NCBI RefSeq assembly: GCF_900187035.1
Contig: NZ_LT906446.1
Location: 124,001-188,000, forward strand
DNA: 64,000 bases
Reading direction: 5' to 3'
Source: Megamonas hypermegale
Lineage (GTDB): Bacteria > Bacillota > Negativicutes > Selenomonadales > Selenomonadaceae
Shown here: positions 1 to 64,000 of the stretch, in pieces
Layout of the letters: each line of letters begins with the position of its first letter
How positions within the stretch are numbered: position 1 is the stretch's first letter
Made by a program: the position numbers and the translations under genes
Notes under the pieces: generated by a model
Databases searched by the model: none
The model's input: only the letters and a program-made list of their open reading frames with translations
What the model was told of the DNA's origin: nothing

Positions 1-31
1 ATAGTATTAGTCTATTTATAAAAGATATGTT

Positions 32-66
32 CCCTAATTCCAGTTTTGGAGTTAGGGTTTTATTTT
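32..66 (+). terminator. Intrinsic terminator
   Basis: A stem of 10 pairs (32-41 with 48-57, one G.T pair) with a six-base loop is followed by a T-rich run. It probably ends a gene upstream of the window. Confidence 0.75.
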
Positions 67-95
67 TTGTAGTACTATAATGTTGTCATTTATGG

Positions 96-128
96 AAAGG
101 TCTACTCATTTTGAAGTAGACCTTTTTT
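96..128 (+). terminator. Intrinsic terminator
   Basis: An 11-bp perfect stem (96-106 with 115-125) runs into a T tract. With the hairpin at 32-66 it isolates the ABC importer operon from upstream transcription. Confidence 0.75.
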
Positions 129-190
129 ATGTTTTTGGAGGTGATAGATTAAAAAAATTTTTTAATAAAAAATGAAGGAGTGATATTATT

Positions 191-1129
191 TTGAAACGAT
201 TTATAAATCGTTTAGTACAGATGATAATTACTTTAATCGGTGTTAGTTTTTTGACGTTTTGTTTGACATATCTATCACCAGGTGACCCTGCTGCAATGGT
301 TTTAGAAGCCTCTGATACGATTGTTTCGCAGGAAGTTTTGGAACAGACACGTGAAGAAATGGGGCTTAATGACCCGTTTTTAGTGCAGTATGGAAATTGG
401 ATATGGGGCGTTTTGCATGGTGATATGGGAATGTCGTATTCTGGGAAAAAACCTGTAGTAGATAAACTCATGGAGGGTTTTGCAGGAACAGTACTTTTGG
501 CAATCACAACAATCATTTTGATTTTGTTGATTTCTATACCATTGGGAATTTTTTCTGCTGTACATCGCAATAAAATACCAGATTTTATTGTGCGTGTGTT
601 TTCATTTATCGGCGTTTCTATGCCAAGTTTTTGGGTAGGATTGATACTACTTTATATTTTTGGTTTAAAATTAGGATTGTTTCCTATAGCGACAGCTAGT
701 ATTTCATTAAACGGTATTGTGCTTCCAGCTTTGACTCTCGCTATATACCAATCAGCGAAATATACGCGCCAAGTTCGCACTGTTATATTAGATGAACTCA
801 ATCAAGATTATGTAATTGGAGCTAGAGCAAGAGGTTTATCTGAAAGTGCAATACTTTGGAAGCATATCTTGCCTAATGCGATTTTACCACTCATTACGCT
901 TTTGGGTATGTCCATTGGTTGGTTATTAGGTGGTATAGCTGTCATTGAAACGGTATTTGCATGGCCAGGTTTGGGGAGAATGGCTGTATATGCTATTACT
1001 ATGAGGGATTATCCTTTAATTGAAGGATTTGTTTTATGGATTGCTATTGTGTATACAGTGATTAATTTTTTAGTTGATTTATCGTATACATATCTCGACC
1101 CTAGATTAAAAAAAGGAGAGCTGAAATAA
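191..1129 (+). CDS. NikB/DppB-type ABC transporter permease
   Basis: Inner-membrane permease of a nickel/peptide-class ABC importer, 312 residues, the usual length for NikB/DppB. It has an N-terminal membrane segment (about residues 7-29), a long periplasmic loop and five further hydrophobic segments. The EAA-type coupling loop is visible (DYVIGARARGLSESAILWKHILPNAILP, split here as residues about 215-242). The start is TTG at 191, chosen because AAGGAG lies at 175-180 and no better start is near. It overlaps the next permease gene by one base, so the two are translationally coupled. Whether the substrate is nickel, a metallophore or peptide cannot be read from sequence alone. Confidence 0.85.
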   Translation: MKRFINRLVQMIITLIGVSFLTFCLTYLSPGDPAAMVLEASDTIVSQEVLEQTREEMGLNDPFLVQYGNWIWGVLHGDMGMSYSGKKPVVDKLMEGFAGTVLLAITTIILILLISIPLGIFSAVHRNKIPDFIVRVFSFIGVSMPSFWVGLILLYIFGLKLGLFPIATASISLNGIVLPALTLAIYQSAKYTRQVRTVILDELNQDYVIGARARGLSESAILWKHILPNAILPLITLLGMSIGWLLGGIAVIETVFAWPGLGRMAVYAITMRDYPLIEGFVLWIAIVYTVINFLVDLSYTYLDPRLKKGELK

Positions 1130-1944
1130 TGGATTTTGTAAAGAAAAATAAATTATTCTCCTTTTATACATTTTTAGTTATTTCAATATTTATAGTTGCA
1201 TTTTTAGCACCGATATTAGCGACACATGACCCATATGAATCGAATATAGCAAATGTTTTACAAATGCCTAGTGCAGAGCATATTTTAGGCACAGATAAAC
1301 TGGGACGAGATACGTATTCACGTATTATTTATGGTACACAGACTTCATTATTCATGACGGTGTGTTTAGTTATTTTGACAGCAGTAATCGGCTCAATAGT
1401 AGGGATTTTATCTGGCTATTTTGGTGGAAAAGTAGAAATTATTTTAATGCGTTTTGCCGATATGATGTTATCATTTCCAGGTGTGATACTCGCAATAGCT
1501 ATTGCAGGCATTTTAGGCGGGAATATCATCAATACAATTTTTGCTCTCGTTGTGGTTAGCTGGGCAAAATATGCTCGCTTAGTGCGAAGTCTTGTAATAA
1601 AGTTGCGTAATAATGATTTTATTATGGCAGCTCGTGTAAATGGGACAACGACTTTGAATATCTTATTACGTCATATTATTCCTAATATTTTGCCAATGGT
1701 GGTGATTACTGGTGCAATGGATATTGGAACGATGATGATGGAGATTGCAGGTCTTTCTTTTTTAGGCTTTGGAGCACAGCCACCTACACCGGAATGGGGA
1801 CTTATGCTCAATGAAGGGCGACAATACATTCAGACAGCGCCATGGCTTATGATTTATCCGGGCATAGCTATTTTTATTGTAGTCGCTATTTTTAATCTTT
1901 GGGGTGATAGTTTACGTGATATTTTAGACCCTAAGCAGGAATGA
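1129..1944 (+). CDS. NikC/DppC-type ABC transporter permease
   Basis: Second permease of the importer, 271 residues. It has the N-terminal segment and the HILGTDKLGRDTYSRI signature that is typical of the DppC/OppC/NikC branch (about residues 51-66), followed by five hydrophobic segments and the EAA loop (DFIMAARVNGTTTLNILLRHIIPNI split at about residues 163-188). It would pair with the upstream permease to form the translocation pore. The start overlaps the previous stop (ATAATGG at 1127-1133). Confidence 0.85.
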   Translation: MDFVKKNKLFSFYTFLVISIFIVAFLAPILATHDPYESNIANVLQMPSAEHILGTDKLGRDTYSRIIYGTQTSLFMTVCLVILTAVIGSIVGILSGYFGGKVEIILMRFADMMLSFPGVILAIAIAGILGGNIINTIFALVVVSWAKYARLVRSLVIKLRNNDFIMAARVNGTTTLNILLRHIIPNILPMVVITGAMDIGTMMMEIAGLSFLGFGAQPPTPEWGLMLNEGRQYIQTAPWLMIYPGIAIFIVVAIFNLWGDSLRDILDPKQE

Positions 1945-1965
1945 TTTTTAGAAAAGAGGCTGTAT

Positions 1966-3555
1966 ATGAAAGATTTTAAGATAAAAAAATTATGGAAGAT
2001 TTTAAGTTTAAGTCTTTGTGGTGTTTTGACTGCTGGCATTATTTCAGGTTGTTCATCAGATAATACTACTGTTGATAAAAATACTTTAAAATTTGGTGTA
2101 ACAAATTTTGCGGATACACTTGAGCCAACTCAAAATTATTTTGGTTGGGTAGTGATGCGCTATGCACTTGGTGAATGTTTGACAAAATTTGATGAAAAAA
2201 TGAATGTTCAACCATGGCTGGCTGAAAGTTGGTCTATCAGTGATGACCATTTGACATGGACTTTTAAAATTCGTGATGGTGTAAAATTTTCAAATGGAAA
2301 TCCGCTTACTGCAGAAGCTGTAAAAGCTTCGATTGAACGTGCATTTGCTAAAAATACACGTTCCGCTACTTTTTTTGAATATACAGAAATAAAAGCAGAT
2401 GGGCAAAATTTGATGATTGCGACTACAAAACCACAGCCGAATATGCCAGGCTTTTTAGCAGACCCGTTATTTATAATTGTTGATGTTACAGCAGAACAGC
2501 AAGGCCGCAATTTTGCAAGTGAAGGGCCTATTTGCACAGGTCCGTATAAAGTGGAGTCCTTTGTTAAAGAAAAAGCTATCATGGTGCGCAATGAAAATTA
2601 TTGGGACGGCGAAGTACCGTTTGAACGAGTAGAAATTCCATCTATTGATGACCCAAATACTCGCGCAATGGCATTACAATCTGGTGAAGTTAATTTTGCT
2701 GTAAATATTGCGGCTGGTGATATGGATTTATTCCGCAATAACGATAAATTTTATGTTGATGAAATATCTTCCTTGCGCACGGTGCTTGCACGCATAAATC
2801 ATAATGGCATATTAGGTGACCCAAAAGTTCGTGCAGCATTTATTAGTGGATGTGATAGAGAAAATTACAATAATGTTTTGTTAAAAGGGACATTCCTCCC
2901 AGGAAAAGCACCAGTGCCACCATCAATGGATTATGGTTTTGATGAATTAAATGACCCGAATAGTTATAATCCAGAGCGTTCAAAACAACTTTTAGCTGAA
3001 GCCGGTTGGAGTGATAGTGATGGTGATGGAATATTGGATAAAAATGGGCAACCATTAAGTGTGGATTTTGTTGTTTATAATAGTCGTGCTGAATTACCAC
3101 TTTATGCTGAAGCTGTACAAGCGGATATGAAAAAAATTGGTATTAACGTCAATATAAAGAGTGTAGATTATAACCTTATTGATAAAATGGGCATTGAGGG
3201 AGATTATGATTTACTCATTTCTAATATCACTACAGCGAATACAGGAGACCCAGAAATTTATTTGAGTTGGTATTGGAAGACAAATCATAATGGAGATAAT
3301 CCACAAAATGGTTCTGGTTATAGCAATCCAGAGCTTGACGATGTGCTTGAGCAGTTATCTGTGGAATTTGATAAAGAAAAACGCCGTCAATTAATCATAA
3401 AAGCACAGCAAATCATCATGAATGATGGAGCAGCTTTATTCCTCGGCTATCCGCAAACTAATATTGTAAGTACAAAAGGACTTGATGGTGTAAAAATGTA
3501 TCCATCGGATTATTATTGGTTGACAAATAAAATAAAACCTGTGGGTAACTCTTAA
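1966..3555 (+). CDS. Substrate-binding lipoprotein of nickel/peptide ABC importer
   Basis: Extracytoplasmic solute-binding protein of family 5 (SBP_bac_5), 529 residues. The signal peptide ends in a lipobox (IISGC, Cys at about residue 29), so it should be lipid-anchored. Family-typical stretches are PWLAESWSISDD and WTFKIRDGVKFSNGNPLTAEAV (residues about 84-122, quoted in two parts). It delivers substrate to the two permeases encoded just upstream. The family binds peptides, nickel complexes or opines; the residues that would decide this cannot be assigned by eye. AAGAGGCTG precedes the ATG. Confidence 0.85.
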   Translation: MKDFKIKKLWKILSLSLCGVLTAGIISGCSSDNTTVDKNTLKFGVTNFADTLEPTQNYFGWVVMRYALGECLTKFDEKMNVQPWLAESWSISDDHLTWTFKIRDGVKFSNGNPLTAEAVKASIERAFAKNTRSATFFEYTEIKADGQNLMIATTKPQPNMPGFLADPLFIIVDVTAEQQGRNFASEGPICTGPYKVESFVKEKAIMVRNENYWDGEVPFERVEIPSIDDPNTRAMALQSGEVNFAVNIAAGDMDLFRNNDKFYVDEISSLRTVLARINHNGILGDPKVRAAFISGCDRENYNNVLLKGTFLPGKAPVPPSMDYGFDELNDPNSYNPERSKQLLAEAGWSDSDGDGILDKNGQPLSVDFVVYNSRAELPLYAEAVQADMKKIGINVNIKSVDYNLIDKMGIEGDYDLLISNITTANTGDPEIYLSWYWKTNHNGDNPQNGSGYSNPELDDVLEQLSVEFDKEKRRQLIIKAQQIIMNDGAALFLGYPQTNIVSTKGLDGVKMYPSDYYWLTNKIKPVGNS

Positions 3556-3574
3556 AGGGGTTGAGTGAAGATAG

Positions 3575-4366
3575 ATGTTACTTGATGTATCAAATTTAAC
3601 TGTGGCATATGAAAAAAATAAACAACCAACAGTGGAAAATATTAATTTTTCTTTAAAAAGTGGAGAAATACTCAGTATCGTGGGAGAGTCTGGCAGTGGT
3701 AAAACTACAGTTATTAGAGCCATAATGGGATGTTTGCCAAGTAGTGGCAAGGTTATAGCAGGGAAAATCATCTTCGAAAAAAGAGATTTACTGACTTTTA
3801 ATAAAAAAGATTGGCTTAATATACGTGGAAAAAATATGACTATGATTTTTCAAGATAGTGGTAATATGCTTAATCAGGTTTTGCCCATTGGAAAACAATT
3901 TATTGAGTATTTGAGAATGCATGATAATCTTACAAAAGAGGAAGCATATTTCTTTGCAGTGGAAATGCTTACCCGCATGAATTTGCCCAATCCAGATAAT
4001 ATAATGAAATCATATCCGTTTGAACTTTCTGGTGGCATGCGCCAGAGAGTCGGTATAGCGATGGCGATGATTTTTAGACCAGAATTATTACTTGCAGATG
4101 AACCAACTTCAGCACTTGATGTGACAACGCAAGCTCAAATAGTTAAGGAACTGATGTTTATACCACGTAGCTGTGGTACAGCTATGATTGTAGTAACGCA
4201 TAATATTGGTGTAGCAACATATATGTCAGATAAAATCATGGTCATGTCTAAAGGTAAAATTATAGAATATGGTAAAACAAAAGATATTATTAATTCACCA
4301 AAGGCCGAATATACAAAAGCTTTATTTGCTTCGGTACCGCAGATAGGAGGTAAAAGATATGTCTAA
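3575..4366 (+). CDS. NikD/DppD-type ABC transporter ATP-binding protein
   Basis: Cytoplasmic ATPase subunit, 263 residues. Walker A is GESGSGKTT (about residues 38-46), the signature is LSGGMRQR (about 152-159), and Walker B is LLLADEPTSALD. It is shorter than many DppD proteins, which carry a C-terminal Cys-rich extension; that extension is present in the partner protein but not here. The stop overlaps the start of the second ATPase gene by eight bases (4359-4366). Confidence 0.88.
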   Translation: MLLDVSNLTVAYEKNKQPTVENINFSLKSGEILSIVGESGSGKTTVIRAIMGCLPSSGKVIAGKIIFEKRDLLTFNKKDWLNIRGKNMTMIFQDSGNMLNQVLPIGKQFIEYLRMHDNLTKEEAYFFAVEMLTRMNLPNPDNIMKSYPFELSGGMRQRVGIAMAMIFRPELLLADEPTSALDVTTQAQIVKELMFIPRSCGTAMIVVTHNIGVATYMSDKIMVMSKGKIIEYGKTKDIINSPKAEYTKALFASVPQIGGKRYV

Positions 4367-5306
4367 GCCAATTATGCAGATAGAAAATATTACGAAAAAA
4401 TTCCCTGCTTTTGGCGGAAAGCTTTTGACGGCGTGCGATAAAGTCAGTTTGACAATAAATGTGGGTGAAACAATAGGTATTGTAGGCGAGTCTGGTTGTG
4501 GAAAATCGACAGTAGCAAAAACTATTTTGAGTATGCATGCACCAACAAATGGAAAAATTCTTTTTCGTGGAAAAGATATTACTAAATTGAAAGGCGAGGA
4601 ACGACGTCAAATTTGTCGTCATATACAAATGGTTTTTCAAGACCCTACAGCAGCTTTTAATCCTAAAATGAAAATTGGCAATATCATTTGTGAACCACTT
4701 TTAAATTTTAATTTGATAAAAAAATTTCAGATTAAAGAAAAAGCACAAGAACTTTTGCATTTAGTAGATTTACCACCAGATTTTGTTGACCGTTATCCTC
4801 ATAATATGAGTGGTGGACAACGCCAAAGAGTGGCTATTGCTAGAGCATTAGCATTAGAGCCTGAAATTATTGTTTGTGATGAGGCAACGAGTGCATTAGA
4901 TGTTTCTGTACAAGCAAAAATAATTGAGCTTTTAGTGAAATTGCAGAAAGAAAAAGGTATCACATATATTTTTATCTGTCATGATTTAGCATTAGTCAGT
5001 TTATTTGCGCATAGAGTAGTTGTCATGTATCTTGGCAACGTTGTAGAAAAAATAGATGGTGACAAATTAGAAAAAGCAAAACATCCATATACAAAAGCAT
5101 TGTTAAAAGCTGTTTTTTCAGTAGATGAAGAAAAAAATCAACAAATAGAAATTTTAACGGGAGAAGTACCAAGCCCGCTTGATTTGCCAGTAGGTTGTCC
5201 ATTTCAAAATCGTTGCCGATATTGCAGGGATATTTGTAGAGAAGTAAAGCCACAGTTAGAAGAGGTAGAAGAAAATCATTTTGTAGCTTGCCATTTACAA
5301 GAATGA
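4359..5306 (+). CDS. NikE/DppF-type ABC transporter ATP-binding protein
   Basis: Second ATPase subunit, 315 residues. Walker A GESGCGKST, signature MSGGQRQR and Walker B IIVCDEATSALD are intact. The C-terminal oligopeptide/nickel-type extension with its cysteine cluster (CPFQNRCRYCRDIC near residues 280-295) is present; in relatives this binds an Fe-S cluster. It forms a heterodimer with the upstream ATPase and ends the operon. Confidence 0.88.
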   Translation: MSKPIMQIENITKKFPAFGGKLLTACDKVSLTINVGETIGIVGESGCGKSTVAKTILSMHAPTNGKILFRGKDITKLKGEERRQICRHIQMVFQDPTAAFNPKMKIGNIICEPLLNFNLIKKFQIKEKAQELLHLVDLPPDFVDRYPHNMSGGQRQRVAIARALALEPEIIVCDEATSALDVSVQAKIIELLVKLQKEKGITYIFICHDLALVSLFAHRVVVMYLGNVVEKIDGDKLEKAKHPYTKALLKAVFSVDEEKNQQIEILTGEVPSPLDLPVGCPFQNRCRYCRDICREVKPQLEEVEENHFVACHLQE

Positions 5307-5315
5307 TTTCATTGA

Positions 5316-5352
5316 GGTAAGCATCTATAAAGATTTTATGGGTGCTTATCTA
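5316..5352 (+). terminator. Weak hairpin after ABC operon
   Basis: An imperfect inverted repeat (AAGCATC... ...GGTGCTT) follows the last importer gene. It lacks a good T tract, so termination may be leaky. Confidence 0.35.
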
Positions 5353-5412
5353 AATTATTGAAAATATATCCCCTATGGGAGCTTGTTATATTTGTTTATT
5401 TTCAGTATAATC

Positions 5413-5432
5413 GAGAATGATTTTCATTATTC
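5413..5432 (+). promoter_or_regulatory. Fur-box-like operator
   Basis: GAGAATGATTTTCATTATT matches the classical 19-bp Fur consensus GATAATGATAATCATTATC at 15 of 19 positions by my count. It sits 23 bases before the porin start, where bound repressor would block transcription. This suggests iron-dependent repression of the porin, and of the MATE gene if they are co-transcribed. Confidence 0.6.
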
Positions 5433-5454
5433 TATAATAAAAAGGAGTTATTGT

Positions 5455-6576
5455 ATGAAGTTATTAAAGCGATTAGTTTTTGTAGGTTTGATAGTAAGTC
5501 TTACGTCGACAGGATTTGCTCAATCAAATGATGTAAAAATTCAAGAAAAAAATGAAAAAAATATTGAAGTAAAAGATAACGAAGATAACTTAGCTGATAA
5601 TAAAGTTGAGAAAAAAGAAGAGGTGATATCTTTTAAGGGATTATCGCGTTACGATATCCGTCATGATAATCGCCCTGGGAAAAAAGGTGAAACACGAAAA
5701 TCTCTTTGGCGCAATCGATTAGAACCAACTGTACATTTAAATGAAGATTGGAAAATTAAAAGTCGCATGGATTTTGAAAAAAACTATAAAGCAAAAGGAG
5801 ATGACAAAACACATTTTTATAATCGCATGCTTTATTTACAGGGAAAAGCTTTAGGTGGCAGTATTTCTGCAGGTAAAGTAGATTATGCTGATTTTGCTAA
5901 TATGAATATTGCATACGGTATGGTTTTTGATGATTATATAAAAGGTGTCAAATACAATTATACTGATAAGAATACAAATGCGATTTATACAGCAACAGTA
6001 GGCAATTTTTCATCACCATACAATGATAAAGTAAATGGCAAGATGTACTACGATAAAAAGCAGATTTATCCAGAAGATGGCACTCTCCATTATGCAGGAA
6101 TTCAAGCAGAAATTCCTGTTTCAGATAAATTAATGGCAGGTGCGGCATATCATAATATAAGAGGTGGAGAATTAGATGATACACAGCAGATTTTAGAAAT
6201 TGCTGGTGAATATAAGTTAGATGAAAATTTTAAAATCGGTGGAGCATATGCGATATCTAATCTCAAAGCCGATAAATATGGGTTTGATGATAGTGCGCAA
6301 CAACAAGCATATGTTATACAAATGAATTATAAAGGAGCAAAACGCTCTACACCGAATAGTTATGGACTTTGGGCAGCGTATAAAAATCTTGGCAAATTAG
6401 CTACTTTTATGCCTACATATACAAATACATTCGTTGGCGAACAAGGTTATGAAATTGGCGGTAAATACGTTATCGCTAAAAATTTGACAGGAGAAATTTC
6501 ATATTTTAATGGAAATGATATAGAAAACAATAAAACCAAAACGCGTTGGTTTGGACGTGTTGAATACCGTTTTTAA
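5455..6576 (+). CDS. Outer-membrane porin-like beta-barrel protein
   Basis: A secreted protein of 373 residues with a signal peptide (residues 1-22, cleavage near GFAQS). A Lys/Glu-rich linker (about 23-60) is followed by alternating hydrophobic/polar strands with aromatic girdles up to a terminal Phe (VEYRF), as expected for an outer-membrane barrel. This kind of putative porin is common in Negativicutes. I chose ATG 5455 because AAAGGAG lies just upstream and the signal peptide begins there; the longer reading from 5383 would place the Fur-box-like site inside the gene. Substrate is unknown. Iron-regulated uptake is inferred only from the operator. Confidence 0.75.
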   Translation: MKLLKRLVFVGLIVSLTSTGFAQSNDVKIQEKNEKNIEVKDNEDNLADNKVEKKEEVISFKGLSRYDIRHDNRPGKKGETRKSLWRNRLEPTVHLNEDWKIKSRMDFEKNYKAKGDDKTHFYNRMLYLQGKALGGSISAGKVDYADFANMNIAYGMVFDDYIKGVKYNYTDKNTNAIYTATVGNFSSPYNDKVNGKMYYDKKQIYPEDGTLHYAGIQAEIPVSDKLMAGAAYHNIRGGELDDTQQILEIAGEYKLDENFKIGGAYAISNLKADKYGFDDSAQQQAYVIQMNYKGAKRSTPNSYGLWAAYKNLGKLATFMPTYTNTFVGEQGYEIGGKYVIAKNLTGEISYFNGNDIENNKTKTRWFGRVEYRF

Positions 6577-6600
6577 ATAATTTAGATGATAGGAGTTTTT

Positions 6601-7911
6601 ATGGTATCACAATTAACGTATAAAGAGTATTTAATGGTAACTATACCGTTTATGTTGTCAACTGTAACACAGCCTTTATTAGGTGTTGTAAATACGGCAA
6701 TCATGGGACATATGAGTGAGGTTTTTTATATTGCCGCTGTTTCGCTTGGTGTTATTTTATTCAACAATATATATTGGTTATTTGGATTTTTGCGTGTATC
6801 TACTACGAGTTTTTCAGCGCAAGCATTAGGTAAAAATAGTGATGAGAGTAAATTTTTATCATTGTTTAGACCGCTTGTCATTGCATTTATCATCAGTGTA
6901 GTATTTATTTGCATATATCCATTTATTTTTGCATATTATGTTGAAATGATGCAGCCGGAAGCTTCGGTTATAAGTTTAATGAAAAAATATTGTGATATTG
7001 TTATTTGGGGAGCTCCTTTTGTTTTATTTAATTATGTGACGCTAGGTTGGCTTATGGGACAGATGATTATTCGCTATACAATGTTTATGCAGATATCAAT
7101 GAATGTAGTGAATATTATTTTATCATTTGTATTCGTATTTATATTGCATATGGATATAGAAGGCGTGGCGTATTCTTCTCTCATTGCTCAAGTTTACGGC
7201 TGCATTATTGGTTTTATGGCAATTTATTTTAGAGGAAATTTAAACTTCTCTAAGCAGTATGTAGAACAACTAAAAAGTATTAAACCATTTTTATCGATGA
7301 TGAAGGTAAATACAGATTTGATGCTTAGAACTATTTGTCTTTTGACGATTAATAATTTATTTGCTATGGCAGGAACTTCTTTAGGAACGACTACACTTGC
7401 GGCAAATGCTGTTATATTAGAGATTATTTTTATTTTAGTATATTTCATTGATGGCATGGCAAATGGTGTAAGTGTTTTTTCTGGTAAAGCATTTGGAAAG
7501 AAAGATAAGCAATTATTGAATGAAACTTTGCAAATTGGATTGCGTTGTTTAGCTGTATTCATGGTTGTAAGTTCTATTGTTGTGTATTTAATGAAGTCAT
7601 ACCTCATCGGGCTTATGACTAATTTGCCAGAAATATCTATGTATGCAGATGAGTATAGCATGTTCTTGGTGATACATCCTATATGCGCTTGTGTAGGTTT
7701 ATTGCTTTATGGTATGTATACAGGTGTAGGGCATACATCATCTGTCAGAAATATGATGTTCATTGCGGTGATTTTCTTTTTTATTTGTCAAAATATTTTA
7801 GTTGAATACTTTGCTAATTATGGTATATGGGCAACGTATTCTTTAACGTACTTATTGGAATCAATAATTTTAATTTTATTTTTACCACAAATAAAATTAA
7901 AATTTGAATAA
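6601..7911 (+). CDS. MATE family efflux transporter
   Basis: An inner-membrane protein of 436 residues with about twelve hydrophobic segments. The N-terminal half has the MATE-type pattern (IPFMLSTVTQPLLGVVNTAI, ARG-type loop replaced by VSTTSFSAQALG) and there is an internal repeat. MATE proteins export organic cations, drugs or siderophores using Na+ or H+. ATG 6601 was chosen because AGGAG lies at 6591-6595; the in-frame ATG at 6586 has no ribosome site. The 24-base gap to the porin suggests co-transcription under the same Fur-box-like operator. Confidence 0.85.
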   Translation: MVSQLTYKEYLMVTIPFMLSTVTQPLLGVVNTAIMGHMSEVFYIAAVSLGVILFNNIYWLFGFLRVSTTSFSAQALGKNSDESKFLSLFRPLVIAFIISVVFICIYPFIFAYYVEMMQPEASVISLMKKYCDIVIWGAPFVLFNYVTLGWLMGQMIIRYTMFMQISMNVVNIILSFVFVFILHMDIEGVAYSSLIAQVYGCIIGFMAIYFRGNLNFSKQYVEQLKSIKPFLSMMKVNTDLMLRTICLLTINNLFAMAGTSLGTTTLAANAVILEIIFILVYFIDGMANGVSVFSGKAFGKKDKQLLNETLQIGLRCLAVFMVVSSIVVYLMKSYLIGLMTNLPEISMYADEYSMFLVIHPICACVGLLLYGMYTGVGHTSSVRNMMFIAVIFFFICQNILVEYFANYGIWATYSLTYLLESIILILFLPQIKLKFE

Positions 7912-8055
7912 TGCAAATAATAACTGTTATATATCGTTAAAGTATTGTATAATTTATTGTAGTTAATTAGACAATTACCTATCTTTTGTCGATTGATATA
8001 TGTTAGAATTTATATAATAATTAAGTATATATAATTAGCGAAAGGTGGTTTCTTC

Positions 8056-8628
8056 TTGAAAGCAAGAGTTGTAATAATTGACGCTTTTTGGCAATTATAC
8101 AAAGAAAAGAGTATAAAACAGATAACAGTAACTGAATTGATGACTAAAGCCGGATATCATCGTAGTGTTTTCTATCAATATTTTAGAGATATCTATGATT
8201 TATTAAAACAAGAGCAAGACGCATTTTTTGAAGAAGTAGACAATCTTTGGCAGGATGTTTCAATAGAAATTTTAAATGAAAATTACAGCACGGTACTTAT
8301 AGAAAAAATAAACGAACTTTCGCTTAAATACGATTTTAAAGTAGGTATTTTATTAAAACATAATGATGAAACGGATTTTAAAAATAGATTTAATAATACT
8401 TTAAGAAAAAATCTTTATAATTTATTAAAATTACAAGAAAATGATGCTAAGGTCAAATTAGCTTTAGAAGTGTATATTAGTGGTCAATTAGAATCATTAG
8501 TGTATTTCCATAGACATAAAAATAAATTAGATTTTAAGGACTATTTAGAAGTAACTAAATCTATTTTTCGAACTTGTGTCAAGCAGATAGAAGAATCGCA
8601 CTCTAAAAATGAAGAAAATCATGATTAA
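8056..8628 (+). CDS. TetR-type transcriptional regulator
   Basis: A 190-residue protein. The N-terminal HTH is clear (SIKQITVTELMTKAGYHRSVFYQYF, residues about 15-40 in two stretches: TVTELMTKAGYHRSVFYQYF). The C-terminal half is all-helical, as in the TetR_C ligand-binding domain. The start is TTG 8056, supported by AAAGGTGG at 8041-8048. Its target is not obvious. The upstream MATE exporter is a natural candidate, and TAGACA/TGTCTA half-sites lie just downstream (8633-8668). Confidence 0.8.
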   Translation: MKARVVIIDAFWQLYKEKSIKQITVTELMTKAGYHRSVFYQYFRDIYDLLKQEQDAFFEEVDNLWQDVSIEILNENYSTVLIEKINELSLKYDFKVGILLKHNDETDFKNRFNNTLRKNLYNLLKLQENDAKVKLALEVYISGQLESLVYFHRHKNKLDFKDYLEVTKSIFRTCVKQIEESHSKNEENHD

Positions 8629-8632
8629 CAAG

Positions 8633-8679
8633 TAGACACATAAGTCGACAGTTTTGCAATATATGTCTATTGTTATAAT
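8633..8679 (+). promoter_or_regulatory. Possible promoter with TAGACA/TGTCTA half-sites
   Basis: TTGCAA (8653-8658) and TATAAT (8674-8679) are spaced by 15 bases. Inverted half-sites TAGACACATA and TATATGTCTA flank the -35 region. This could be a TetR-type operator controlling a short transcript that ends at the next hairpin. Confidence 0.3.
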
Positions 8680-8724
8680 GCGATAGGATTTATATAATAT
8701 TTATAGAGTAGTTATATGATGCTA

Positions 8725-8757
8725 TTTGATATACTTATACTTCCTGGATATATCAAA
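8725..8757. repeat. Inverted repeat in non-coding gap
   Basis: TTTGATAT and ATATCAAA form a stem within the 8629-8917 gap. The gap holds no ORF that I can support; it contains this stem, two terminators and the possible promoter at 8653-8679. Confidence 0.4.
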
Positions 8758-8793
8758 TGACCTCCGGTGTTTTTAAGTGTTATTTGTTTTGTT

Positions 8794-8817
8794 AGCAGCT
8801 TTATGGCTGCTTTTTTT
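8794..8817 (+). terminator. Intrinsic terminator
   Basis: AGCAGC...GCTGCT stem followed by a run of seven T. It would end the TetR transcript or a short RNA starting near 8686. Confidence 0.7.
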
Positions 8818-8841
8818 CTTTTAAAAAAGAATAAAAAAATG

Positions 8842-8876
8842 ACCGTAGCTAAAGGATTAAAAGCTACGGTTTTTTT
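8842..8876 (+). terminator. Terminator between convergent genes
   Basis: A 9-bp perfect stem (8842-8850 with 8862-8870) is followed by T7 on the + strand and preceded by an A run. It lies between the convergent TetR and HD-domain genes and may act in both directions. Confidence 0.7.
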
Positions 8877-8917
8877 ATATAAACAAACAATAAGAGGAGT
8901 CATATTGGGATAGGTAT

Positions 8918-10069
8918 CTATTTTACAATTATTTGGTTAATCAGTGAGCGAAGTTCTCCAAAACCATTTTGGGCTAAAAGGTTATGTAAATACATATAGG
9001 AGACTTGAGCACCGATATAATTTCTAAAATCATTGAATAATTTTCCATTAAGGTCATTTGAAGAAAAATTATAATCTTTTTGAGCAATTTCTTTTAAAGC
9101 TTCAACTACTTTGGTAGCAGCAAAGCCACTGAGAACCCAATCGTGGTCACCAAGATGAACGATATATCCTTCTTGATGTTGAGGATATGGAATTTTAGTA
9201 CCAGATGTATCGAGTAAGCCGTATTTTATAGGATTTACTTGAGCAATGATAGAAGCAGCTTTTATCCAGCTGACAACTTGTTCTTCATCTTTAGGGCTAC
9301 CAGGATGATTATGGGCACAAGCTTGTGCGACTATTTCTTCAGCTGGCATATTACGATGAATTGCTTCAACTAAGCTTAAAATATGATGTGCACCTGTTCC
9401 AGCAATAGTATATTCAGTAAAACTTGTACCATCTGTATTCCATTGGAATACCCATGGTTTAGCTAAATCATGCAAAGATTGAGCAGAAAGAACGATATTG
9501 TTGTCTACTTCATAACCAAAGACTTGTTTATAAGTATTAACAATACCTTCAGAAATACTGAGATTAGCTGCTGTATGTGTACATAAGCCACCTGGGTATG
9601 GATGATGACTACTGTATCCACTACCAGGGCCAGAAATAAAATCTTGAGGTTTTTGACCATTATATGATGGAAAGAGTTGTTCAGGGCTGATAATTGATGT
9701 ATTTAAAAGATTTTCATCAGCTAATTTATTATAAATATTAGTAACATCGTTAGATGATGGATACATTTGCATAAAAGTAGGGCGAGTATCTTCTATAAAA
9801 CTAGCAGTTTTAGTGCGTAAATTATTATCTGTTATTTTGGAAATACATGTTTTGATATAATTTAAAGATGTATTGATGAGTTCAGATTTTTTTGCAGCAG
9901 TTTCAGCATTCGGTAAATTTTTTATGGAAATAGGTGTAAATTTTAAGGTTTTTGTGGCATTACCTTTAGCTAAAGCTGTGTTGGGTAATGTTTCTAAATT
10001 AAATAATGCAGCACCAAGAGCAGCACTAGCTCCTAATTTAAAGAAATTACGACGAGATATTTCGCTCAT
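8918..10069 (-). CDS. Tat-exported HD-domain protein
   Basis: A 383-residue protein with a twin-arginine signal (SRRNFFKLGASAALGAALF, near the N-terminus), so it is exported folded, probably with bound metal. The core has an HD-type pattern: HTAANLSISEGI, SAQSLHDLAKPW (the HD pair), then GAHHILSLVEA and CAHNHPG, giving the His/Asp ligands of an HD-superfamily metal site. HD proteins are mostly phosphohydrolases; an extracytoplasmic one is unusual and the substrate is unknown. I chose ATG 10069, eight codons inside the longest frame, because AGGAAG stands before it. Confidence 0.7.
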   Translation of the reverse strand: MSEISRRNFFKLGASAALGAALFNLETLPNTALAKGNATKTLKFTPISIKNLPNAETAAKKSELINTSLNYIKTCISKITDNNLRTKTASFIEDTRPTFMQMYPSSNDVTNIYNKLADENLLNTSIISPEQLFPSYNGQKPQDFISGPGSGYSSHHPYPGGLCTHTAANLSISEGIVNTYKQVFGYEVDNNIVLSAQSLHDLAKPWVFQWNTDGTSFTEYTIAGTGAHHILSLVEAIHRNMPAEEIVAQACAHNHPGSPKDEEQVVSWIKAASIIAQVNPIKYGLLDTSGTKIPYPQHQEGYIVHLGDHDWVLSGFAATKVVEALKEIAQKDYNFSSNDLNGKLFNDFRNYIGAQVSYMYLHNLLAQNGFGELRSLINQIIVK

Positions 10070-10240
10070 AAATACACTTCCTAACTTAATCATCTATTAA
10101 ATACGAACATAAAAATTTTGTAAGTTTAAGCAAAATTTAAATATCAAATATGTAATTTAGTATATAAGATAAATGTGTAGATTTTATTTAATGTTGTTGA
10201 AATTTCAGTAAAGTGTTGTAAATTTTTGATAAAGTAAATA

Positions 10241-10277
10241 AAAAAGCATTATCTATAAATAAAAGATAATGCTTTTC
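10241..10277 (-). terminator. Bidirectional-looking terminator
   Basis: AAAAAGCATTATCT pairs with AGATAATGCTTTT. The A/T tails let it work for the stalk-domain gene on the minus strand. Confidence 0.7.
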
Positions 10278-10293
10278 GGAGGTTTATATGAGT

Positions 10294-10770
10294 TTATTTA
10301 CTAACATTTTTTAAAAGAATTTGTGTATCAGTAATTTTAACTGCTGAAGGGTCGTTACCTTGAATTAAACGAAATACTTCAGCTGGAATATACAGACGAT
10401 TATTGATTAATAATGGTGCGCTACCAAATTCTGTTGGAGCAGTCATGCCAAGAGCTATGGTACTAGTAGCAGAATATAAATCTTCACCAATTGTCATAGT
10501 ACATTTCATAGTATCACTTTGAACAGTAGCTTTTTGAGTATCTTTATCCCAAGTTACAGTGAAACCGAGTTTATCACTAACACTTCGCATTGGAACGAGT
10601 ACACAGTTATTTATTATAATAGGATAATCATCGAGTTTTTCACCATTTACAATGATTGATTGTTGAATTACAGGTTTTGTTTCGTCACAATTTTTATCAG
10701 CAGCTGCTGCTGGAAAAATATATATGGCAAAAGCCAATGTACATATTATCATTAACCATAGTTTTTTCAT
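10294..10770 (-). CDS. Secreted stalk-domain (copper amine oxidase N-like) protein
   Basis: A 158-residue exported protein. The signal peptide (about residues 1-23, ending PAAAA) is followed by a copper amine oxidase N-terminal-like stalk domain: IIVNGEKLDDYPIIINNCVL, VPMRSVSDKLGFTVTWD and RLYIPAEVFRLI are typical of the beta-rich family. No catalytic domain follows, so it is a stand-alone stalk domain, probably at the cell envelope. Two cysteines (about 28 and 55) could form a disulfide. It is a single gene ending in the 10241 hairpin. Confidence 0.75.
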   Translation of the reverse strand: MKKLWLMIICTLAFAIYIFPAAAADKNCDETKPVIQQSIIVNGEKLDDYPIIINNCVLVPMRSVSDKLGFTVTWDKDTQKATVQSDTMKCTMTIGEDLYSATSTIALGMTAPTEFGSAPLLINNRLYIPAEVFRLIQGNDPSAVKITDTQILLKNVSK

Positions 10771-10980
10771 GGCATAACCTTCTTTGTAGTTTATACTTTT
10801 ATATTATAGTATTCAAGAAGGAAAATCAATTATAAATGAATTAAAATAAGATTAAAAATAAATTAAAGTAAAAAGTAATGTGATATAATAAAAATTATTC
10901 ATTATAAATGAAACTAATAAAAAGAGATGAATTAAATAAACAATTAATTTATGGGATTAAAATAGTATAGGGTGTAATTG

Positions 10981-13047
10981 ATGGATATTAAACAGAACGT
11001 ACAATACTTAAAAGGTGTAGGGCCTAAAAAAGCACAGGCTTTAAAGCGTTTGGGTATTGAAAACATATATGATTTGATGACGTATTATCCGCGCCGCTAT
11101 GAAGACCAAAGTGATATAAATGCGATTAGCAGTTTAAAAGCAGGGCAGATTGCCAATATTCAAGGTAAAATTGTAGCATTAGCCGATAAAAATACAAGGC
11201 GTGGTTTAAAACTTTTGACTGTGGTTTTAGCAGATGATACGGGGACTATTCAATTAAACTTTTTTAATCAAGATTATTTAAAGAAAAAATTAAAGCAAGG
11301 TACAATGATGTTTGTACATGGCAAAATTGGATTTGCTTATGGCGGTTATGGACAGTTGGCAGTGACACAAATTATTTCTTTTGATGTAGAAGCTGAAAAA
11401 TCAAAAGAAGATACACATTGTGCATTCATGCCTGTATACACATTGCCAGATTATATAAAACCAAAGGATTTTCGCAATTTAATCGAGCAAGTTATCGCCT
11501 CGGATATAGAGTTTAACGATATAGTACCAGATTTTATTCGCTCTAAATATCATCTTTTGATGAAAAAAGAAGCTGTAGAAAAAATTCATTTTCCTAAAAC
11601 TAAACGGGAGATAGAAGAAGCAAAACGCAGTTTGATTTTTGAAGAATTGTTCAGTATTCAAGCTGGATTATTATTTTTAAAAAAGCAACATACAACTAGA
11701 AATAAAGGCATAAAATTTTTGCCAAACAGTGATTTAGTAGCAAATGTATTAAAGGCTATACCGTTTGAATTGACACAGGAACAACAAAAGGTATGGCAAG
11801 AAATTTGTCATGATATGCAGTCTGAAACGCAGATGCAACGACTCGTACAAGGTGATGTTGGTTCTGGTAAGACTGTCATCGCTATTTTGGCACTTGTCAA
11901 AGCTGTAGAAAATGGTTATCAAGGTGCAATGATGGCACCGACTGAGATACTCGCTATTCAGCATTTTGATAAATTGCAATCCTTATTAGAACCACTTAAT
12001 ATCAAAGTTGGTCTTTTAACGGGAAGTCTAAAAGCAAAACAGAGGCGAGAAGTTGTAGAAGGCTTAGCTGATGGGAGCCTTGATATCGTGATTGGCACGC
12101 ATGCATTAATTCAAGATAATATCATATTTAAAAATCTTGGATTGGTAGTAACTGATGAACAGCATCGTTTTGGTGTAAATCAGCGAGCTAAATTAGAAGA
12201 TAAAGGTATTGATTTTTTGCCTGATGTATTGGTGATGACAGCAACACCGATACCGCGCACGATGACGCTCACTGTTTATGGCGATTTAGATGTATCATTT
12301 ATTAAACAATTGCCACCGGGTAGAAAACCTATAAGAACTTTTGTTCGCATGCCAGATAGGCGAGAGCTTATTTATAAATTTGTGCGAGGCGAAGTACAAA
12401 AAGGCAGACAAACATACGTTGTTTGTCCATTGATTGAAGAAAGTGAAAATAGTGATGCAGTATCTGTTGAGATGATTTATGATGAACTCACATCGGGTTA
12501 TTTATATGGCATAAGATGTGCATTGCTTCACGGTAAATTATCTTCAAAAGATAAAGAACAATTATTGTATGATTTTTTAGCAGGAAAAATTGATGTACTG
12601 ATATCCACTACAGTCATTGAAGTTGGCGTCAATGTTCCCAATGCTAGCATTATGGTGATTGAAGGTGCAGAGCGATTTGGTTTGGCTCAATTGCATCAGC
12701 TTCGCGGTCGTATCGGTAGAGGTGAATTTGCTTCGTATTGCATTTTAATCAATCGTGGGCGCAATGCAAATTCATTAGAGCGTTTGCATTTAATGGAAAA
12801 AATATCAGATGGTTTTACTTTGGCGGAAGAGGATTTGCGTCTTAGAGGGCCAGGTCAATTTTTTGGTTCTATGCAACACGGTTTGCCAGATTTAAAAATT
12901 GCTGATGTCTTAAATGATATAAATGTGCTGATAACAGCGCGTAAAGAAGCTCAAAAGGCTTTGGATTTTAGTATAGATAAAAAAGCGTTAGTTGAACTTT
13001 TGCAAATGCAATATAAAGATAAGTTCATAAAAATAGCTGATAACTAG
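10981..13047 (+). CDS. recG: ATP-dependent DNA helicase RecG
   Basis: Branch-migrating SF2 helicase that remodels stalled forks and Holliday junctions, 688 residues, the normal RecG length. The N-terminal wedge/OB domain (about 1-250) contains YLKGVGPKKAQALKRLGI. The helicase core has Walker A GDVGSGKTV, motif II as DEQH (RecG/Mfd-type), motif III TATPIPRT and motif VI QLRGRIGRG. ATG 10981 was chosen over the TTG one codon upstream; GGTG lies just ahead. It leaves 11 bases to the next gene, so the two probably form an operon. Confidence 0.95.
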   Translation: MDIKQNVQYLKGVGPKKAQALKRLGIENIYDLMTYYPRRYEDQSDINAISSLKAGQIANIQGKIVALADKNTRRGLKLLTVVLADDTGTIQLNFFNQDYLKKKLKQGTMMFVHGKIGFAYGGYGQLAVTQIISFDVEAEKSKEDTHCAFMPVYTLPDYIKPKDFRNLIEQVIASDIEFNDIVPDFIRSKYHLLMKKEAVEKIHFPKTKREIEEAKRSLIFEELFSIQAGLLFLKKQHTTRNKGIKFLPNSDLVANVLKAIPFELTQEQQKVWQEICHDMQSETQMQRLVQGDVGSGKTVIAILALVKAVENGYQGAMMAPTEILAIQHFDKLQSLLEPLNIKVGLLTGSLKAKQRREVVEGLADGSLDIVIGTHALIQDNIIFKNLGLVVTDEQHRFGVNQRAKLEDKGIDFLPDVLVMTATPIPRTMTLTVYGDLDVSFIKQLPPGRKPIRTFVRMPDRRELIYKFVRGEVQKGRQTYVVCPLIEESENSDAVSVEMIYDELTSGYLYGIRCALLHGKLSSKDKEQLLYDFLAGKIDVLISTTVIEVGVNVPNASIMVIEGAERFGLAQLHQLRGRIGRGEFASYCILINRGRNANSLERLHLMEKISDGFTLAEEDLRLRGPGQFFGSMQHGLPDLKIADVLNDINVLITARKEAQKALDFSIDKKALVELLQMQYKDKFIKIADN

Positions 13048-13058
13048 AAAGGGACAAA

Positions 13059-13742
13059 ATGGATAAAGAAAATAAAGTAAAGATAGCAATTCTAGTGATA
13101 TTCATAGCGGTATTAGGATTGATATATATTTTAAATCCTAATTTTTATAGTGAATTTTGGCATGTTGCAACAAGTGGTAATATGCAAGAAACCGTTGATT
13201 ATATAAATTCCTTTGGTGCATGGGCAATAATATTTAGTTTTCTATTAGATGTGCTAATCAATGCACTGGGATTTTTGCCTTCGATTTTCGTATCAACAGC
13301 AAATGGTCTGTTATTCGGCATTGTACCGGGGATAATTGTATCTTGGCTGGCTGAAACGGCAGGCGTAATTATTTCTTTCGTATTGATGCGAACGATTTTA
13401 CGTTCTTCAGCAGAAAAAATAATTGCTAAATCTAAATATCTAAAAAAAGCAGATGATTTCAGTGGCAAAAATGGTTTTAAGGTAATGCTTATATTACGTG
13501 CTATGCCGTATTTTCCATCGGGAATTTTAACAGCTTTAGGTGCGGTAAGCAGAATAAGTTTAAAAGATTATGCCCTTGCCAATTTGATTGGTAAATTTCC
13601 GTCTACTTCATTAGAAGTAGTTATTGGTCATGATGTTGTTAACTATCAACAGAATTTAGACCGATTAATGATTGTAATTGTGTTAGTATGTATTATTTAT
13701 GGTGCAATATGGTACTATCAGAGAAGAATGAGCAAAAATTAA
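13059..13742 (+). CDS. TVP38/TMEM64 (VTT-domain) membrane protein
   Basis: A 227-residue inner-membrane protein with an N-terminal membrane segment (about 8-25) and a VTT/DedA-like core. Family landmarks are GFLPSIFVSTANGLLFG, WLAETAGVIISFVLMR and the LRAMPYFPSGILTALGA loop. Relatives are implicated in lipid scrambling or membrane homeostasis; the exact role is unknown. It follows recG closely. Confidence 0.8.
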   Translation: MDKENKVKIAILVIFIAVLGLIYILNPNFYSEFWHVATSGNMQETVDYINSFGAWAIIFSFLLDVLINALGFLPSIFVSTANGLLFGIVPGIIVSWLAETAGVIISFVLMRTILRSSAEKIIAKSKYLKKADDFSGKNGFKVMLILRAMPYFPSGILTALGAVSRISLKDYALANLIGKFPSTSLEVVIGHDVVNYQQNLDRLMIVIVLVCIIYGAIWYYQRRMSKN

Positions 13743-13863
13743 TAAGTAAAAGTACTCGATTTAAGAAATTTGTTGCTTTTAAAGTCTTTTCACAGTATAA
13801 TATTGTTCATAGTTGATTAAATATATATTATAATAGAAGATAATATACAGGAGTTGAGAAATT

Positions 13864-14658
13864 TTGATTAAAGTAATTGTAAATGGTGCTCATGGTCGTA
13901 TGGGTAGTACCGTTGTAAATGCTGTTGTAAATGACAGCGAACTTGAACTTGTCGGAGCAGTTGATATCGTAGGTGGTATGGATGCAGGCGATAAAGCAGG
14001 CTGTGGCAAAACAGGTATTATAATTTCTACTGATTTACAAAAAACAATAGATGAAACAAAACCAGATGTTATGGTTGATTTTACTCAACCTAGTGTAGTT
14101 TTTAATACTGCAAGCTTAGCACTTAAAAATAAAGTTCGTCCTGTTATCGGTACAACTGGACTCACTGATGAACAAAAAGCAGAACTCGACAAAATTGCTA
14201 AAGAAAATAATACAGCATGCTTTATAGCTGCAAACTTTGCAATCGGTGCAGTTTTAATGATGAAAATGGCAGTGGAAGCTGCTAAATACATGCCAGATGT
14301 AGAAATCATTGAACTTCATCATGATAATAAATTAGATGCTCCATCAGGTACAGCACTTGTTACAGCAGAAATGATTAAACAAGTTCGCGAAAGCCATAAA
14401 CAAGGTCATGCAAATGAAAAAGAAAAATTAGCTGGAGCTAGAGGCGCTGAATACGATGGTATGAGAATTCACAGTGTTCGTTTGCCAGGCTATGTAGCTC
14501 ATCAAGAAGTTATTTTCGGTGGTTTAGGTCAGACTCTTACTATTCGTCATGATTCTATTGATAGAACATCATTTATGCCAGGCGTTGTACTCGCTTGTAA
14601 AAAAATCGTAGGTCTTAATGCTGGTCTTACCTGCAATTTAGATAAAATTATGGACTAA
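13864..14658 (+). CDS. dapB: 4-hydroxy-tetrahydrodipicolinate reductase
   Basis: Reduces hydroxy-tetrahydrodipicolinate with NAD(P)H in the lysine/diaminopimelate pathway; 264 residues, the usual length. The N-terminal Rossmann motif is VNGAHGRMGSTV and the catalytic/substrate loop is ELHHDNKLDAPSGTA (the HHxxKxDxPSGTA signature). The start is TTG 13864 behind CAGGAG. It lies 29 bases before asd, which supplies the pathway's entry intermediate, so the pair is probably co-transcribed. Confidence 0.95.
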   Translation: MIKVIVNGAHGRMGSTVVNAVVNDSELELVGAVDIVGGMDAGDKAGCGKTGIIISTDLQKTIDETKPDVMVDFTQPSVVFNTASLALKNKVRPVIGTTGLTDEQKAELDKIAKENNTACFIAANFAIGAVLMMKMAVEAAKYMPDVEIIELHHDNKLDAPSGTALVTAEMIKQVRESHKQGHANEKEKLAGARGAEYDGMRIHSVRLPGYVAHQEVIFGGLGQTLTIRHDSIDRTSFMPGVVLACKKIVGLNAGLTCNLDKIMD

Positions 14659-14687
14659 TAAATTAATATATTGGAGTAGTGATTTTA

Positions 14688-15722
14688 GTGAAAAAATATA
14701 ATGTAGCAATTCTCGGCGCTACTGGTGCTGTAGGTCAGGAATTTTTAAATCTTATTGAAGAACGCAATTTTCCATTTAATGAATTAAAATTATTAGCCTC
14801 TCATCGTTCTGCTGGTAAAAAAATTCAGTTCATGGGTAAAGAATACACTGTAGAAGAAGCGACACATGATTCTTTTGAAAATATCGATATTGCTCTTTTT
14901 GCTGGTGGTGCAGCAAGCAAAACATTCGCTCCATCCGCAGTAAAAGCTGGTGCAATTGTAATCGATAACTCTAGTGCTTTCCGCATGGACCCAGAAGTTC
15001 CACTTGTTGTACCAGAAGTAAATCCGCAGGCTATAGCTCGTCATAAAGGTATTATTGCCAATCCAAATTGCTCTACAATCATCATGGTAATGGCACTTAA
15101 ACCAATTTATGATTTAGCAAAAATCAAACGTATTGTCGTTTCCACATATCAGGCTGTTTCCGGTGGTGGTAAAGAAGCAATGGCAGAACTTGAAACTCAG
15201 GTTAAATCCATTGTAGAAGGCAAACCAGTAGTTGCTAATATCTTGCCAGGTGCATCACTTCCAAAACATTATCAAATTGCATTTAACTTAATTCCACAGA
15301 TTGATGTGTTCCAAGATAATCTTTACACTAAAGAAGAAATGAAAATGATTAACGAAACACATAAAATCATGGAAGATGATAATATCGGCATCACTGCTAC
15401 AACTATTCGCGTACCAGTATATCGCAGTCATGCAGAATCCATTAATATTGAATTAGAAAAAGAAGTTAGCCTTGAAGACGTAAAAGAAGCTTTAAGCAAA
15501 TTTGATGGCGTAACTGTTCATGATAATCCAGCAGAAATGGAATATCCAATGCCACTCATGACTTCTGGTAAAAATGATGTATATGTAGGTCGTATCCGCA
15601 AAGATTATTCTATCGCTAATGCTTTAAATCTTTGGGTTTGCGGTGACCAAATCAGAAAAGGTGCAGCACTTAATGCACTTCAGATTGCTGAATACATGAT
15701 TGAACATGATATGGTAAAATAA
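14688..15722 (+). CDS. asd: Aspartate-semialdehyde dehydrogenase
   Basis: Makes aspartate semialdehyde from aspartyl phosphate with NADPH, feeding lysine, methionine and threonine synthesis. 344 residues. The Rossmann motif ILGATGAVGQEFLNLI, catalytic Cys in NPNCSTI (about residue 126) and the active-site His in PVYRSHAESI are present. GTG 14688 was preferred because GGAG at 14673-14676 is too close to the upstream GTG at 14679. Confidence 0.95.
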   Translation: MKKYNVAILGATGAVGQEFLNLIEERNFPFNELKLLASHRSAGKKIQFMGKEYTVEEATHDSFENIDIALFAGGAASKTFAPSAVKAGAIVIDNSSAFRMDPEVPLVVPEVNPQAIARHKGIIANPNCSTIIMVMALKPIYDLAKIKRIVVSTYQAVSGGGKEAMAELETQVKSIVEGKPVVANILPGASLPKHYQIAFNLIPQIDVFQDNLYTKEEMKMINETHKIMEDDNIGITATTIRVPVYRSHAESINIELEKEVSLEDVKEALSKFDGVTVHDNPAEMEYPMPLMTSGKNDVYVGRIRKDYSIANALNLWVCGDQIRKGAALNALQIAEYMIEHDMVK

Positions 15723-15733
15723 TTGATGAATAA

Positions 15734-15766
15734 AAAACAGGAGCCAAAATGGTTCCTGTTTTTTTG
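15734..15766 (+). terminator. Terminator after dapB-asd
   Basis: AACAGGAGCC pairs with GGTTCCTGTT around AAAAT and is followed by a T tract. Confidence 0.85.
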
Positions 15767-15801
15767 TATAGAATTTAAATATAAAGATAGGAGGTATGAA
15801 T

Positions 15802-16521
15802 ATGGAAAGTAAAATAGCAAAAGCGATAAATTTAAGCACGCAACCTGTAGCCGTATTTCGTTCAAATGAAAATATCGAAGATGCCTTGCGCTTTAAAGAT
15901 GGCGTTTGGGGATGTGTTGTCGCACTATTAAATGCAGCTTCTAAAGGGAAAACAGCTATTTCATCATTAGAAACGACAACTTGCATGGGTGGAAGAGCAG
16001 GTTTAGGCTTAAAGGATTATGATTTAGGATATATTGAATATTTTTTGTCTATAGGCACAAAAGATGGCAAAGAAGGAGAATGTTACAAGAAAAATCCTGA
16101 AATTGCTCGATATTTTATAACGAATGTGCCTAAAATTCCAGCTAAAAAATATGTAGTATTTAAGCCACTTGATAAATTAAATGAAGAAGAAATACCGGAA
16201 ATAATCGTGTTTTTAGTAAATGCTGACCAGCTTTCAGCTTTAGCCACTTTAGCCAATTATGATAAAAAAACACAAGATAATGTAGAACTTAAATTTGGCG
16301 CAGGTTGTGCGCAGTCTATTTTATACGCTTTAAAAAATTATGAAGAACACAGTGATAAATGTACGATTGGACTCACTGACCCATCAGCACGCAAGTGCAT
16401 AAGTTCAGATATTTTGTCTTTTAGTATGCCGTATTATCGTTATTTAGAATTAGAAATGCAAGTTGAAGAAAGTTTTTTGACGAAAATGACTTGGAATAAA
16501 ATTAAAAATCGCATAAAGTGA
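15802..16521 (+). CDS. DUF169 family protein
   Basis: A 239-residue protein resembling the DUF169 family that is widespread in anaerobes. The typical N-terminal start is [14 protein letters not shown]; conserved small-residue and cysteine stretches follow ([38 protein letters not shown]). Function is not established; the cysteines suggest a metal or cofactor site. ATG 15802 was chosen because AGGAGGT at 15789-15795 abuts the earlier ATG at 15796. Confidence 0.75.
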
Positions 16522-16529
16522 TTTATATT

Positions 16530-16562
16530 TAAAAGAAGAGATTTTTTAATCTCTTCTTTTTA
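16530..16562 (+). terminator. Terminator
   Basis: AAAGAAGAGATT pairs with AATCTCTTCTTT and a T run follows. Confidence 0.8.
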
Positions 16563-16563
16563 C

Positions 16564-16591
16564 TTGCATAAAAAATATAAGCGTATATAAT
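16564..16591 (+). promoter_or_regulatory. Sigma-A-type promoter for MFS gene
   Basis: TTGCAT (16564-16569) and TATAAT (16586-16591) are spaced by 16 bases. The palindrome at 16612-16623 lies just downstream. Confidence 0.55.
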
Positions 16592-16611
16592 ATAAGATTA
16601 ATATAGAAATC

Positions 16612-16623
16612 GAAAACGTTTTC
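16612..16623. promoter_or_regulatory. Perfect palindromic operator GAAAACGTTTTC
   Basis: A 12-bp perfect palindrome with a central CG, the form recognised by LacI/GalR-family repressors (CcpA cre-like). It lies downstream of the predicted -10 box and would block the MFS gene when occupied. The regulator is not encoded in the window. Confidence 0.5.
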
Positions 16624-16670
16624 TGTATTGATTTTATATTTTACTTTAAAGAATGGAGTGAATTTCTTAA

Positions 16671-17900
16671 TTGGCTGTAGGAAAAAATTATTCATTATTA
16701 CCAGTATTTACGCTTGTATTACTAAGTTTTATTTTAGGAACTAGTGAATTTATCGTTGTCGGCATTTTATCTGATATAGCGCAGGATATCGGCTGTTCAA
16801 TAGCTATTGCGGGCAATCTGATTTCTTTTTTTGCATTTGCTTATGCAGTGGGAACGCCATTTATCACCGCTTTTTTAAGTCCATTTAATAGATATTATAC
16901 TTTACTTGGATTAACGGTAGGTTTTATTTTTAGTAATATACTTTGTGCTATTGCGCCGGATTATTTTATTTTAATTGTAGCGCGTATCATTACAGCAATT
17001 ATTTCTGGTACGATTTTGTCTGTATCGATGACTTTTTCCACAGATATTGCTTCACCGCAAGACCAAGCGAAAGTAATCAGCTGGATTTTTTCAGGCTTTA
17101 GTGTATCTTCCATTTTTGGTGTTCCAATTGGTACTCTTATTTGCCAAGCTTTTAATTGGCGCACTACATTTATTACATTATCAATATTTAGTGTAATAAT
17201 TTTATTTATGTTATGGCGTTTTTTGCCTAATGTTGGTAAAGGTGCAAAAAATAATTTAATGAGTCAATTTTCACTGTTTAAGAGTGTACGCATTCAATAC
17301 GGTATGTTAATGGTAATCTGTGGTGCAGCTGGCAGTTATGTATTTTATACTTTTATGACGCCGTTTATCATACAAGTTTTGCAAGTTCCTGCTATGGAAA
17401 TCAGTCTTATTTTGAGTATTTTCGGTATATCGACTATCATTAGTAATTTGCTTTCGGGTAGAATTGCTGGAATGGGTGGAATAAAGAAAATGCCAATAGT
17501 GTATTGCGTTCAGGCAATTTGTTTAATTGCTATTTTTATTACATCACATTCTACTATATTAGGATTAGTAAATATCATGGTTATCGGCATCATGATGTAT
17601 TTGCAAAATGCTCCAGCTCAGTTACATTTTTTGCGCACGGCAAAATTGGAAAAACCGAGTGCTTTATCGCTCGCTTCAGCATTAAATCCTGTTTCATTTA
17701 ATATCGGTATTGCGATAGGTTCAACGCTTGGAAGCTTGATTATAACTTTCGTTGAAATGCCATATATTGGTGTCGGTGGAGCTATATTTGCATTTTTCGC
17801 TATGTTTGCTAATCTGTATTTGTTAAAAGATATGACGAAGATGAGTAAACGCTCTAGTAGTAGATTATCTGATTTAAAAATGAATAAAAGTAATATGTAA
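16671..17900 (+). CDS. MFS transporter (DHA1/AraJ-like efflux)
   Basis: A 409-residue inner-membrane protein with about twelve hydrophobic segments. The start TSEFIVVGILSDIAQDIG and the SGTILSVSMTFSTDIA segment resemble the AraJ/YdhP sugar or drug efflux branch. The start is TTG 16671, about 12 bases after GGAG. The LacI-type palindrome upstream suggests that a small-molecule-responsive repressor controls it. Substrate is unknown. Confidence 0.85.
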   Translation: MAVGKNYSLLPVFTLVLLSFILGTSEFIVVGILSDIAQDIGCSIAIAGNLISFFAFAYAVGTPFITAFLSPFNRYYTLLGLTVGFIFSNILCAIAPDYFILIVARIITAIISGTILSVSMTFSTDIASPQDQAKVISWIFSGFSVSSIFGVPIGTLICQAFNWRTTFITLSIFSVIILFMLWRFLPNVGKGAKNNLMSQFSLFKSVRIQYGMLMVICGAAGSYVFYTFMTPFIIQVLQVPAMEISLILSIFGISTIISNLLSGRIAGMGGIKKMPIVYCVQAICLIAIFITSHSTILGLVNIMVIGIMMYLQNAPAQLHFLRTAKLEKPSALSLASALNPVSFNIGIAIGSTLGSLIITFVEMPYIGVGGAIFAFFAMFANLYLLKDMTKMSKRSSSRLSDLKMNKSNM

Positions 17901-17905
17901 AAATA

Positions 17906-17941
17906 AGAAAGCACTTTGAATAAATTTCAAAGTGCTTTTTG
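17906..17941. terminator. Terminator between convergent genes
   Basis: AAAGCACTTTGAA pairs with TTCAAAGTGCTTT and serves the MFS gene and possibly thiT in reverse. Confidence 0.8.
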
Positions 17942-18556
17942 TCATCTATGTTTCATTAATGTTAAAAATCGCTTTATCGGTAAAAGTTTTAATAAAATTA
18001 AACAAATGATGAGTTCAGGTACTAAATAAGAGGCATTAAATATCAATGAATAAGCATAAATTGAAGTTCCTTCAGGAACGTAACTGCCGAAAAATACGAC
18101 GCCTGAAATAAAATGACAAATAAATCTGGCTACAATGCCAACCGTAGCGCCGAGATAAATATTTTTAGAAAAATAACCAGCCAGACCAAGTGCCATATAC
18201 GGTAATGGATAATCAAATAATACTTGTAGCGGTGATAAAATAAATGGGTCTTGAATTAAATTTAAAAGTCCGTAACAAAATCCAGTTAAAAATCCAACGG
18301 CTGGGCCGTAACAAAAAGAGATGAGTAATAATGGCAACATACCGCCAGGTGTCACACTGCCACCTTGAGGCAGATGGTATAGTTTAATCATATGTAAGAC
18401 TACAGCAAGGGCAATCATTAAGCCAAGTTGCATGACCATTTTTGTCGTAAAATGGATTTTTTTCATATAGATGAATGCTGCAATTAAGATTAATAGTGCT
18501 ATTAAAGCCAAAATAGAATTTGGATTGCTGATAATAGCAGAGAGATTTTCCAACAT
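17942..18556 (-). CDS. thiT: Energy-coupling-factor thiamine transporter ThiT
   Basis: A 204-residue membrane protein with six hydrophobic segments, recognised as a ThiT/YuaJ-type S component. Landmarks are HLPQGGSVTPGGMLPLLLIS, YGPAVGFLTGFCYGLLNLI and QVLFDYPLPYMALGLAG. It would bind thiamine and dock with the shared ECF module, which is not encoded here. I looked for a TPP riboswitch in the 140 bases upstream and saw none, which is unusual for thiT. Confidence 0.8.
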   Translation of the reverse strand: MLENLSAIISNPNSILALIALLILIAAFIYMKKIHFTTKMVMQLGLMIALAVVLHMIKLYHLPQGGSVTPGGMLPLLLISFCYGPAVGFLTGFCYGLLNLIQDPFILSPLQVLFDYPLPYMALGLAGYFSKNIYLGATVGIVARFICHFISGVVFFGSYVPEGTSIYAYSLIFNASYLVPELIICLILLKLLPIKRFLTLMKHR

Positions 18557-18661
18557 AAATAGATACCTTTCTTTTGTTTATATTTTTTATAAATATTGTA
18601 TTATTTGCAGTAATAATTGTCAAAATGTGTTATTGATTTATATTATGTTTATAAAAAATAA

Positions 18662-18693
18662 AAGAAGCTACTATATATATATAGTAACTTCTT
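18662..18693 (-). terminator. Terminator after nfo
   Basis: AAAGAAG and a TA-rich stem pair with the reverse complement ending CTTCTTT; on the minus strand a T-rich tail follows. Confidence 0.7.
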
Positions 18694-18698
18694 TGGCA

Positions 18699-19532
18699 TC
18701 ATTCTTTAAATTTACTGCGAAGTAGAGCAATTTCTCTAGCATAACCATCATGGTCATTTGGTGTCTCTAAGATAAATGGTAAATTTTTCAGTGCAGGATG
18801 ATTGATTATGCGAATTATGGCATCTAATCCAATTTTTCCTTCGCCGATTTTTTCATGGCGGTCTTTATGACTGCCGCAATCATTTTTACTATCATTTAAA
18901 TGAATGGCTTTTAATTTATCTAAGCCGATGATTTTATCAAATTCTTCAATTACATCATCTAGGTGATTTACAATATCATAGCCACCATCCCAGATATGGC
19001 AAGTATCAAGACAAACGCCTATCTTATCTTGTAATTTTATTTTGTCTATAATAGCTCGTATTTCTTCAAAAGTTTTGCCGACTTCAGTACCTTTGCCAGA
19101 CATGGTTTCAAGTAATACTGTCGTTTGTTGTTCTTCCCACATAATGCTATTTAAACAATCAGCAATCAATTCTATCCCAATTTGTTCACCTTGTTTTAAA
19201 TGATTGCCAGGATGAAAATTATAATAATTATGAGGCAATTTCTCCATGCGTTTTAGGTCGTCAGTCATGGTATTATATGCAAATTCACGAACTTCTATTT
19301 TATTTGAGCAAGGATTTAATGTATATGGTGCGTGTGCTACTAATTTTTGAAAATTGGACTCTTTAGCGAGTTTTAAAAATGCAGTAACATCATTGTCATC
19401 AATATCTTTGGCCTTGCTGCCACGTGGATTACGCGTAAAAAAAGAAAAGGTATCTGCTTTTAATTGCAAGGCTTCTTTGCCCATGTGCATAAATCCTTTA
19501 GATGATGAAAGATGATTTCCTATGTGTAGCAT
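18699..19532 (-). CDS. nfo: Endonuclease IV (AP endonuclease)
   Basis: Zn-dependent apurinic endonuclease for base-excision repair; 277 residues, standard length. The TIM-barrel landmarks are present: [77 protein letters not shown] (in two stretches) and ILETPND. These contain the His/Glu/Asp ligands of the trinuclear zinc site. Confidence 0.93.
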
Positions 19533-19671
19533 AAATTCTCCTAAAATAAATTATTATTAATTGAAAATTATTGTAGCATATAAATATAGTTTTTTAAATA
19601 AATTAAGAGGAATTTTTAAAAGATACACGGAAATAATTAATATGAAAATAAAAAAGTGAGGGATTTGTAAT

Positions 19672-20262
19672 ATGGAAAGAGAAGAAGTGTTGTTGAAGAT
19701 TGCTCAGTTAATTAGTAATAATGATAGTGATGTAATAATAGAAGTAGAAGAATGCATTGATGATATCCAAAAATATGTTGCGACACATTTAGAAGAATAT
19801 GAAGATAGAAGCATGACATTAGAAGACGATTCAGAAGAAGATTTACAGTGGCTCGGTATGGTGAATTGTTTAATTCGTAATAATTATGTATATGAAACTG
19901 ACGATAATGTACAGATAACGGAATTTGGTTGGGAATTAAAGAATTTATGTGGTTTTAAAGAATATGGTTTAAGTTTAGATAGTAAATTTTTAGATGTTGA
20001 TTACGGTGTGGATAGATATGATATAAATGAAGATGATGAAGATGTGTTTGATTATGATGAAGAAGAAGATTTTATTGAAGATGACAATATCATAGGTTGG
20101 TGTAAATACTTAGATAATAAATGGGCAGATGAAAATGTTTGTATTGGTATGATAAATATAAACAGTGATTCGTATATAATCTTTCCTATAGATTGTGATG
20201 TATTAGAGGAATTAGAAGATTTAGCAGATAGTATTGACCGTCATATATCCAGTGTATATTAA
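19672..20262 (+). CDS. Acidic hypothetical protein
   Basis: A 196-residue protein I do not recognise. It is strongly acidic, with an Asp/Glu/Tyr-rich middle (about residues 115-145: YDINEDDEDVFDYDEEEDF). The N-terminal part could be a small helical domain (residues 1-90). There is no signal peptide or membrane segment. It has a ribosome site (GTGAGGG) and its own terminator, so it is a real single gene. Confidence 0.65.
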   Translation: MEREEVLLKIAQLISNNDSDVIIEVEECIDDIQKYVATHLEEYEDRSMTLEDDSEEDLQWLGMVNCLIRNNYVYETDDNVQITEFGWELKNLCGFKEYGLSLDSKFLDVDYGVDRYDINEDDEDVFDYDEEEDFIEDDNIIGWCKYLDNKWADENVCIGMININSDSYIIFPIDCDVLEELEDLADSIDRHISSVY

Positions 20263-20263
20263 A

Positions 20264-20297
20264 AAAAACCCTCGGTGAATTGCCGAGGGTTTTCTTA
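20264..20297 (+). terminator. Terminator
   Basis: AAACCCTCGG pairs with CCGAGGGTTTT around TGAATTG. Confidence 0.85.
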
Positions 20298-20326
20298 TCA
20301 GAACGATAAATTTTAAATTATAAAAG

Positions 20327-21520
20327 TTATTTTCCTTTTTCTGTTTGACTGACAGCAACTGTTACAGCAGCATCGCCTGTGATGTTGAGGCAAGTACGAA
20401 TCATGTCAAGAACACGGTCGATACCAGCAACGAGTGCGATACCTTCCATTGGCAAACCAACAGTTTGAAGCACGAGTGCGAGCATGATTACGCCTGCACC
20501 AGGAACACCAGCAGTACCAACAGATGCCAATGTACCAGATATTATAATCATAATCATTTGGCTCATGGTGAGGTCAATGCCGTAAATGTTAGCTATGAAA
20601 ATAGCGCAAACACCTTGATAAATTGCTGTACCATCCATATTTATAGTAGCACCTAATGGCAATACGAAACTAGCCACAGATTTATTAGCGCCGAGTTTTT
20701 CTTCACAGTTTTTCATATTGATAGGCAAAGTAGCAGCAGAACTACAAGTTGTGAAAGCTAAGAGCATAGCTTCGGTCATGCCTTTGAAAAATTTGATTGG
20801 AGAAATTTTTCCTAAAGCAGAAACAATAGAAGAGTATACGATGAGGGCATGAAGAATACAGCCAATGTATACTGTGACGATAACGGATAAGAGAGGTAAC
20901 AAAACTTTAGGACCGTTTTCAGCTACAACAGGAACGAGCAGAGCAAATACACCGTATGGAGCAAGGCTCATTATCATGGAAATCAATTTATAGCTGACTT
21001 CAGCGAGAGAGTCAAAGAAGTTTAAAAGAGGTTGACCTTTTTGACCAACAGCAGTAATGCCAATACCGATTGCTAAAGCAAAGACGATGATAGGCAACAT
21101 ATCAGCTGTAGCCATGCTCATGATAGGATTTGCTGGTATCATGTTGACTAAAACAGTTATGAAGGTAGGAGCTTCTTTAATGTCAGGTGCTTTTTCTGGT
21201 ACTAAATTCATACCAACACCTGGTTGAAGGATAGAAGCTAGACCTAAACCGATAATAAGTGCAATAGCAGTAGTTACTAAATAAAGTAAAATTACTTTTA
21301 TACCGATACGGCCAAGTTTTTTAGTATCACCAAGACTTGCAACACCACAAACAAGAGAAGAAAGTACAACTGGAACGATTATCATCTTAATTAAATTAAT
21401 AAACATTGTTCCAATTGGTGCTATGTAGGCTTTAAGCCAAGGTAAATTTTCTTCACCAAGGATTAATCCAACAATTACAGAAAGTAATAATGAGATAAAA
21501 ATCTTAATGGATAAATTCAT
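20327..21520 (-). CDS. Dicarboxylate/amino acid:cation symporter (DAACS)
   Basis: A 397-residue inner-membrane symporter of the GltP/GltT family, probably taking up glutamate, aspartate or a dicarboxylate with Na+ or H+. The conserved NMDGT motif is in FVLPLGATINMDGTAIYQG, and the re-entrant loop pattern TLASVGTAGVPGAGVIML and a TTCSSAATLP serine-rich loop are present. The substrate cannot be fixed from sequence. An AGGAG-type site precedes the ATG. Confidence 0.88.
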   Translation of the reverse strand: MNLSIKIFISLLLSVIVGLILGEENLPWLKAYIAPIGTMFINLIKMIIVPVVLSSLVCGVASLGDTKKLGRIGIKVILLYLVTTAIALIIGLGLASILQPGVGMNLVPEKAPDIKEAPTFITVLVNMIPANPIMSMATADMLPIIVFALAIGIGITAVGQKGQPLLNFFDSLAEVSYKLISMIMSLAPYGVFALLVPVVAENGPKVLLPLLSVIVTVYIGCILHALIVYSSIVSALGKISPIKFFKGMTEAMLLAFTTCSSAATLPINMKNCEEKLGANKSVASFVLPLGATINMDGTAIYQGVCAIFIANIYGIDLTMSQMIMIIISGTLASVGTAGVPGAGVIMLALVLQTVGLPMEGIALVAGIDRVLDMIRTCLNITGDAAVTVAVSQTEKGK

Positions 21521-21818
21521 GAAGTATAGCTCCTTTCATATGTTGACAGATAAGATTATAATTAACAATTATATAATAAAAATGTTTTCAATAGCAAGTT
21601 TTGATATAAATAGGTGAATAAAAAAACAGTATATACAACTAATATCTAAGTAAAAAATTTACAATCATACAATTAGTATATATTTTATTTTTATGGATAC
21701 TATTATTTAAAATAACAAATGTATATGATATAATAGAAAAAATAATAAGATATGTCATTGTGTTAATGAAATTTATTTAATTTAATGATATTAGTATGAT
21801 GAGAAAAAGGGGATTATT
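21521..21818. other. AT-rich divergent intergenic region
   Basis: A 298-base gap between divergent genes. It is very AT-rich and must hold both promoters; I see no riboswitch, ORF or strong hairpin in it. Confidence 0.5.
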
Positions 21819-22571
21819 ATGACGAAAATTGCAGTAGAATTAGTACCACGCGATTTAGCTATATTTGAAGAAGAACTTAAAGCGATTAAAGCTGATATTC
21901 CTGACGTGGACTTTATAAATATACCAGATTTACTCAGTTGCGATATTCGCAGTTGGGATGGTGCTGGTATTGCTAAAAAGTATTTTAAGGATGCTGTTCC
22001 ACATTTACGTGCTATGGATTTTGATTTCACATGTGAACTGCCAATAAAAGATAAATTAAAAAAATATGATATTAAAGAAGTACTCGTTATTGAAGGTGAT
22101 CCACCACAGACAATGACACATCAAGTTTATCCTACAATTAGCACGGATATAATAAAAAAATTTAGTGATGAAATGCCAGATATAAAAGTATATGCAGGTA
22201 TTGACCAATATAGAAGTAGTATTAAAGAAGAAGAATATCGTATTCGTCGTAAAATGTTAGCTGGAGCAAAAGGATTTTTTACGCAGCCATTCTTCGATAT
22301 GCGTTATTTAGAAATTTATGCTGATATCTTAGATGGAATGGATATTTATTGGGGTGTATCACCAGTTTTATCACAGCGTTCTGTAAGTTATTGGCGTAAT
22401 AAAAATAATGTAATTTTCCCAAAAGATTTTGAACCGACTCTTGAGTGGAATGTTGCTTTTGCTCGTAAAGTTGTAGAATTTGCTAAAGCACATAATCAGA
22501 ATGTATATTTAATGCCGATTAAAGCAAAAATAATGCCTTATCTTGAAGGTGTTTTGAAAAATAATATTTAA
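21819..22571 (+). CDS. Methylenetetrahydrofolate reductase-like protein
   Basis: A 250-residue protein with a MetF-like TIM barrel, shorter than the usual ~290 residues. Recognisable stretches are VLVIEGDPP (folate/FAD region) and GAKGFFTQPFFDMRYLEIYA, which corresponds to the family's TQ-x-FFD motif. It should be a flavoprotein that reduces methylene-THF. The nfnAB genes follow in the same direction, which fits a link to NAD(P)H/ferredoxin balance, but 217 bases separate them. Confidence 0.7.
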   Translation: MTKIAVELVPRDLAIFEEELKAIKADIPDVDFINIPDLLSCDIRSWDGAGIAKKYFKDAVPHLRAMDFDFTCELPIKDKLKKYDIKEVLVIEGDPPQTMTHQVYPTISTDIIKKFSDEMPDIKVYAGIDQYRSSIKEEEYRIRRKMLAGAKGFFTQPFFDMRYLEIYADILDGMDIYWGVSPVLSQRSVSYWRNKNNVIFPKDFEPTLEWNVAFARKVVEFAKAHNQNVYLMPIKAKIMPYLEGVLKNNI

Positions 22572-22589
22572 AATACTTAGTTTGATGAG

Positions 22590-22628
22590 CCATAAAATAC
22601 TTTGTCTATTAAATGAAGTATTTTATGG
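22590..22628 (+). terminator. Inverted repeat, probable terminator
   Basis: CCATAAAATACTT pairs perfectly with AAGTATTTTATGG over a 13-base loop. The T tract is poor. Confidence 0.55.
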
Positions 22629-22788
22629 CGTAAAAATATTGCATATAATATTAATTTATTTATGATAAATAACTTTATAAAATAAAAAATATAAAGGAAT
22701 TTAAATGATATATTAACTGAAAATTATAAAATTTATTAAGGAATGATAAATTTTTATTATAGTTGATGTATTATAAAGGAGAGATATT

Positions 22789-23646
22789 ATGTATAAAATT
22801 TTAAAACGCAAAGTTTTACATGATGGAATTTTACAATTTACTTTGGAAGCTCCATTTATTGCTAAAAAAGCGCAACCTGGTCAATTCGTAGTATTGCGTG
22901 TTAACGAATACGGTGAACGTATACCGTTGACAATCGCTGATTTTAACCGTGAACAAGGTACTATTGATATCATTTTCATGGTTATTGGTGCTTCAACAAC
23001 AATGCTTGCTAAATTAAATGAAGGCGATAGCATTTTGGATTTAGTTGGACCACTTGGCAAAAAGACAGATATTCGCCCTGGTATGGGAACTGTTGTTTGC
23101 ATTGGTGGTGGTATTGGTGTTGCTCCGATTTATCCAATTGTTAGAGGTATGCGTGAAGCTGGCAATCATGTAATTGCTATCATGGGTGCTAAAAATAAAG
23201 ATATTTTGATTTTAAAAGATGAAATGGAAAAAGTAGCCGATGAAGTTATTGTGACAACAGATGATGGCTCTTTTGGTATAAAAGGTTTTGTAACTACAGC
23301 ATTGCAACAACTCATCGATAAAGGTGTAGATATTTCAGAAGTCGTAGCTATTGGACCTGTAATCATGATGAAAACTGTAGCAGATACAACTCGTCCATAT
23401 AATATAAAAACAGTTGTAAGCTTAAATCCAATCATGGTTGATGGTACTGGCATGTGCGGTGGTTGTCGTGTACAAGTTGGCGATAAAATTAAATTTGCTT
23501 GTGTAGATGGACCAGAATTTGATGGACATCTCGTAGATTTTACAAATTTAATGGAACGTCAGCGTATGTATCGCCCACAAGAAGCAGTGGAAAAAGACCA
23601 TATTTGTCGTTTAGAAAAACAAGTTGAAGCAATGGAGGAAAAATAA
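22789..23646 (+). CDS. nfnA: NADH-dependent ferredoxin:NADP+ oxidoreductase, NfnA subunit
   Basis: A 285-residue FAD/NAD-binding protein of the dihydroorotate dehydrogenase electron-transfer/sulfide dehydrogenase family. FAD motif RIPLTIADF, NAD-binding GGGIGVAPIYPI, and the C-terminal [2Fe-2S] site in GTGMCGGCRV...FACVDGPEFDGH are present. With NfnB it forms the flavin-based electron-bifurcating transhydrogenase. The next gene begins one base after this stop. Confidence 0.85.
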   Translation: MYKILKRKVLHDGILQFTLEAPFIAKKAQPGQFVVLRVNEYGERIPLTIADFNREQGTIDIIFMVIGASTTMLAKLNEGDSILDLVGPLGKKTDIRPGMGTVVCIGGGIGVAPIYPIVRGMREAGNHVIAIMGAKNKDILILKDEMEKVADEVIVTTDDGSFGIKGFVTTALQQLIDKGVDISEVVAIGPVIMMKTVADTTRPYNIKTVVSLNPIMVDGTGMCGGCRVQVGDKIKFACVDGPEFDGHLVDFTNLMERQRMYRPQEAVEKDHICRLEKQVEAMEEK

Positions 23647-23647
23647 A

Positions 23648-25054
23648 ATGGCTTTAGTAATGGAAAAACATAAAATGCCCGAACAAGACCCTAAAGTTCG
23701 TGCGCATAATTTTAATGAAGTTGCACTCGGCTATACAGAAGAACTTGCAGTAGCAGAAGCAAATCGTTGCTTGCATTGCAAAGTGCCTCATTGCCGCAAA
23801 GGTTGTCCTGTTGAAGTAGATATTCCAGAATTTATTGCTAAAATAAAAGAAAAAGATTTTGTTGGTGCAGATAAAAAAATAAAAGAATCTAACAGTTTGC
23901 CAGCTATTTGTGGTCGTGTATGCCCACAGGAAAATCAATGTGAAAAATATTGTGTAATGGGCATCAAAGGCGAAGCAGTTGGTATCGGTCGTTTAGAAAG
24001 ATTTGTAGCTGATTATTGCATGAAAAATGATACTGAAGTAATTGAAAAAACAGTTAAAGAAGATATGCCAAAAGTTGCTATAGTTGGTTCTGGCCCTGCG
24101 GGACTTGCTTGCGCTGGAGATTTGGCAAAAATAGGCTATCAAGTAACAATCTTTGAAGCACTACATACGGCAGGTGGTGTACTTTCTTATGGTATACCAG
24201 AATTTCGTTTGCCAAAAGATGACGTAGTTAAGCCAGAAATAGATAATTTACGTAAAATAGGCGTAAAAATTGAAGTAGATGCTGTCATTGGTAAATTATT
24301 CACTATCGATGATTTAATGCAGGAATATAATTTTTCCGCTGTCTTTGTAGCAACAGGTGCAGGCTTACCTCATTTTATGAACATTCCAGGCGAAAATTTC
24401 AATGGAGTTTATTCTTCTAATGAATTTTTGACTCGTTGTAATTTAATGAAGGCATATCGTTTCCCTGAATACGCTACACCAATAAAAGTTGGAAAAGTTG
24501 TAGCCGTTGTTGGTGGCGGTAACGTAGCAATGGACTCTGCACGTACTGCACTTCGTCTCGGAGCAGAACATGTTTATATTGTATATCGTAGAAGTGAAGC
24601 AGAATTGCCAGCACGTCGCGAAGAAGTAGAACATGCTAAAGAAGAAGGTATCGATTTCCGCTTACTTAACAATCCAGTAGAAATCTTAGGCGATGAAAAT
24701 GGTTATGTAACAGGCATTCGTTGCATAAAAATGAAACTTGGCGAACCAGATAGTTCTGGTAGACGTCGCCCAGTGCCTATTGAAGGTTCAGAATTTGATT
24801 TAGCAGTAGACACAGTTGTCATAGCTATTGGTCAAGGACCAAATCCATTAGTTCAATCTACAACACCAGATATGGAAGTAAATAAACGTGGTAATATCGT
24901 AGCTGATGAAGAAACTTGCAAGACTTCAAAAGAAGGTGTGTTTGCTGGTGGCGATATTGTAACAGGTGCCGCTACTGTTATTTTAGCTATGGGTGCAGGT
25001 AAAAAAGCAGCTAAAGCAATTGATGAATATCTCAAAGAAAAATTTTCTAAATAA
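23648..25054 (+). CDS. nfnB: NfnB subunit / GltD-like glutamate synthase small-chain homologue
   Basis: A 468-residue protein. The N-terminal two-[4Fe-4S] domain is clear (CLHCKVPHCRKGCPVEVDIPEF split at about 42-62, then CGRVCPQENQCEKYC). FAD motif GSGPAGLACAGDLAKIGYQV and NADPH motif VVGGGNVAMDSARTALRLGA follow, with GGDIVTGAATVILAMGAGKKAA at the C-terminus. ATG 23648 follows GGAGGAAAAATAAA, so the earlier in-frame start inside nfnA is rejected. No large GltB subunit is nearby, which favours NfnB over glutamate synthase. Confidence 0.85.
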   Translation: MALVMEKHKMPEQDPKVRAHNFNEVALGYTEELAVAEANRCLHCKVPHCRKGCPVEVDIPEFIAKIKEKDFVGADKKIKESNSLPAICGRVCPQENQCEKYCVMGIKGEAVGIGRLERFVADYCMKNDTEVIEKTVKEDMPKVAIVGSGPAGLACAGDLAKIGYQVTIFEALHTAGGVLSYGIPEFRLPKDDVVKPEIDNLRKIGVKIEVDAVIGKLFTIDDLMQEYNFSAVFVATGAGLPHFMNIPGENFNGVYSSNEFLTRCNLMKAYRFPEYATPIKVGKVVAVVGGGNVAMDSARTALRLGAEHVYIVYRRSEAELPARREEVEHAKEEGIDFRLLNNPVEILGDENGYVTGIRCIKMKLGEPDSSGRRRPVPIEGSEFDLAVDTVVIAIGQGPNPLVQSTTPDMEVNKRGNIVADEETCKTSKEGVFAGGDIVTGAATVILAMGAGKKAAKAIDEYLKEKFSK

Positions 25055-25131
25055 GTTATTGCATTTATGATATTAAAATAATAATATTTTTCTATAATAA
25101 TTTATAAAAATAAGTTTAAATAGGGGAATTT

Positions 25132-25620
25132 ATGATGTTTAAACAAATGCGAAGAATAAAGCAACAGCTTTCGGAAAAAGAATGCATAGATATTTTGCAA
25201 AGACAAAAAGTGGGTACATTAGCTTTAGCAGAAAATGGAGATTATCCGTATGCTCTGCCACTTAACTATGTATATTACAATGGAAAAATTTATTTTCATT
25301 GCGCTATAACAGGTCATAAAATTGATATAATAAAGAAACAAAATAAAGCTTCATTTTGTATAATTGATGAAGATACAGTTGTGCCAGAAAAATACACTAC
25401 TTTTTATAGAAGCGTGATTGTTTTTGGCAAAGCTGAAATCGTAGAAGATGATGCTGAAAAAATGGCAGCATTAAAGGAATTGTCATATAAATATATTTCG
25501 AAAGATGACAAAGCGCATTTAAAAGAAATAAACGGTGCATGGAATAGAACATGTGTGTTTTCTTTATCTATTGATTATTTAAGTGGTAAAGAAGCTATTG
25601 AACTTACGCAGCAAAAATAA
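25132..25620 (+). CDS. Pyridoxamine 5'-phosphate oxidase-family (NimA-like) flavoprotein
   Basis: A 162-residue split-barrel flavin-binding protein. Landmarks are VGTLALAENGDYPYALPLNYVY, IYFHCAITGHKIDIIKKQNKASFC and SVIVFGKAEIVED. Relatives include nitroimidazole-resistance NimA and heme or flavin oxidoreductases; activity unknown. The start could be ATG 25132 or 25135, both behind AGGGG. Confidence 0.8.
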   Translation: MMFKQMRRIKQQLSEKECIDILQRQKVGTLALAENGDYPYALPLNYVYYNGKIYFHCAITGHKIDIIKKQNKASFCIIDEDTVVPEKYTTFYRSVIVFGKAEIVEDDAEKMAALKELSYKYISKDDKAHLKEINGAWNRTCVFSLSIDYLSGKEAIELTQQK

Positions 25621-25627
25621 AAACTAA

Positions 25628-25687
25628 AAAATCTAAGATAATTATGATATAGTATAGTGTACATCATTGTTATCTTAGATTTTTTTA
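25628..25687 (+). terminator. Long terminator hairpin
   Basis: AAATCTAAGATAA pairs with TTATCTTAGATTT, with inner pairing ATGAT/ATCAT, followed by T6. Confidence 0.7.
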
Positions 25688-25702
25688 TTTTGAGGTGAAT
25701 TT

Positions 25703-26269
25703 ATGAGTTTAATGAACTTTACTAGTATAGATTTTGAAACAGCAAATGCGAATAGAAATAGTGCTTGTAGCGTAGCTGTAGTTGTAATTGAAAATGGACG
25801 AATGACTGATTCATACAATACGCTTATTCGACCACCAGAAATGAATTTTGAAGAAGGAAATATAAAAATTCATGGCATAACACCAGAGATGGTGGAAAAT
25901 GCACCGAATTTTGCTCAAATTTGGCCGGTACTTCGCACTTATTTAGACAATAGAATTGTCATAGCGCATAACTCATTTTTTGATATGGGAGTTTTGCGCA
26001 GTTGTATTTGGCAATATCATTTGCCTAAACCGCATTTTACAACAGCATGTACAGTGCAGATATCTCGAAAAGTATGGCCTAATTTGCCTAATCATAAATT
26101 GAATACTTTAGGAGAATTTTTTCAGATAAAATTTCATCATCATGATGCATTAGATGATGCTAAAGTATGTGCTAAAATTCCACTTGTTGCTGGTAGAACA
26201 GTTGGCGCTAATAGCATGGAAGAATTGTTGCAAAAAATAGGTATGCAGGCAAAAATTTTTAAATCATAA
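25703..26269 (+). CDS. DEDDh 3'-5' exonuclease (DnaQ/PolC-like)
   Basis: A 188-residue stand-alone proofreading-type exonuclease. Exo I SIDFETAN, Exo II AHNSFFDMGVL and Exo III HDALDDAKVCAKI (the His of DEDDh) are all visible. It degrades single-stranded DNA or RNA ends in relatives. A GAGGTG site precedes ATG 25703. Confidence 0.85.
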   Translation: MSLMNFTSIDFETANANRNSACSVAVVVIENGRMTDSYNTLIRPPEMNFEEGNIKIHGITPEMVENAPNFAQIWPVLRTYLDNRIVIAHNSFFDMGVLRSCIWQYHLPKPHFTTACTVQISRKVWPNLPNHKLNTLGEFFQIKFHHHDALDDAKVCAKIPLVAGRTVGANSMEELLQKIGMQAKIFKS

Positions 26270-26279
26270 ATAAAAACTA

Positions 26280-26309
26280 TTGACTTACAACTTAAAATAG
26301 TGATATAAT
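26280..26309 (+). promoter_or_regulatory. Sigma-A promoter of tRNA-Leu
   Basis: TTGACT (26280-26285) and TATAAT (26304-26309) with an 18-base spacer lie 30 bases before the tRNA 5' end. Confidence 0.7.
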
Positions 26310-26338
26310 AATTTTCGCATTCAATGCAATTATCAAGT

Positions 26339-26423
26339 GCGGAAGTGGCGGAATTGGCAGACGCGCTAGACTTAGGATCTAGTGTCTTTCGGCGTGCAGG
26401 TTCAAGTCCTGTCTTCCGCACCA
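26339..26423 (+). tRNA. tRNA-Leu (anticodon TAG)
   Basis: The acceptor stem GCGGAAG/CTTCCGC, the anticodon stem CTAGA/TCTAG with loop CTTAGGA (anticodon TAG), a long variable arm (class II) and the T-loop GGTTCAAGTCC are all present. The CCA end is encoded. 85 bases including CCA. Confidence 0.95.
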
Positions 26424-26440
26424 ATTTTAATCGAATGTTC

Positions 26441-26473
26441 AAGGCTTTGTAGAAAAATCTACAAAGCCTTTTT
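26441..26473 (+). terminator. Terminator after tRNA-Leu
   Basis: AAGGCTTTGTAGA pairs with TCTACAAAGCCTT around AAAA, then a T tract. Confidence 0.9.
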
Positions 26474-26585
26474 GTTATCTATAAATTGAATTTGTACGGT
26501 ATAAGATATTATTGCTATTTATAAGTAATAAGCATATAATTTAAATTAAATATATATCATTAATATAATGAAAGGAAGATTTTTG

Positions 26586-27149
26586 ATGAAAGTTTTGTTA
26601 TTAAATGGTAGCCGTCGCGAAAAAGGCTGCACTTATACAGCTCTCTGTGAAATCGCACAAACTTTAGAAAAAAATGGTATTGAAAGTGAAATTATTCACG
26701 CTGTACCTACTACAGAAATTGTTAAAGATGTTGCTGAAAAAATAAAAACTGCTGATGGTTTAGTAGTTGGCTCTCCTGTATATTGGGCTTCACCATCTGG
26801 AGAAATCATTTCATTTATGGATAAACTTGCAAGTTTAGCTGGAAAAGATTTGCTTCATAAACCAGCAGCTGCTATTGCTTCTGCAAGACGCGCTGGTACT
26901 ACAGCAACAATCGATGTTTTAAATAAATATTTTTCTTATTATCAAATGCCTATCGTATCTGCTAATTATTGGGCAATGGTACATGGTAATACTCCAGAAG
27001 AAGTAAAACAGGATGCTGAAGGTTTGCAGATTATGCGAATTCTTGCAACTAATATGGCTTGGCTTTTGAAATGTATCGAAGCTGGTAAAAATGCTGGTGT
27101 AGAAATTCCTGAAATTGAAGCTAAAATTATGACAAATTTCATTCGTTAA
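26586..27149 (+). CDS. NADPH-dependent FMN reductase / flavodoxin-family protein
   Basis: A 187-residue flavodoxin-fold protein. The FMN phosphate loop is LLLNGSRREKGCTYTAL and the second flavin-contact segment is VVGSPVYWASPSGEIISFMD. Relatives are iron-sulfur flavoproteins or quinone/azo reductases; this one lacks an obvious cysteine cluster of the ISF type. ATG 26586 was chosen because AAGGAAG lies 8 bases upstream, whereas the in-frame ATG 26568 has none. Confidence 0.8.
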   Translation: MKVLLLNGSRREKGCTYTALCEIAQTLEKNGIESEIIHAVPTTEIVKDVAEKIKTADGLVVGSPVYWASPSGEIISFMDKLASLAGKDLLHKPAAAIASARRAGTTATIDVLNKYFSYYQMPIVSANYWAMVHGNTPEEVKQDAEGLQIMRILATNMAWLLKCIEAGKNAGVEIPEIEAKIMTNFIR

Positions 27150-27159
27150 GCAAAAAAAT

Positions 27160-27200
27160 AGAAACTCACTATGAGAATATATCTTGTAGTGAGTTTTTTT
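27160..27200 (+). terminator. Terminator
   Basis: AAACTCACTA pairs with TAGTGAGTTT followed by a long T run. It marks the left border of the accessory region. Confidence 0.8.
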
Positions 27201-27473
27201 TATTTGTAAAAGACTTTAAAATTACATATTAAAACAAAAATTTGTATTAATAGTGTTATTTTTTAGCAAAATTGTACTGACAGTACAACAAATAGATGAA
27301 TTTTTTAAGTAAAATATAGCATATAAATTAACGTAAAAAGATGAATTTACGTTATAGATTTTATTAAAAACTAAAATTGATACAAATAGGGCGGATATAT
27401 GAACTTATATGAATTGTAAATATTTCTGTAAATGAGATAATTTTATTAGTAGCAATGAAGGGAGTAATAGTAG
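27201..27473. other. Regulatory gap before first XRE gene
   Basis: The non-coding stretch holds the 17-bp palindrome described separately; the remainder is AT-rich with no ORF or RNA fold I can support. Confidence 0.5.
27272..27288. promoter_or_regulatory. Palindromic operator upstream of XRE gene (copy 1)
   Basis: TTGTACTGACAGTACAA is a perfect 17-bp palindrome. A near-identical site preceded by the same GCAAAA lies upstream of the second XRE gene (46658-46673), so it is probably the operator of these two paralogous regulators. Confidence 0.6.
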
Positions 27474-27710
27474 TTGTTAGATTCATCGTTTACACGGGAA
27501 TATAAACAAATTGGTGCAAAGATTGTATACTATCGTCGCCTAAAAGGTTATACACAAGAAACATTAGCTTTTAAAGCAGGTATTAGCACATCATATTTAT
27601 CAAGAATAGAACGTGGTACATATGCAACAGGGATTTCTTTATCAACATTTATGAAAATAGCAAAAGCACTTGATGTAGATATAAGTAAATTGTTTGAAAT
27701 GGATTTTTAA
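27474..27710 (+). CDS. XRE-family HTH regulator (copy 1)
   Basis: A 78-residue protein consisting almost only of a Cro/CI-type HTH: QIGAKIVYYRRLKGYTQETL, AFKAGISTSYLSRIERGTY. It is paralogous to the gene at 46738, and both are preceded by the same palindrome. The start is TTG 27474, about 10 bases after AAGGAG. It probably sets expression of the injection-type operon that follows. Confidence 0.8.
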   Translation: MLDSSFTREYKQIGAKIVYYRRLKGYTQETLAFKAGISTSYLSRIERGTYATGISLSTFMKIAKALDVDISKLFEMDF

Positions 27711-27726
27711 ATTTTTATTGTAAATT

Positions 27727-27759
27727 AATTAAGCACGACATATTATGTCGTGCTTAATT
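27727..27759. promoter_or_regulatory. Perfect 15-bp inverted repeat over WYL operon promoter
   Basis: AATTAAGCACGACAT and its exact reverse complement flank ATT. A TATAAT box (27762-27767) follows directly, so the repeat overlaps the presumed -35 region of the WYL gene promoter. It could be an operator, a terminator of the XRE gene, or both; the T tract is poor. Confidence 0.55.
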
Positions 27760-27794
27760 GCTATAATAAAATTTGTAAATGGAGGATAGCATAT

Positions 27795-28760
27795 ATGTCG
27801 ACGAATAAAATCAATAGAATGTTGTTGTTATTTCATAAACTGATAAAAGGCGAACATATACATAAAGCTGATTTTGCAAGAACACATGATGTTAGCGAAC
27901 GCTCTGTAGAAAGAGACATCGAAGATATACGAATTTTCTTATCAGAAATTCATTCTAATGATAAATTGATTTTTGATAAGCTGGAAAATGTTTATTATTT
28001 ATTGACTACTGGTAATAATGATAAATTGAACAATATAGAAAGTATTGTTTTATTGAAAATAATACTTGGAACAAGAGCTTTAGTAAAAAAAGAAGTGGAA
28101 TTTGTAATAAAATCTCTTAGATTGAATTTAACTCCACAAGATAGAAAAGAAATAATACATTCAATACAAGATGAGATTAACAATTACATTTCACCTGTGC
28201 ATAATAAACCGTTATTAGATATGTTAAATAATTTAAATAAAGCTATTATGAATAAAATGGTTATAAAGATAGATTATGTAAAAGATAATGGTACAGAACA
28301 TGAAAGAATATTAATGCCAGTTGCCTTTATTTTTTCAGATTTTTATTTTTATTTAATAGCATTTATTGAAGGAAAAGAATATAAATACCCTGCTTTTTTT
28401 CGAGTTGATAGGATTAAGAAATTTTCAGTACTCAATAAAAAAATAGCAGAAGATTTATCTAAAAAATATGATGTAGGAAAGATGAGATATTACCTACAAC
28501 TCATGTATGCTGGCGAGTTATTAACGATAAAAGTAAAATGTCAAAACTCATTGGTAACAACATTTCAGAATATGGTTCCAGACCATTGGTTAATAAAAGA
28601 TGATAGCAATTTTAAAATATTTGGTGCCAAAATTTTTGATAAAGGTTTTGTACATTGGGCTTTATCACAAGGTGCTGCTATTGAAATTTTAGAACCAGAA
28701 AATTTGAGACAAAAGATAAAAGATGAAATAAAAAAAATGAGTGAAATATATAAAGATTAA
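27795..28760 (+). CDS. WYL-domain transcriptional regulator
   Basis: A 321-residue protein. An N-terminal winged HTH (about 1-65: ADFARTHDVSERSVERDIED) is followed by a WYL domain (about 150-215: VIKIDYVKDNGTEHERILMP, YLIAFIEGKEYKYPAFFRVD) and a C-terminal WCX-like tail. WYL proteins sense ligands such as nucleotides and often head defence or accessory loci. ATG 27795 follows GGAGG (27781-27785). The gene is the first of a run of 14 same-strand genes ending at 46534. Confidence 0.85.
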   Translation: MSTNKINRMLLLFHKLIKGEHIHKADFARTHDVSERSVERDIEDIRIFLSEIHSNDKLIFDKLENVYYLLTTGNNDKLNNIESIVLLKIILGTRALVKKEVEFVIKSLRLNLTPQDRKEIIHSIQDEINNYISPVHNKPLLDMLNNLNKAIMNKMVIKIDYVKDNGTEHERILMPVAFIFSDFYFYLIAFIEGKEYKYPAFFRVDRIKKFSVLNKKIAEDLSKKYDVGKMRYYLQLMYAGELLTIKVKCQNSLVTTFQNMVPDHWLIKDDSNFKIFGAKIFDKGFVHWALSQGAAIEILEPENLRQKIKDEIKKMSEIYKD

Positions 28761-28781
28761 TATTGGAAGAGAGATTTTTAA

Positions 28782-29513
28782 ATGGATGATTTTAATGTTT
28801 TGGATGAAATGACAAATGAAGAATTAGATGTGATTGTGAAGCTTATTGTTGAAAAAGGATGGCAAACAGAAAGTTTATCAAAAGATAATGATTATAAAAA
28901 GTATTGCCCAGACCATAAAAAATATGTAGATAAAATAAAAAATGAACTTAGTTTAATGGGTGGAGATACTATCGCTAATGTAGCACGTTTTCTTATGGGA
29001 AAGAGTTCAAGTATATCTTATAGGGAAATGCTAAAAGATGTTTGTAAAAAATTAAAAATAGAATATGAAGAAAGTATGCTTGATGAAGAATTAGAGCGTG
29101 ATTTATTAGCAACAGTTTTAAAGAGAGCTTTTGATAAGTTATCAGATGTAGAGAAAAATGTACTCCTTGAAATTTTAGGAGAAAATTCTAATGAAGTAAC
29201 TTTAAACAATTTATTTTATAAGATTTTTGCAGATGATAATGAGAAAAAATATATTTTATCTGTGTTGGTAAGTAATACATTAGCGAAAACAATATGTGGT
29301 AAAGATTTATCTTTATTAAATGATATAAAAACTATAAATGAGTTAAAGGTATTGACTTCACCATTGAGTTCGATATTGATGAACGTAGATAAGACCTATG
29401 ATATAACGGGACCAGCGTATAGAATAACGCTTCCAGCTATTGTGTATATGGCATCTATGAAGCAAATTAAAAATGCAGATGAAAATAAAACATCTTTTTG
29501 GGATTTGTTTTAA
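28782..29513 (+). CDS. YaaW/UPF0174-family protein
   Basis: A 243-residue protein resembling E. coli YaaW (DUF3944 + UPF0174). Shared landmarks are the LMGGDTIANVARFL segment (about 58-72), the SYREMLKDVCKKLKI segment and the C-terminal GPAYRITLPAIVYMASMKQI. The molecular function of the family is unknown. It starts 21 bases after the WYL gene. Its association with an injection-type locus is the notable point. Confidence 0.65.
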   Translation: MDDFNVLDEMTNEELDVIVKLIVEKGWQTESLSKDNDYKKYCPDHKKYVDKIKNELSLMGGDTIANVARFLMGKSSSISYREMLKDVCKKLKIEYEESMLDEELERDLLATVLKRAFDKLSDVEKNVLLEILGENSNEVTLNNLFYKIFADDNEKKYILSVLVSNTLAKTICGKDLSLLNDIKTINELKVLTSPLSSILMNVDKTYDITGPAYRITLPAIVYMASMKQIKNADENKTSFWDLF

Positions 29514-29589
29514 TTAATATAAAATGAAGTAAGATTTTATATAATAACAAAATGCTTTAACAATGATATTTGAAAATGTGGGTGTTAGT

Positions 29590-30591
29590 ATGGGCGATAT
29601 AAAGATAAAAAAGAAATTAGTTAATTTTATTGAAGAATGTATTGAACGATATATTGATGAGCATTTAGTAGATTTAAAGAGAAAAATATTAAATTTAGAT
29701 GGTTTTAAAAGTGATGAGGAATATAAAAATTTGCAATCTCAATATAGTCAAATAAAAGATGAAAATGGAAATTTGCAAAGATATATTGATGATTTACATG
29801 AAGAAAAAAATGAGTTAGAACATAAAAAAGAAATTTTAGAAGTAGAATTAGAAGAGAATAAAGAAAAGATATATAAGTTAAAAGAAGATTTTTATAAATC
29901 AATGGAACATAAGTGTAAAAAAAATGATGTATTAAAAATATCGTTGAATGAATGTGAAGAAAGGCTAAGTAAAATAAATGAAGAAAATGATATATTAAAA
30001 GAAAAATTAATTAAATATGAAACAAATCTTGATAGAGCGAATAATGCAATTAATGATATAAAAAATGAAGCTGGAAAAATGATTGATAGTATGAAAGAAA
30101 AAATAAAAGAAGCACAACAGCAAAAAGAAATACTAGATTATTTTTCAAATCGCTATGGTGAGATAGATAGTATGTTTAAAACATATCAGCAGCTAAACGA
30201 AGATATTCGTGATGAATTGCAAGGAATTTTTGGCAATGCTGATACACCTGTAATGTTTTTTTGCAATGCATTGCAGGAAAATCACTTAGATAACTTTTGG
30301 GATTACATAAGTAATAAGATAAATAGTGGAAAAATTGATAGAAATATAGAAAAAAGCTTATGTAAGTTATTTGATTTCTGTTTTGATATGGTAAATAATA
30401 GTCAACAAAAACCTTTGTATAAGCGATTGCAAGTACAAAAAGGCTTTGATTTTGATAATACGTATATGATAAAAACTACAGATAGTAGTCAATTAGGAAA
30501 TGTAAAAGAAGTAAAATTAGCAGGATATGTATATACCTTAAGCAATAAAATAGTAAGACGTAGCTTAGTGCAAGTAGAAAGCGAGGATTAA
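29590..30591 (+). CDS. Coiled-coil protein with GrpE-like C-terminus
   Basis: A 333-residue protein. Residues about 30-190 are an almost unbroken charged coiled coil; the C-terminal 60 residues include VKEVKLAGYVYTLSNKIVRR followed by SLVQV, which resembles the small beta domain that ends GrpE (GY...g..lRpA.V.V). GrpE releases ADP from Hsp70, and the next gene, three bases away, encodes an Hsp70-like protein, so a dedicated nucleotide-exchange role is a reasonable inference. The resemblance is by eye. ATG 29590 was preferred to ATG 29563. Confidence 0.5.
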   Translation: MGDIKIKKKLVNFIEECIERYIDEHLVDLKRKILNLDGFKSDEEYKNLQSQYSQIKDENGNLQRYIDDLHEEKNELEHKKEILEVELEENKEKIYKLKEDFYKSMEHKCKKNDVLKISLNECEERLSKINEENDILKEKLIKYETNLDRANNAINDIKNEAGKMIDSMKEKIKEAQQQKEILDYFSNRYGEIDSMFKTYQQLNEDIRDELQGIFGNADTPVMFFCNALQENHLDNFWDYISNKINSGKIDRNIEKSLCKLFDFCFDMVNNSQQKPLYKRLQVQKGFDFDNTYMIKTTDSSQLGNVKEVKLAGYVYTLSNKIVRRSLVQVESED

Positions 30592-30594
30592 TTC

Positions 30595-33579
30595 ATGACA
30601 AAAATTGTAAAAACATTACCTATAACAGAAAATGAATTAGCAGATTTTAAAAAGAAGAAAATAGAAAAATGGATTGATAGTGATTGTGAAAAAATAGAAC
30701 AGCAATTAAAAGAATTAGTAGAATTTATTGATGAACAAGTAAAATCGCAGGAGTTTATCTATATAGCTAATAAAGATGTATATTATATTCCATCTATAGT
30801 AGGATTATTTCCTAATATAGGTAAGTTTAATACAAGCTGGTATAGAGACTCTGATTATAATTTAGATAAAAACATGTTGAGTAATAATTTTTCATTAAAA
30901 GTAGGTATTTTTGATGGAGATTTACCAACTGAAATAGAAGTGAATAAATGTATTAAAAATAAATTAATACGAAATAATAATTATATTAAATTAAATGGTT
31001 GTAGCTATCGTGGATTAGCATATAAAAAGGAAAAAGAGTTTTGGGCATATGATATATATTGCAATAGAAAGGATTTATTTGGTAATGGTGATGGACATTA
31101 TGTATGGATTATGCCTATTTATCGTTTAAATGGGATAAATAGCGAACCTGTTTCAGGTGCAAAAACATTATTGCTTTGGATGAAATATGATTTATCATAT
31201 GTATTTGAAGAAAAATATACAAAAGCATATTATCTATTATTGGATTTATATAAAAAGTATAAAGATTATTTAATAGCAAATGATAAAGGTATTGTATTTT
31301 TTAAAAAGAAAATTTATGAGGAATTAGTAAATGGTAAGGATTTTGATTTTCTTACACATAAACAGGCAGAAATACAATCTTTATTAAAAAGTAAAAAAAT
31401 AGAGGCAGAAAATGATTATATTGAAAAATTAAAGAAAAATTTATTAGAATGCGATAGACGACGTGCTAATCTTGATAGTTATGATGAAAATATCTTGTTC
31501 GACCCGAACCGCGGTCATTGGGATTTATGGGACTGGAATGAAGATACGGAAACGGCGGGCGAGGTAGTTCTCGAGGAAGGTTTCACGGCGCGCGACCCGG
31601 CTGATGATATTAATCACGGCATAGTCGGTATCGACTTCGGTACGAAAAGTACGGTTGTTGTTTATGAAAATGAACATTTACAGACTTTGCCACTTCAAGT
31701 TGGTAGTGGTAATTATAGCAAAGGCGTACAACAGAAAAACTATGAAAATCCTACAGTAATCCAATTCATTGATATTGATTCATTTGTAAAAGCGTATAAT
31801 GATAGAGCAGGTCGTCCTTTTACAAGCTGGAATGAAGTAACCGTATCGCATACAGCATATGATAATCTTAGTAATAGTAATAGTGATAAATATTATTCTT
31901 TCTTTGATAGTATCAAACAGTGGTGTGGCACAGATAATATGCGTATAAAATTGAAAGATGATAAAGGATTAATAAAGGATTTACCTCCATTTATGGAAGT
32001 TACGGAAGGCGATATTAATCCTGTAGAAATATATGCATATTATCTTGGCTTATATATAAACAATATGCTACAAGAAAAACATATATTTTTACAATATATA
32101 ATGTCTTTCCCTGTAACATATGATAGAGGTGTAAGAGAAAGAATGCGCCGCAGTTTTGAAGCAGGCATTCGCAAATCTTTACCAACAGCATTGCTTTCTA
32201 ATGAAGATGCAATGAAACAGTTTATTGTGCAAGAAGGTGCTAATGAACCAGCAGCTTATGCGATAACAGCCTTAGAAGAATATGGTTTTGACCCATGTGA
32301 TGATGATGAAAATTATTATGCTGTATTTGATTTTGGCGGTGGTACTACTGATTTTGATTTCGGTGTATTTAAAGAAGCAGAACAAGATAGATATGATTAT
32401 GAGTTAATTCATTTTGGTGCAAATGGTGATAAAACATTAGGTGGAGAAAATTTACTTAAATTATTGGCTTTTGAAGTATTTAAAGCTAATAAAGAAAAAC
32501 TGTTAAATCCATCACAAAGTGAAAATAATAAAGGTAAGATACCTTTTACTTGGGCAGCTGAAAAACGAGATTTTGCTGGTAGTGAAGCATTGATAAAAGA
32601 TTCTCAAGAAGCACATCTTAATATGCATAATTTAATGGAAGAATTGCGTTGTGTTTGGGAAGCACCACAATCAGAAGAAGCACAGAAAATTTTAGATAGT
32701 GGTAGTGTAAAAGTAAATTTATTCACGGATAATGGAGAGTCATTTGCAAATATGGAATTAATAATTCCTGTTGACAATGATGAAAACAATGCAAAAGGTT
32801 TAGATTTAAAGAAAATACTTACTCAGCGCATTGATAAAGGTATAAATAATTTCTTTATTGCATTGAGTGAAGCTTTTGATAAAAGCAGTAGTGATGAAAA
32901 ATATAAAATAAAAGCATTATCTGATGTAGATGAAATATCTATTTTCCTTGCAGGTAATTCCTCTAAATCTATTATTGTAAAAGAATTATTTGAGCAATAT
33001 ATAGGTGAAAGTGGTAAAGCAAGAGAAATTCTTGGATTTAGTGCAGACCAAAAAATGCCACAGTTTAAATTATATCCAGCACTTGGTACGGAAGATGCTT
33101 ATAATTTAATGGAAGAAATTGGAATAGAAACAGAACGAGATAATTTAGAAAAACCAACTGGTAAAACAGGCGTTGCATTTGGTCTTTTGAAATGTAGAGA
33201 AAGTGGTAATATTAAAGTTATTGATATTACACCAGATAATACAAAAGTTCAATTCCGTTATTATGTTGGCAGAAAGAAAAAACGTAAATTCAAAACTATT
33301 ATTGACCGTACTACTAAAATGAAACAATGGTATGCATTTATTGATGCAAGTGCTTCATTTGATTTACTCTATACAGACCAGCCGGTAGCTGCTACAAATG
33401 AGGCACCAGCTACAATAGCAAAACAAATTCATGTAACTATAGACAAGCCGGACCCTGAAGCAATGGTATATATTCGTCCAGTTGATTCTCATACTATTGA
33501 ATACGCAATAGCTAAAAGTGAAGATGAATTAACAGCAGAAAAAATGACATCTGAACCAATTGCTATAAAACTGGAATAG
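30595..33579 (+). CDS. Large Hsp70/actin-fold protein (first of two)
   Basis: A 994-residue protein. The N-terminal third (about 1-300) is unlike Hsp70 and very AT-rich in its DNA. The Hsp70/actin ATPase core starts with phosphate-1 GIDFGTKST (345-353), phosphate-2 DFGGGTTD (579-586) and adenosine motif FLAGNSSKS (about 784-792). The C-terminal part (about 880-994) is beta-rich, where DnaK has its peptide-binding domain, but I do not see the classical one. ATP-driven conformational work on components of the injection apparatus is inferred from context. A GC-rich patch (about 31500-31640) marks the junction between the two halves. Confidence 0.75.
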   Translation: MTKIVKTLPITENELADFKKKKIEKWIDSDCEKIEQQLKELVEFIDEQVKSQEFIYIANKDVYYIPSIVGLFPNIGKFNTSWYRDSDYNLDKNMLSNNFSLKVGIFDGDLPTEIEVNKCIKNKLIRNNNYIKLNGCSYRGLAYKKEKEFWAYDIYCNRKDLFGNGDGHYVWIMPIYRLNGINSEPVSGAKTLLLWMKYDLSYVFEEKYTKAYYLLLDLYKKYKDYLIANDKGIVFFKKKIYEELVNGKDFDFLTHKQAEIQSLLKSKKIEAENDYIEKLKKNLLECDRRRANLDSYDENILFDPNRGHWDLWDWNEDTETAGEVVLEEGFTARDPADDINHGIVGIDFGTKSTVVVYENEHLQTLPLQVGSGNYSKGVQQKNYENPTVIQFIDIDSFVKAYNDRAGRPFTSWNEVTVSHTAYDNLSNSNSDKYYSFFDSIKQWCGTDNMRIKLKDDKGLIKDLPPFMEVTEGDINPVEIYAYYLGLYINNMLQEKHIFLQYIMSFPVTYDRGVRERMRRSFEAGIRKSLPTALLSNEDAMKQFIVQEGANEPAAYAITALEEYGFDPCDDDENYYAVFDFGGGTTDFDFGVFKEAEQDRYDYELIHFGANGDKTLGGENLLKLLAFEVFKANKEKLLNPSQSENNKGKIPFTWAAEKRDFAGSEALIKDSQEAHLNMHNLMEELRCVWEAPQSEEAQKILDSGSVKVNLFTDNGESFANMELIIPVDNDENNAKGLDLKKILTQRIDKGINNFFIALSEAFDKSSSDEKYKIKALSDVDEISIFLAGNSSKSIIVKELFEQYIGESGKAREILGFSADQKMPQFKLYPALGTEDAYNLMEEIGIETERDNLEKPTGKTGVAFGLLKCRESGNIKVIDITPDNTKVQFRYYVGRKKKRKFKTIIDRTTKMKQWYAFIDASASFDLLYTDQPVAATNEAPATIAKQIHVTIDKPDPEAMVYIRPVDSHTIEYAIAKSEDELTAEKMTSEPIAIKLE

Positions 33580-33591
33580 TGAGATGGTAAT

Positions 33592-35379
33592 ATGGCTGAT
33601 TATTTAACAGAAAATGCTATATTTAGTTGCAATATGTCGCCAACAGTAATTATAAAATGTAAAGAAACATCTAATAAAAAGGTAAAATATAAAGGAACTG
33701 CATTACTGACAAAAAGTGCAAAGATAGATACTAAAGCAGGAATCTGTCCTATTTTAACAGCACAAGCTCAAGGTGCACCTCAAATGTGCCGTTGTTCTTT
33801 ATCTGGATGGATAAATTATTCTATGAATACAAGCGCACAAGGAACAGCTTTTTTAACGGAGAATTCGAGAAATTCTTGTACGTATGGAGGAATAATCAGT
33901 GTAAAATCAAGTGGATTATTTTTTCAGAAAGTAGTAAAAGGTTCAAAAGCAAGTATTAGTTCAGTAAACTGGTTAAAGCCTTTTGTAGAAGTATCACAAA
34001 AAAATCCTGATACGATGCCAAAATCTATAAAATCGGTGGATATAAATAATAGTGGTTCTTTAAAGGCGGGAGATTTCTCATCGCAAGCTGTTAATCAAAA
34101 AAAAATAATAAATACATTGGATTTTAAATCAAATACAGTACAACCTTTAGTAACTAAAGATGAGGTAAAATCAAAACCACAAAATTTGTTATGTAATATG
34201 GATAAAGGTGAAAAATGCAAGCAGTGCCGATATCCATCAGCTTCAGTAGAGGTAAATAATGATTCTATTAAGCTTAGACGTAATTATGAAAATCAATCTG
34301 ATGATGAAAAAGATGATTATGACCGTTACTATGAAGATATTTTTGACAATTTCACAGAAAAATATTGGACTGATGCAGCACATCATATAATTTCTGGTAA
34401 TCAAGTTTTCAAAAAGTGCCAAGGAATAGTAAAGTTAGCTAACTTTTATAATGAAGAGTATTTAAGTGGTAATACTGCATATAAAGGTTATGATATAAAT
34501 TCTGCTAAAAATTGTATAATGCTTATTTCTAAAGATGTAGAATACAGTAAAAAAGTAAATAGTAATGTCAAAAAGAATATTAGTGCTTATGATGCTATGA
34601 GTACAACAGGTATTCAATGGCATTTAGGAGGGCATAGTTATACTTTTAATAAAGAAGAAATACCAATATTACATCAACGAATAAAGTTGTTTACCAAGAA
34701 AGAAGCTAGAGAATTAAAGAATTATGCTGAACTTGTAGAAGAGGAACTTAATAAAATACAAATTTCTATGTGTAGAAATAAAGTTTGTCGAGCAACACCA
34801 CGTCAAAACGCTGCCTTTGTTACTCGTATGAATAATCTTTCATCTAAGATTAAGAAATATTTAGGGGATTTTCGTATAAAACCGCATCGTAGTTATCCAT
34901 ATTATGTATCACTAGAAGCTTTTCGATATACTTTTTCTTTACCGCGTACAGGCAAAATTATGTTGGTTCGTCAAGGTAATAAGGAAAATAGTTTGTTATT
35001 AGAAAAGTTTAGAATTAAACGTTTTGAAGATACTATTATGGATAGAGACAAAAATCTTGATTTTAGTAGAATTTTTAATGAACAAGATGGTCAAAATCCT
35101 AAAGAATTTGTGTTTAATGATGAACAGTCAAAAAAAGATTGTATATATTTTTGCGATAATATTGAGCATTTTATTTTAATCGATAATCCAAATCTTAACT
35201 TATTACCATTTAAAATAGAAGCAGAAAATATATTATCTTTGCAAGGAATAGAAAAAATGTCATCAGAGCAGTTTTTACAACAACATGATACAGAAATTCT
35301 AGTATTTTTACGTAATAACGTTGTTACTTATACAGCTCCAGTAAAGAAAATAAAAGAAAGATTGCAACTAGGTGGTTGA
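33592..35379 (+). CDS. PAAR-like (DUF4280) protein with AHH/HNH nuclease domain
   Basis: A 595-residue candidate effector. Residues 1 to about 115 match DUF4280, a PAAR-like spike-tip domain (CNMSPTVI..., CPILTAQAQG, CRCSLSG, SCTYGGIISVKSSG). After a linker, DAAHHIISGNQVF (His264-His265), DINSAKNCIML and WHLGGHSY (His344-His348) fit the AHH branch of the HNH/EndoVII nuclease superfamily found in polymorphic toxins. A C-terminal region of about 200 residues (Imm11/DUF1629-like pattern IEHFILIDNP) follows. It would sit on the VgrG-like spike and be delivered with it. The next gene is a likely immunity gene. Confidence 0.7.
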   Translation: MADYLTENAIFSCNMSPTVIIKCKETSNKKVKYKGTALLTKSAKIDTKAGICPILTAQAQGAPQMCRCSLSGWINYSMNTSAQGTAFLTENSRNSCTYGGIISVKSSGLFFQKVVKGSKASISSVNWLKPFVEVSQKNPDTMPKSIKSVDINNSGSLKAGDFSSQAVNQKKIINTLDFKSNTVQPLVTKDEVKSKPQNLLCNMDKGEKCKQCRYPSASVEVNNDSIKLRRNYENQSDDEKDDYDRYYEDIFDNFTEKYWTDAAHHIISGNQVFKKCQGIVKLANFYNEEYLSGNTAYKGYDINSAKNCIMLISKDVEYSKKVNSNVKKNISAYDAMSTTGIQWHLGGHSYTFNKEEIPILHQRIKLFTKKEARELKNYAELVEEELNKIQISMCRNKVCRATPRQNAAFVTRMNNLSSKIKKYLGDFRIKPHRSYPYYVSLEAFRYTFSLPRTGKIMLVRQGNKENSLLLEKFRIKRFEDTIMDRDKNLDFSRIFNEQDGQNPKEFVFNDEQSKKDCIYFCDNIEHFILIDNPNLNLLPFKIEAENILSLQGIEKMSSEQFLQQHDTEILVFLRNNVVTYTAPVKKIKERLQLGG

Positions 35380-35382
35380 TAG

Positions 35383-35952
35383 ATGAAATATTATATAATG
35401 TATGCTGAAACAGCAGTAGAAGAATATTTTAAACCAAATGATATGCTTAAAGATGAACTCATGGAAGGCTGTTTGAATTCTGAATTCCAATATTTAAATC
35501 ATGAAGCTATAGAAAGTGAGATTTCAGAAGATGGTGGTTTGGAGTTTCCAGATTTTGTGATAAGTGGATGTGTGCCATTAATTTCAGATAAATTTAAGCG
35601 ATTGCTAGATGATTTAAAGGTAGATAATTTATTCTATAAACCAATAATATTTACATTTAATTCTCTTGGTATAAAAGAATATTATTATTTAGCATTGCCT
35701 CCACGGATAAATTGTTTAAATTGGGATGAAAGTAATATACAAGCAGAAGAAAATGAGTTTTTAACTGAAGGAGAATTAATACAAGAGGCAGAAGATATAG
35801 TAATTAACGATTATGCAGTGGGAAATTATAAAATCTTTAAGTTAGCAAATGTAACTAATCAAGAAATTATAGTTACAGAAGAAATAAAGAACATTATAGA
35901 AGAAGCAAAATTGGAAAATGTATATTTTGCTGAATTGAAAGGAGTAGATTGA
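35383..35952 (+). CDS. Imm11/DUF1629-like immunity protein
   Basis: A 189-residue protein. The pattern LEFPDFVISGCVPLISDKFKRLL, then KEYYYLALPP, NCLNWDES and NYKIFKLANVTNQEIIVTEEIKNIIEEAKLENVYF fits the Imm11 (DUF1629) immunity fold by eye. It starts three bases after the toxin-like gene and overlaps the next gene, as expected for the cognate protector of the AHH nuclease. Confidence 0.6.
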   Translation: MKYYIMYAETAVEEYFKPNDMLKDELMEGCLNSEFQYLNHEAIESEISEDGGLEFPDFVISGCVPLISDKFKRLLDDLKVDNLFYKPIIFTFNSLGIKEYYYLALPPRINCLNWDESNIQAEENEFLTEGELIQEAEDIVINDYAVGNYKIFKLANVTNQEIIVTEEIKNIIEEAKLENVYFAELKGVD

Positions 35953-35954
35953 TT

Positions 35955-38141
35955 GTGGCAATAAATTCATTTGAAAAAATAAAGCAGACATCAAAAGCAA
36001 TTTTATTTGAAGAATTTGATGTAGAAAAGAAGAGCTTATATGATTTATTAAGTATAGGAACTCCATTAAGTGATGATTTTGAAGAAGACATACAAACTAA
36101 ATTAGTAGTTAATAATTTTGAAGATTTTATTAAAAAGTTTGCACCTAAGGTTTATGAAATTTGTACTAGTATAGATGGAAAACCAAAATTTGAATATACA
36201 ACAGATGTAAACTTAGCTAAAAAATATAATGGAATAGCTCAAGATATTACAGAACATGTGTATTATCGTATGTTAAATCAGTTATATATAGAAAAAGGTA
36301 GTAGTGGTCAATCTAATTTAAAATTTGATGATAAAGATATTTTAGAGATGTTAACTCCAAAGCAGGAAGTAGAAGATGCAAAAGATATTCGTAAAAAATT
36401 ACAATTGACTTTGGAAAAATATAGTGAATTAAAAAGTAAAAATGAAAATGCAAATGAGTATGCTCAACAATTTATTGAATGTAGAAAAAAAATACGGAAA
36501 AAATATTCGCAATCACAGATGTCATTATTACCTTTAGCTATAGAGGATGTAAAAACTAAAATAGAATATTTAGATAAAAATTTAAATAATCAAAGTAGTA
36601 TAGAAGATAATAATGATATTCTTACAACAGTTGGTCAACTGACTTTTGATAGTTCTGGGACATTAGTAGTAAAAGAAATAAGTATAAATAATGACGTTCA
36701 AGGAGTAGAAGATAAAAATATAGTAAACAAAAATAACATAAATAATGAAATTAGAGATATCTTGGCATTAGATTATGATTCTAGTAATAAAAAAGATAAT
36801 GAGTTCATTAAATCGATAGTATTATCTAGTTATGCTCCTATAAATATGAGTTCTAATGAAAATAAAACTATCGCAGAAATTAAAGAAGAAAAAAATAAAT
36901 GCTTAGCATTAAAAAATTCTTATGAAGAGGTATATTGTCAAGCTAAAAATGCATTTATAAGTGAAATGACGACAATAATAGAAAAATTATTGGATGTAAA
37001 AGTATTTTTTGATCATGCGACAGTAGATGGTAATAAATTAGAAAATGGTATATTAATTACAAATTGTAAAGCTAGTAAGCTAATTAAAAGTGATATAAAA
37101 GATAAATTTGAAAAATTTATTAAAAATAGAGGAGTAGATCAAACTAGAAATAAAATTTGGTTTGCTATTTTACCAGCAATAGAAGAAAAAGATAAGGTAA
37201 TAGTAGAAGCAAACAAAGATATAGATCCTTTCGATGTTATGGGTCCGTTAAATGTACAAAAAGATAATGAAAGTGATATTAGTGATAAATATTTAAGCTT
37301 TAGTGCAGCTAAAACTGTTTTGGAACTTTTAGATAAAAGTAAAATAATGACCATATTTAGTTTTAAAGGTAATAAAAATAATGGATTTGCAGCATTAAAT
37401 GAAAATTATATTATAAATAAAAAAGAAGAATTAAATGGGATTAATTATGAACATGCAGTTTATGCATATCCTAATTTTACATTAACAAGAGAACGAACTG
37501 TTATATTAGATAACAAAGAGATAAAAGTTCCTGGTGTATATATAGATGCTGCATATCCAGCTGCTGGTTTATTGATAGGTAGTCAGCAAATTAAATATTT
37601 AGAAAAACGAGGCTTTAAAGGAAAATTAAATCCTAATAATGTTTGTGTTCATGTAGATTTAGAAGAAGATAGAATAAGAAAAAATCTTTTAACTAAATTT
37701 AATCGTGAAGTAACACTCCGTTGGAGTCAAGATTTAAAAACAGAAATAAATAGAGATAAATTTGGTTTTGTATTTTGTAGTGATGAAGTCTATATTGACG
37801 ATATACCAATGAAAAATGCATATGTTTATTTTGCTAGAACAATGAAGAAAAGTTCCAGAGGTATTTATAGACCTATTTATAGAGTTTTAACAGAAGATTT
37901 TATTCGTCAATATTTAAAAACTAATTCAACCATTAAAGAATCTACTATGACAAAATTTGAAAATGTAGAATGTAATGAATGGCAAGTAGAAGGTAAGAAA
38001 AATAGTAGTAAGGATTACGTTAATTTGATATTACGACCAGATGAAAAGGTGGAATATGATAGAGAAGATAAAAAATTAAAAATTACTTTTAATGATGATG
38101 AAGCTATTTTAGAAGATATTGATATTGATAGTGAAGAATAA
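35955..38141 (+). CDS. Large structural protein, contractile-sheath candidate
   Basis: A 728-residue protein I do not recognise with certainty. By position (right before the tube candidate and VgrG) and by its C-terminal half (about 470-700: VPGVYIDAAYPAAGLLIGSQ, KNLLTKFNREVTLRW, IYRVLTEDFIRQYLKT) it is the best candidate for a TssC/phage-type sheath. The first ~430 residues include helical and coiled segments without a match. GTG 35955 was chosen because AAAGGAG (35938-35944) is best spaced to it; TTG 35949 is the alternative. A baseplate or wedge role is an alternative. Confidence 0.45.
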   Translation: MAINSFEKIKQTSKAILFEEFDVEKKSLYDLLSIGTPLSDDFEEDIQTKLVVNNFEDFIKKFAPKVYEICTSIDGKPKFEYTTDVNLAKKYNGIAQDITEHVYYRMLNQLYIEKGSSGQSNLKFDDKDILEMLTPKQEVEDAKDIRKKLQLTLEKYSELKSKNENANEYAQQFIECRKKIRKKYSQSQMSLLPLAIEDVKTKIEYLDKNLNNQSSIEDNNDILTTVGQLTFDSSGTLVVKEISINNDVQGVEDKNIVNKNNINNEIRDILALDYDSSNKKDNEFIKSIVLSSYAPINMSSNENKTIAEIKEEKNKCLALKNSYEEVYCQAKNAFISEMTTIIEKLLDVKVFFDHATVDGNKLENGILITNCKASKLIKSDIKDKFEKFIKNRGVDQTRNKIWFAILPAIEEKDKVIVEANKDIDPFDVMGPLNVQKDNESDISDKYLSFSAAKTVLELLDKSKIMTIFSFKGNKNNGFAALNENYIINKKEELNGINYEHAVYAYPNFTLTRERTVILDNKEIKVPGVYIDAAYPAAGLLIGSQQIKYLEKRGFKGKLNPNNVCVHVDLEEDRIRKNLLTKFNREVTLRWSQDLKTEINRDKFGFVFCSDEVYIDDIPMKNAYVYFARTMKKSSRGIYRPIYRVLTEDFIRQYLKTNSTIKESTMTKFENVECNEWQVEGKKNSSKDYVNLILRPDEKVEYDREDKKLKITFNDDEAILEDIDIDSEE

Positions 38142-38155
38142 AAGGAGTGTAGTAT

Positions 38156-38605
38156 ATGATATATACAATGACAATTACAACAAAAGATGGTAGCGAAGTA
38201 ATAGAGATTGGAAAACTTGAAGAAGATAATAAAGATGAACGAACAGCTATAACAGACATAGAAATTAATATAGATACAATAGATGATAATGTACGAAATA
38301 AATCTAATGCTGTATTAGCTAAAATAAAAATTTGTGGCGAATTAAAAGATTTTCTTACAGAACGTTTAATGAAAATATTTAAATGGTCTTGTGAATATGA
38401 TGAGGAAAAATGGTATAGAACAATAGAAATAGAAGTAAAAACATCTAATGGAAAAGTAATACGCACATATATTTTTACTGATGTTTTTGTAGTAGATTAT
38501 AAAGAAATTTATAAGGCAGATGGAAAGAATGCAGAATCATCAAGATTTGAATTATATCTTACACAGAAAGAAAATAATTTGAATAAAATAGATACATTTA
38601 ATTGA
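38156..38605 (+). CDS. Small tube (Hcp/gp19-like) candidate
   Basis: A 149-residue beta-rich protein with one helix in the middle (about 60-80). The closing strands TYIFTDVFVVDYKEIY and SSRFELYLTQK fit the tube/Hcp fold, and it lies directly between the sheath candidate and VgrG. It would form the inner tube. No family hit can be checked here. AAAGGAGTG precedes ATG 38156. Confidence 0.5.
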   Translation: MIYTMTITTKDGSEVIEIGKLEEDNKDERTAITDIEINIDTIDDNVRNKSNAVLAKIKICGELKDFLTERLMKIFKWSCEYDEEKWYRTIEIEVKTSNGKVIRTYIFTDVFVVDYKEIYKADGKNAESSRFELYLTQKENNLNKIDTFN

Positions 38606-38617
38606 TGAGGTGTAGTT

Positions 38618-40060
38618 ATGAAGATTAAGGGATTTGAAAAAGTTTTTTATATTAATGAATTTGAATTAAAAAAAGCAAAAAATAGGCATAGTATATGCAA
38701 ATTTAAAGCAAGTATTCAAGATGGAGAGATAGATAGATATTTAAATCTAGTTGGAAAACAGGTAACAATTCAATTAGAAAGTGATATTCCCATATTTGTT
38801 GGTATAATTCAAGAAATTGATGTAGAGAAAACATATAGTTCAATATCCCTTAATGTTTCATTAATATCATTATCAAGTCTTATTGATAATGTAAAAAAAA
38901 GTAGAGTATTTCAAGATCCTAAAAAGAAAATTAATGATATTTTATCAGCTAAGCGACTTGCATTGAAAAAGTGTGAGTTGCATTTAGCTGATAAAGTTAA
39001 AAATATAGAATATAAAAGGGTAATAGTACAAAATCAAGAAACAGATTTTGATTTTATTTGTAGAATTGCTAGATATATTAATACAGATGTATGGATAATA
39101 GATACAATTGAAAATCAATTTGAATTTTATATAGATGAGCAAGTTAGTGATAGAGTCAATAAGGTAGAAGAAAAAGAGATAATAGAATATAAAATCAAGA
39201 AAAGTAATTATAATTATAAATTTGAATTAGTATTAGATAAATATTTAGAATTAGGACGAATTGTTCAGATTGGAAAAAGTGTACAAAAATATATAATTGA
39301 ACAAGTTATTGTAAGACAGGTGCATAATACTAATAAATATATATATGTATTAAATTTATTAGAAAATAAAAGAAGAGAGCAAACTGATGCAGTATATTTG
39401 GAAAAAACTTTAAAATTAAAAGCTAAAGTGACAAATATAAAAGATCCTGAAAATAAAGGAAGAATACAAGTAGAATTTATCGAAAAAAATGTTGAAGATA
39501 TGGATAAAGATTTAATAAAAAGAACATGGTTAGCATATAATAGTCCTTATAGTGGAAAGCAAAGTGGAATAGTTTTTTTACCAGATGTAGATGATATAGT
39601 AGAGGTTATATTTACAAATGAAGAGTGTTATGTAGGTTCTACATTTAGAGATAAAAGCTTATTAGCAGAATGTCAAAATGTTGAAGAAAAATATATAGGA
39701 AATAATTATAAGCAACGAATTTTTTGGAAGAAAGATTCATTAGAATTATTTTCGTTTGAAAATAAAATTATTATGAATAAAGATAAGATAGAGATGTCTG
39801 TAGGTAATAATAAATTAATAATGAATAAAGATTTAATTGTTTTGCAAACAGAAGAAAATCAAGTTTTATTAGGTAAAGACGGATTGATAAATAAATCCCA
39901 AAAAGATATAGATTTGCAAGGTAAGAATATAAAATTTGGTAGTGAAGATAAAATACAATTTGAGGCTAAAAATAAAATTAATATAAAAGGTAATAGTGAT
40001 ATAAATGTAAAGAGTAGTGGAACTTTATCTTTAAATGGAAATAAAGTTAATATTTGTTAA
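38618..40060 (+). CDS. VgrG-like spike protein
   Basis: A 480-residue spike. The N-terminal part matches the gp27-like hub (RVIVQNQETDFDFICRIARY, residues about 128-147). The OB/gp5 domain is clear: KAKVTNIKDPENKGRIQVEF, IKRTWLAYNSPYSGKQSGIV, FLPDVDDIVEVIF. The C-terminal ~90 residues (GNNKLIMNKDLIVLQTEENQ onward, ending INIKGNSDINVKSSGTLSLNG) form regular strands typical of the triple beta-helix spike. It is the hallmark that identifies the locus as a contractile injection-type system. Start behind GATGAGGTG. Confidence 0.85.
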   Translation: MKIKGFEKVFYINEFELKKAKNRHSICKFKASIQDGEIDRYLNLVGKQVTIQLESDIPIFVGIIQEIDVEKTYSSISLNVSLISLSSLIDNVKKSRVFQDPKKKINDILSAKRLALKKCELHLADKVKNIEYKRVIVQNQETDFDFICRIARYINTDVWIIDTIENQFEFYIDEQVSDRVNKVEEKEIIEYKIKKSNYNYKFELVLDKYLELGRIVQIGKSVQKYIIEQVIVRQVHNTNKYIYVLNLLENKRREQTDAVYLEKTLKLKAKVTNIKDPENKGRIQVEFIEKNVEDMDKDLIKRTWLAYNSPYSGKQSGIVFLPDVDDIVEVIFTNEECYVGSTFRDKSLLAECQNVEEKYIGNNYKQRIFWKKDSLELFSFENKIIMNKDKIEMSVGNNKLIMNKDLIVLQTEENQVLLGKDGLINKSQKDIDLQGKNIKFGSEDKIQFEAKNKINIKGNSDINVKSSGTLSLNGNKVNIC

Positions 40061-40082
40061 TATAAAATAAGGTGTGAAATAA

Positions 40083-41342
40083 ATGAGGCGAAAGTTGAAA
40101 GTAGATATAAATAATATTATAGATGATTCTAAAATAGATGATTTGAAAATTAAATCTATTTTAAAAGATGTTTTTCAAGAACTAATAGAATATCAGGAAA
40201 ATTTAAGACAAGATACAGATAAGCAAATAAAGGAAGAATATTTATCTGAAAAAAGAGATTGGGATGATGTTTGGCAAATAAAAACAATGTTAGAAGATAA
40301 AAATAATATTAATATAGGAATAGGTAATGGATTTCGTCCAATTAAAATAGGTAATAGTATTTATTTTGCTAATGATACTATGGAGAAAATGGCAAAAGTA
40401 AATAAAGAAGAAAATCAATTTTTTTTGAATTGTATGTATGATGAATTAGAGTCGTTATGTCAAAAAAAATATCATGGTTTTATAATAACAAAAGAAAATC
40501 AAAAAAAAGAGTTTACTTATAAGTTAGTAGAGCAATATAGATTTATTGAGGCAGAAAAATTATTATATGAAATAGCAAATTTGTATAGAATAAGAAAACC
40601 ACGTATTTTTTCACCTTATGCTCGTAGAGCTGTAGATGTATGCATTGAAAATATAAATAGTGATGAATTTTTATCAGCTTTAGAATATAATTTTTGTTTA
40701 TATGAAAATAAATTACAAGGAGTTTTATTAACAAATTTTGTATTGATGTGGAATGTAGATATACAAAACGAAAATGAACCTTTAAAAGGGTTAGAACCTA
40801 GTGAGAAAGAACCATATTATCAATATTTTTATAATGAAGATATAAAAGAAAATAGTTTTATTTATACAAAAAATATTTGTAATCATATATATAAAAAAGA
40901 TAATGAAATAAGAATTTTTTGTCAGGATAAAATGGAAAGAAATGAATATAAAAAAATAAATATATTGGATACAAAAGAAAATAATAATATTGTATTTGAA
41001 AATATATTTGAAAATAAACATATTAATAAATGTAATCATTTAAGAACAAAAGCAGATGTAATATATATTTTAAATTTATTTAATAATATTAATAATGATT
41101 ATAATTGTAGCTTAATAAGTGTTGGAGCAGTAAATAATAATGGAAAAAATCTTGTTCGTTATAGAAAAGAACATAGTTATTTTAAAGAAAAAAATGAATT
41201 ATATTTTTCAAATATGAGAAATAAACCATATATATGTATAAAATTTACGGGAAAAAAGATATTTTTAGTTGATTATGCAAATTATATGTTACATTATTTA
41301 GAAAGTAAGTATCCAGAATATAATTGGGTGGGTAAGTATTAA
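40083..41342 (+). CDS. Uncharacterised protein of the injection locus
   Basis: A 419-residue protein with no family I recognise. It is highly charged, with a helical N-terminal third (1-60 Asp/Lys-rich) and a FIEAEKLLYEIANLYR segment (about 155-170). There is no signal peptide or membrane segment. Its position just after VgrG, and one-base overlap with the next gene, fits a baseplate or adaptor component. The DNA is among the most AT-rich in the window. Confidence 0.6.
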   Translation: MRRKLKVDINNIIDDSKIDDLKIKSILKDVFQELIEYQENLRQDTDKQIKEEYLSEKRDWDDVWQIKTMLEDKNNINIGIGNGFRPIKIGNSIYFANDTMEKMAKVNKEENQFFLNCMYDELESLCQKKYHGFIITKENQKKEFTYKLVEQYRFIEAEKLLYEIANLYRIRKPRIFSPYARRAVDVCIENINSDEFLSALEYNFCLYENKLQGVLLTNFVLMWNVDIQNENEPLKGLEPSEKEPYYQYFYNEDIKENSFIYTKNICNHIYKKDNEIRIFCQDKMERNEYKKINILDTKENNNIVFENIFENKHINKCNHLRTKADVIYILNLFNNINNDYNCSLISVGAVNNNGKNLVRYRKEHSYFKEKNELYFSNMRNKPYICIKFTGKKIFLVDYANYMLHYLESKYPEYNWVGKY

Positions 41343-41989
41343 TGGAATATTTATGGCAACAATATGATAAAAACAATAAATATGTAATAGCACAAAATTT
41401 ATTATCACCATATTCAGAAGTTCAAGGAATGGTAGATGGCTGTATTGAAATAAATCCATTATTTAGGTTTGAAAAAATTTTTAGCTCATTATTTAGTGAG
41501 GATGATTGTGTATTAGATATAAATTTGAAGAAAAAAATAGAAAATATACTAATACACTACTTAGCTAATTTAGATTTTTATTATGGATTGCATAAATTTA
41601 TTTTAGAAGAAGAGCAAATTGAGCAAGAGATAGAAAAGAATTTTTATGGAGAAGAAATAAAAAAAATATATATAAATTTAGGTAAAAAAGAGCAAATGAC
41701 AATATTAAGTTTGCTTAATTATAAGAACAAAATAAATAACAAAAAAAGTTTATTTTGTGAAGCTATAAGTAAAATTTTTCCAAAATCAATATTATATTTT
41801 TATAAGGAAGAAAGAAAATTTCTATTATATATAGCGGAAAATGACACAAAAGAAAATATTGATAAAATGATATTAATTGAAGATTTATTTTTAGATAATA
41901 TTTGTAATTTGGAAGTTTTTTGGAATAAACATTTGGGAATAATTGGAGAAAATAATACTATGAGTATAGATAAAATGATTGTTTATTAA
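41342..41989 (+). CDS. Uncharacterised protein of the injection locus
   Basis: A 215-residue protein I do not recognise. It appears largely helical and acidic (EEEQIEQEIEKNFYGEE near 88-104). ATG 41342 overlaps the preceding stop, so the two proteins are probably made in fixed ratio and may work together. Function is unknown. Confidence 0.6.
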   Translation: MEYLWQQYDKNNKYVIAQNLLSPYSEVQGMVDGCIEINPLFRFEKIFSSLFSEDDCVLDINLKKKIENILIHYLANLDFYYGLHKFILEEEQIEQEIEKNFYGEEIKKIYINLGKKEQMTILSLLNYKNKINNKKSLFCEAISKIFPKSILYFYKEERKFLLYIAENDTKENIDKMILIEDLFLDNICNLEVFWNKHLGIIGENNTMSIDKMIVY

Positions 41990-42010
41990 GAAAGGAGATA
42001 AAATGATATA

Positions 42011-44827
42011 ATGAGTGTGTCAAAGGGTATATTATCAACAATATTTAGAGGGTTTACGGAAGATGTATTGAAAGAGACGATATTTAAAGATTTAAAAGGA
42101 AAACAAAGATTAGAAGTAAAGAAAATAAAAGAGTATCTAAAAGATTTATCAATAAAAGTAGATACACCTATTAATAATAGTGAACAGTTAAAACAATATT
42201 TCCTAAATTCTAAAGTAGATGAAAGTGTATTAAAAATTTTAATGAAAAAATGTTTTAATGAAGCTGGGATAAATTTTGATACAATTGAATTTGATAAAAT
42301 TTTAGATAGAAAAATGTGTTGGAATATATTTGAAAGTATTTTTAATATATATCCAATAACTAATTCAAAGGTAAGTGATAGAAAAATGAAAACAGAAGAA
42401 GTAAATGATAAAGAACAGGAAATTTTGAAAAAAAGTAAAATACAAAATATAAATTCAATAAGTATTAAAAATTTACAAGAAATATATGACAAAGCTAATA
42501 AAATATACATGGAAGAAAAATTAGATATTTGTGAATTTGATTTAACAGAAAATATGCCAGTAACCATGCAAGACGATTTTTATATGATAATTAATGATGA
42601 AAATTTGGCTATAAATACTAATTGTGTAGGATTAGTTAACTGTAATGAAAATAAAGTGGTAGCTGTTGGTTATTTAAAGGTAATTGATGAAAAGTACTAT
42701 CTGATTTTTGCTGAAAAAAATATAGATTATAATTCATTTGAAAAAAACAGTAGTTTTAAAGTAATTGTTTTTCCGGTAGATTCAGATTTATCATTAAAAA
42801 ATAGAGACATTACATTGTATGAAAAAGAGTGTAATATTTATTATAAAAAATTAGAAGATACTAATAACGCTTTATGTATAGATTTTGGAACAAGTAATAC
42901 AACAGCAGGTAGCTATAAAATTTTAAATCCTAATGCAGATTATGAACATTCTGTAGAATTAGTGAAATTTTTAGATGTAACAAATAATGATATAGAAAAG
43001 GAAATATTTCCGACTATAGTATATGTAAAATCTTGTGAAAATGAAAAAATAGAATATTTATTTGGCTATGAAGCAAAAAAGACAATTATAGATAATGATT
43101 ATGATACAAAAGCTTCTGTTTTTTATGAAATAAAACGATGGATAAATGATATTGATGAAGTTGAAGAAGTGTTTGATGAAAAAGGAAAAAAAAGAGCGGT
43201 ACTTCGTAGAGAAATTTTAAAGGCGTATATTCAACATGTAATAATTTTATCTGAACGTTATTTCAAGAAACATTTTAAGAGGATACATTTTTCGGCACCA
43301 ATAAAATTGAAGGAAATTTTTATTGGTGAAATGAAGAATTTATTTAAATATGAATATGAAATAATACCATCCTCATCTAGTTTAGATGAAGGAATTGCTA
43401 TTATTTATAACCATATTGCAGATAATATGAAAAAAAATAGTAATAAACATGAAAAAGTTATGATATTAGATTGTGGTGGAGGAACAACAGATTTAGCTTC
43501 GTGTGAATATGAGTATGATTTATCTGGGTATAATAAAAAGATAGAAATAAAGACTCGTTTTGAAAATGGTAATTTTAATTTTGGTGGTAATAATATTACT
43601 TATAGGATTTTGCAATTATTAAAAATTAAATTAGCTAACCATTTACGAGGTAATAATAATAACAAAGATATAATAAAAACATTATTAAAAGATGATGAAA
43701 ATGATATTTTAAGTCAAGTTGATGATGCAATAAGAAATAATCAGTTAATAAATGTAAAGAAAGATATTTATAAAGATTTTGATCTGGCTTATCAACATGC
43801 AGAGAAGTATATACCAACACGTTTTTCTGAATGTAAATTGATGAATGAAAAACGTAAATACAAACGTAATTACTATTATTTGTGGCAAATGGCAGAAGCA
43901 ATAAAAGTTGAATTTCATCGTATAAATGATTTAGTAGCAATTGACTTTAATAAAGAAGAAGATAGATATATTTATGCTAAAAATGTTGAACAGTATTATT
44001 TATATGTAAATAATGGACAAAAATTAGAACAATATAATAATCCAATGAAGGATATAGAAATTACTATAAAAGAAGTTCGAATGGTGTTATTTTCAGATAT
44101 ATATATATTGTTAAGCAGTTTATTAAAGGATTACAGTGGAGTAGAGGATAAAAAATTATTAGAATACAATAAATATAAATTATCAGGACAATCATGTAAA
44201 ATAAACTTATTTCATGAGTTATTAAAAGAATTCATACCAGGAAAACGTATACGTTATAAAGGCAAAAGTAGTAATGATAGTAGTAGATTAAAAATGGCTT
44301 GTATATGTGGCTGTATAGAGTATATGAGGGATAAAGAATCTGGATATATTGACCCTAATATGAATATAGACAAACCTAAAATGATTTATAATGTATATCA
44401 TATAAAACAAAACGGAGAAGAATTAGTTTTAGGAATGAACAAATGTAATATAGTAGTTTCTTCACAGAAGGGAAAACATTTAGAGTTCATAGTTAGAGAT
44501 AATAATAATATAGAACAGAAACGATTCACTTATGATTTTGTTAATGGGTATAAGATGAATAAATGCATTCAAATAGGTGAATTAATATCTATGATGAGTC
44601 AAAATGCTTATATATCAGAATTTAATATAGAAAATGCTATCAGAGAAAAATTAGAAAGTATTGATGCTAGTGATAGGCCAATTGTTGTATGTATATTACC
44701 TTCTAGAGTTAAGTATGGAATGAATATTTATCAGATTTTAGTAGATGAAAAAGGGTATTATATACAAGAAAATAATAGATTTGAGTGCTTTGAATCTTTA
44801 GAAACTTTTTTTGATGGAATGAGATGA
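42011..44827 (+). CDS. Large Hsp70/actin-fold protein (second of two)
   Basis: A 938-residue protein. Residues 1 to about 280 are a non-Hsp70 N-terminal region. The ATPase motifs follow: phosphate-1 IDFGTSNTT (290-298) and phosphate-2 LDCGGGTTD (486-494, Cys where Phe or Leu is usual). The adenosine motif is not obvious. It is only distantly similar to the protein at 30595, so the locus uses two divergent members of the superfamily rather than a recent duplication. AAGGAGA (41991-41997) precedes ATG 42011. Confidence 0.72.
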   Translation: MSVSKGILSTIFRGFTEDVLKETIFKDLKGKQRLEVKKIKEYLKDLSIKVDTPINNSEQLKQYFLNSKVDESVLKILMKKCFNEAGINFDTIEFDKILDRKMCWNIFESIFNIYPITNSKVSDRKMKTEEVNDKEQEILKKSKIQNINSISIKNLQEIYDKANKIYMEEKLDICEFDLTENMPVTMQDDFYMIINDENLAINTNCVGLVNCNENKVVAVGYLKVIDEKYYLIFAEKNIDYNSFEKNSSFKVIVFPVDSDLSLKNRDITLYEKECNIYYKKLEDTNNALCIDFGTSNTTAGSYKILNPNADYEHSVELVKFLDVTNNDIEKEIFPTIVYVKSCENEKIEYLFGYEAKKTIIDNDYDTKASVFYEIKRWINDIDEVEEVFDEKGKKRAVLRREILKAYIQHVIILSERYFKKHFKRIHFSAPIKLKEIFIGEMKNLFKYEYEIIPSSSSLDEGIAIIYNHIADNMKKNSNKHEKVMILDCGGGTTDLASCEYEYDLSGYNKKIEIKTRFENGNFNFGGNNITYRILQLLKIKLANHLRGNNNNKDIIKTLLKDDENDILSQVDDAIRNNQLINVKKDIYKDFDLAYQHAEKYIPTRFSECKLMNEKRKYKRNYYYLWQMAEAIKVEFHRINDLVAIDFNKEEDRYIYAKNVEQYYLYVNNGQKLEQYNNPMKDIEITIKEVRMVLFSDIYILLSSLLKDYSGVEDKKLLEYNKYKLSGQSCKINLFHELLKEFIPGKRIRYKGKSSNDSSRLKMACICGCIEYMRDKESGYIDPNMNIDKPKMIYNVYHIKQNGEELVLGMNKCNIVVSSQKGKHLEFIVRDNNNIEQKRFTYDFVNGYKMNKCIQIGELISMMSQNAYISEFNIENAIREKLESIDASDRPIVVCILPSRVKYGMNIYQILVDEKGYYIQENNRFECFESLETFFDGMR

Positions 44828-44834
44828 TTTTTAT

Positions 44835-45671
44835 ATGTTAGTTAATAAAAAAGTTTTTTTTAGACATGGTGCAATACTAACAAAAGAAATGTTAAATGTA
44901 GTTTATGATTATCCACGTGACTTTTTATGTTTAAAATATGATAAATATAGTGATGGAATAATAAGCGGATTAGATTTTAAAATATTGCATGAAGATAATT
45001 CATTAGTATTGACAAAAGGAATAGTAAAGTATAAAAATGAATTATATTTTTTATTAGAAGATGTGAATTTAACAAAATTTTTTAGTCAGCAAAATTTGGA
45101 AATAAGTAGAAAATCACGTTATTTACAGTTGAAAATGGAAGTAAAGGATAATAAAGAAAATGTACAGGAAAAACTATTAATGTTAGTAGTACTAGATAAT
45201 GCCTTTGACGAAAGAAATATTCCATTATGTAGATTTAGATGGAATGGTTCAGAAATAAAAATTCCTAAAATAAATTATTCAGATGAAACTATTTTTTATG
45301 ATTTTATTGACAATCAAAGTTATTTAAATGTGATAGATACACCGTATGCATATTTAAAAGAAGCAACATACCATAGTATGTTATTTAAAGCAATAGGTGA
45401 ATATCTAAACAATAAAAAAAATAAAACTATATTAGATTATATTATACTTATACAGATACAAAATAATATAGTATTATCGATGGAAACAATAAAATCATAT
45501 ATATTATTTTCAGGTAAAGAAAAGGCAGTGGTAGATAATTGTAATAGAAAAGATTTATTTAAATTATTTGTTGATTGTATAATTAATAATCAAAATGAAA
45601 CTGTAAATAAAAATTATGAAATAAAGAAAAATGAAAGTAAAGAAGAAATAGAATATGGTGGAATGTTGTAA
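44835..45671 (+). CDS. Baseplate-like protein candidate
   Basis: A 278-residue protein. The N-terminal pattern FFRHGAILTKEMLNVVYDYP, GIISGLDFKI, VLTKGIVKYKNELYFLLED is beta-rich and resembles the start of baseplate or tail-attachment proteins that begin with a 'location and domain' motif. It is not a confident family match. It lies seven bases after the second Hsp70-like gene. TssK-like attachment is one possibility. Confidence 0.45.
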   Translation: MLVNKKVFFRHGAILTKEMLNVVYDYPRDFLCLKYDKYSDGIISGLDFKILHEDNSLVLTKGIVKYKNELYFLLEDVNLTKFFSQQNLEISRKSRYLQLKMEVKDNKENVQEKLLMLVVLDNAFDERNIPLCRFRWNGSEIKIPKINYSDETIFYDFIDNQSYLNVIDTPYAYLKEATYHSMLFKAIGEYLNNKKNKTILDYIILIQIQNNIVLSMETIKSYILFSGKEKAVVDNCNRKDLFKLFVDCIINNQNETVNKNYEIKKNESKEEIEYGGML

Positions 45672-45760
45672 TAAAAGTTTAGAAAGTCATAAAAATGATA
45701 AATATAAACATGGGTATATATTCATTAAAAGATTTATAAAATAAAGGAAGAAGAATTTTT

Positions 45761-46372
45761 ATGGATTTACAAGTTATGCAAAACGTGTTAGATTGGGGTT
45801 ATGATAAAGCTGTTAATGGAGTACCTGGTCTTGATAGTGCTAAGGAATTAGCAGATGATTATTTGAATGAAGATGGCAGTTTAAGTGAAAAGGTTGACTC
45901 TTTAATTCGTTGGCAAAATACAAAATGTGCTACATCAGGATTTATAACTAATCTAGGCGGTTTAATAACTCTTCCAGTAGCTATTCCTGCTAATGTAAGT
46001 AGTACATTATATGTTCAATTAAGGATGATAGCTGCTATCGCCTATATGGGTGGATATGATTTAAAAGATGATAAAGTAAGAGCTTTAGTATATTTATGTT
46101 TGTGTGGAAATGAAGCAAAAGAAATTACTAAGGATTTTGCAATACAGATTGGAAAAAATTTTGCTACACAATTTATACGAAGTATTTCTGTTAAAACAAT
46201 TAATCAGATTAATAAAGCTGTAGGTATGAGACTTATTACTAAATTTGGTGAGAAAAGTTTAATTTCTTTAGGTAAAAGTGTTCCTATTGTTGGCGGTATA
46301 ATTGGTGGTACTATAGATGGTATTGCTTGTAATACGATAGGCAATGTTGCCAAAAGGACTTTTATAAGATAG
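45761..46372 (+). CDS. EcsC-family protein
   Basis: A 203-residue protein with the EcsC-like hydrophobic core: SGFITNLGGLITLPVAIPAN, LYVQLRMIAAIAYMGGYDL, then IVGGIIGGTIDGIACNTIGN at the C-terminus. EcsC-family proteins are thought to be peripheral or membrane-inserted; function unclear. It follows an 89-base gap, so it may have its own promoter, and it precedes a small cationic peptide gene. Confidence 0.75.
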   Translation: MDLQVMQNVLDWGYDKAVNGVPGLDSAKELADDYLNEDGSLSEKVDSLIRWQNTKCATSGFITNLGGLITLPVAIPANVSSTLYVQLRMIAAIAYMGGYDLKDDKVRALVYLCLCGNEAKEITKDFAIQIGKNFATQFIRSISVKTINQINKAVGMRLITKFGEKSLISLGKSVPIVGGIIGGTIDGIACNTIGNVAKRTFIR

Positions 46373-46390
46373 TAAAAAAGGAGGTAAGAC

Positions 46391-46534
46391 ATGGGATTAT
46401 TGTCAACAGTAGTTAAAGCAGTGGGTTTTATTGCTAAGAATAAAAACGCTAGAGATATAGCGATTAAAGCGGCAAAAAATCCTACTGTTAGAAAAGTAGC
46501 TGTTGAAGCAGCTAAAAAAGCTATAAAAAAATAA
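46391..46534 (+). CDS. 47-residue cationic amphipathic peptide
   Basis: An ORF of 47 codons with a strong ribosome site (GGAGGTAAG at 46381-46389). The peptide has a hydrophobic start (MGLLSTVVKAVGFIA) and a Lys/Ala-rich helical remainder, with about 11 Lys/Arg. It has the shape of a membrane-active helix. It lies 18 bases after the EcsC gene and ends at a strong terminator, so it is the last gene of the operon. Effector, anchor or lytic roles are all possible. Confidence 0.6.
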   Translation: MGLLSTVVKAVGFIAKNKNARDIAIKAAKNPTVRKVAVEAAKKAIKK

Positions 46535-46563
46535 TGATAAAAGTTATTTGATTTAAATTTTTT

Positions 46564-46612
46564 AACCGTTAAATAGGTGGTTAATTTATCATCTATTTAG
46601 CGGTTTTTGTTA
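46564..46612 (+). terminator. Terminator of the injection-type operon
   Basis: AACCGTTAAATAG pairs with CTATTTAGCGGTT (one mismatch) and a T tract follows. Confidence 0.85.
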
Positions 46613-46657
46613 TTTATGGATAAAAAATGCTACTTATAGGGCAAAATTTTTGCAAAA

Positions 46658-46673
46658 TTGTCCTGTCAGTACA
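46658..46673. promoter_or_regulatory. Palindromic operator upstream of XRE gene (copy 2)
   Basis: TTGTCCTGTCAGTACA, preceded by GCAAAA, differs in only two positions from the corresponding part of the palindrome at 27272-27288. Confidence 0.55.
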
Positions 46674-46737
46674 CCGATTAAGGTGTCTTATTATTTAAAA
46701 TAGATATAGAACAAATTTATGGAACGGGGTTTTAGCA

Positions 46738-46959
46738 ATGTTTGAAGCAGAATACATTCAAATTGGCTGTAAAGTAGCTTATTATCGGAAAATGAAGAAG
46801 TACACACAAAAAGAATTGGCAATAAGAGCTAAAATCAGTGTGTCATATTTGTCGCGAATTGAAAGAGGTGCATATAAAAAAGGAGTACCAATATCTACGT
46901 TTTTTCAAATAGCAAGCGCATTAGATGTTCATATTAGCGAATTTTTTAAAGATTTATAA
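46738..46959 (+). CDS. XRE-family HTH regulator (copy 2)
   Basis: A 73-residue single-domain HTH protein, paralogous to that at 27474 (shared QIG/C.K..YYR..K.YTQ, SYLSRIERG.Y and ALDV.IS). The paired operators suggest that both regulators bind the same site. GGAACGGGG precedes ATG 46738. Confidence 0.8.
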   Translation: MFEAEYIQIGCKVAYYRKMKKYTQKELAIRAKISVSYLSRIERGAYKKGVPISTFFQIASALDVHISEFFKDL

Positions 46960-46978
46960 ATTAAAAGGGGTAATTAAA

Positions 46979-47638
46979 ATGAAAAAATGTTCACAGTGCA
47001 ATCAGAATTTTAGTGATGATGTAGCTTTTTGTCCTAAATGTGGTAGAAAGTTAGATGAAATAGTAGAAGAAAAGCGTTTTTGCAGTAAATGCGGGCAACA
47101 GATTGATATCAATACAAAATTTTGCCCTAAATGTGGAGCACCAAATGAAATGGCAACAAAACAAAATGGTTTAGATAGTGCAATGAAGATAATCAACAAT
47201 GAAATACTTAAAAATAAAAATGATATAGAAAAAAATGATGTCGTGCAGATGATAAGGGAGAAGTATTTATCTTTTTCTGGTCGCTTAAATAGAAAAGCGT
47301 ATATCATTCGCGGTTTAATTGTATATGTCATCATGATGATATTACTAGCTATTGTTGATGTCTTGTTTGAAGATGAGATTTCTTTTGATGAATTTGGTAT
47401 GCTAACGACATCACCAGGAACAGCAGAATTATTCTTTACGTTTATTATTTGTGTGATTGGCATAGTTATCATGGTTTCACTTGGTGTACGAAGATTGCAT
47501 GATTTGAATAGAACTGGCTGGATGATACTTTTAAATTGCGTTCCGATTGCAAATCTTGCTTTAAGTGTATATATGGTGTTCTTTAAAGGAACAGAGGGCG
47601 GCAATGAATATGGACCAGACCCACTTCAAATGAAATAA
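46979..47638 (+). CDS. Zinc-ribbon DUF805 membrane protein
   Basis: A 219-residue protein. Two zinc ribbons (CSQCNQNFSDDVAFCPKCGR, then CSKCGQQIDINTKFCPKCGA) are followed by a DUF805 membrane domain (about 105-215; SFSGRLNRKAYIIRGLIVYV, SLGVRRLHDLNRTGWMILL, GNEYGPDP). ATG 46979 follows AAAAGGGG; the earlier in-frame start overlaps the XRE gene and is rejected. Function unknown. A shorter paralogue is at 48607. Confidence 0.8.
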   Translation: MKKCSQCNQNFSDDVAFCPKCGRKLDEIVEEKRFCSKCGQQIDINTKFCPKCGAPNEMATKQNGLDSAMKIINNEILKNKNDIEKNDVVQMIREKYLSFSGRLNRKAYIIRGLIVYVIMMILLAIVDVLFEDEISFDEFGMLTTSPGTAELFFTFIICVIGIVIMVSLGVRRLHDLNRTGWMILLNCVPIANLALSVYMVFFKGTEGGNEYGPDPLQMK

Positions 47639-47660
47639 AGAGTTAGGGAGTTGATTTATT

Positions 47661-48581
47661 ATGTTTAAATTTTGTACGCAATGTGGTGCTAAAATGCCAC
47701 AAGAAAATTTATTTTGTACACAGTGCGGGGCTAAATTTCCAGTAAATACTGATGTAGCGCAACAACAGACTGTTAAACCTAAAGTAATAGATATAGCTCC
47801 ATCGCAAAATTCGCAAAACATGCAAGTTCCAAAACAAGTAGCACAAAATACATCGGCTAATAAAATGGCACAAGATGAATTTATGCTGGGTAAAGAGTTT
47901 ATGAACGTAGCTAATCCATTACATGATTATGAAAAAGCTATTATACATTTAAAAAATGCTGTGAATTTAGGTATGAAGCAAGCCACTGTTTATATTGCTT
48001 TATCTCATTTGTATTTAGCGGCAGATATCATAAAAGCCAATCCAGCAATAATGGTAGGAAATGCTAATATTTTAAATACAGTAAATTCAGCAATGACAGC
48101 AGGTAATATGCCTAATCATACAGCTAATAATATGCAAAACCATAGTAAAAATCATATGCAAACCGCACAAAATAATCAATCAAATGGTAATGGTAGTAGT
48201 ACTTTACAAAATATAGGTAAATATGCAGCGGCTGCGGCAGTTGGGGCTGTGGCAGGTTCAATGCTTCATTCAGCAACGGCTAGTGCAGCAGAAAAGGTCA
48301 GTGAAGATGTTCCAGGTAATATCACAACTGATGATTTAATCACACCAGATTTACAGGCATATGCAGATGAAACTTTGCCAAACGCGGATGAATATTTGCC
48401 ACCAATAGATGAAGCCGCAGACCATATCCAAGCGTATGATGATATGACGGAAAATGAAACTGTTACGGAAGAAGAACCTTCGGCAGCTGATAGTATTGAA
48501 CCGGCAGAAGATGATAGTAGTTTCTTTGATAGTGATGATAATAGTGATGATGACAGCAGTTTATTTGATGATTTATTTTGA
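47661..48581 (+). CDS. Zinc-ribbon protein with acidic tail
   Basis: A 306-residue protein. Two CxxC pairs (FCTQCGAKMPQENLFCTQCG) form an N-terminal zinc ribbon. A helical segment (about 75-125; FMNVANPLHDYEKAIIHLKN) resembles a single TPR-like pair. Then come an Asn/Met/His-rich linker, a glycine/alanine hydrophobic stretch (YAAAAAVGAVAGSMLHSATA) and a strongly acidic Asp/Ser tail. Unrecognised function. Confidence 0.65.
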   Translation: MFKFCTQCGAKMPQENLFCTQCGAKFPVNTDVAQQQTVKPKVIDIAPSQNSQNMQVPKQVAQNTSANKMAQDEFMLGKEFMNVANPLHDYEKAIIHLKNAVNLGMKQATVYIALSHLYLAADIIKANPAIMVGNANILNTVNSAMTAGNMPNHTANNMQNHSKNHMQTAQNNQSNGNGSSTLQNIGKYAAAAAVGAVAGSMLHSATASAAEKVSEDVPGNITTDDLITPDLQAYADETLPNADEYLPPIDEAADHIQAYDDMTENETVTEEEPSAADSIEPAEDDSSFFDSDDNSDDDSSLFDDLF

Positions 48582-48606
48582 TAAAAAATAGGAAGAGATG
48601 ATTTTT

Positions 48607-49098
48607 ATGCAAAATAAATTTTGTCCTAGATGTGGAGCGAAGATAGAAAACAATGAAAAATATTGTTCTAAATGTGGTACATCATTATCAGCGAATAATA
48701 CAAATGATGATGTAAAAAAAGTATCAAACTCTGATTTTATGCAAATGGTAAAACGAGATTATTTTTCTTATCAAGGTAGATTAAATCGTAAACCGTATTT
48801 TTGGCGTTCGCTTTTAATAATGTTTTTAGAAATGATTTGTTATATAGTTTTTGACTCTGTAGAAGATGATGATTTATTTTCTGTATCGTTATTGTTGATA
48901 AGCATAGTAATTTTTGTTGCATGTGTAATTGCTGATTTAATGTTGGATATCAGAAGACTACATGATGTAAATAAATCAGGTTGGTTTATTTTGTTGACGA
49001 TTATTCCAGCTGTAATACCGTTTTTCTATTTATATTTATTTTTAATGCCGGGAACTGATGGAAATAATCAATATGGGGAAAATCCGTTAGCTTTATGA
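48607..49098 (+). CDS. Zinc-ribbon DUF805 membrane protein (short paralogue)
   Basis: A 163-residue protein. One zinc ribbon (CPRCGAKIENNEKYCSKCGT) precedes a DUF805 domain (SYQGRLNRKPYFWRSLLIMF, LDIRRLHDVNKSGWFILL, NNQYGENPL). It shares the SGRLNRK...RRLHD...GW pattern with the protein at 46979. ATG 48607 is better spaced to GGAAGAG than ATG 48598. Confidence 0.78.
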   Translation: MQNKFCPRCGAKIENNEKYCSKCGTSLSANNTNDDVKKVSNSDFMQMVKRDYFSYQGRLNRKPYFWRSLLIMFLEMICYIVFDSVEDDDLFSVSLLLISIVIFVACVIADLMLDIRRLHDVNKSGWFILLTIIPAVIPFFYLYLFLMPGTDGNNQYGENPLAL

Positions 49099-49117
49099 GT
49101 TAAAAGGAGGAATATTT

Positions 49118-49507
49118 ATGACAGATAGAAAAAAATTAATATTGGTAGTAGTGCTTATTTCACTTTTTAGTGTTTTATTCACTGGTTGCGGTGATGATAA
49201 GTATGTACAAACTGTTAAAAATGGTAGTTTGGAAATGGCAAGTGGGGTGCCGATTGGCAAAGCTTTTGACCAATTTTTCTCTAACGAAAAATGGAAATCA
49301 TTTGTATCAGATAATAATGAACGCATTGTGGAATTTAATGGTGAATGTCGTTGGAACAATAATCCTGCAACGTGTTGCGTGCAATTTAGAATGTTGAGCG
49401 AAAATCGTTTTGAAGTATCTTATTTAGATATAAATGGTGTTAGCATGAATTGGTTAGATGGTTCTAGTATATTGAATAAGGTATTACATCAATATAAAGC
49501 AAAATGA
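49118..49507 (+). CDS. Small lipoprotein
   Basis: A 129-residue lipoprotein (lipobox LFTGCG, Cys at residue about 24). The mature part has GVPIGKAFDQFFSNEKWKSF followed by a small beta-rich domain. It is unrecognised but looks like a small periplasmic ligand-binding or envelope protein. GGAGG precedes ATG 49118. Confidence 0.65.
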   Translation: MTDRKKLILVVVLISLFSVLFTGCGDDKYVQTVKNGSLEMASGVPIGKAFDQFFSNEKWKSFVSDNNERIVEFNGECRWNNNPATCCVQFRMLSENRFEVSYLDINGVSMNWLDGSSILNKVLHQYKAK

Positions 49508-49527
49508 TTTTAAAGGAGTGATTTTTT

Positions 49528-50106
49528 ATGAAATATGTAAAAATTATAATGCTTACGATGTGCATGGTATTTTGTATGACTGCTATCAGCTTTGCAAGTT
49601 CATTTCAAACAACGGATACAAAATATGGCACGATAGGAAGTGAAGGCATTAGCGGAAGTTTTGTAGAAAATGGGTATAATATAAAAATAGCCTTTGTGCC
49701 ATCAGGTTCGCAAATGACCATGTATGTTGGAAAAGACAATAATGTCATATACAATGCAAAATTTGCATATCATAAATATTTGCGCATTGACCAAGTTTAT
49801 GATAATAACTCTGGAAAATATGCATATATTATAAAAGCTTCGGATTATATGGATGGAGGAGATGGATTTGTTTATTTAATGGGTTATGATACTCAAAAAG
49901 ATACATGGCAAGTTTATGTAAATCCAGCTAATTATTACAATCCATTAGGTAAAAATGCTGAACCATTCATCTATGAATCTGATGGTGATATTGTTTTAGC
50001 ATATTTCCAAATGGGTTTACATCAGCCAGCACAAGAATACCATTTCTTCTGGGATGAAAATAGCAATTGGTTCGGCTATAAGGATTATGGCATTGTACAA
50101 CATTAA
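49528..50106 (+). CDS. Secreted hypothetical protein
   Basis: A 192-residue protein with a signal peptide (about 1-24, ending ISFASS). The mature part is beta-rich and aromatic (YHKYLRIDQVYDNNSGKYAY, DGFVYLMGYDTQKDTWQVYV). It is unrecognised. AAAGGAGTG precedes ATG 49528. Confidence 0.65.
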   Translation: MKYVKIIMLTMCMVFCMTAISFASSFQTTDTKYGTIGSEGISGSFVENGYNIKIAFVPSGSQMTMYVGKDNNVIYNAKFAYHKYLRIDQVYDNNSGKYAYIIKASDYMDGGDGFVYLMGYDTQKDTWQVYVNPANYYNPLGKNAEPFIYESDGDIVLAYFQMGLHQPAQEYHFFWDENSNWFGYKDYGIVQH

Positions 50107-50132
50107 TTTATTTGAAAGCGAGAGGAACATTT

Positions 50133-51284
50133 ATGAATAAGCGATATAGTGGATTATTGGCATCAATTTGTATTTGTTTATGCTTTCTTATAAGTGGATG
50201 TGCTGATGGTCAATTTGGTTTTACTTTTAATGAAGATGGCACGATAACGCAGAGAAATTCACTACAATTTCAGCAGGGCTTTAAAGATTTAGGTAATTAT
50301 TTTGGACAATCGAATGAAGATTTTATCTTAGAGCAAAAACAAGAAGATAGTCAAAATGGCTTTTCTATTGAAGATGTGCAAAATGGATATACTGCTACAA
50401 AGACAATAACACTTAAAGACTTAGCTGGATTAAAGATTTTTCAACCGGGAGAAAACACTGCTGGAGTACAGGTAAAAAAAGGCTTTTTATATGATTATTA
50501 TTCAATAGATTCATATTTAAAAGGGCAATATCAATCTTTGCCACAATCCAATTATGCGGCAAATATACCAAGCTACTTTTCTCCAAATATGCCAGTGAAT
50601 ATCTGGGATTATATGGAATATAGAAAGCAAGCAGAAGCTGAAGCAAGACAATTAGATGAGATATCTAATCAAATGATAAAAGCAGCAATTAGTTCAATGA
50701 ATTTAAATTTAGTAATAAATTTGCCATATGAAGTTGATTCTAGTAATGCAGATAATTTAACCAATGGTAATAAAACGCTTACTTGGAATTTAAAACCAGC
50801 TGTTTTTGATGGTAAAGATTTATCAGTTCAAGCTAAATTTAAGATTTATCATGAAAAAACGATTATAGGATTAATTGTTGTTGGCTCAATTTTATTAATA
50901 GTTGCTATTATTCTATTGGTACTGGGATTTGTCAAAAAGAATTCTACTAAACAGAGTGTATTTTTTATTGTAGCGGGAATAATAATAGTATTCTTAGGTT
51001 GTTTTGGTGTATACGTTAATTACAATATAAAACATCCACCTGTATTGACAGATGCGGATAAATTAGTTGTAGTTGCAGAAAAATCAATGCAAAAATCTGA
51101 AGAACCAGAAGCTAAACAACAGAAAAATGCTCAAAGTGAAGATGTATTGACTAAAGCAAATAACGTATTGCAAAATAAAAATTCAGAGTATAAATTATCT
51201 GCTGTATCTAAAATTGATTATTGTGAGCCGCACACTTGTGATTTTAATCATGAGTTAGGCGAACAAAATAGTCAGCGTATATAG
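50133..51284 (+). CDS. Lipoprotein-like membrane protein, 5' exon of interrupted gene
   Basis: The 5' part of a gene split by an IStron. It has a lipobox (LISGCADG, Cys near residue 21), an extracytoplasmic region (about 22-240), one membrane segment (TIIGLIVVGSILLIVAIILL and a second one), then a Glu/Lys-rich linker. Host coding ends at 51280 (CGTAT); the stop TAG at 51282 belongs to the inserted element. Joined to 53065-53500 the frame gives an intact protein of 527 residues from ATG 50133. I chose this start over TTG 50112 because GAGAGG lies in front of it and the signal peptide begins there. Confidence 0.7.
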   Translation: MNKRYSGLLASICICLCFLISGCADGQFGFTFNEDGTITQRNSLQFQQGFKDLGNYFGQSNEDFILEQKQEDSQNGFSIEDVQNGYTATKTITLKDLAGLKIFQPGENTAGVQVKKGFLYDYYSIDSYLKGQYQSLPQSNYAANIPSYFSPNMPVNIWDYMEYRKQAEAEARQLDEISNQMIKAAISSMNLNLVINLPYEVDSSNADNLTNGNKTLTWNLKPAVFDGKDLSVQAKFKIYHEKTIIGLIVVGSILLIVAIILLVLGFVKKNSTKQSVFFIVAGIIIVFLGCFGVYVNYNIKHPPVLTDADKLVVVAEKSMQKSEEPEAKQQKNAQSEDVLTKANNVLQNKNSEYKLSAVSKIDYCEPHTCDFNHELGEQNSQRI

Positions 51285-51690
51285 AAATATGTACGTAGAG
51301 ATAGACTAAGATCTATCCAATACTGTTTGAATTGCTGGAAAGCCCTAAAGATATCTGAACTACAACGTAAACATGAAATAAAGTTAAACGTGAATGTGGC
51401 GAAAGCAGAAAAAATCAGATATATAGCATAAGGTTAAATCCTAAGTGTTGAAAAATGGACAATCAGCAGCGAAGCTCCGAATAGGAGAACGTTCAACGAC
51501 TATTCCTCTTGAGGGAAGTACTCAGTAAGCTATTGACTGAGGAAGTGGACAGACTCTAACAGGTAAAGCTGAGGGATAAGATATAGTCTGTGCCGTTACG
51601 AAAGTAACGGAAGTTCATAAGAGAACTGTATAGAAAGTAGCGTTTCTATATGAACGAGACCTCATAATACGACTAAAGAAGAACCTACAG
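51281..51690 (+). ncRNA. Group I intron catalytic core
   Basis: Conserved elements are in order: P AATTGCTGGAAA (51330-51341), Q AATCAGCAGC (51461-51470), R GTTCAACGACTA (51491-51502) and S AAGATATAGTCT (51578-51589). P4 pairs TGCTG (51333-51337) with CAGCA (51464-51468); P7 pairs GACTA (51498-51502) with TAGTC (51584-51588); P3 pairs TACTG (51321-51325) with CAGTA (51523-51527). P2 is GATAG/CTATC (51300-51317). P9 is a 7-bp stem with a GAAA loop (51593-51610). The P1 hairpin spans 51276-51295 with a GAAA loop and a U.G pair (51280.51291) that marks the likely 5' splice site. The further 3' limit of the fold is approximate. Confidence 0.8.
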
Positions 51691-51844
51691 TTCTTGTATA
51701 TGTTATTTAAAATAGGCAGTTAATATATAAACACTTGCTATATTGCTATACATATGTCATGATTATATTAGATGATAGTATGGAAGTAATACGTGGTAAA
51801 GGATATATTTATTCATTAATTAGAAGAAAGCGTAAGTGTTTATT

Positions 51845-52954
51845 ATGGAAAAAGCTTATAAATTTAGGATATACCCCAATAAAACACAAGAAAATTTACT
51901 TTAAAAAACTTTTGGTTGTGTACGTTTTATATATAATCACTTTTTAGATAGAAGAATTAAAGAATATGAACAAAATAAGAAAAATATAGGTTATAATGAA
52001 TGCTCAAAAGAGCTTACTCAATTAAAAAAAGAAAAAAAGTGGCTTAAAGAACCAGATAAATCCTCTTTACAAAATGCTTTAAAGAATTTAGATACAGCTT
52101 ATAAAAACTTTTTTAATAGACAAAAAGCAGGCTTTCCTAAATTCAAATCTAAAAAGAATCGGTATAAATCGTACAAAACAAATATGACAAATAACAACAT
52201 TGTATTTTTAGGAAATAAAATAAAATTACCTAAAATAGGCAAGATTAAAACAAGAGATAAATATTGCCAAATAGAAGGTAGGATTTTAAGTGTGACAGTA
52301 TCACAGACTCCTAGTGGAAAATATTACGTTGCACTATGTTGTACAGACCTGCCTCAACCTGAATTCATAAAAACGAATAAATATGTCGGTTTGGATTTAG
52401 GAATAAAGGATTTTGTCATAACCTCAGATGCAGTAAAATATAATAATCCTAAATACTTGCAGAAATCATTGACTAGATTAGCTAAGCTTCAAAGAGAGCT
52501 TTCTCGAAAAACAAAAGGAAGTTCAAATAGGGAAAAGGCTAGAGTAAAAGTAGCTAAATTGCATGATAGAATTGCCAATCAAAGACGTAATTTACTACAT
52601 CAAGTGACATGTCAACTTATCAGAAACTACGATGTAATCTGTCTTGAAGATTTGCAAGTTGAAAATATGATGAAAAATCATAAATTAGCAAGAAATATAG
52701 CTGATGTCAGTTGGTCAGAGTTTATGAGACAACTAACATATAAAGCCAAATGGTTTGGCAGGGTTATTGTCAAAATAAATAAATTTTATCCTTCAAGCCA
52801 ATTATGTCATATTTGTGGGTATAAAAATATTGAAGTAAAAGATTTAAATGTTAGAGAGTGGAACTGTCCTGAATGTAAAACACATCACGATAGAGATGTA
52901 AATGCAGCTATAAATATTAGAGATGAAGGGTTAAGAATATTAAACATAGCTTAA
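51845..52954 (+). pseudogene. tnpB: tnpB (IS200/IS605 family) with nonsense codon
   Basis: A full tnpB frame of 369 codons is readable from ATG 51845, but codon 20 is TAA (51902-51904) where the frame otherwise continues straight to [14 protein letters not shown], consistent with a CAA to TAA change. RuvC motifs are intact after the stop: Asp184 (VGLDLGIKD), Glu268 (CLEDLQ) and [10 protein letters not shown], with the zinc knuckle CHICG/CPEC between. Re-initiation at ATG 52184 would lose the N-terminal WED/REC region, so the nuclease should be inactive. Confidence 0.85.
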
Positions 52955-53064
52955 TCTTGAATAACATATACAAGAACCGTAGGAACTATGGGGATAGCTC
53001 GGAGATACTGTATTCGTTAGAATACTTGACCGAGAACCCCGCGACTTTAGTCGTGGGAGGTTCA
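52955..53064 (+). ncRNA. Omega-RNA / right-end fold
   Basis: Downstream of tnpB, CTCGG (52998-53002) pairs with CCGAG (53030-53034) around GTATTC/GAATAC, and an 8-bp stem CCCGCGAC/GTCGTGGG (53038-53057) precedes the GGTTCA end. Such conserved folds form the scaffold of the TnpB guide RNA, with the guide being the flanking DNA after 53064. Confidence 0.65.
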
Positions 53065-53500
53065 GGAAGATGGATTTTTTGGTATAGATACGAGAAAAGG
53101 TGTAATTTTTGTCATTTATGACAAAAAAGATGATATAGTTGCAAGTGTAGAATACGATAAAAAAATATTAAATCCTAAAGCTAATAAGTATGAAAAATTA
53201 GATGATTATATGCCACTTATTTTTAAAATGTATATAAAAAATGATAATAAAAATGGTGGCGATAAAGATTTAGGCACATGGATAGATGAAACACATATAA
53301 TACCGATTTACGCTTTATATGATGTGGATAGCAATAATAATATTGTTCCAGGTATGCTTCATTCAGCACAAGGTAGCAAACCATCGCATTATCAAGATGT
53401 ATTGAAAGAACAAAAAAATGTAAATTTAGCTAATATTGTACTCACTCATGCAGAAAGCCTAAATGAAGATATCAATAAAAGGGGTGTATCTTTGCCATAA
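53065..53500 (+). CDS. 3' exon of interrupted lipoprotein-like gene
   Basis: The open frame begins right at the element end: G GAA GAT GGA gives EDGFFGIDTRKGVIFVIYDKK, which reads like the interior of a globular domain and has no good start codon or ribosome site until ATG 53210. A conserved stretch is TWIDETHIIPIYALYDVD. It is therefore the distal part of the gene starting at 50133, restored by precise excision or by splicing. Confidence 0.7.
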
Positions 53501-53570
53501 TATTTGATGAAAAGTGATATATTGTTTTTATCGTAGAATATAATCGAATTTGATTACATTAAATTAAAAA

Positions 53571-53605
53571 TGAGGCTATAACATTTAAGTTATAGCCTTT
53601 TTATA
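53571..53605 (+). terminator. Terminator
   Basis: AGGCTATAAC pairs with GTTATAGCCT followed by T5. Confidence 0.85.
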
Positions 53606-53645
53606 TTATGTTATAATTAAAATAAAAAAAGATAGGATTTTTGAT

Positions 53646-55217
53646 ATGAGTAGTGATGTGCAATTATTTTTAGAAACTTGTACAAAAATAGATGAATTGA
53701 GCAAAAGTGAAAAAAGTAAAATTGTATTGGTTTATAGCAATATTACTAGATTAGTCTATGTCGTTAAATATTTAAAAAATGATGATTTAGAAAAATTACA
53801 TACATTGTATAAAAATTTGCAGACGCTTCATTGTAAATTAATTCCTAAGATAAGCTATTTATATCGTGATGATGTTCAATTAATCGTCATTGAAGAATTT
53901 ATCAACGGCAGAACTTTAGCGGATTTATTGATGGAGCAAAAAGATTTTCCTGATGAAGAAATAAAGGATATATTATTACAACTATGCAAAGGTTTGTCTT
54001 TTTTGCACAAAAAAGATATTATTCATCAAGATATTAAACCGAGCAATATTCTTTTGACAAATGATGATGTTGTGAAATTGATTGATTTTGATGTAGCGCG
54101 AACTTATAAGTATGACCAAAAATACAATACGCAATATTTTGGCACTAAAGGATATGCAGCACCTGAACAATATGGTTGGGGGCAAACGGATAATCGTTCA
54201 GATATTTATGCGTTGGGAAATACGATACAGATGCTTAAGCCAAAGTCAAATTTATTAAGGCGAATAGTGCATAAAGCTTTGCAATTTGACCCGGATAATA
54301 GATACCAATCAGTTAATGAAATCATAGATGAAGTAAACGGTGAATATAAATATTGTTTTAAGGAATTGCCTTTAAATGAAATAGAAATTATGCTTAAAGA
54401 CAAAATTAATTTATTTAAGCCGAAAATACCTGAGACTAAGGATTACATGTTTAATAAAAATGATATTGATGTATCTTTTCCGATAAGCCTTGTTAATTCA
54501 TATGATTTTGAAACACAACAAGAAGCTTTGCAAGTGGCGATGGAAGAGTTTGAGCAATTGATGTTTTCTAATATGGATACGTATATAATGGATGTACTTG
54601 ATTATTATAAAGCGCATCATTTAAAAAAATATTGTGTATATCAATCAATTGATACGAATTACTATTACAGTGTAAATAAAAAAGTAGAAAAATTAATTGA
54701 AGAGGTTGAAGGCAGATTTAAACTTAAATTTCCAGATTATATAAAGATATTTGAGTTTATTCCAGAATATACGAATTTTGCAGGCAGTGAAGATAGAGCT
54801 AATTTTCATTTATGGCAATTAAAGCATATTGAAGAAACGAATTATGTAGCGGAAATTAAACTGAATTTCTTTAATCGAACCATGGCAGATACAACACAGC
54901 GATTTATCGCCTATGCAGATGAATTTTTGCAGACGACGATAGATATTGGGGAAAATCGCATTATTAAGATGAAAGATGGAAAAAAAGTAGTGGATACAGC
55001 ATATCATTTTAATATTGATAAAGTTTGTATTAAATTCATGGAAGAAATTTTAAACAGTACACAAAAGGTATTGCAAAATAGTTCTGATTTGCGAGGCGAT
55101 GTTGAAGGACTCATTCAAAAATCGTATTTACCGGAATTAAAAAAAGCTTTAGAGAAAAAAACACAAGAGATACTTTATTTTTTAAAACGAAATAATTCAA
55201 TAGAAAAAGCATACTAG
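53646..55217 (+). CDS. Hanks-type Ser/Thr protein kinase-like protein
   Basis: A 523-residue soluble protein. The N-terminal ~230 residues are a eukaryotic-like kinase domain: Lys41 (VVKYL), HQDIKPSN (127-134), DFD (147-149) in place of DFG, and GTKGYAAPE (166-174). The HRD Arg is Gln here, so activation-loop control is probably absent. There is no membrane anchor or PASTA domain. The C-terminal ~290 residues are unrecognised. PpkA-type kinases control T6SS firing in proteobacteria, so a regulatory link to the nearby injection locus is possible but not shown. Confidence 0.8.
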   Translation: MSSDVQLFLETCTKIDELSKSEKSKIVLVYSNITRLVYVVKYLKNDDLEKLHTLYKNLQTLHCKLIPKISYLYRDDVQLIVIEEFINGRTLADLLMEQKDFPDEEIKDILLQLCKGLSFLHKKDIIHQDIKPSNILLTNDDVVKLIDFDVARTYKYDQKYNTQYFGTKGYAAPEQYGWGQTDNRSDIYALGNTIQMLKPKSNLLRRIVHKALQFDPDNRYQSVNEIIDEVNGEYKYCFKELPLNEIEIMLKDKINLFKPKIPETKDYMFNKNDIDVSFPISLVNSYDFETQQEALQVAMEEFEQLMFSNMDTYIMDVLDYYKAHHLKKYCVYQSIDTNYYYSVNKKVEKLIEEVEGRFKLKFPDYIKIFEFIPEYTNFAGSEDRANFHLWQLKHIEETNYVAEIKLNFFNRTMADTTQRFIAYADEFLQTTIDIGENRIIKMKDGKKVVDTAYHFNIDKVCIKFMEEILNSTQKVLQNSSDLRGDVEGLIQKSYLPELKKALEKKTQEILYFLKRNNSIEKAY

Positions 55218-55245
55218 ATGATAGTATGCTTTCTTAATAAATGTC

Positions 55246-55677
55246 TTATTTTAATAATTCTTTTTCTCCATATTGAGCGAGTAATAAATTAGTATCAATT
55301 ACATTGAGATGCTTTTTTAAGGCATAAATTATGATGGAGTCCCATTTGTTGCGGGGATATAAAGCATTGTGGCAGGAATGCCAAAGTAGATGATTTGTTT
55401 CATCTTCATTTAATTGCATGCTAAGTGCTAAAGCTAATACTTTCGCGCGTGCTGGATTTTTTTTCTCTCCAGAAAATATTTTGTAAGCATAAGATTTATC
55501 TAATCCAGAGTTTTTTATCACATCTGTTTTATTCATGTCTTTGCTTTCTAATAAGTCTTCTAGAAAAACTTTTAAATTAGCTTCTTTGAAGTCCTGTTGA
55601 TTTTCTGTTATAAATTTATTGAGATTGTTTTCTTCTTTTAATTTATTGGCAAGTTTATCAGTAATTTTTTCAGTCAT
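55246..55677 (-). CDS. XRE-like HTH protein
   Basis: A 143-residue protein with a helix-turn-helix in its middle (about 55-95): SKDMNKTDVIKNSGLDKSYA then YKIFSGEKKNPARAKVLALA. The flanking parts are helical. It converges with the kinase gene (28-base gap). Kinase plus HTH pairs are seen in Firmicute accessory loci; whether the HTH is a kinase substrate is inference. Confidence 0.7.
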   Translation of the reverse strand: MTEKITDKLANKLKEENNLNKFITENQQDFKEANLKVFLEDLLESKDMNKTDVIKNSGLDKSYAYKIFSGEKKNPARAKVLALALSMQLNEDETNHLLWHSCHNALYPRNKWDSIIIYALKKHLNVIDTNLLLAQYGEKELLK

Positions 55678-55956
55678 GACGCATAACCTCGTAATTATTT
55701 TTATTTATGATATAATATTAAAATATTATATCGATTAAAACAAGTTAACGATATATTTTTATAAAGTAATTATAAATAAAATATATGGAAAAATTTTTTA
55801 TTATAGATATTTACTATTTTTGAAAAAAGTGTATAATAAGGATTGTAAATGAAATACAAATGTACTTATAATTAATAATAATGAATAAGAATATAGTAAA
55901 TTTAAGATAAATTTTTTATTATATTTAAGTATTTTAAACTGAGGAGGTAGTCTTTA
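55678..55956. other. AT-rich divergent promoter region
   Basis: A 279-base gap that must hold the promoters of the HTH gene and sucC. I see no clear riboswitch or hairpin. GAGGAGGTAG just ahead of 55957 is the sucC ribosome site. Confidence 0.5.
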
Positions 55957-57129
55957 GTGAATATTCACGAATATCAGGCTAAACAGATTTTTAGAGAATT
56001 TGGCGTAGCAGTGCCAAATGGTGTACCTGCTTTTTCTGTAGATGAAGCAGTAGCTAATGCTGAAACAAAATTAACAGGTCCGGTTTATGTTGTTAAAGCC
56101 CAAATACATGCTGGTGGCCGTGGAAAAGCTGGCGGTGTTAAACTTGCTAAATCTTTAGATGAAGTAAAAACTTATGCTAGTGAAATTTTGGGAAAAGTAC
56201 TTGTTACTAAACAAACAGGTCCTGCAGGTAAAAAAGTAAATCGTCTTTTAATTGAAGAAGGTTGCAAATTTAAAAAAGAATTATATTTAAGTTTCACTGT
56301 TGACCGTGTTTCTTCTAGAATTGTAATGATTGGTTCTGAAGAAGGCGGTATGGAAATTGAAGAAGTAGCTGCTAAAACTCCAGAAAAAATCTTTAAAGAA
56401 TATATTGACCCACTTTTAGGACTTACTTCTTATCAAGCTACTCGCATGGCATATAAAATGAACTTTACACCAGCTTCCGTAAGAAAAGCTGCTGCATTAA
56501 TGCAAAATCTCTATAAATTATTTATCGCTAAAGATTGTTCCTTAGCTGAAATCAATCCTCTTGTTATCACTGAAGATGATAATGTAATGGCTCTTGATGC
56601 TAAATTGAATTTTGACGATAGTGCATTATTCCGTCATCCAGATGTACAAGCATTGCGTGATGTAACTGAAGAAGACCCTAAAGAATTAGAAGCAGCACAG
56701 CTTGGCCTTAATTATGTAAATTTAGGTGGCGATGTTGCTTGTATGGTAAATGGTGCAGGTCTTGCAATGGCTACTGTTGATATTATCAAATATTACGGTG
56801 GAGAACCTGCAAACTTCTTGGATATCGGTGGACAGAGTACACCAGAAGACAATGCTAAAGCATTTAAAATCATGCTTGAAGGCGGTCAAGCAAAAGGTAT
56901 TTTTGTTAATATCTTTGGTGGTATTAATAGATGCGATAAAGTTGCAGAAGGTATTGTAAAAGCTAGCCAATTAATCGATTTAAATGTACCAATTGTAGTT
57001 CGTCTTGAAGGTACTAATGTTAAAGAAGGCCGCGAAATTTTGAAAAATGCTAATGTACCAGGTCTTATCATGGCAGAATCCATGGAACTTGGCGCACAGA
57101 AAATCGTAGAATTAGTAAAAAATGCCTGA
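55957..57129 (+). CDS. sucC: Succinyl-CoA synthetase beta subunit
   Basis: ADP-forming succinate-CoA ligase beta chain, 390 residues (normal). The ATP-grasp N-terminus ([20 protein letters not shown]), [35 protein letters not shown] and [19 protein letters not shown] with the C-terminal [16 protein letters not shown] are present. It starts with GTG 55957. In an anaerobe it works in the propionate/succinate route. sucD follows after 18 bases. Confidence 0.95.
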
Positions 57130-57147
57130 TACGGGAGGGAATAGTTC

Positions 57148-58050
57148 GTGGGAATTTTTGTTAATAAAGATACAAAAGTAATCGTACAGGGAGCAACTGG
57201 TAAAGTTGCTATGTTCCATACGAAACATATGTTAGAATATGGTACAAATATCGTAGGTGGCGTAACACCAGGTAAAGGTGGACAAGTTGTTAACGGTGTG
57301 CCTATTTTTAATACAGTAGAAGAAGCTGTAAAAGCAACAGGTGCAAATGCTTCCGTTATCTTTGTACCAGCAAAATTTGCAGCTGATAGTATTTTAGAAG
57401 CTATTGATGCTGAACTTGATATAGTTGTATGTGTAACAGAACACATTCCAGTTTTAGATATGGTTATGGTTCGTCGTGCACTTGAAGGTAAAAAGACTCG
57501 TTTAATTGGTCCAAACTGCCCAGGTATTATGACAACTGATGAATGCAATATCGGTATCATTCCAGATAAAATTCATCGCAAAGGTCATGTAGGTATTGTA
57601 TCTCGCTCTGGCACATTGACTTATGAAGCAATGGCACAGATGACAAAAGCTGGACTTGGTCAAACTACTATCGTAGGTATTGGCGGTGACCCAGTAAAAG
57701 GTACAGACTTCATTGAAGTATTAAAAGCATTTAATGAAGACCCAGAAACAAAAGCAGTTATGATGATTGGTGAAATTGGCGGTACAGCTGAAGAAGATGC
57801 AGCTGAATGGATTAAAGCTAATATGAAAAAACCTGTAGCAGCTTTCATCAGCGGACAGCAGGCTCCTCCAGGCAAACGTATGGGTCATGCTGGTGCGATT
57901 ATCGCTGGCGGTAAAGGTTCTGCAGCTGATAAAATTAAAGCTTTAAATGATGTCGGCATTGAAGTTGCTAAGACTGTTGCTCATATGGGTGATACTATGG
58001 TAGACACTCTTAAAAAAGCTGGCATTTATGAAGAATGCAAGACTTGTTAA
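57148..58050 (+). CDS. sucD: Succinyl-CoA synthetase alpha subunit
   Basis: CoA-binding alpha chain, 300 residues. Landmarks are [59 protein letters not shown] and the phospho-His loop [17 protein letters not shown] (catalytic His). The start is GTG 57148 behind GGGAGGG. Confidence 0.95.
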
Positions 58051-58088
58051 GATATAAAAATTGTTTTATTAATTTTTAGAGAGAGTAT

Positions 58089-58122
58089 AGATAGGCAGAT
58101 TTTTTCTGCCTATCTTTTTTTG
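58089..58122 (+). terminator. Terminator after sucCD
   Basis: AGATAGGCAG pairs with CTGCCTATCT, followed by T7. Confidence 0.9.
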
Positions 58123-58136
58123 TTATTTGGCAATAA

Positions 58137-58168
58137 AAAAGCGAACTCTTAAATGAGCTCGCTTTTTT
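58137..58168. terminator. Terminator of the dehydrogenase gene
   Basis: AAAAGCGA... pairs with ...TCGCTTTT; the A/T tails allow use on the minus strand. Confidence 0.75.
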
Positions 58169-58184
58169 TATCATCAAATATATT

Positions 58185-59135
58185 TTATTCTTTAGCACTA
58201 GCAATAGCTTTTTTTACACTTTCAGCAGAAGCGTAGAGTAAATCGAGTTCTTCTTTTGGAAGATGTGGAGCGAAGGAACGAACGATACCATCAGCACAAA
58301 TCATACGTGGAATGCTGAGTGCAACGTCGCTTAAACCGTATTCGCCTTCTAATACAGCGGACATAGGCAAAATAGTATGTTCGTTGTACATGAAGGATTT
58401 AGTGAAACGAGCAGCTACCATAGCAATACCAGTATTTGTGTAACCTTTTAAGTTAATGATGTCATATGCTCTATTAACAAGTGCTTGTTCGATAGCTTTT
58501 TTATCAAGTTTGTCATCAAAATGGAAATATTCATCAATATGTTCAAGACCGAGACCGGCAACGTTTACTGTACTCCATGCAGTAAATGCAGAGTTACCAT
58601 GTTCACCAAGAACATAACCATGGATATTTTTAGGATCAATATGATAACGGTCTGCGATAATTCTACGTAAACGGAATGTTTCAAGCATTGTACCAGTACC
58701 GATGATTTTTTCACGAGGATAATCGAATTGAGTAGAAACATGATATGTAGCTACATCAAGTGGATTAGTAATCATGAGGATAATTGCATCTTTTGTGTAT
58801 TTAACGATTTCGGACATAACACTGCTCATGATTTTGCAGTTTGTTTTGGATAAGATAAGACGATCAGGTTTTTCACCAGGTTTGATACTAGGACCAGCAG
58901 TGATAATAATTAAATCAGCATCTTTGCAGTCAGAGTAGTCACCATAATAAGTTCTAATATTAAGGCTATGAATACAAGATGTTGCATCATTAGCATCAAG
59001 TGCTTCACCTTTACATTTATTTTCATTTAAATCGATAAGTGCAATTTCAGAAGCAAGTTGAAAATCTAATAATTTTGTAAGAACAGCAGAACCTACATTA
59101 CTAGCACCTACGATGACAACTTTACCTTTAAACAT
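58185..59135 (-). CDS. LDH/MDH-superfamily L-2-hydroxyacid dehydrogenase
   Basis: A 316-residue NAD-dependent dehydrogenase. N-terminal GASNVGSAVLTKLL and IALIDLNENKCKGEALD, the substrate loop TAGPSIKPGEKPDR, TNPLDVATY, GTGTMLETFRLRRI and the active-site GEHGNS are present. The loop residue at the LDH specificity position (normally Gln before KPGE) is Ile and the loop is one residue longer after the Glu than in L-lactate dehydrogenase. It may therefore prefer a bulkier 2-hydroxyacid. L-lactate dehydrogenase is the conservative call. Confidence 0.8.
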   Translation of the reverse strand: MFKGKVVIVGASNVGSAVLTKLLDFQLASEIALIDLNENKCKGEALDANDATSCIHSLNIRTYYGDYSDCKDADLIIITAGPSIKPGEKPDRLILSKTNCKIMSSVMSEIVKYTKDAIILMITNPLDVATYHVSTQFDYPREKIIGTGTMLETFRLRRIIADRYHIDPKNIHGYVLGEHGNSAFTAWSTVNVAGLGLEHIDEYFHFDDKLDKKAIEQALVNRAYDIINLKGYTNTGIAMVAARFTKSFMYNEHTILPMSAVLEGEYGLSDVALSIPRMICADGIVRSFAPHLPKEELDLLYASAESVKKAIASAKE

Positions 59136-59395
59136 GAAAAAATACCCCCTATTTCATTATTAACATAAAGATTTTTTGTTAATTTAATGATAGCATTTTA
59201 CTAATATTGTGTCAATTTTTTATACCTTTTAGTTATGAATAATGTGAAATACTTTTATTAAAGTAATAAATAATAATAAAAAAGCTTTTTCTTGCCAAAT
59301 GATTTGATGTATTATATATTATAAGATATTAAGAATATATAAATTAACATCTTAATAAAAGATTATAACTAACTCGAAGAAAGGGAGTAAGATTA

Positions 59396-60439
59396 ATGTT
59401 TGGAATGTCTATGGATATTGGTATTGACCTTGGAACAGCTAATGTCCTCATTTATATAAAAGGCAAAGGCATTGTAATACGGGAACCATCTGTTGTTGCT
59501 ATAGATAAAGACAGTAATCGTATTTTAGCAATTGGTGAAGAAGCACGTCGTATGATTGGACGTACACCAGGCAATATCGTAGCTATAAGACCACTTAGAG
59601 ATGGCGTAATTGCTGACTATGATATAACAGAACAAATGATACGATATTTTATCGGTAGAGTTTCTGGCCGCCGTTTTATGTTTAGACCTCGTATCATGAT
59701 TTGTGTACCATCTCGTATTACTACAGTAGAAAAAAGAGCAGTACAAGAAGCTGCAATGCAAGCTGGTGCAAGTCATGCTGAACTCATTGAAGAACCTATG
59801 GCAGCTGCTATGGGCGCAGGTCTTGATGTTTCTGAACCAAATGGTTGCATGGTTATAGATATTGGTGGCGGAACAACAGATGTTGCTGTTATCAGCTTAG
59901 GCGGTATCGTCGTAAGTGATTCACTTCGTATGGCTGGTGATAAATTTGATGATTGCATCATTACATATATTAAAAATAAACATAATGTAATGATTGGTGA
60001 ACGTACAGCTGAAAGCATTAAAATTCAAGTAGGTCAAGCATATGAAGATGCTCGTGATGAAAAAATTGAAATTCGCGGTCGTGATTTAATCACGGGACTT
60101 CCAAAAACAATAGAAGTAAAATCTAATGAAGTCAGTGAAGCTTTAGCTGAACCAGTAGCATCTATTGTACAGTGTGTAAAACGTGTACTTGAAGATACAC
60201 CACCAGAACTTTCTTCTGACATAATGGATAGAGGTATTATCATGACAGGTGGCGGCTCCATGCTTTATGGACTTGATACTTTAATTCAGAAAGAAACAGG
60301 AATTGCCACTTATTTAGCTGATGACCCATTGACTTGTGTAGCAATAGGTACAGGAAAAGCCTTAGAATATATGGATAAAATAGCTAAAAAAGGACGCAAT
60401 CTTAAATCGAATATTGCGGACAATAATACCGAAAATTAA
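59396..60439 (+). CDS. mreB: MreB/Mbl-type rod-shape-determining protein
   Basis: Actin-like cytoskeletal protein, 347 residues. Phosphate-1 GIDLGTANVLIYIKGKGI, GDGVIADYDITEQM-like RDGVIADYDITEQMI, and phosphate-2 DIGGGTTDVAVISLGGIV are intact, as is adenosine motif ITGGG (IIMTGGGSMLYGLD). The other mre genes are not adjacent, so this is probably one of several mreB paralogues. GGGAG precedes ATG 59396. Confidence 0.92.
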   Translation: MFGMSMDIGIDLGTANVLIYIKGKGIVIREPSVVAIDKDSNRILAIGEEARRMIGRTPGNIVAIRPLRDGVIADYDITEQMIRYFIGRVSGRRFMFRPRIMICVPSRITTVEKRAVQEAAMQAGASHAELIEEPMAAAMGAGLDVSEPNGCMVIDIGGGTTDVAVISLGGIVVSDSLRMAGDKFDDCIITYIKNKHNVMIGERTAESIKIQVGQAYEDARDEKIEIRGRDLITGLPKTIEVKSNEVSEALAEPVASIVQCVKRVLEDTPPELSSDIMDRGIIMTGGGSMLYGLDTLIQKETGIATYLADDPLTCVAIGTGKALEYMDKIAKKGRNLKSNIADNNTEN

Positions 60440-60466
60440 TAGACTGCATTTGCAGTCTTTTTTTCT
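60439..60466 (+). terminator. Terminator after mreB
   Basis: AGACTGCA pairs with TGCAGTCT and T8 follows. Confidence 0.8.
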
Positions 60467-60483
60467 TAAAAAAGGGAGGCAAC

Positions 60484-61941
60484 ATGAAAATAAAGAGATT
60501 AACTTCAATTTTGGCTGCTTGTTTAGTAGTAGGACAGATACAATTTAATGTGGCACAGGCAGCTGTATCTTTAGCTAAAACAAAACCAGCGGTAGAACAA
60601 ACACAAGTATTGGATAACTCTATAAAAAATAGTGAAATATCTAATATTCGTTATAGTAAATCTGATGGTAAAGTTAGATTGGTATTTGATTTAAATGAAA
60701 CGACACAATATGAAGTAAAATCAATGGATAATGGTTATGTTATGATTGATTTTTCTGAACCAATTGCTAAAAATTATGCTAGTGGAATAAATGTAAATGA
60801 TGCTTCTGTGCCATTTGTAGAAATTTATAGCGATGGAAAAACAAGTTGTGCTGTTATTCAAGTTGTAGATGGTAGTGCTTTTAGTAGCGGTGAATTGCAA
60901 AATCCTCGTAGGTTATATGTAGATATAAGCAAGGATTATGAATACAGTATAACTAAAAATTTAGAACCAGGTTTGACACAAATTTCTTATTACAGTAGAA
61001 AAAATGGTGAAAAACAAATGGCTCAATTGGTAGAAGTTGACCCTAAATATTTTAAACTTGTACCAGTTTTGGGCGGTGGCGATAAAATGGCCAAAAATAC
61101 AGTTAAAGCCATGTCGAATTATGTAGATGCAGCTGTAGCGGAAAATGCTTCATATTTTGGGGATGGAAGAGAACTGTATGGTGTTACTAAAATTGCTGGT
61201 GATTTAGTATCTTCAATGTACTTAACTCGTACAGCTTTTGGTATATTAGCTGATGGTTCACCGTATATTGGACCTGTAAGCTATCATGGAGTAGTACACA
61301 GTGACAATGGTGATTTATATGTTTCAGGTTTAAATGGTACGCGTGGTTCAAATAGTGTAATGCTTTATAATCATTATTATGGAACATCGACAGGAACAGA
61401 CAATAGTGGTACAGAATATGTAGTAAAAAATGATAAAATTGTATCTATAAATAGAGGAAATAGCCCGCTTAGAAAAGATGAAATGGTAGTTTCTGTAACG
61501 GGTGATGGTAAACAAGTATTAAATGGATTAAAAGTTGGCGATACATTACAGATAGAACAAAGCCTTAATGAACCATGGAATGCTGCTACAGATATTTTAG
61601 GCGTAGGACCGCTTTTAGTTAAAGATGGTCAAGTGGATATAACTTCTGCTGAAGAACAGATTGGTGTAGATGTTACCGGAGCTAAAGCACCTAGAACAGC
61701 TGTAGGAATTTTGCGAAATGGTAATGTAATGTTTGCTGTTTTAGATGGTAGACAATCACATAGTAGAGGTATGATGCTTGATGATTTTGCTCGCTTTTTA
61801 ATCGGTATGGATGTAGTCGATGCCGTAAATTTTGATGGTGGCGGTTCTTCTGAGATGGTAATTGGAGGAAAGATAGTGAATTCCCCATCTGATGGGCGTG
61901 AAAGACCAGTAGCTACAGCACTTACAGCTGTACGTAGATAG
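60484..61941 (+). CDS. Phosphodiester glycosidase (NAGPA) protein with AMIN domain
   Basis: A 485-residue exported protein. The signal peptide (about 1-27) is followed by an AMIN domain (about 50-150; ISNIRYSKSDGKVRLVFDL). The C-terminal half is the phosphodiester glycosidase (NAGPA/DUF2233) domain, with PRTAVGILRNGNVMFAVLDG, VDAVNFDGGGSSEMVI and RERPVATALTAV. The AMIN domain would target it to peptidoglycan or the envelope. Activity would be on phosphodiester-linked glycans. Confidence 0.85.
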   Translation: MKIKRLTSILAACLVVGQIQFNVAQAAVSLAKTKPAVEQTQVLDNSIKNSEISNIRYSKSDGKVRLVFDLNETTQYEVKSMDNGYVMIDFSEPIAKNYASGINVNDASVPFVEIYSDGKTSCAVIQVVDGSAFSSGELQNPRRLYVDISKDYEYSITKNLEPGLTQISYYSRKNGEKQMAQLVEVDPKYFKLVPVLGGGDKMAKNTVKAMSNYVDAAVAENASYFGDGRELYGVTKIAGDLVSSMYLTRTAFGILADGSPYIGPVSYHGVVHSDNGDLYVSGLNGTRGSNSVMLYNHYYGTSTGTDNSGTEYVVKNDKIVSINRGNSPLRKDEMVVSVTGDGKQVLNGLKVGDTLQIEQSLNEPWNAATDILGVGPLLVKDGQVDITSAEEQIGVDVTGAKAPRTAVGILRNGNVMFAVLDGRQSHSRGMMLDDFARFLIGMDVVDAVNFDGGGSSEMVIGGKIVNSPSDGRERPVATALTAVRR

Positions 61942-62008
61942 CTTGCTTAAGGTTATATGAATATGATATTATCAAGTTATATATAATATAAAGAAAGAAG
62001 TGGGATAA

Positions 62009-62311
62009 ATGAAAAAACGGAATATCATATTTATATTAGTAATAGCTATATTTATGGTTTGTGCGGGTTCATTAGCAATGGGTAATGCTCAAGTAGAACA
62101 AAAAGCAGTTGTTGGTGGAACAGTAAGTCATACGATAACTGTTGGAAGTGTTGTAAAAAGTGGTGATTCTTTGGTAGAAATATCTACACTTACAGGAACT
62201 ACATCAGCTTCTAGAGCTACTGTTGATGGTACAGTAAAACAAATTTTAGTAAAACAAGGCGATGAGATAAAAGCAGGACAGGTTGTTGCATATATTGAAC
62301 AATCTGAATAA
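62009..62311 (+). CDS. Small exported lipoyl-like (barrel-sandwich) protein
   Basis: A 100-residue protein. An N-terminal membrane segment or signal (about 5-23) is followed by a lipoyl/HlyD-like barrel sandwich (VKSGDSLVEISTLTGTTSAS, ATVDGTVKQILVKQGDEIKAG). The lysine that is normally modified is missing (TSASRATV at the turn), so it is not biotinylated or lipoylated. AAAGAAG lies before ATG 62009. It is probably co-transcribed with the neighbours. Confidence 0.7.
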   Translation: MKKRNIIFILVIAIFMVCAGSLAMGNAQVEQKAVVGGTVSHTITVGSVVKSGDSLVEISTLTGTTSASRATVDGTVKQILVKQGDEIKAGQVVAYIEQSE

Positions 62312-62340
62312 AAATTTAAAGTAGATTGGAATATTGTTAA

Positions 62341-64000
62341 ATGGTAAAATTCTTAGTAACTATATGCTTAATGTTATTGCTAGGAGTTAGCCCTGTACTG
62401 GCAATGCCGGAGATAATGACGACTGACCAGATAAGACCGGGAATGCAGGGTTACGCTGAAACAATGATACAAGGCAATCAAAAAGTAGATTTTAATGTCG
62501 AGATAATGGGCGTAGTTAATAATGGAAATGGTAGTTCTAAACAAATTTTAGCTAAAGCTTCAGGTGCGCTTATAGATGATACAAACGGTGTTATTCATGG
62601 AATGAGCGGTAGCCCTGTATATGTGAACGGAAAATTAATTGGTGCTGTAGCTCGTAGCGTGGGACAGGATGTTTTGCCGTATAAATTTTACATTACGCCG
62701 ATTGAAGAAATGTTAAAAATTTGGCAACTACCAGACCCATTATCAACTATCAATAAATCAGGTGTAAAATCCGTAAATGTGCCAACTGCAGATGAATATA
62801 AAGAAAAGCAAGAGTCTTTTGATGAAGATATAGATAAGGAAATAGAAAAATATAAATCAAAAGTATTGGCTACACCAGAAGGTGAAGACAGAGAAAAAGG
62901 CAAGGCACAAACACGTTTAGAAGAAATTTTGCGCGATTTTGATGGTGATAAAACTGATACTGAAAAAGCTGATTTAAATGAAGAAACTAGCGAAGTAAAA
63001 GGCAGTGAAAAACAGTCTGAAAATACATCGGATAAAACTTCAGAAAAAATAAATGAGAATAAATTTGAAGATAAAAATGCTGATGTAAAAGAAAGTGACA
63101 TCAAAAATGAAGAAGAAAAAGCAGTAGAAAATACAGATAAAGTAGAAAAAGATGCTGAAACTGAAAAATCTTTAGAAGATGGAAATAAAGAAGAAAATAA
63201 ATCTGTTGAAACTAAAAAAGAAGATAATGCAGAAATAAAAGAAGATAGTGCAGATAAAGAAGTTAAAGAAACGGTAGAAGATAAGAAAACAGAAAAAACA
63301 ACAGATGAAACTGAAAAAGATACTGTCAAAAAAGATGATAAAACTGAAAAATCCTCAGAAGATGAAGATAAAATCGTTGAAGTTAAAAAAGATGATGATG
63401 AAAAAGTAAAAGAAGATAACACAAAAGATGAAGTAAAAGAGGATAAAAAGGAAGATAAGGCAAAAGAAGAAGCTGAGGCTGCTGAGAATGAAAGATTTTT
63501 AAAGGCTTTGGCAAGAGTTAATGCTGCTGGTGCTGAAAAGAAATTAAATGAAGAAATATCTATAACGCAGTTTATTTTAGATAGCATAGCTAAACAGCGA
63601 GAAATAAATAAGAGCAGTTACAGTATGCCTATTGATGTATATGTATCAGGATTTACAGGTAATTCATTTGAAGTTTTAAAACAAAATTTAGCAAATGATA
63701 ATATGATACCGTATCAAGGCGTTGTTTTTAGCAGTGATGCAATCGGCAGTTTAAATACTGATATAAGAGAAAATGCATCATTGAGTGCAGGCGATGCTAT
63801 TGGTGTAGTAATGGTTTATGGTGATTTCTTTGCTGGCGGAACTGGAACAGTAACAATGGTTGATGGAGATAAAATTTTAGCTTTTGGTCATCCAATGACT
63901 TATAAAGGAAATGTGAATTATTTCTTAACAGATGCTGATGTTATTGGTACAGCTGGTGGTATTTTAAATGGTGTAAAAGTAAGTTCATTTGGTAAAATTA
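62341..64000 (+). CDS. SpoIVB (S55) peptidase-like protein, partial at window end
   Basis: An open frame of at least 553 codons, cut by the window end. After a signal peptide (about 1-21) the S55 core begins: LDDTNGV-like LIDDTNGVIHGMSGSPVYVNGK (catalytic Ser in GMSGSP, about residue 91). The core is then interrupted by a ~230-residue Lys/Glu/Asp-rich low-complexity insert (about 150-380) and resumes with ITQFILDSIAKQREINKSSY, and FGHPM, the His motif, near residue 516. The active-site order Ser then His fits S55 in reverse order relative to a standard chymotrypsin fold, so function needs testing. No PDZ is visible in the available part. Confidence 0.75.
   Translation, partial: MVKFLVTICLMLLLGVSPVLAMPEIMTTDQIRPGMQGYAETMIQGNQKVDFNVEIMGVVNNGNGSSKQILAKASGALIDDTNGVIHGMSGSPVYVNGKLIGAVARSVGQDVLPYKFYITPIEEMLKIWQLPDPLSTINKSGVKSVNVPTADEYKEKQESFDEDIDKEIEKYKSKVLATPEGEDREKGKAQTRLEEILRDFDGDKTDTEKADLNEETSEVKGSEKQSENTSDKTSEKINENKFEDKNADVKESDIKNEEEKAVENTDKVEKDAETEKSLEDGNKEENKSVETKKEDNAEIKEDSADKEVKETVEDKKTEKTTDETEKDTVKKDDKTEKSSEDEDKIVEVKKDDDEKVKEDNTKDEVKEDKKEDKAKEEAEAAENERFLKALARVNAAGAEKKLNEEISITQFILDSIAKQREINKSSYSMPIDVYVSGFTGNSFEVLKQNLANDNMIPYQGVVFSSDAIGSLNTDIRENASLSAGDAIGVVMVYGDFFAGGTGTVTMVDGDKILAFGHPMTYKGNVNYFLTDADVIGTAGGILNGVKVSSFGKI

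What the first reader, a model, noticed from the sequence alone, without database searches (positions are those of the whole stretch)
29590..33579. Dedicated GrpE-like exchange factor next to an Hsp70-like protein
The coiled-coil protein ends in a segment resembling the GrpE beta domain (GY..., RRSLVQV) and is three bases from the first Hsp70-like gene. Together they look like a private chaperone pair, with no DnaJ in the locus.
Basis: partly seen in the sequence, partly recalled or inferred. Interest (0 to 1): 0.55.

Follow-up and report, generated by a model that had tools for sequence, protein, structure and literature searches.

The report
Private Hsp70 and GrpE-like pair
A bacterial gene pair encodes a chaperone-type ATPase and what looks like its own dedicated recharging partner, and the pair travels between genomes as a unit plugged into toxin-type or ATPase-type operons, which suggests a reusable protein switch outside the normal chaperone set.

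Summary
The coiled-coil gene (29590-30591) ends three bases before an Hsp70-like gene (30595-33579), and its C-terminal ~140 residues are a divergent GrpE. Profile-profile probability to canonical GrpE is 96% (200 shuffled controls: at most 3.5%). Run over 398 genomes, the family profile hit 11: four family members (window included), each beside the Hsp70-like gene, and seven canonical GrpE. The model shows a long helix, four short helices and a beta domain; Foldseek's best eight PDB chains are GrpE. Against this, it misses Pfam's GrpE cut-off, and PDB sequence search and single-sequence scans did not single out GrpE. The partner has an Hsp70 ATPase fold with nine checked positions invariant, a beta domain after it, no helical lid and ~335 extra N-terminal residues. 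In the family census, Hsp70-like matches covering that N-terminal part have the coil gene within 5 kb in 43 of 49 cases, those not covering it in 4 of 60. The pair is portable: elsewhere often with a HerA-type ATPase, here inside an operon with Hcp/VgrG/PAAR-like, toxin and immunity genes. The genome's only DnaJ match is at the housekeeping cluster. Nucleotide exchange, dimerisation, docking and role are inferred, not shown.

The parts
29590..30591 (+). Coiled-coil protein with divergent GrpE C-terminal domain (333 aa)
   Evidence: ORF; GrpE homology; model
29713..30189 (+). Long helix, residues 42-200 (predicted coiled-coil handle)
   Evidence: AlphaFold2 model
30199..30399 (+). Four short helices, residues 204-270 (place of the GrpE four-helix bundle)
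   Evidence: VIA-align to 1dkg_A spans residues 229-333
30418..30579 (+). GrpE-like beta domain, residues 277-330
30595..33579 (+). Hsp70-like partner (994 aa)
30595..31599 (+). N-terminal extension, about residues 1-335, kept where the coil gene is kept
   Evidence: fold not searched by itself
31615..33210 (+). Hsp70 nucleotide-binding domain, residues 341-872
   Evidence: VIA-align Z about 19-20 to DnaK/BiP/Hsc70 NBDs; nine checked positions invariant in 40 of 40
33211..33576 (+). C-terminal beta domain, residues 873-994, aligned to Hsp70 SBD-beta; no helical lid follows
27750..28760 (+). WYL-domain regulator, first gene of the co-directional unit
   Evidence: Pfam WYL 7.5e-11
28782..29513 (+). 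JukA-like protein; linked to the pair in this genome only, as far as the family census shows
   Evidence: PADLOC JukA 6.6e-39; other JukA places not on a contig with coil or Hsp70-like match
33592..35379 (+). DUF4280 (PAAR-like) protein with AHH nuclease region, predicted toxin
   Evidence: DUF4280 28.9 bits over cut-off 26.3; AHH 22.2 bits, just under 22.3
35383..35952 (+). Imm11-type immunity protein
35949..38141 (+). 730-aa protein of unknown fold, marker of the injection-type operon
   Evidence: no hit over a cut-off in Pfam (LPD14 E 0.0036, sub-threshold), none in NCBIfam, PHROGs or PDB sequences
38156..38605 (+). Hcp/TssD-like protein (sub-threshold)
   Evidence: PF17642 E 0.0024, 18.2 bits under cut-off 25.8
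38618..40060 (+). VgrG-like spike protein
   Evidence: Phage_base_V 2.8e-10
42011..44827 (+). SrfB-like protein
   Evidence: SrfB 4.1e-7
27160..46605 (+). Stretch bracketed by two strong terminator-like hairpins (27160-27198 and 46564-46605); 14 co-directional genes, gaps -4 to 89 bp
   Evidence: two weaker + strand terminator-like sites lie inside (33772, 46038)

Best explanation
The 333-residue protein is a divergent GrpE: a nucleotide exchange factor dedicated to the Hsp70-like ATPase encoded three bases downstream. Shown (by computation): GrpE homology of its C-terminal domain, an Hsp70 ATPase fold with the checked active-site positions intact in the partner, and linked inheritance of the two genes. 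Inferred: it dimerises through its long helix; the beta domain wedges into the partner's ATPase domain and releases ADP; the partner, which has an SBD-beta-like domain but no lid, grips and releases a client quickly and is reset by its private exchange factor; the partner's N-terminal extension, kept where the coil gene is kept, is part of the docking or client-recognition surface. No J protein is encoded with it, so it either borrows the one housekeeping DnaJ or is stimulated by its client or N-terminal domain. The client most likely belongs to whatever machine the pair travels with: in this genome the toxin/spike proteins of a type VI-like operon (loading or recycling), elsewhere a HerA-type ATPase complex.
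For: hhalign to canonical GrpE 96%, E 4.1e-9, collinear over the beta domain, against 200 shuffles at most 3.45%. Six-frame search of 398 genomes with the family profile: 11 genomes hit at E 0.001; 4 are family members (window included), each with the Hsp70-like gene adjacent, and the other 7 are canonical GrpE by Pfam at E 4.3e-47 or better. Model pLDDT 89.8 with GrpE element order; Foldseek ranks 1-8 all GrpE. Partner: Foldseek DnaK 2.5e-20, VIA Z 18.6-21, nine checked positions invariant in 40 of 40. Linkage: 54 of 89 Hsp70-like ORFs have a coil gene in the locus, all on the same strand, at least 32 with it directly upstream. Family census: 32 of 37 coil genomes also have the Hsp70-like gene (189 genomes, Fisher p 1e-12), and 43 of 56 coil places have it within 4 kb. 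Matches that cover the N-terminal part have the coil gene within 5 kb in 43 of 49, those starting at profile position 150 or later in 4 of 60; with open frames of 780 aa or more, 43 of 48 and 2 of 53. Phylum census: 4 of 4 coil genomes have it, 3 of 3 without the window; 4 of 5 Hsp70-like genomes have the coil gene (p 4.9e-9 with the window). Mantel r 0.94 over 36 pairs.
Against: The window protein is not matched by Pfam GrpE at E up to 1; only 12 of 40 members match GrpE at E up to 10 (best 0.0016), no better than coiled-coil families (17 of 40 for APG6_N). The profile found no GrpE among PDB sequences up to E 10, and picks out canonical GrpE in only 7 of 398 genomes. No Foldseek match reaches E 0.001 (best 5.1e-3, low TM-scores), and in VIA-align the GrpE rows (Z 5.7 to 4.5) are tied with unrelated rows (Z 5.1, 5.0). 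The 18 GrpE were picked from 30 fetched loci by a motif pattern that includes beta-domain residues, which may flatter the match. 35 of 89 Hsp70-like ORFs have no coil gene in the locus, 25 of them one Selenomonadales clade, so that ATPase can work without it. Three coil genes have another gene, not an Hsp70-like one, directly downstream (G002, G028, G174). A beta-less form exists beside a 525-aa DnaK-like gene (L130, L134, L138). No complex was modelled.
Confidence: 0.78

Rival explanations
1. GrpE-derived tether without exchange activity: the protein keeps the fold but serves as a coiled-coil scaffold or brake that holds the Hsp70-like ATPase to the rest of the machine.
For: The predicted helix is about 159 residues and coil ORFs vary from 113 to 468 aa between relatives (the shortest may be partial); a beta-less version exists beside another Hsp70-like gene.
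Against: In the 40 proteins aligned in A2 the beta domain is kept, with G312 invariant and D289, G303 and V327 nearly so, as expected if it still contacts the ATPase. A2 leaves out the truncated L044 copy and the beta-less copies found later.
Confidence: 0.15
2. The pair is the sensing core of an anti-phage or other conflict system: the Hsp70-like ATPase recognises an invader protein and the exchange factor sets the threshold, with HerA or other effectors acting downstream.
For: HerA-type ATPase in 19 of 44 and WYL regulator in 8 of 44 loci with the coil gene, against 0 of 35 Hsp70-only loci (the queries came from coil loci); the HerA-type protein of L007 matches PADLOC mad8 (3.4e-22) and HerA models; an Acinetobacter plasmid carries WYL, HerA, coil, two Hsp70-likes, a HEPN gene, a dynamin gene and a tyrosine recombinase in a row; an Hsp70-GrpE theme in conflict systems is in print (PMC7159879, passages read).
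Against: No PADLOC model for the Hsp70-like protein at E 0.1; of the four small proteins of the HerA operons scanned, only one gave a weak hit (Csx1, E 0.0046). No relative of the window's Hsp70-like protein in 50,697 phage records. Beside the pair in L051 lie genes of a FliK-like protein, an rRNA methylase and an aminotransferase. No plaque data.
Confidence: 0.35
3. Coiled-coil component of the type VI-like machine itself (ruler, tail or sheath partner), with the GrpE likeness incidental.
For: On 15 of 20 contigs (window included) that carry the closer subfamily of the 730-aa marker, an Hsp70-like match lies within 8 kb on the same strand; PHROGs tape-measure models match the helix weakly (best 8.3e-5).
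Against: The pair is found without recognisable genes of that operon in Clostridia, Vibrio, Campylobacterota and on a plasmid, and none of 30 contigs with the more distant marker has an Hsp70-like match within 8 kb.
Confidence: 0.04

Closest known systems
Canonical GrpE (PF01025) with DnaK
   Same: Beta-domain sequence, element order, adjacent Hsp70-type ATPase
   Different: Below Pfam cut-off; long coil; different helical-bundle sequence; no dnaJ beside it; a second, housekeeping GrpE is in the genome (G000:C1:744193)
GAP1-N2 DO-GTPase conflict systems with HSP70 and GrpE (Kaur et al. 2020, PMC7159879; passages read)
   Same: Hsp70 plus GrpE used outside housekeeping, sometimes two Hsp70s
   Different: Those have DO-GTPase, GAP1 and FNIII proteins, the last typically fused to a DnaJ domain or TPR repeats; none of these was among the Pfam hits of the 14 operon proteins
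CoCoNuT systems with Hsp70-like NBD/SBD (PMC11090510; passages read)
   Same: Hsp70-like unit and coiled coils in a conflict system
   Different: McrB GTPase/McrC based; the word GrpE has no occurrence in the main text held
Non-canonical type VI systems with DUF4280 PAAR-like proteins (PMC5349215; title and start of abstract in the listing)
   Same: DUF4280, VgrG-like and Hcp-like genes next door
   Different: No sheath protein or ClpV was recognised among the 14 operon proteins
Juk defence (JukA sensor; review PMC13282480, passages read)
   Same: A JukA-like gene lies upstream in this genome
   Different: JukA is not on the same contig as the pair in the other genomes of the family census

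Membership tests
GrpE (PF01025) | Match above Pfam's curated cut-off (25.8 bits) | tested here: not met
   GrpE not among the families at E up to 1 for the window protein
GrpE (PF01025) | Beta-domain sequence profile | tested here: met
   hhalign 96%, E 4.1e-9, shuffled controls at most 3.45%; profile also hits 7 canonical GrpE in 398 genomes, but no GrpE among PDB sequences
GrpE (PF01025) | Long helix, helical bundle, beta domain in that order | tested here: met
   AlphaFold2 model; Foldseek ranks 1-8 GrpE though best E is 5.1e-3. Prediction, not a solved structure
GrpE (PF01025) | Homodimer | not testable with these tools
   Single-chain prediction only
GrpE (PF01025) | ADP release from an Hsp70 | not testable with these tools
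   Needs purified proteins
Hsp70 | Actin-like ATPase domain with intact active-site positions | tested here: met
   D347, T350, K441, E551, D579, T584, D586, G787, N788 invariant in 40 of 40 (DnaK equivalences assigned by eye and recall). Pfam HSP70 itself 15.7 bits, under its cut-off 20.6
Hsp70 | Beta substrate-binding domain | tested here: inconclusive
   Structural alignments reach residue 994 against DnaK/BiP chains, but with rmsd about 7 to 9 over both domains
Hsp70 | Alpha-helical lid | tested here: not met
   Protein ends with the beta domain
Hsp70 | J-protein partner in the locus | tested here: not met
   Single J-domain match in the genome, at C1:741943
GAP1-N2 Hsp70-GrpE conflict systems | DO-GTPase, GAP1 and FNIII proteins | tested here: not met
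   None among Pfam hits of the 14 operon proteins
Type VI secretion system | Hcp, VgrG, PAAR | tested here: inconclusive
   VgrG (Phage_base_V) and DUF4280 over cut-off, Hcp-like below it
Type VI secretion system | Contractile sheath and ClpV | tested here: inconclusive
   730-aa protein has no hit over a cut-off; no ClpV among Pfam hits of the operon's proteins
Juk | JukA | tested here: met
   PADLOC 6.6e-39
Juk | JukB or other Juk effector | tested here: inconclusive
   No Juk effector model among hits of the eight window proteins scanned; not all operon proteins were scanned against PADLOC

The most novel reading that the evidence does not exclude
The pair is a portable, J-protein-free Hsp70-type switch: a lidless Hsp70 with a co-inherited N-terminal domain and its own exchange factor, spread across at least Bacillota, Pseudomonadota, Campylobacterota and Lentisphaerota, and re-used as the ATP-driven engine of unrelated machines (HerA-type conflict operons in one setting, a type VI-like toxin injector in another, where it could replace ClpV-like recycling).
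Probability: 0.35. Interest if true: 0.75.

Novelty: new variant of a known kind. Interest (0 to 1): 0.58.

Why it matters
GrpE is thought of as a housekeeping co-chaperone. A second, divergent GrpE that travels with its own Hsp70 would show that the exchange cycle has been repackaged for other, probably conflict-related, machines, and it offers a small testable system for how exchange-factor specificity evolves. It also gives a sequence handle (the coil profile plus the N-terminal part of the Hsp70-like protein) to find such operons; no model in the 2023 PADLOC library matched the window's Hsp70-like protein.

Tried and rejected
JukA as a partner: rejected, because 18 of 189 genomes have a JukA match and, apart from the window, none of the listed places is on a contig with a coil or Hsp70-like match (drafts can hide linkage). 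A phage-borne origin: no match to the window's Hsp70-like protein in 50,697 phage records, and nine viral contigs gave only weak similarity within the ATPase domain (24-39% identity). Type VI component: rejected as the general role. The label 'sheath' that I used in scripts for the 730-aa gene is not supported and is not claimed. A read-through fusion of coil and Hsp70-like was considered for prediction and not run, since the tool returns no contacts. Neighbours were scanned for defence content in part only: Pfam on three L051 neighbours gave a DUF6240/FliK-like protein, an rRNA methylase and an aminotransferase; PADLOC on ten proteins of such loci gave an RtcR/PspF-type regulator model (L060), a DEDDh exonuclease/PDC-S48 model (L045) and a GlgB-type model (L060), which I read as housekeeping but did not test; the Acinetobacter HEPN and dynamin genes matched no PADLOC model at E 1e-5. 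Single-sequence Pfam scans were dominated by coiled-coil noise. PDB sequence search with the family profile found no GrpE. Literature: the listings of searches showed no paper that I could recognise as describing this pair; the library is open-access only and I looked at listings and passages, not whole papers.

Dropped rows: A2 and A4 hold the window plus 39 of the 47 coil ORFs (left out: six near-copies, L083_13472 and the truncated L044). A3 holds 18 of 30 fetched GrpE loci: 19 passed a motif pattern and one duplicate was left out. The 36-pair Mantel set needs the coil upstream within 700 bp and leaves out L044. The 89-ORF count leaves out Hsp70-like fragments under 740 aa; at least four of the 35 coil-less ORFs begin within 240 bases of a contig end (L070, L072, L075, L077). 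Of 113 Hsp70-like matches in the family census, 4 start between profile positions 51 and 149 (3 with the coil gene) and are in neither class; several late-starting matches are contig-end fragments or divergent long proteins, so 'not covering the N-terminal part' is not proof that it is absent. My first marker count used a hand-picked 23 of the 113 Hsp70-like places; one search recounts with all of them by contig. Census searches score only a few candidates per genome, so counts are lower bounds. The tree is the 'quick' kind with several long branches. The Mantel test does not remove shared species history.
Full report
What was checked. They lie in a run of 14 co-directional genes with gaps of -4 to 89 bp, bracketed by two strong terminator-like hairpins at 27160-27198 and 46564-46605, with two weaker + strand ones inside. 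Upstream are a WYL regulator and a JukA-like gene; downstream come a DUF4280/AHH toxin candidate, an Imm11 immunity gene, a 730-aa protein, Hcp-like and VgrG-like genes and an SrfB-like gene. The genome has its own housekeeping grpE, dnaK and dnaJ at C1:741943-744666. The nearest named relatives by tree are Selenomonadaceae.

Is it GrpE? A profile started from the window and one relative settled at 47 coil ORFs in 83 loci. The alignment of 40 (window plus 39) shows a variable coil followed by about 140 conserved residues, ending in G..FD, G.I..V.L.GY and a terminal strand. Against 18 canonical GrpE, hhalign gives 96% over the GrpE beta domain, and 200 column-shuffled controls reach 3.45% at most. 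The stronger test is a search that did not ask for GrpE: in six-frame searches of 398 genomes drawn across the phylum the profile hit 11 genomes at E 0.001. Four hits are family members (window included), each with the Hsp70-like gene next door. The other seven are canonical GrpE, with Pfam E-values of 4.3e-47 or better. GrpE was found in 61 of 61 genomes of another phylum sample, so most GrpE are missed; what counts is that nothing else was hit. The structure model (pLDDT 89.8) has GrpE's element order, and Foldseek's eight best PDB chains are all GrpE, though the best E-value is only 5.1e-3. VIA-align puts GrpE rows first (Z 5.7, 5.3, 5.2), but unrelated rows follow at 5.1 and 5.0, so it does not discriminate. 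Against GrpE stand the single-sequence Pfam scans and the PDB sequence search. I take it as a divergent GrpE that is outside Pfam's model.

The partner. The Hsp70-like protein folds with pLDDT 88.7 and pTM 0.80. Residues 341-872 match Hsp70 ATPase domains at Z about 19-20, and nine checked positions are invariant in 40 of 40 relatives. A beta domain follows and then the protein ends, so it has no helical lid. About 335 residues precede the ATPase domain; their fold was not searched alone.

Are they a pair? Of 89 Hsp70-like ORFs of 740 aa or more, 54 have a coil gene in the locus, always on the same strand, at least 32 with it directly upstream by under 250 bp. The label is clustered on the Hsp70-like tree (9 changes against 27.9 in shuffles), and 25 coil-less proteins form one Selenomonadales clade nested inside coil-bearing ones, which reads as a loss. 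In 189 genomes of the window's family, 37 have the coil gene, 67 the Hsp70-like gene and 32 both (Fisher p 1e-12); 43 of 56 coil places have the Hsp70-like gene within 4 kb. Hsp70-like matches that cover the N-terminal part (start at profile position 50 or before) have the coil gene within 5 kb in 43 of 49 cases, those that start at 150 or later in 4 of 60; restricted to open frames of 780 aa or more, 43 of 48 against 2 of 53. This is the most informative new observation: the N-terminal extension and the exchange factor tend to be kept or lost together. Distances of coil and partner correlate at r 0.94 over 36 pairs, partly through shared species history. Coil genes with another gene downstream exist (G002, G028, G174), and three loci show a beta-less coil next to a 525-aa DnaK-like gene.

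What does it travel with? In 44 loci with the coil gene, 19 have a HerA-type ATPase and 8 a WYL regulator by BLAST; the 35 Hsp70-only loci have neither (queries came from coil loci). The HerA-type protein of L007 matches PADLOC mad8 and HerA models. In Vibrio and Photobacterium the order is Hsp70-like, small protein, HerA, two small proteins, coil. An Acinetobacter plasmid carries WYL, HerA, coil, two Hsp70-likes, HEPN, dynamin and a tyrosine recombinase. In the window's family the pair often sits in front of the type VI-like genes: 15 of 20 contigs with the closer subfamily of the 730-aa marker have an Hsp70-like match within 8 kb, 0 of 30 with the distant one. In G562 a related cassette is flanked by two near-identical direct copies of a transposase gene that looks IS30-like by eye. 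So the pair is a portable module, and its neighbour machine changes.

How it most likely works. By analogy with GrpE and DnaK (established knowledge), the coil protein would dimerise through its helix and use its beta domain to open the partner's ATPase cleft and release ADP. Without a lid, the partner should bind clients briefly. With one DnaJ match in the genome, far away, it either borrows that protein or is triggered otherwise. Client and role are open: effector loading or recycling is my first guess here, a conflict trigger in the HerA operons.

What is known. Hsp70 with GrpE as a theme of conflict operons is in print for GAP1-N2 GTPase systems (PMC7159879, passages read), and Hsp70-like units occur in CoCoNuTs (PMC11090510, passages read). 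This pair differs in partners and in its divergent GrpE. Hence a new variant of a known kind.

Noticed in passing
window 31495-31644: A 150-bp patch of 54.7% GC inside an AT-rich operon (mean 25.7%, sd 5.1%); only 5 of 63,850 such windows in the whole 64 kb reach that value. It lies at the junction of the N-terminal extension and the ATPase domain of the Hsp70-like gene, and GC stays higher downstream. It may be a recombination scar; four relatives also show a milder rise there.
   Followed up: partly
L130 (3108-5472), L134, L138: Coil proteins that keep the helical part but lack the beta domain, next to a 525-aa DnaK-like gene, a ~620-740-aa gene and a further ~480-510-aa gene with an Hsp70-like start.
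   Followed up: partly
L162 1469-18459: Pair plus type VI-like genes flanked by two near-identical direct copies of a transposase gene (IS30-like by eye); the cassette ends in a 530-aa DnaK-like gene instead of SrfB.
   Followed up: partly
L009 2150-2587: A related type VI-like locus in another family encodes its own J-domain protein, with SrfB and (by eye) FHA-like and phosphatase-like genes, but no coil gene.
   Followed up: no
L044 4802-12964: A coil/Hsp70-like pair sits downstream of what looks like the housekeeping grpE-dnaK-dnaJ cluster (by eye); its coil ORF is truncated.
   Followed up: no
window 45761-46372: EcsC-family protein, strong hit to PADLOC candidate PDC-S29 (8.7e-89), last gene before the strong terminator-like hairpin.
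   Followed up: no
window 52184-52954 and 53646-55217: A transposase OrfB/TnpB-like ORF (by eye) and a Ser/Thr kinase downstream of zinc-ribbon genes, one DUF805 by Pfam and one by eye, at 46925-49098.
   Followed up: no
L013 14248-17019 and L140 (G128:C81): Loci with more than one Hsp70-like copy, a coil gene and further large uncharacterised genes; the L013 copy is extremely divergent (tree branch 7.35).
   Followed up: no
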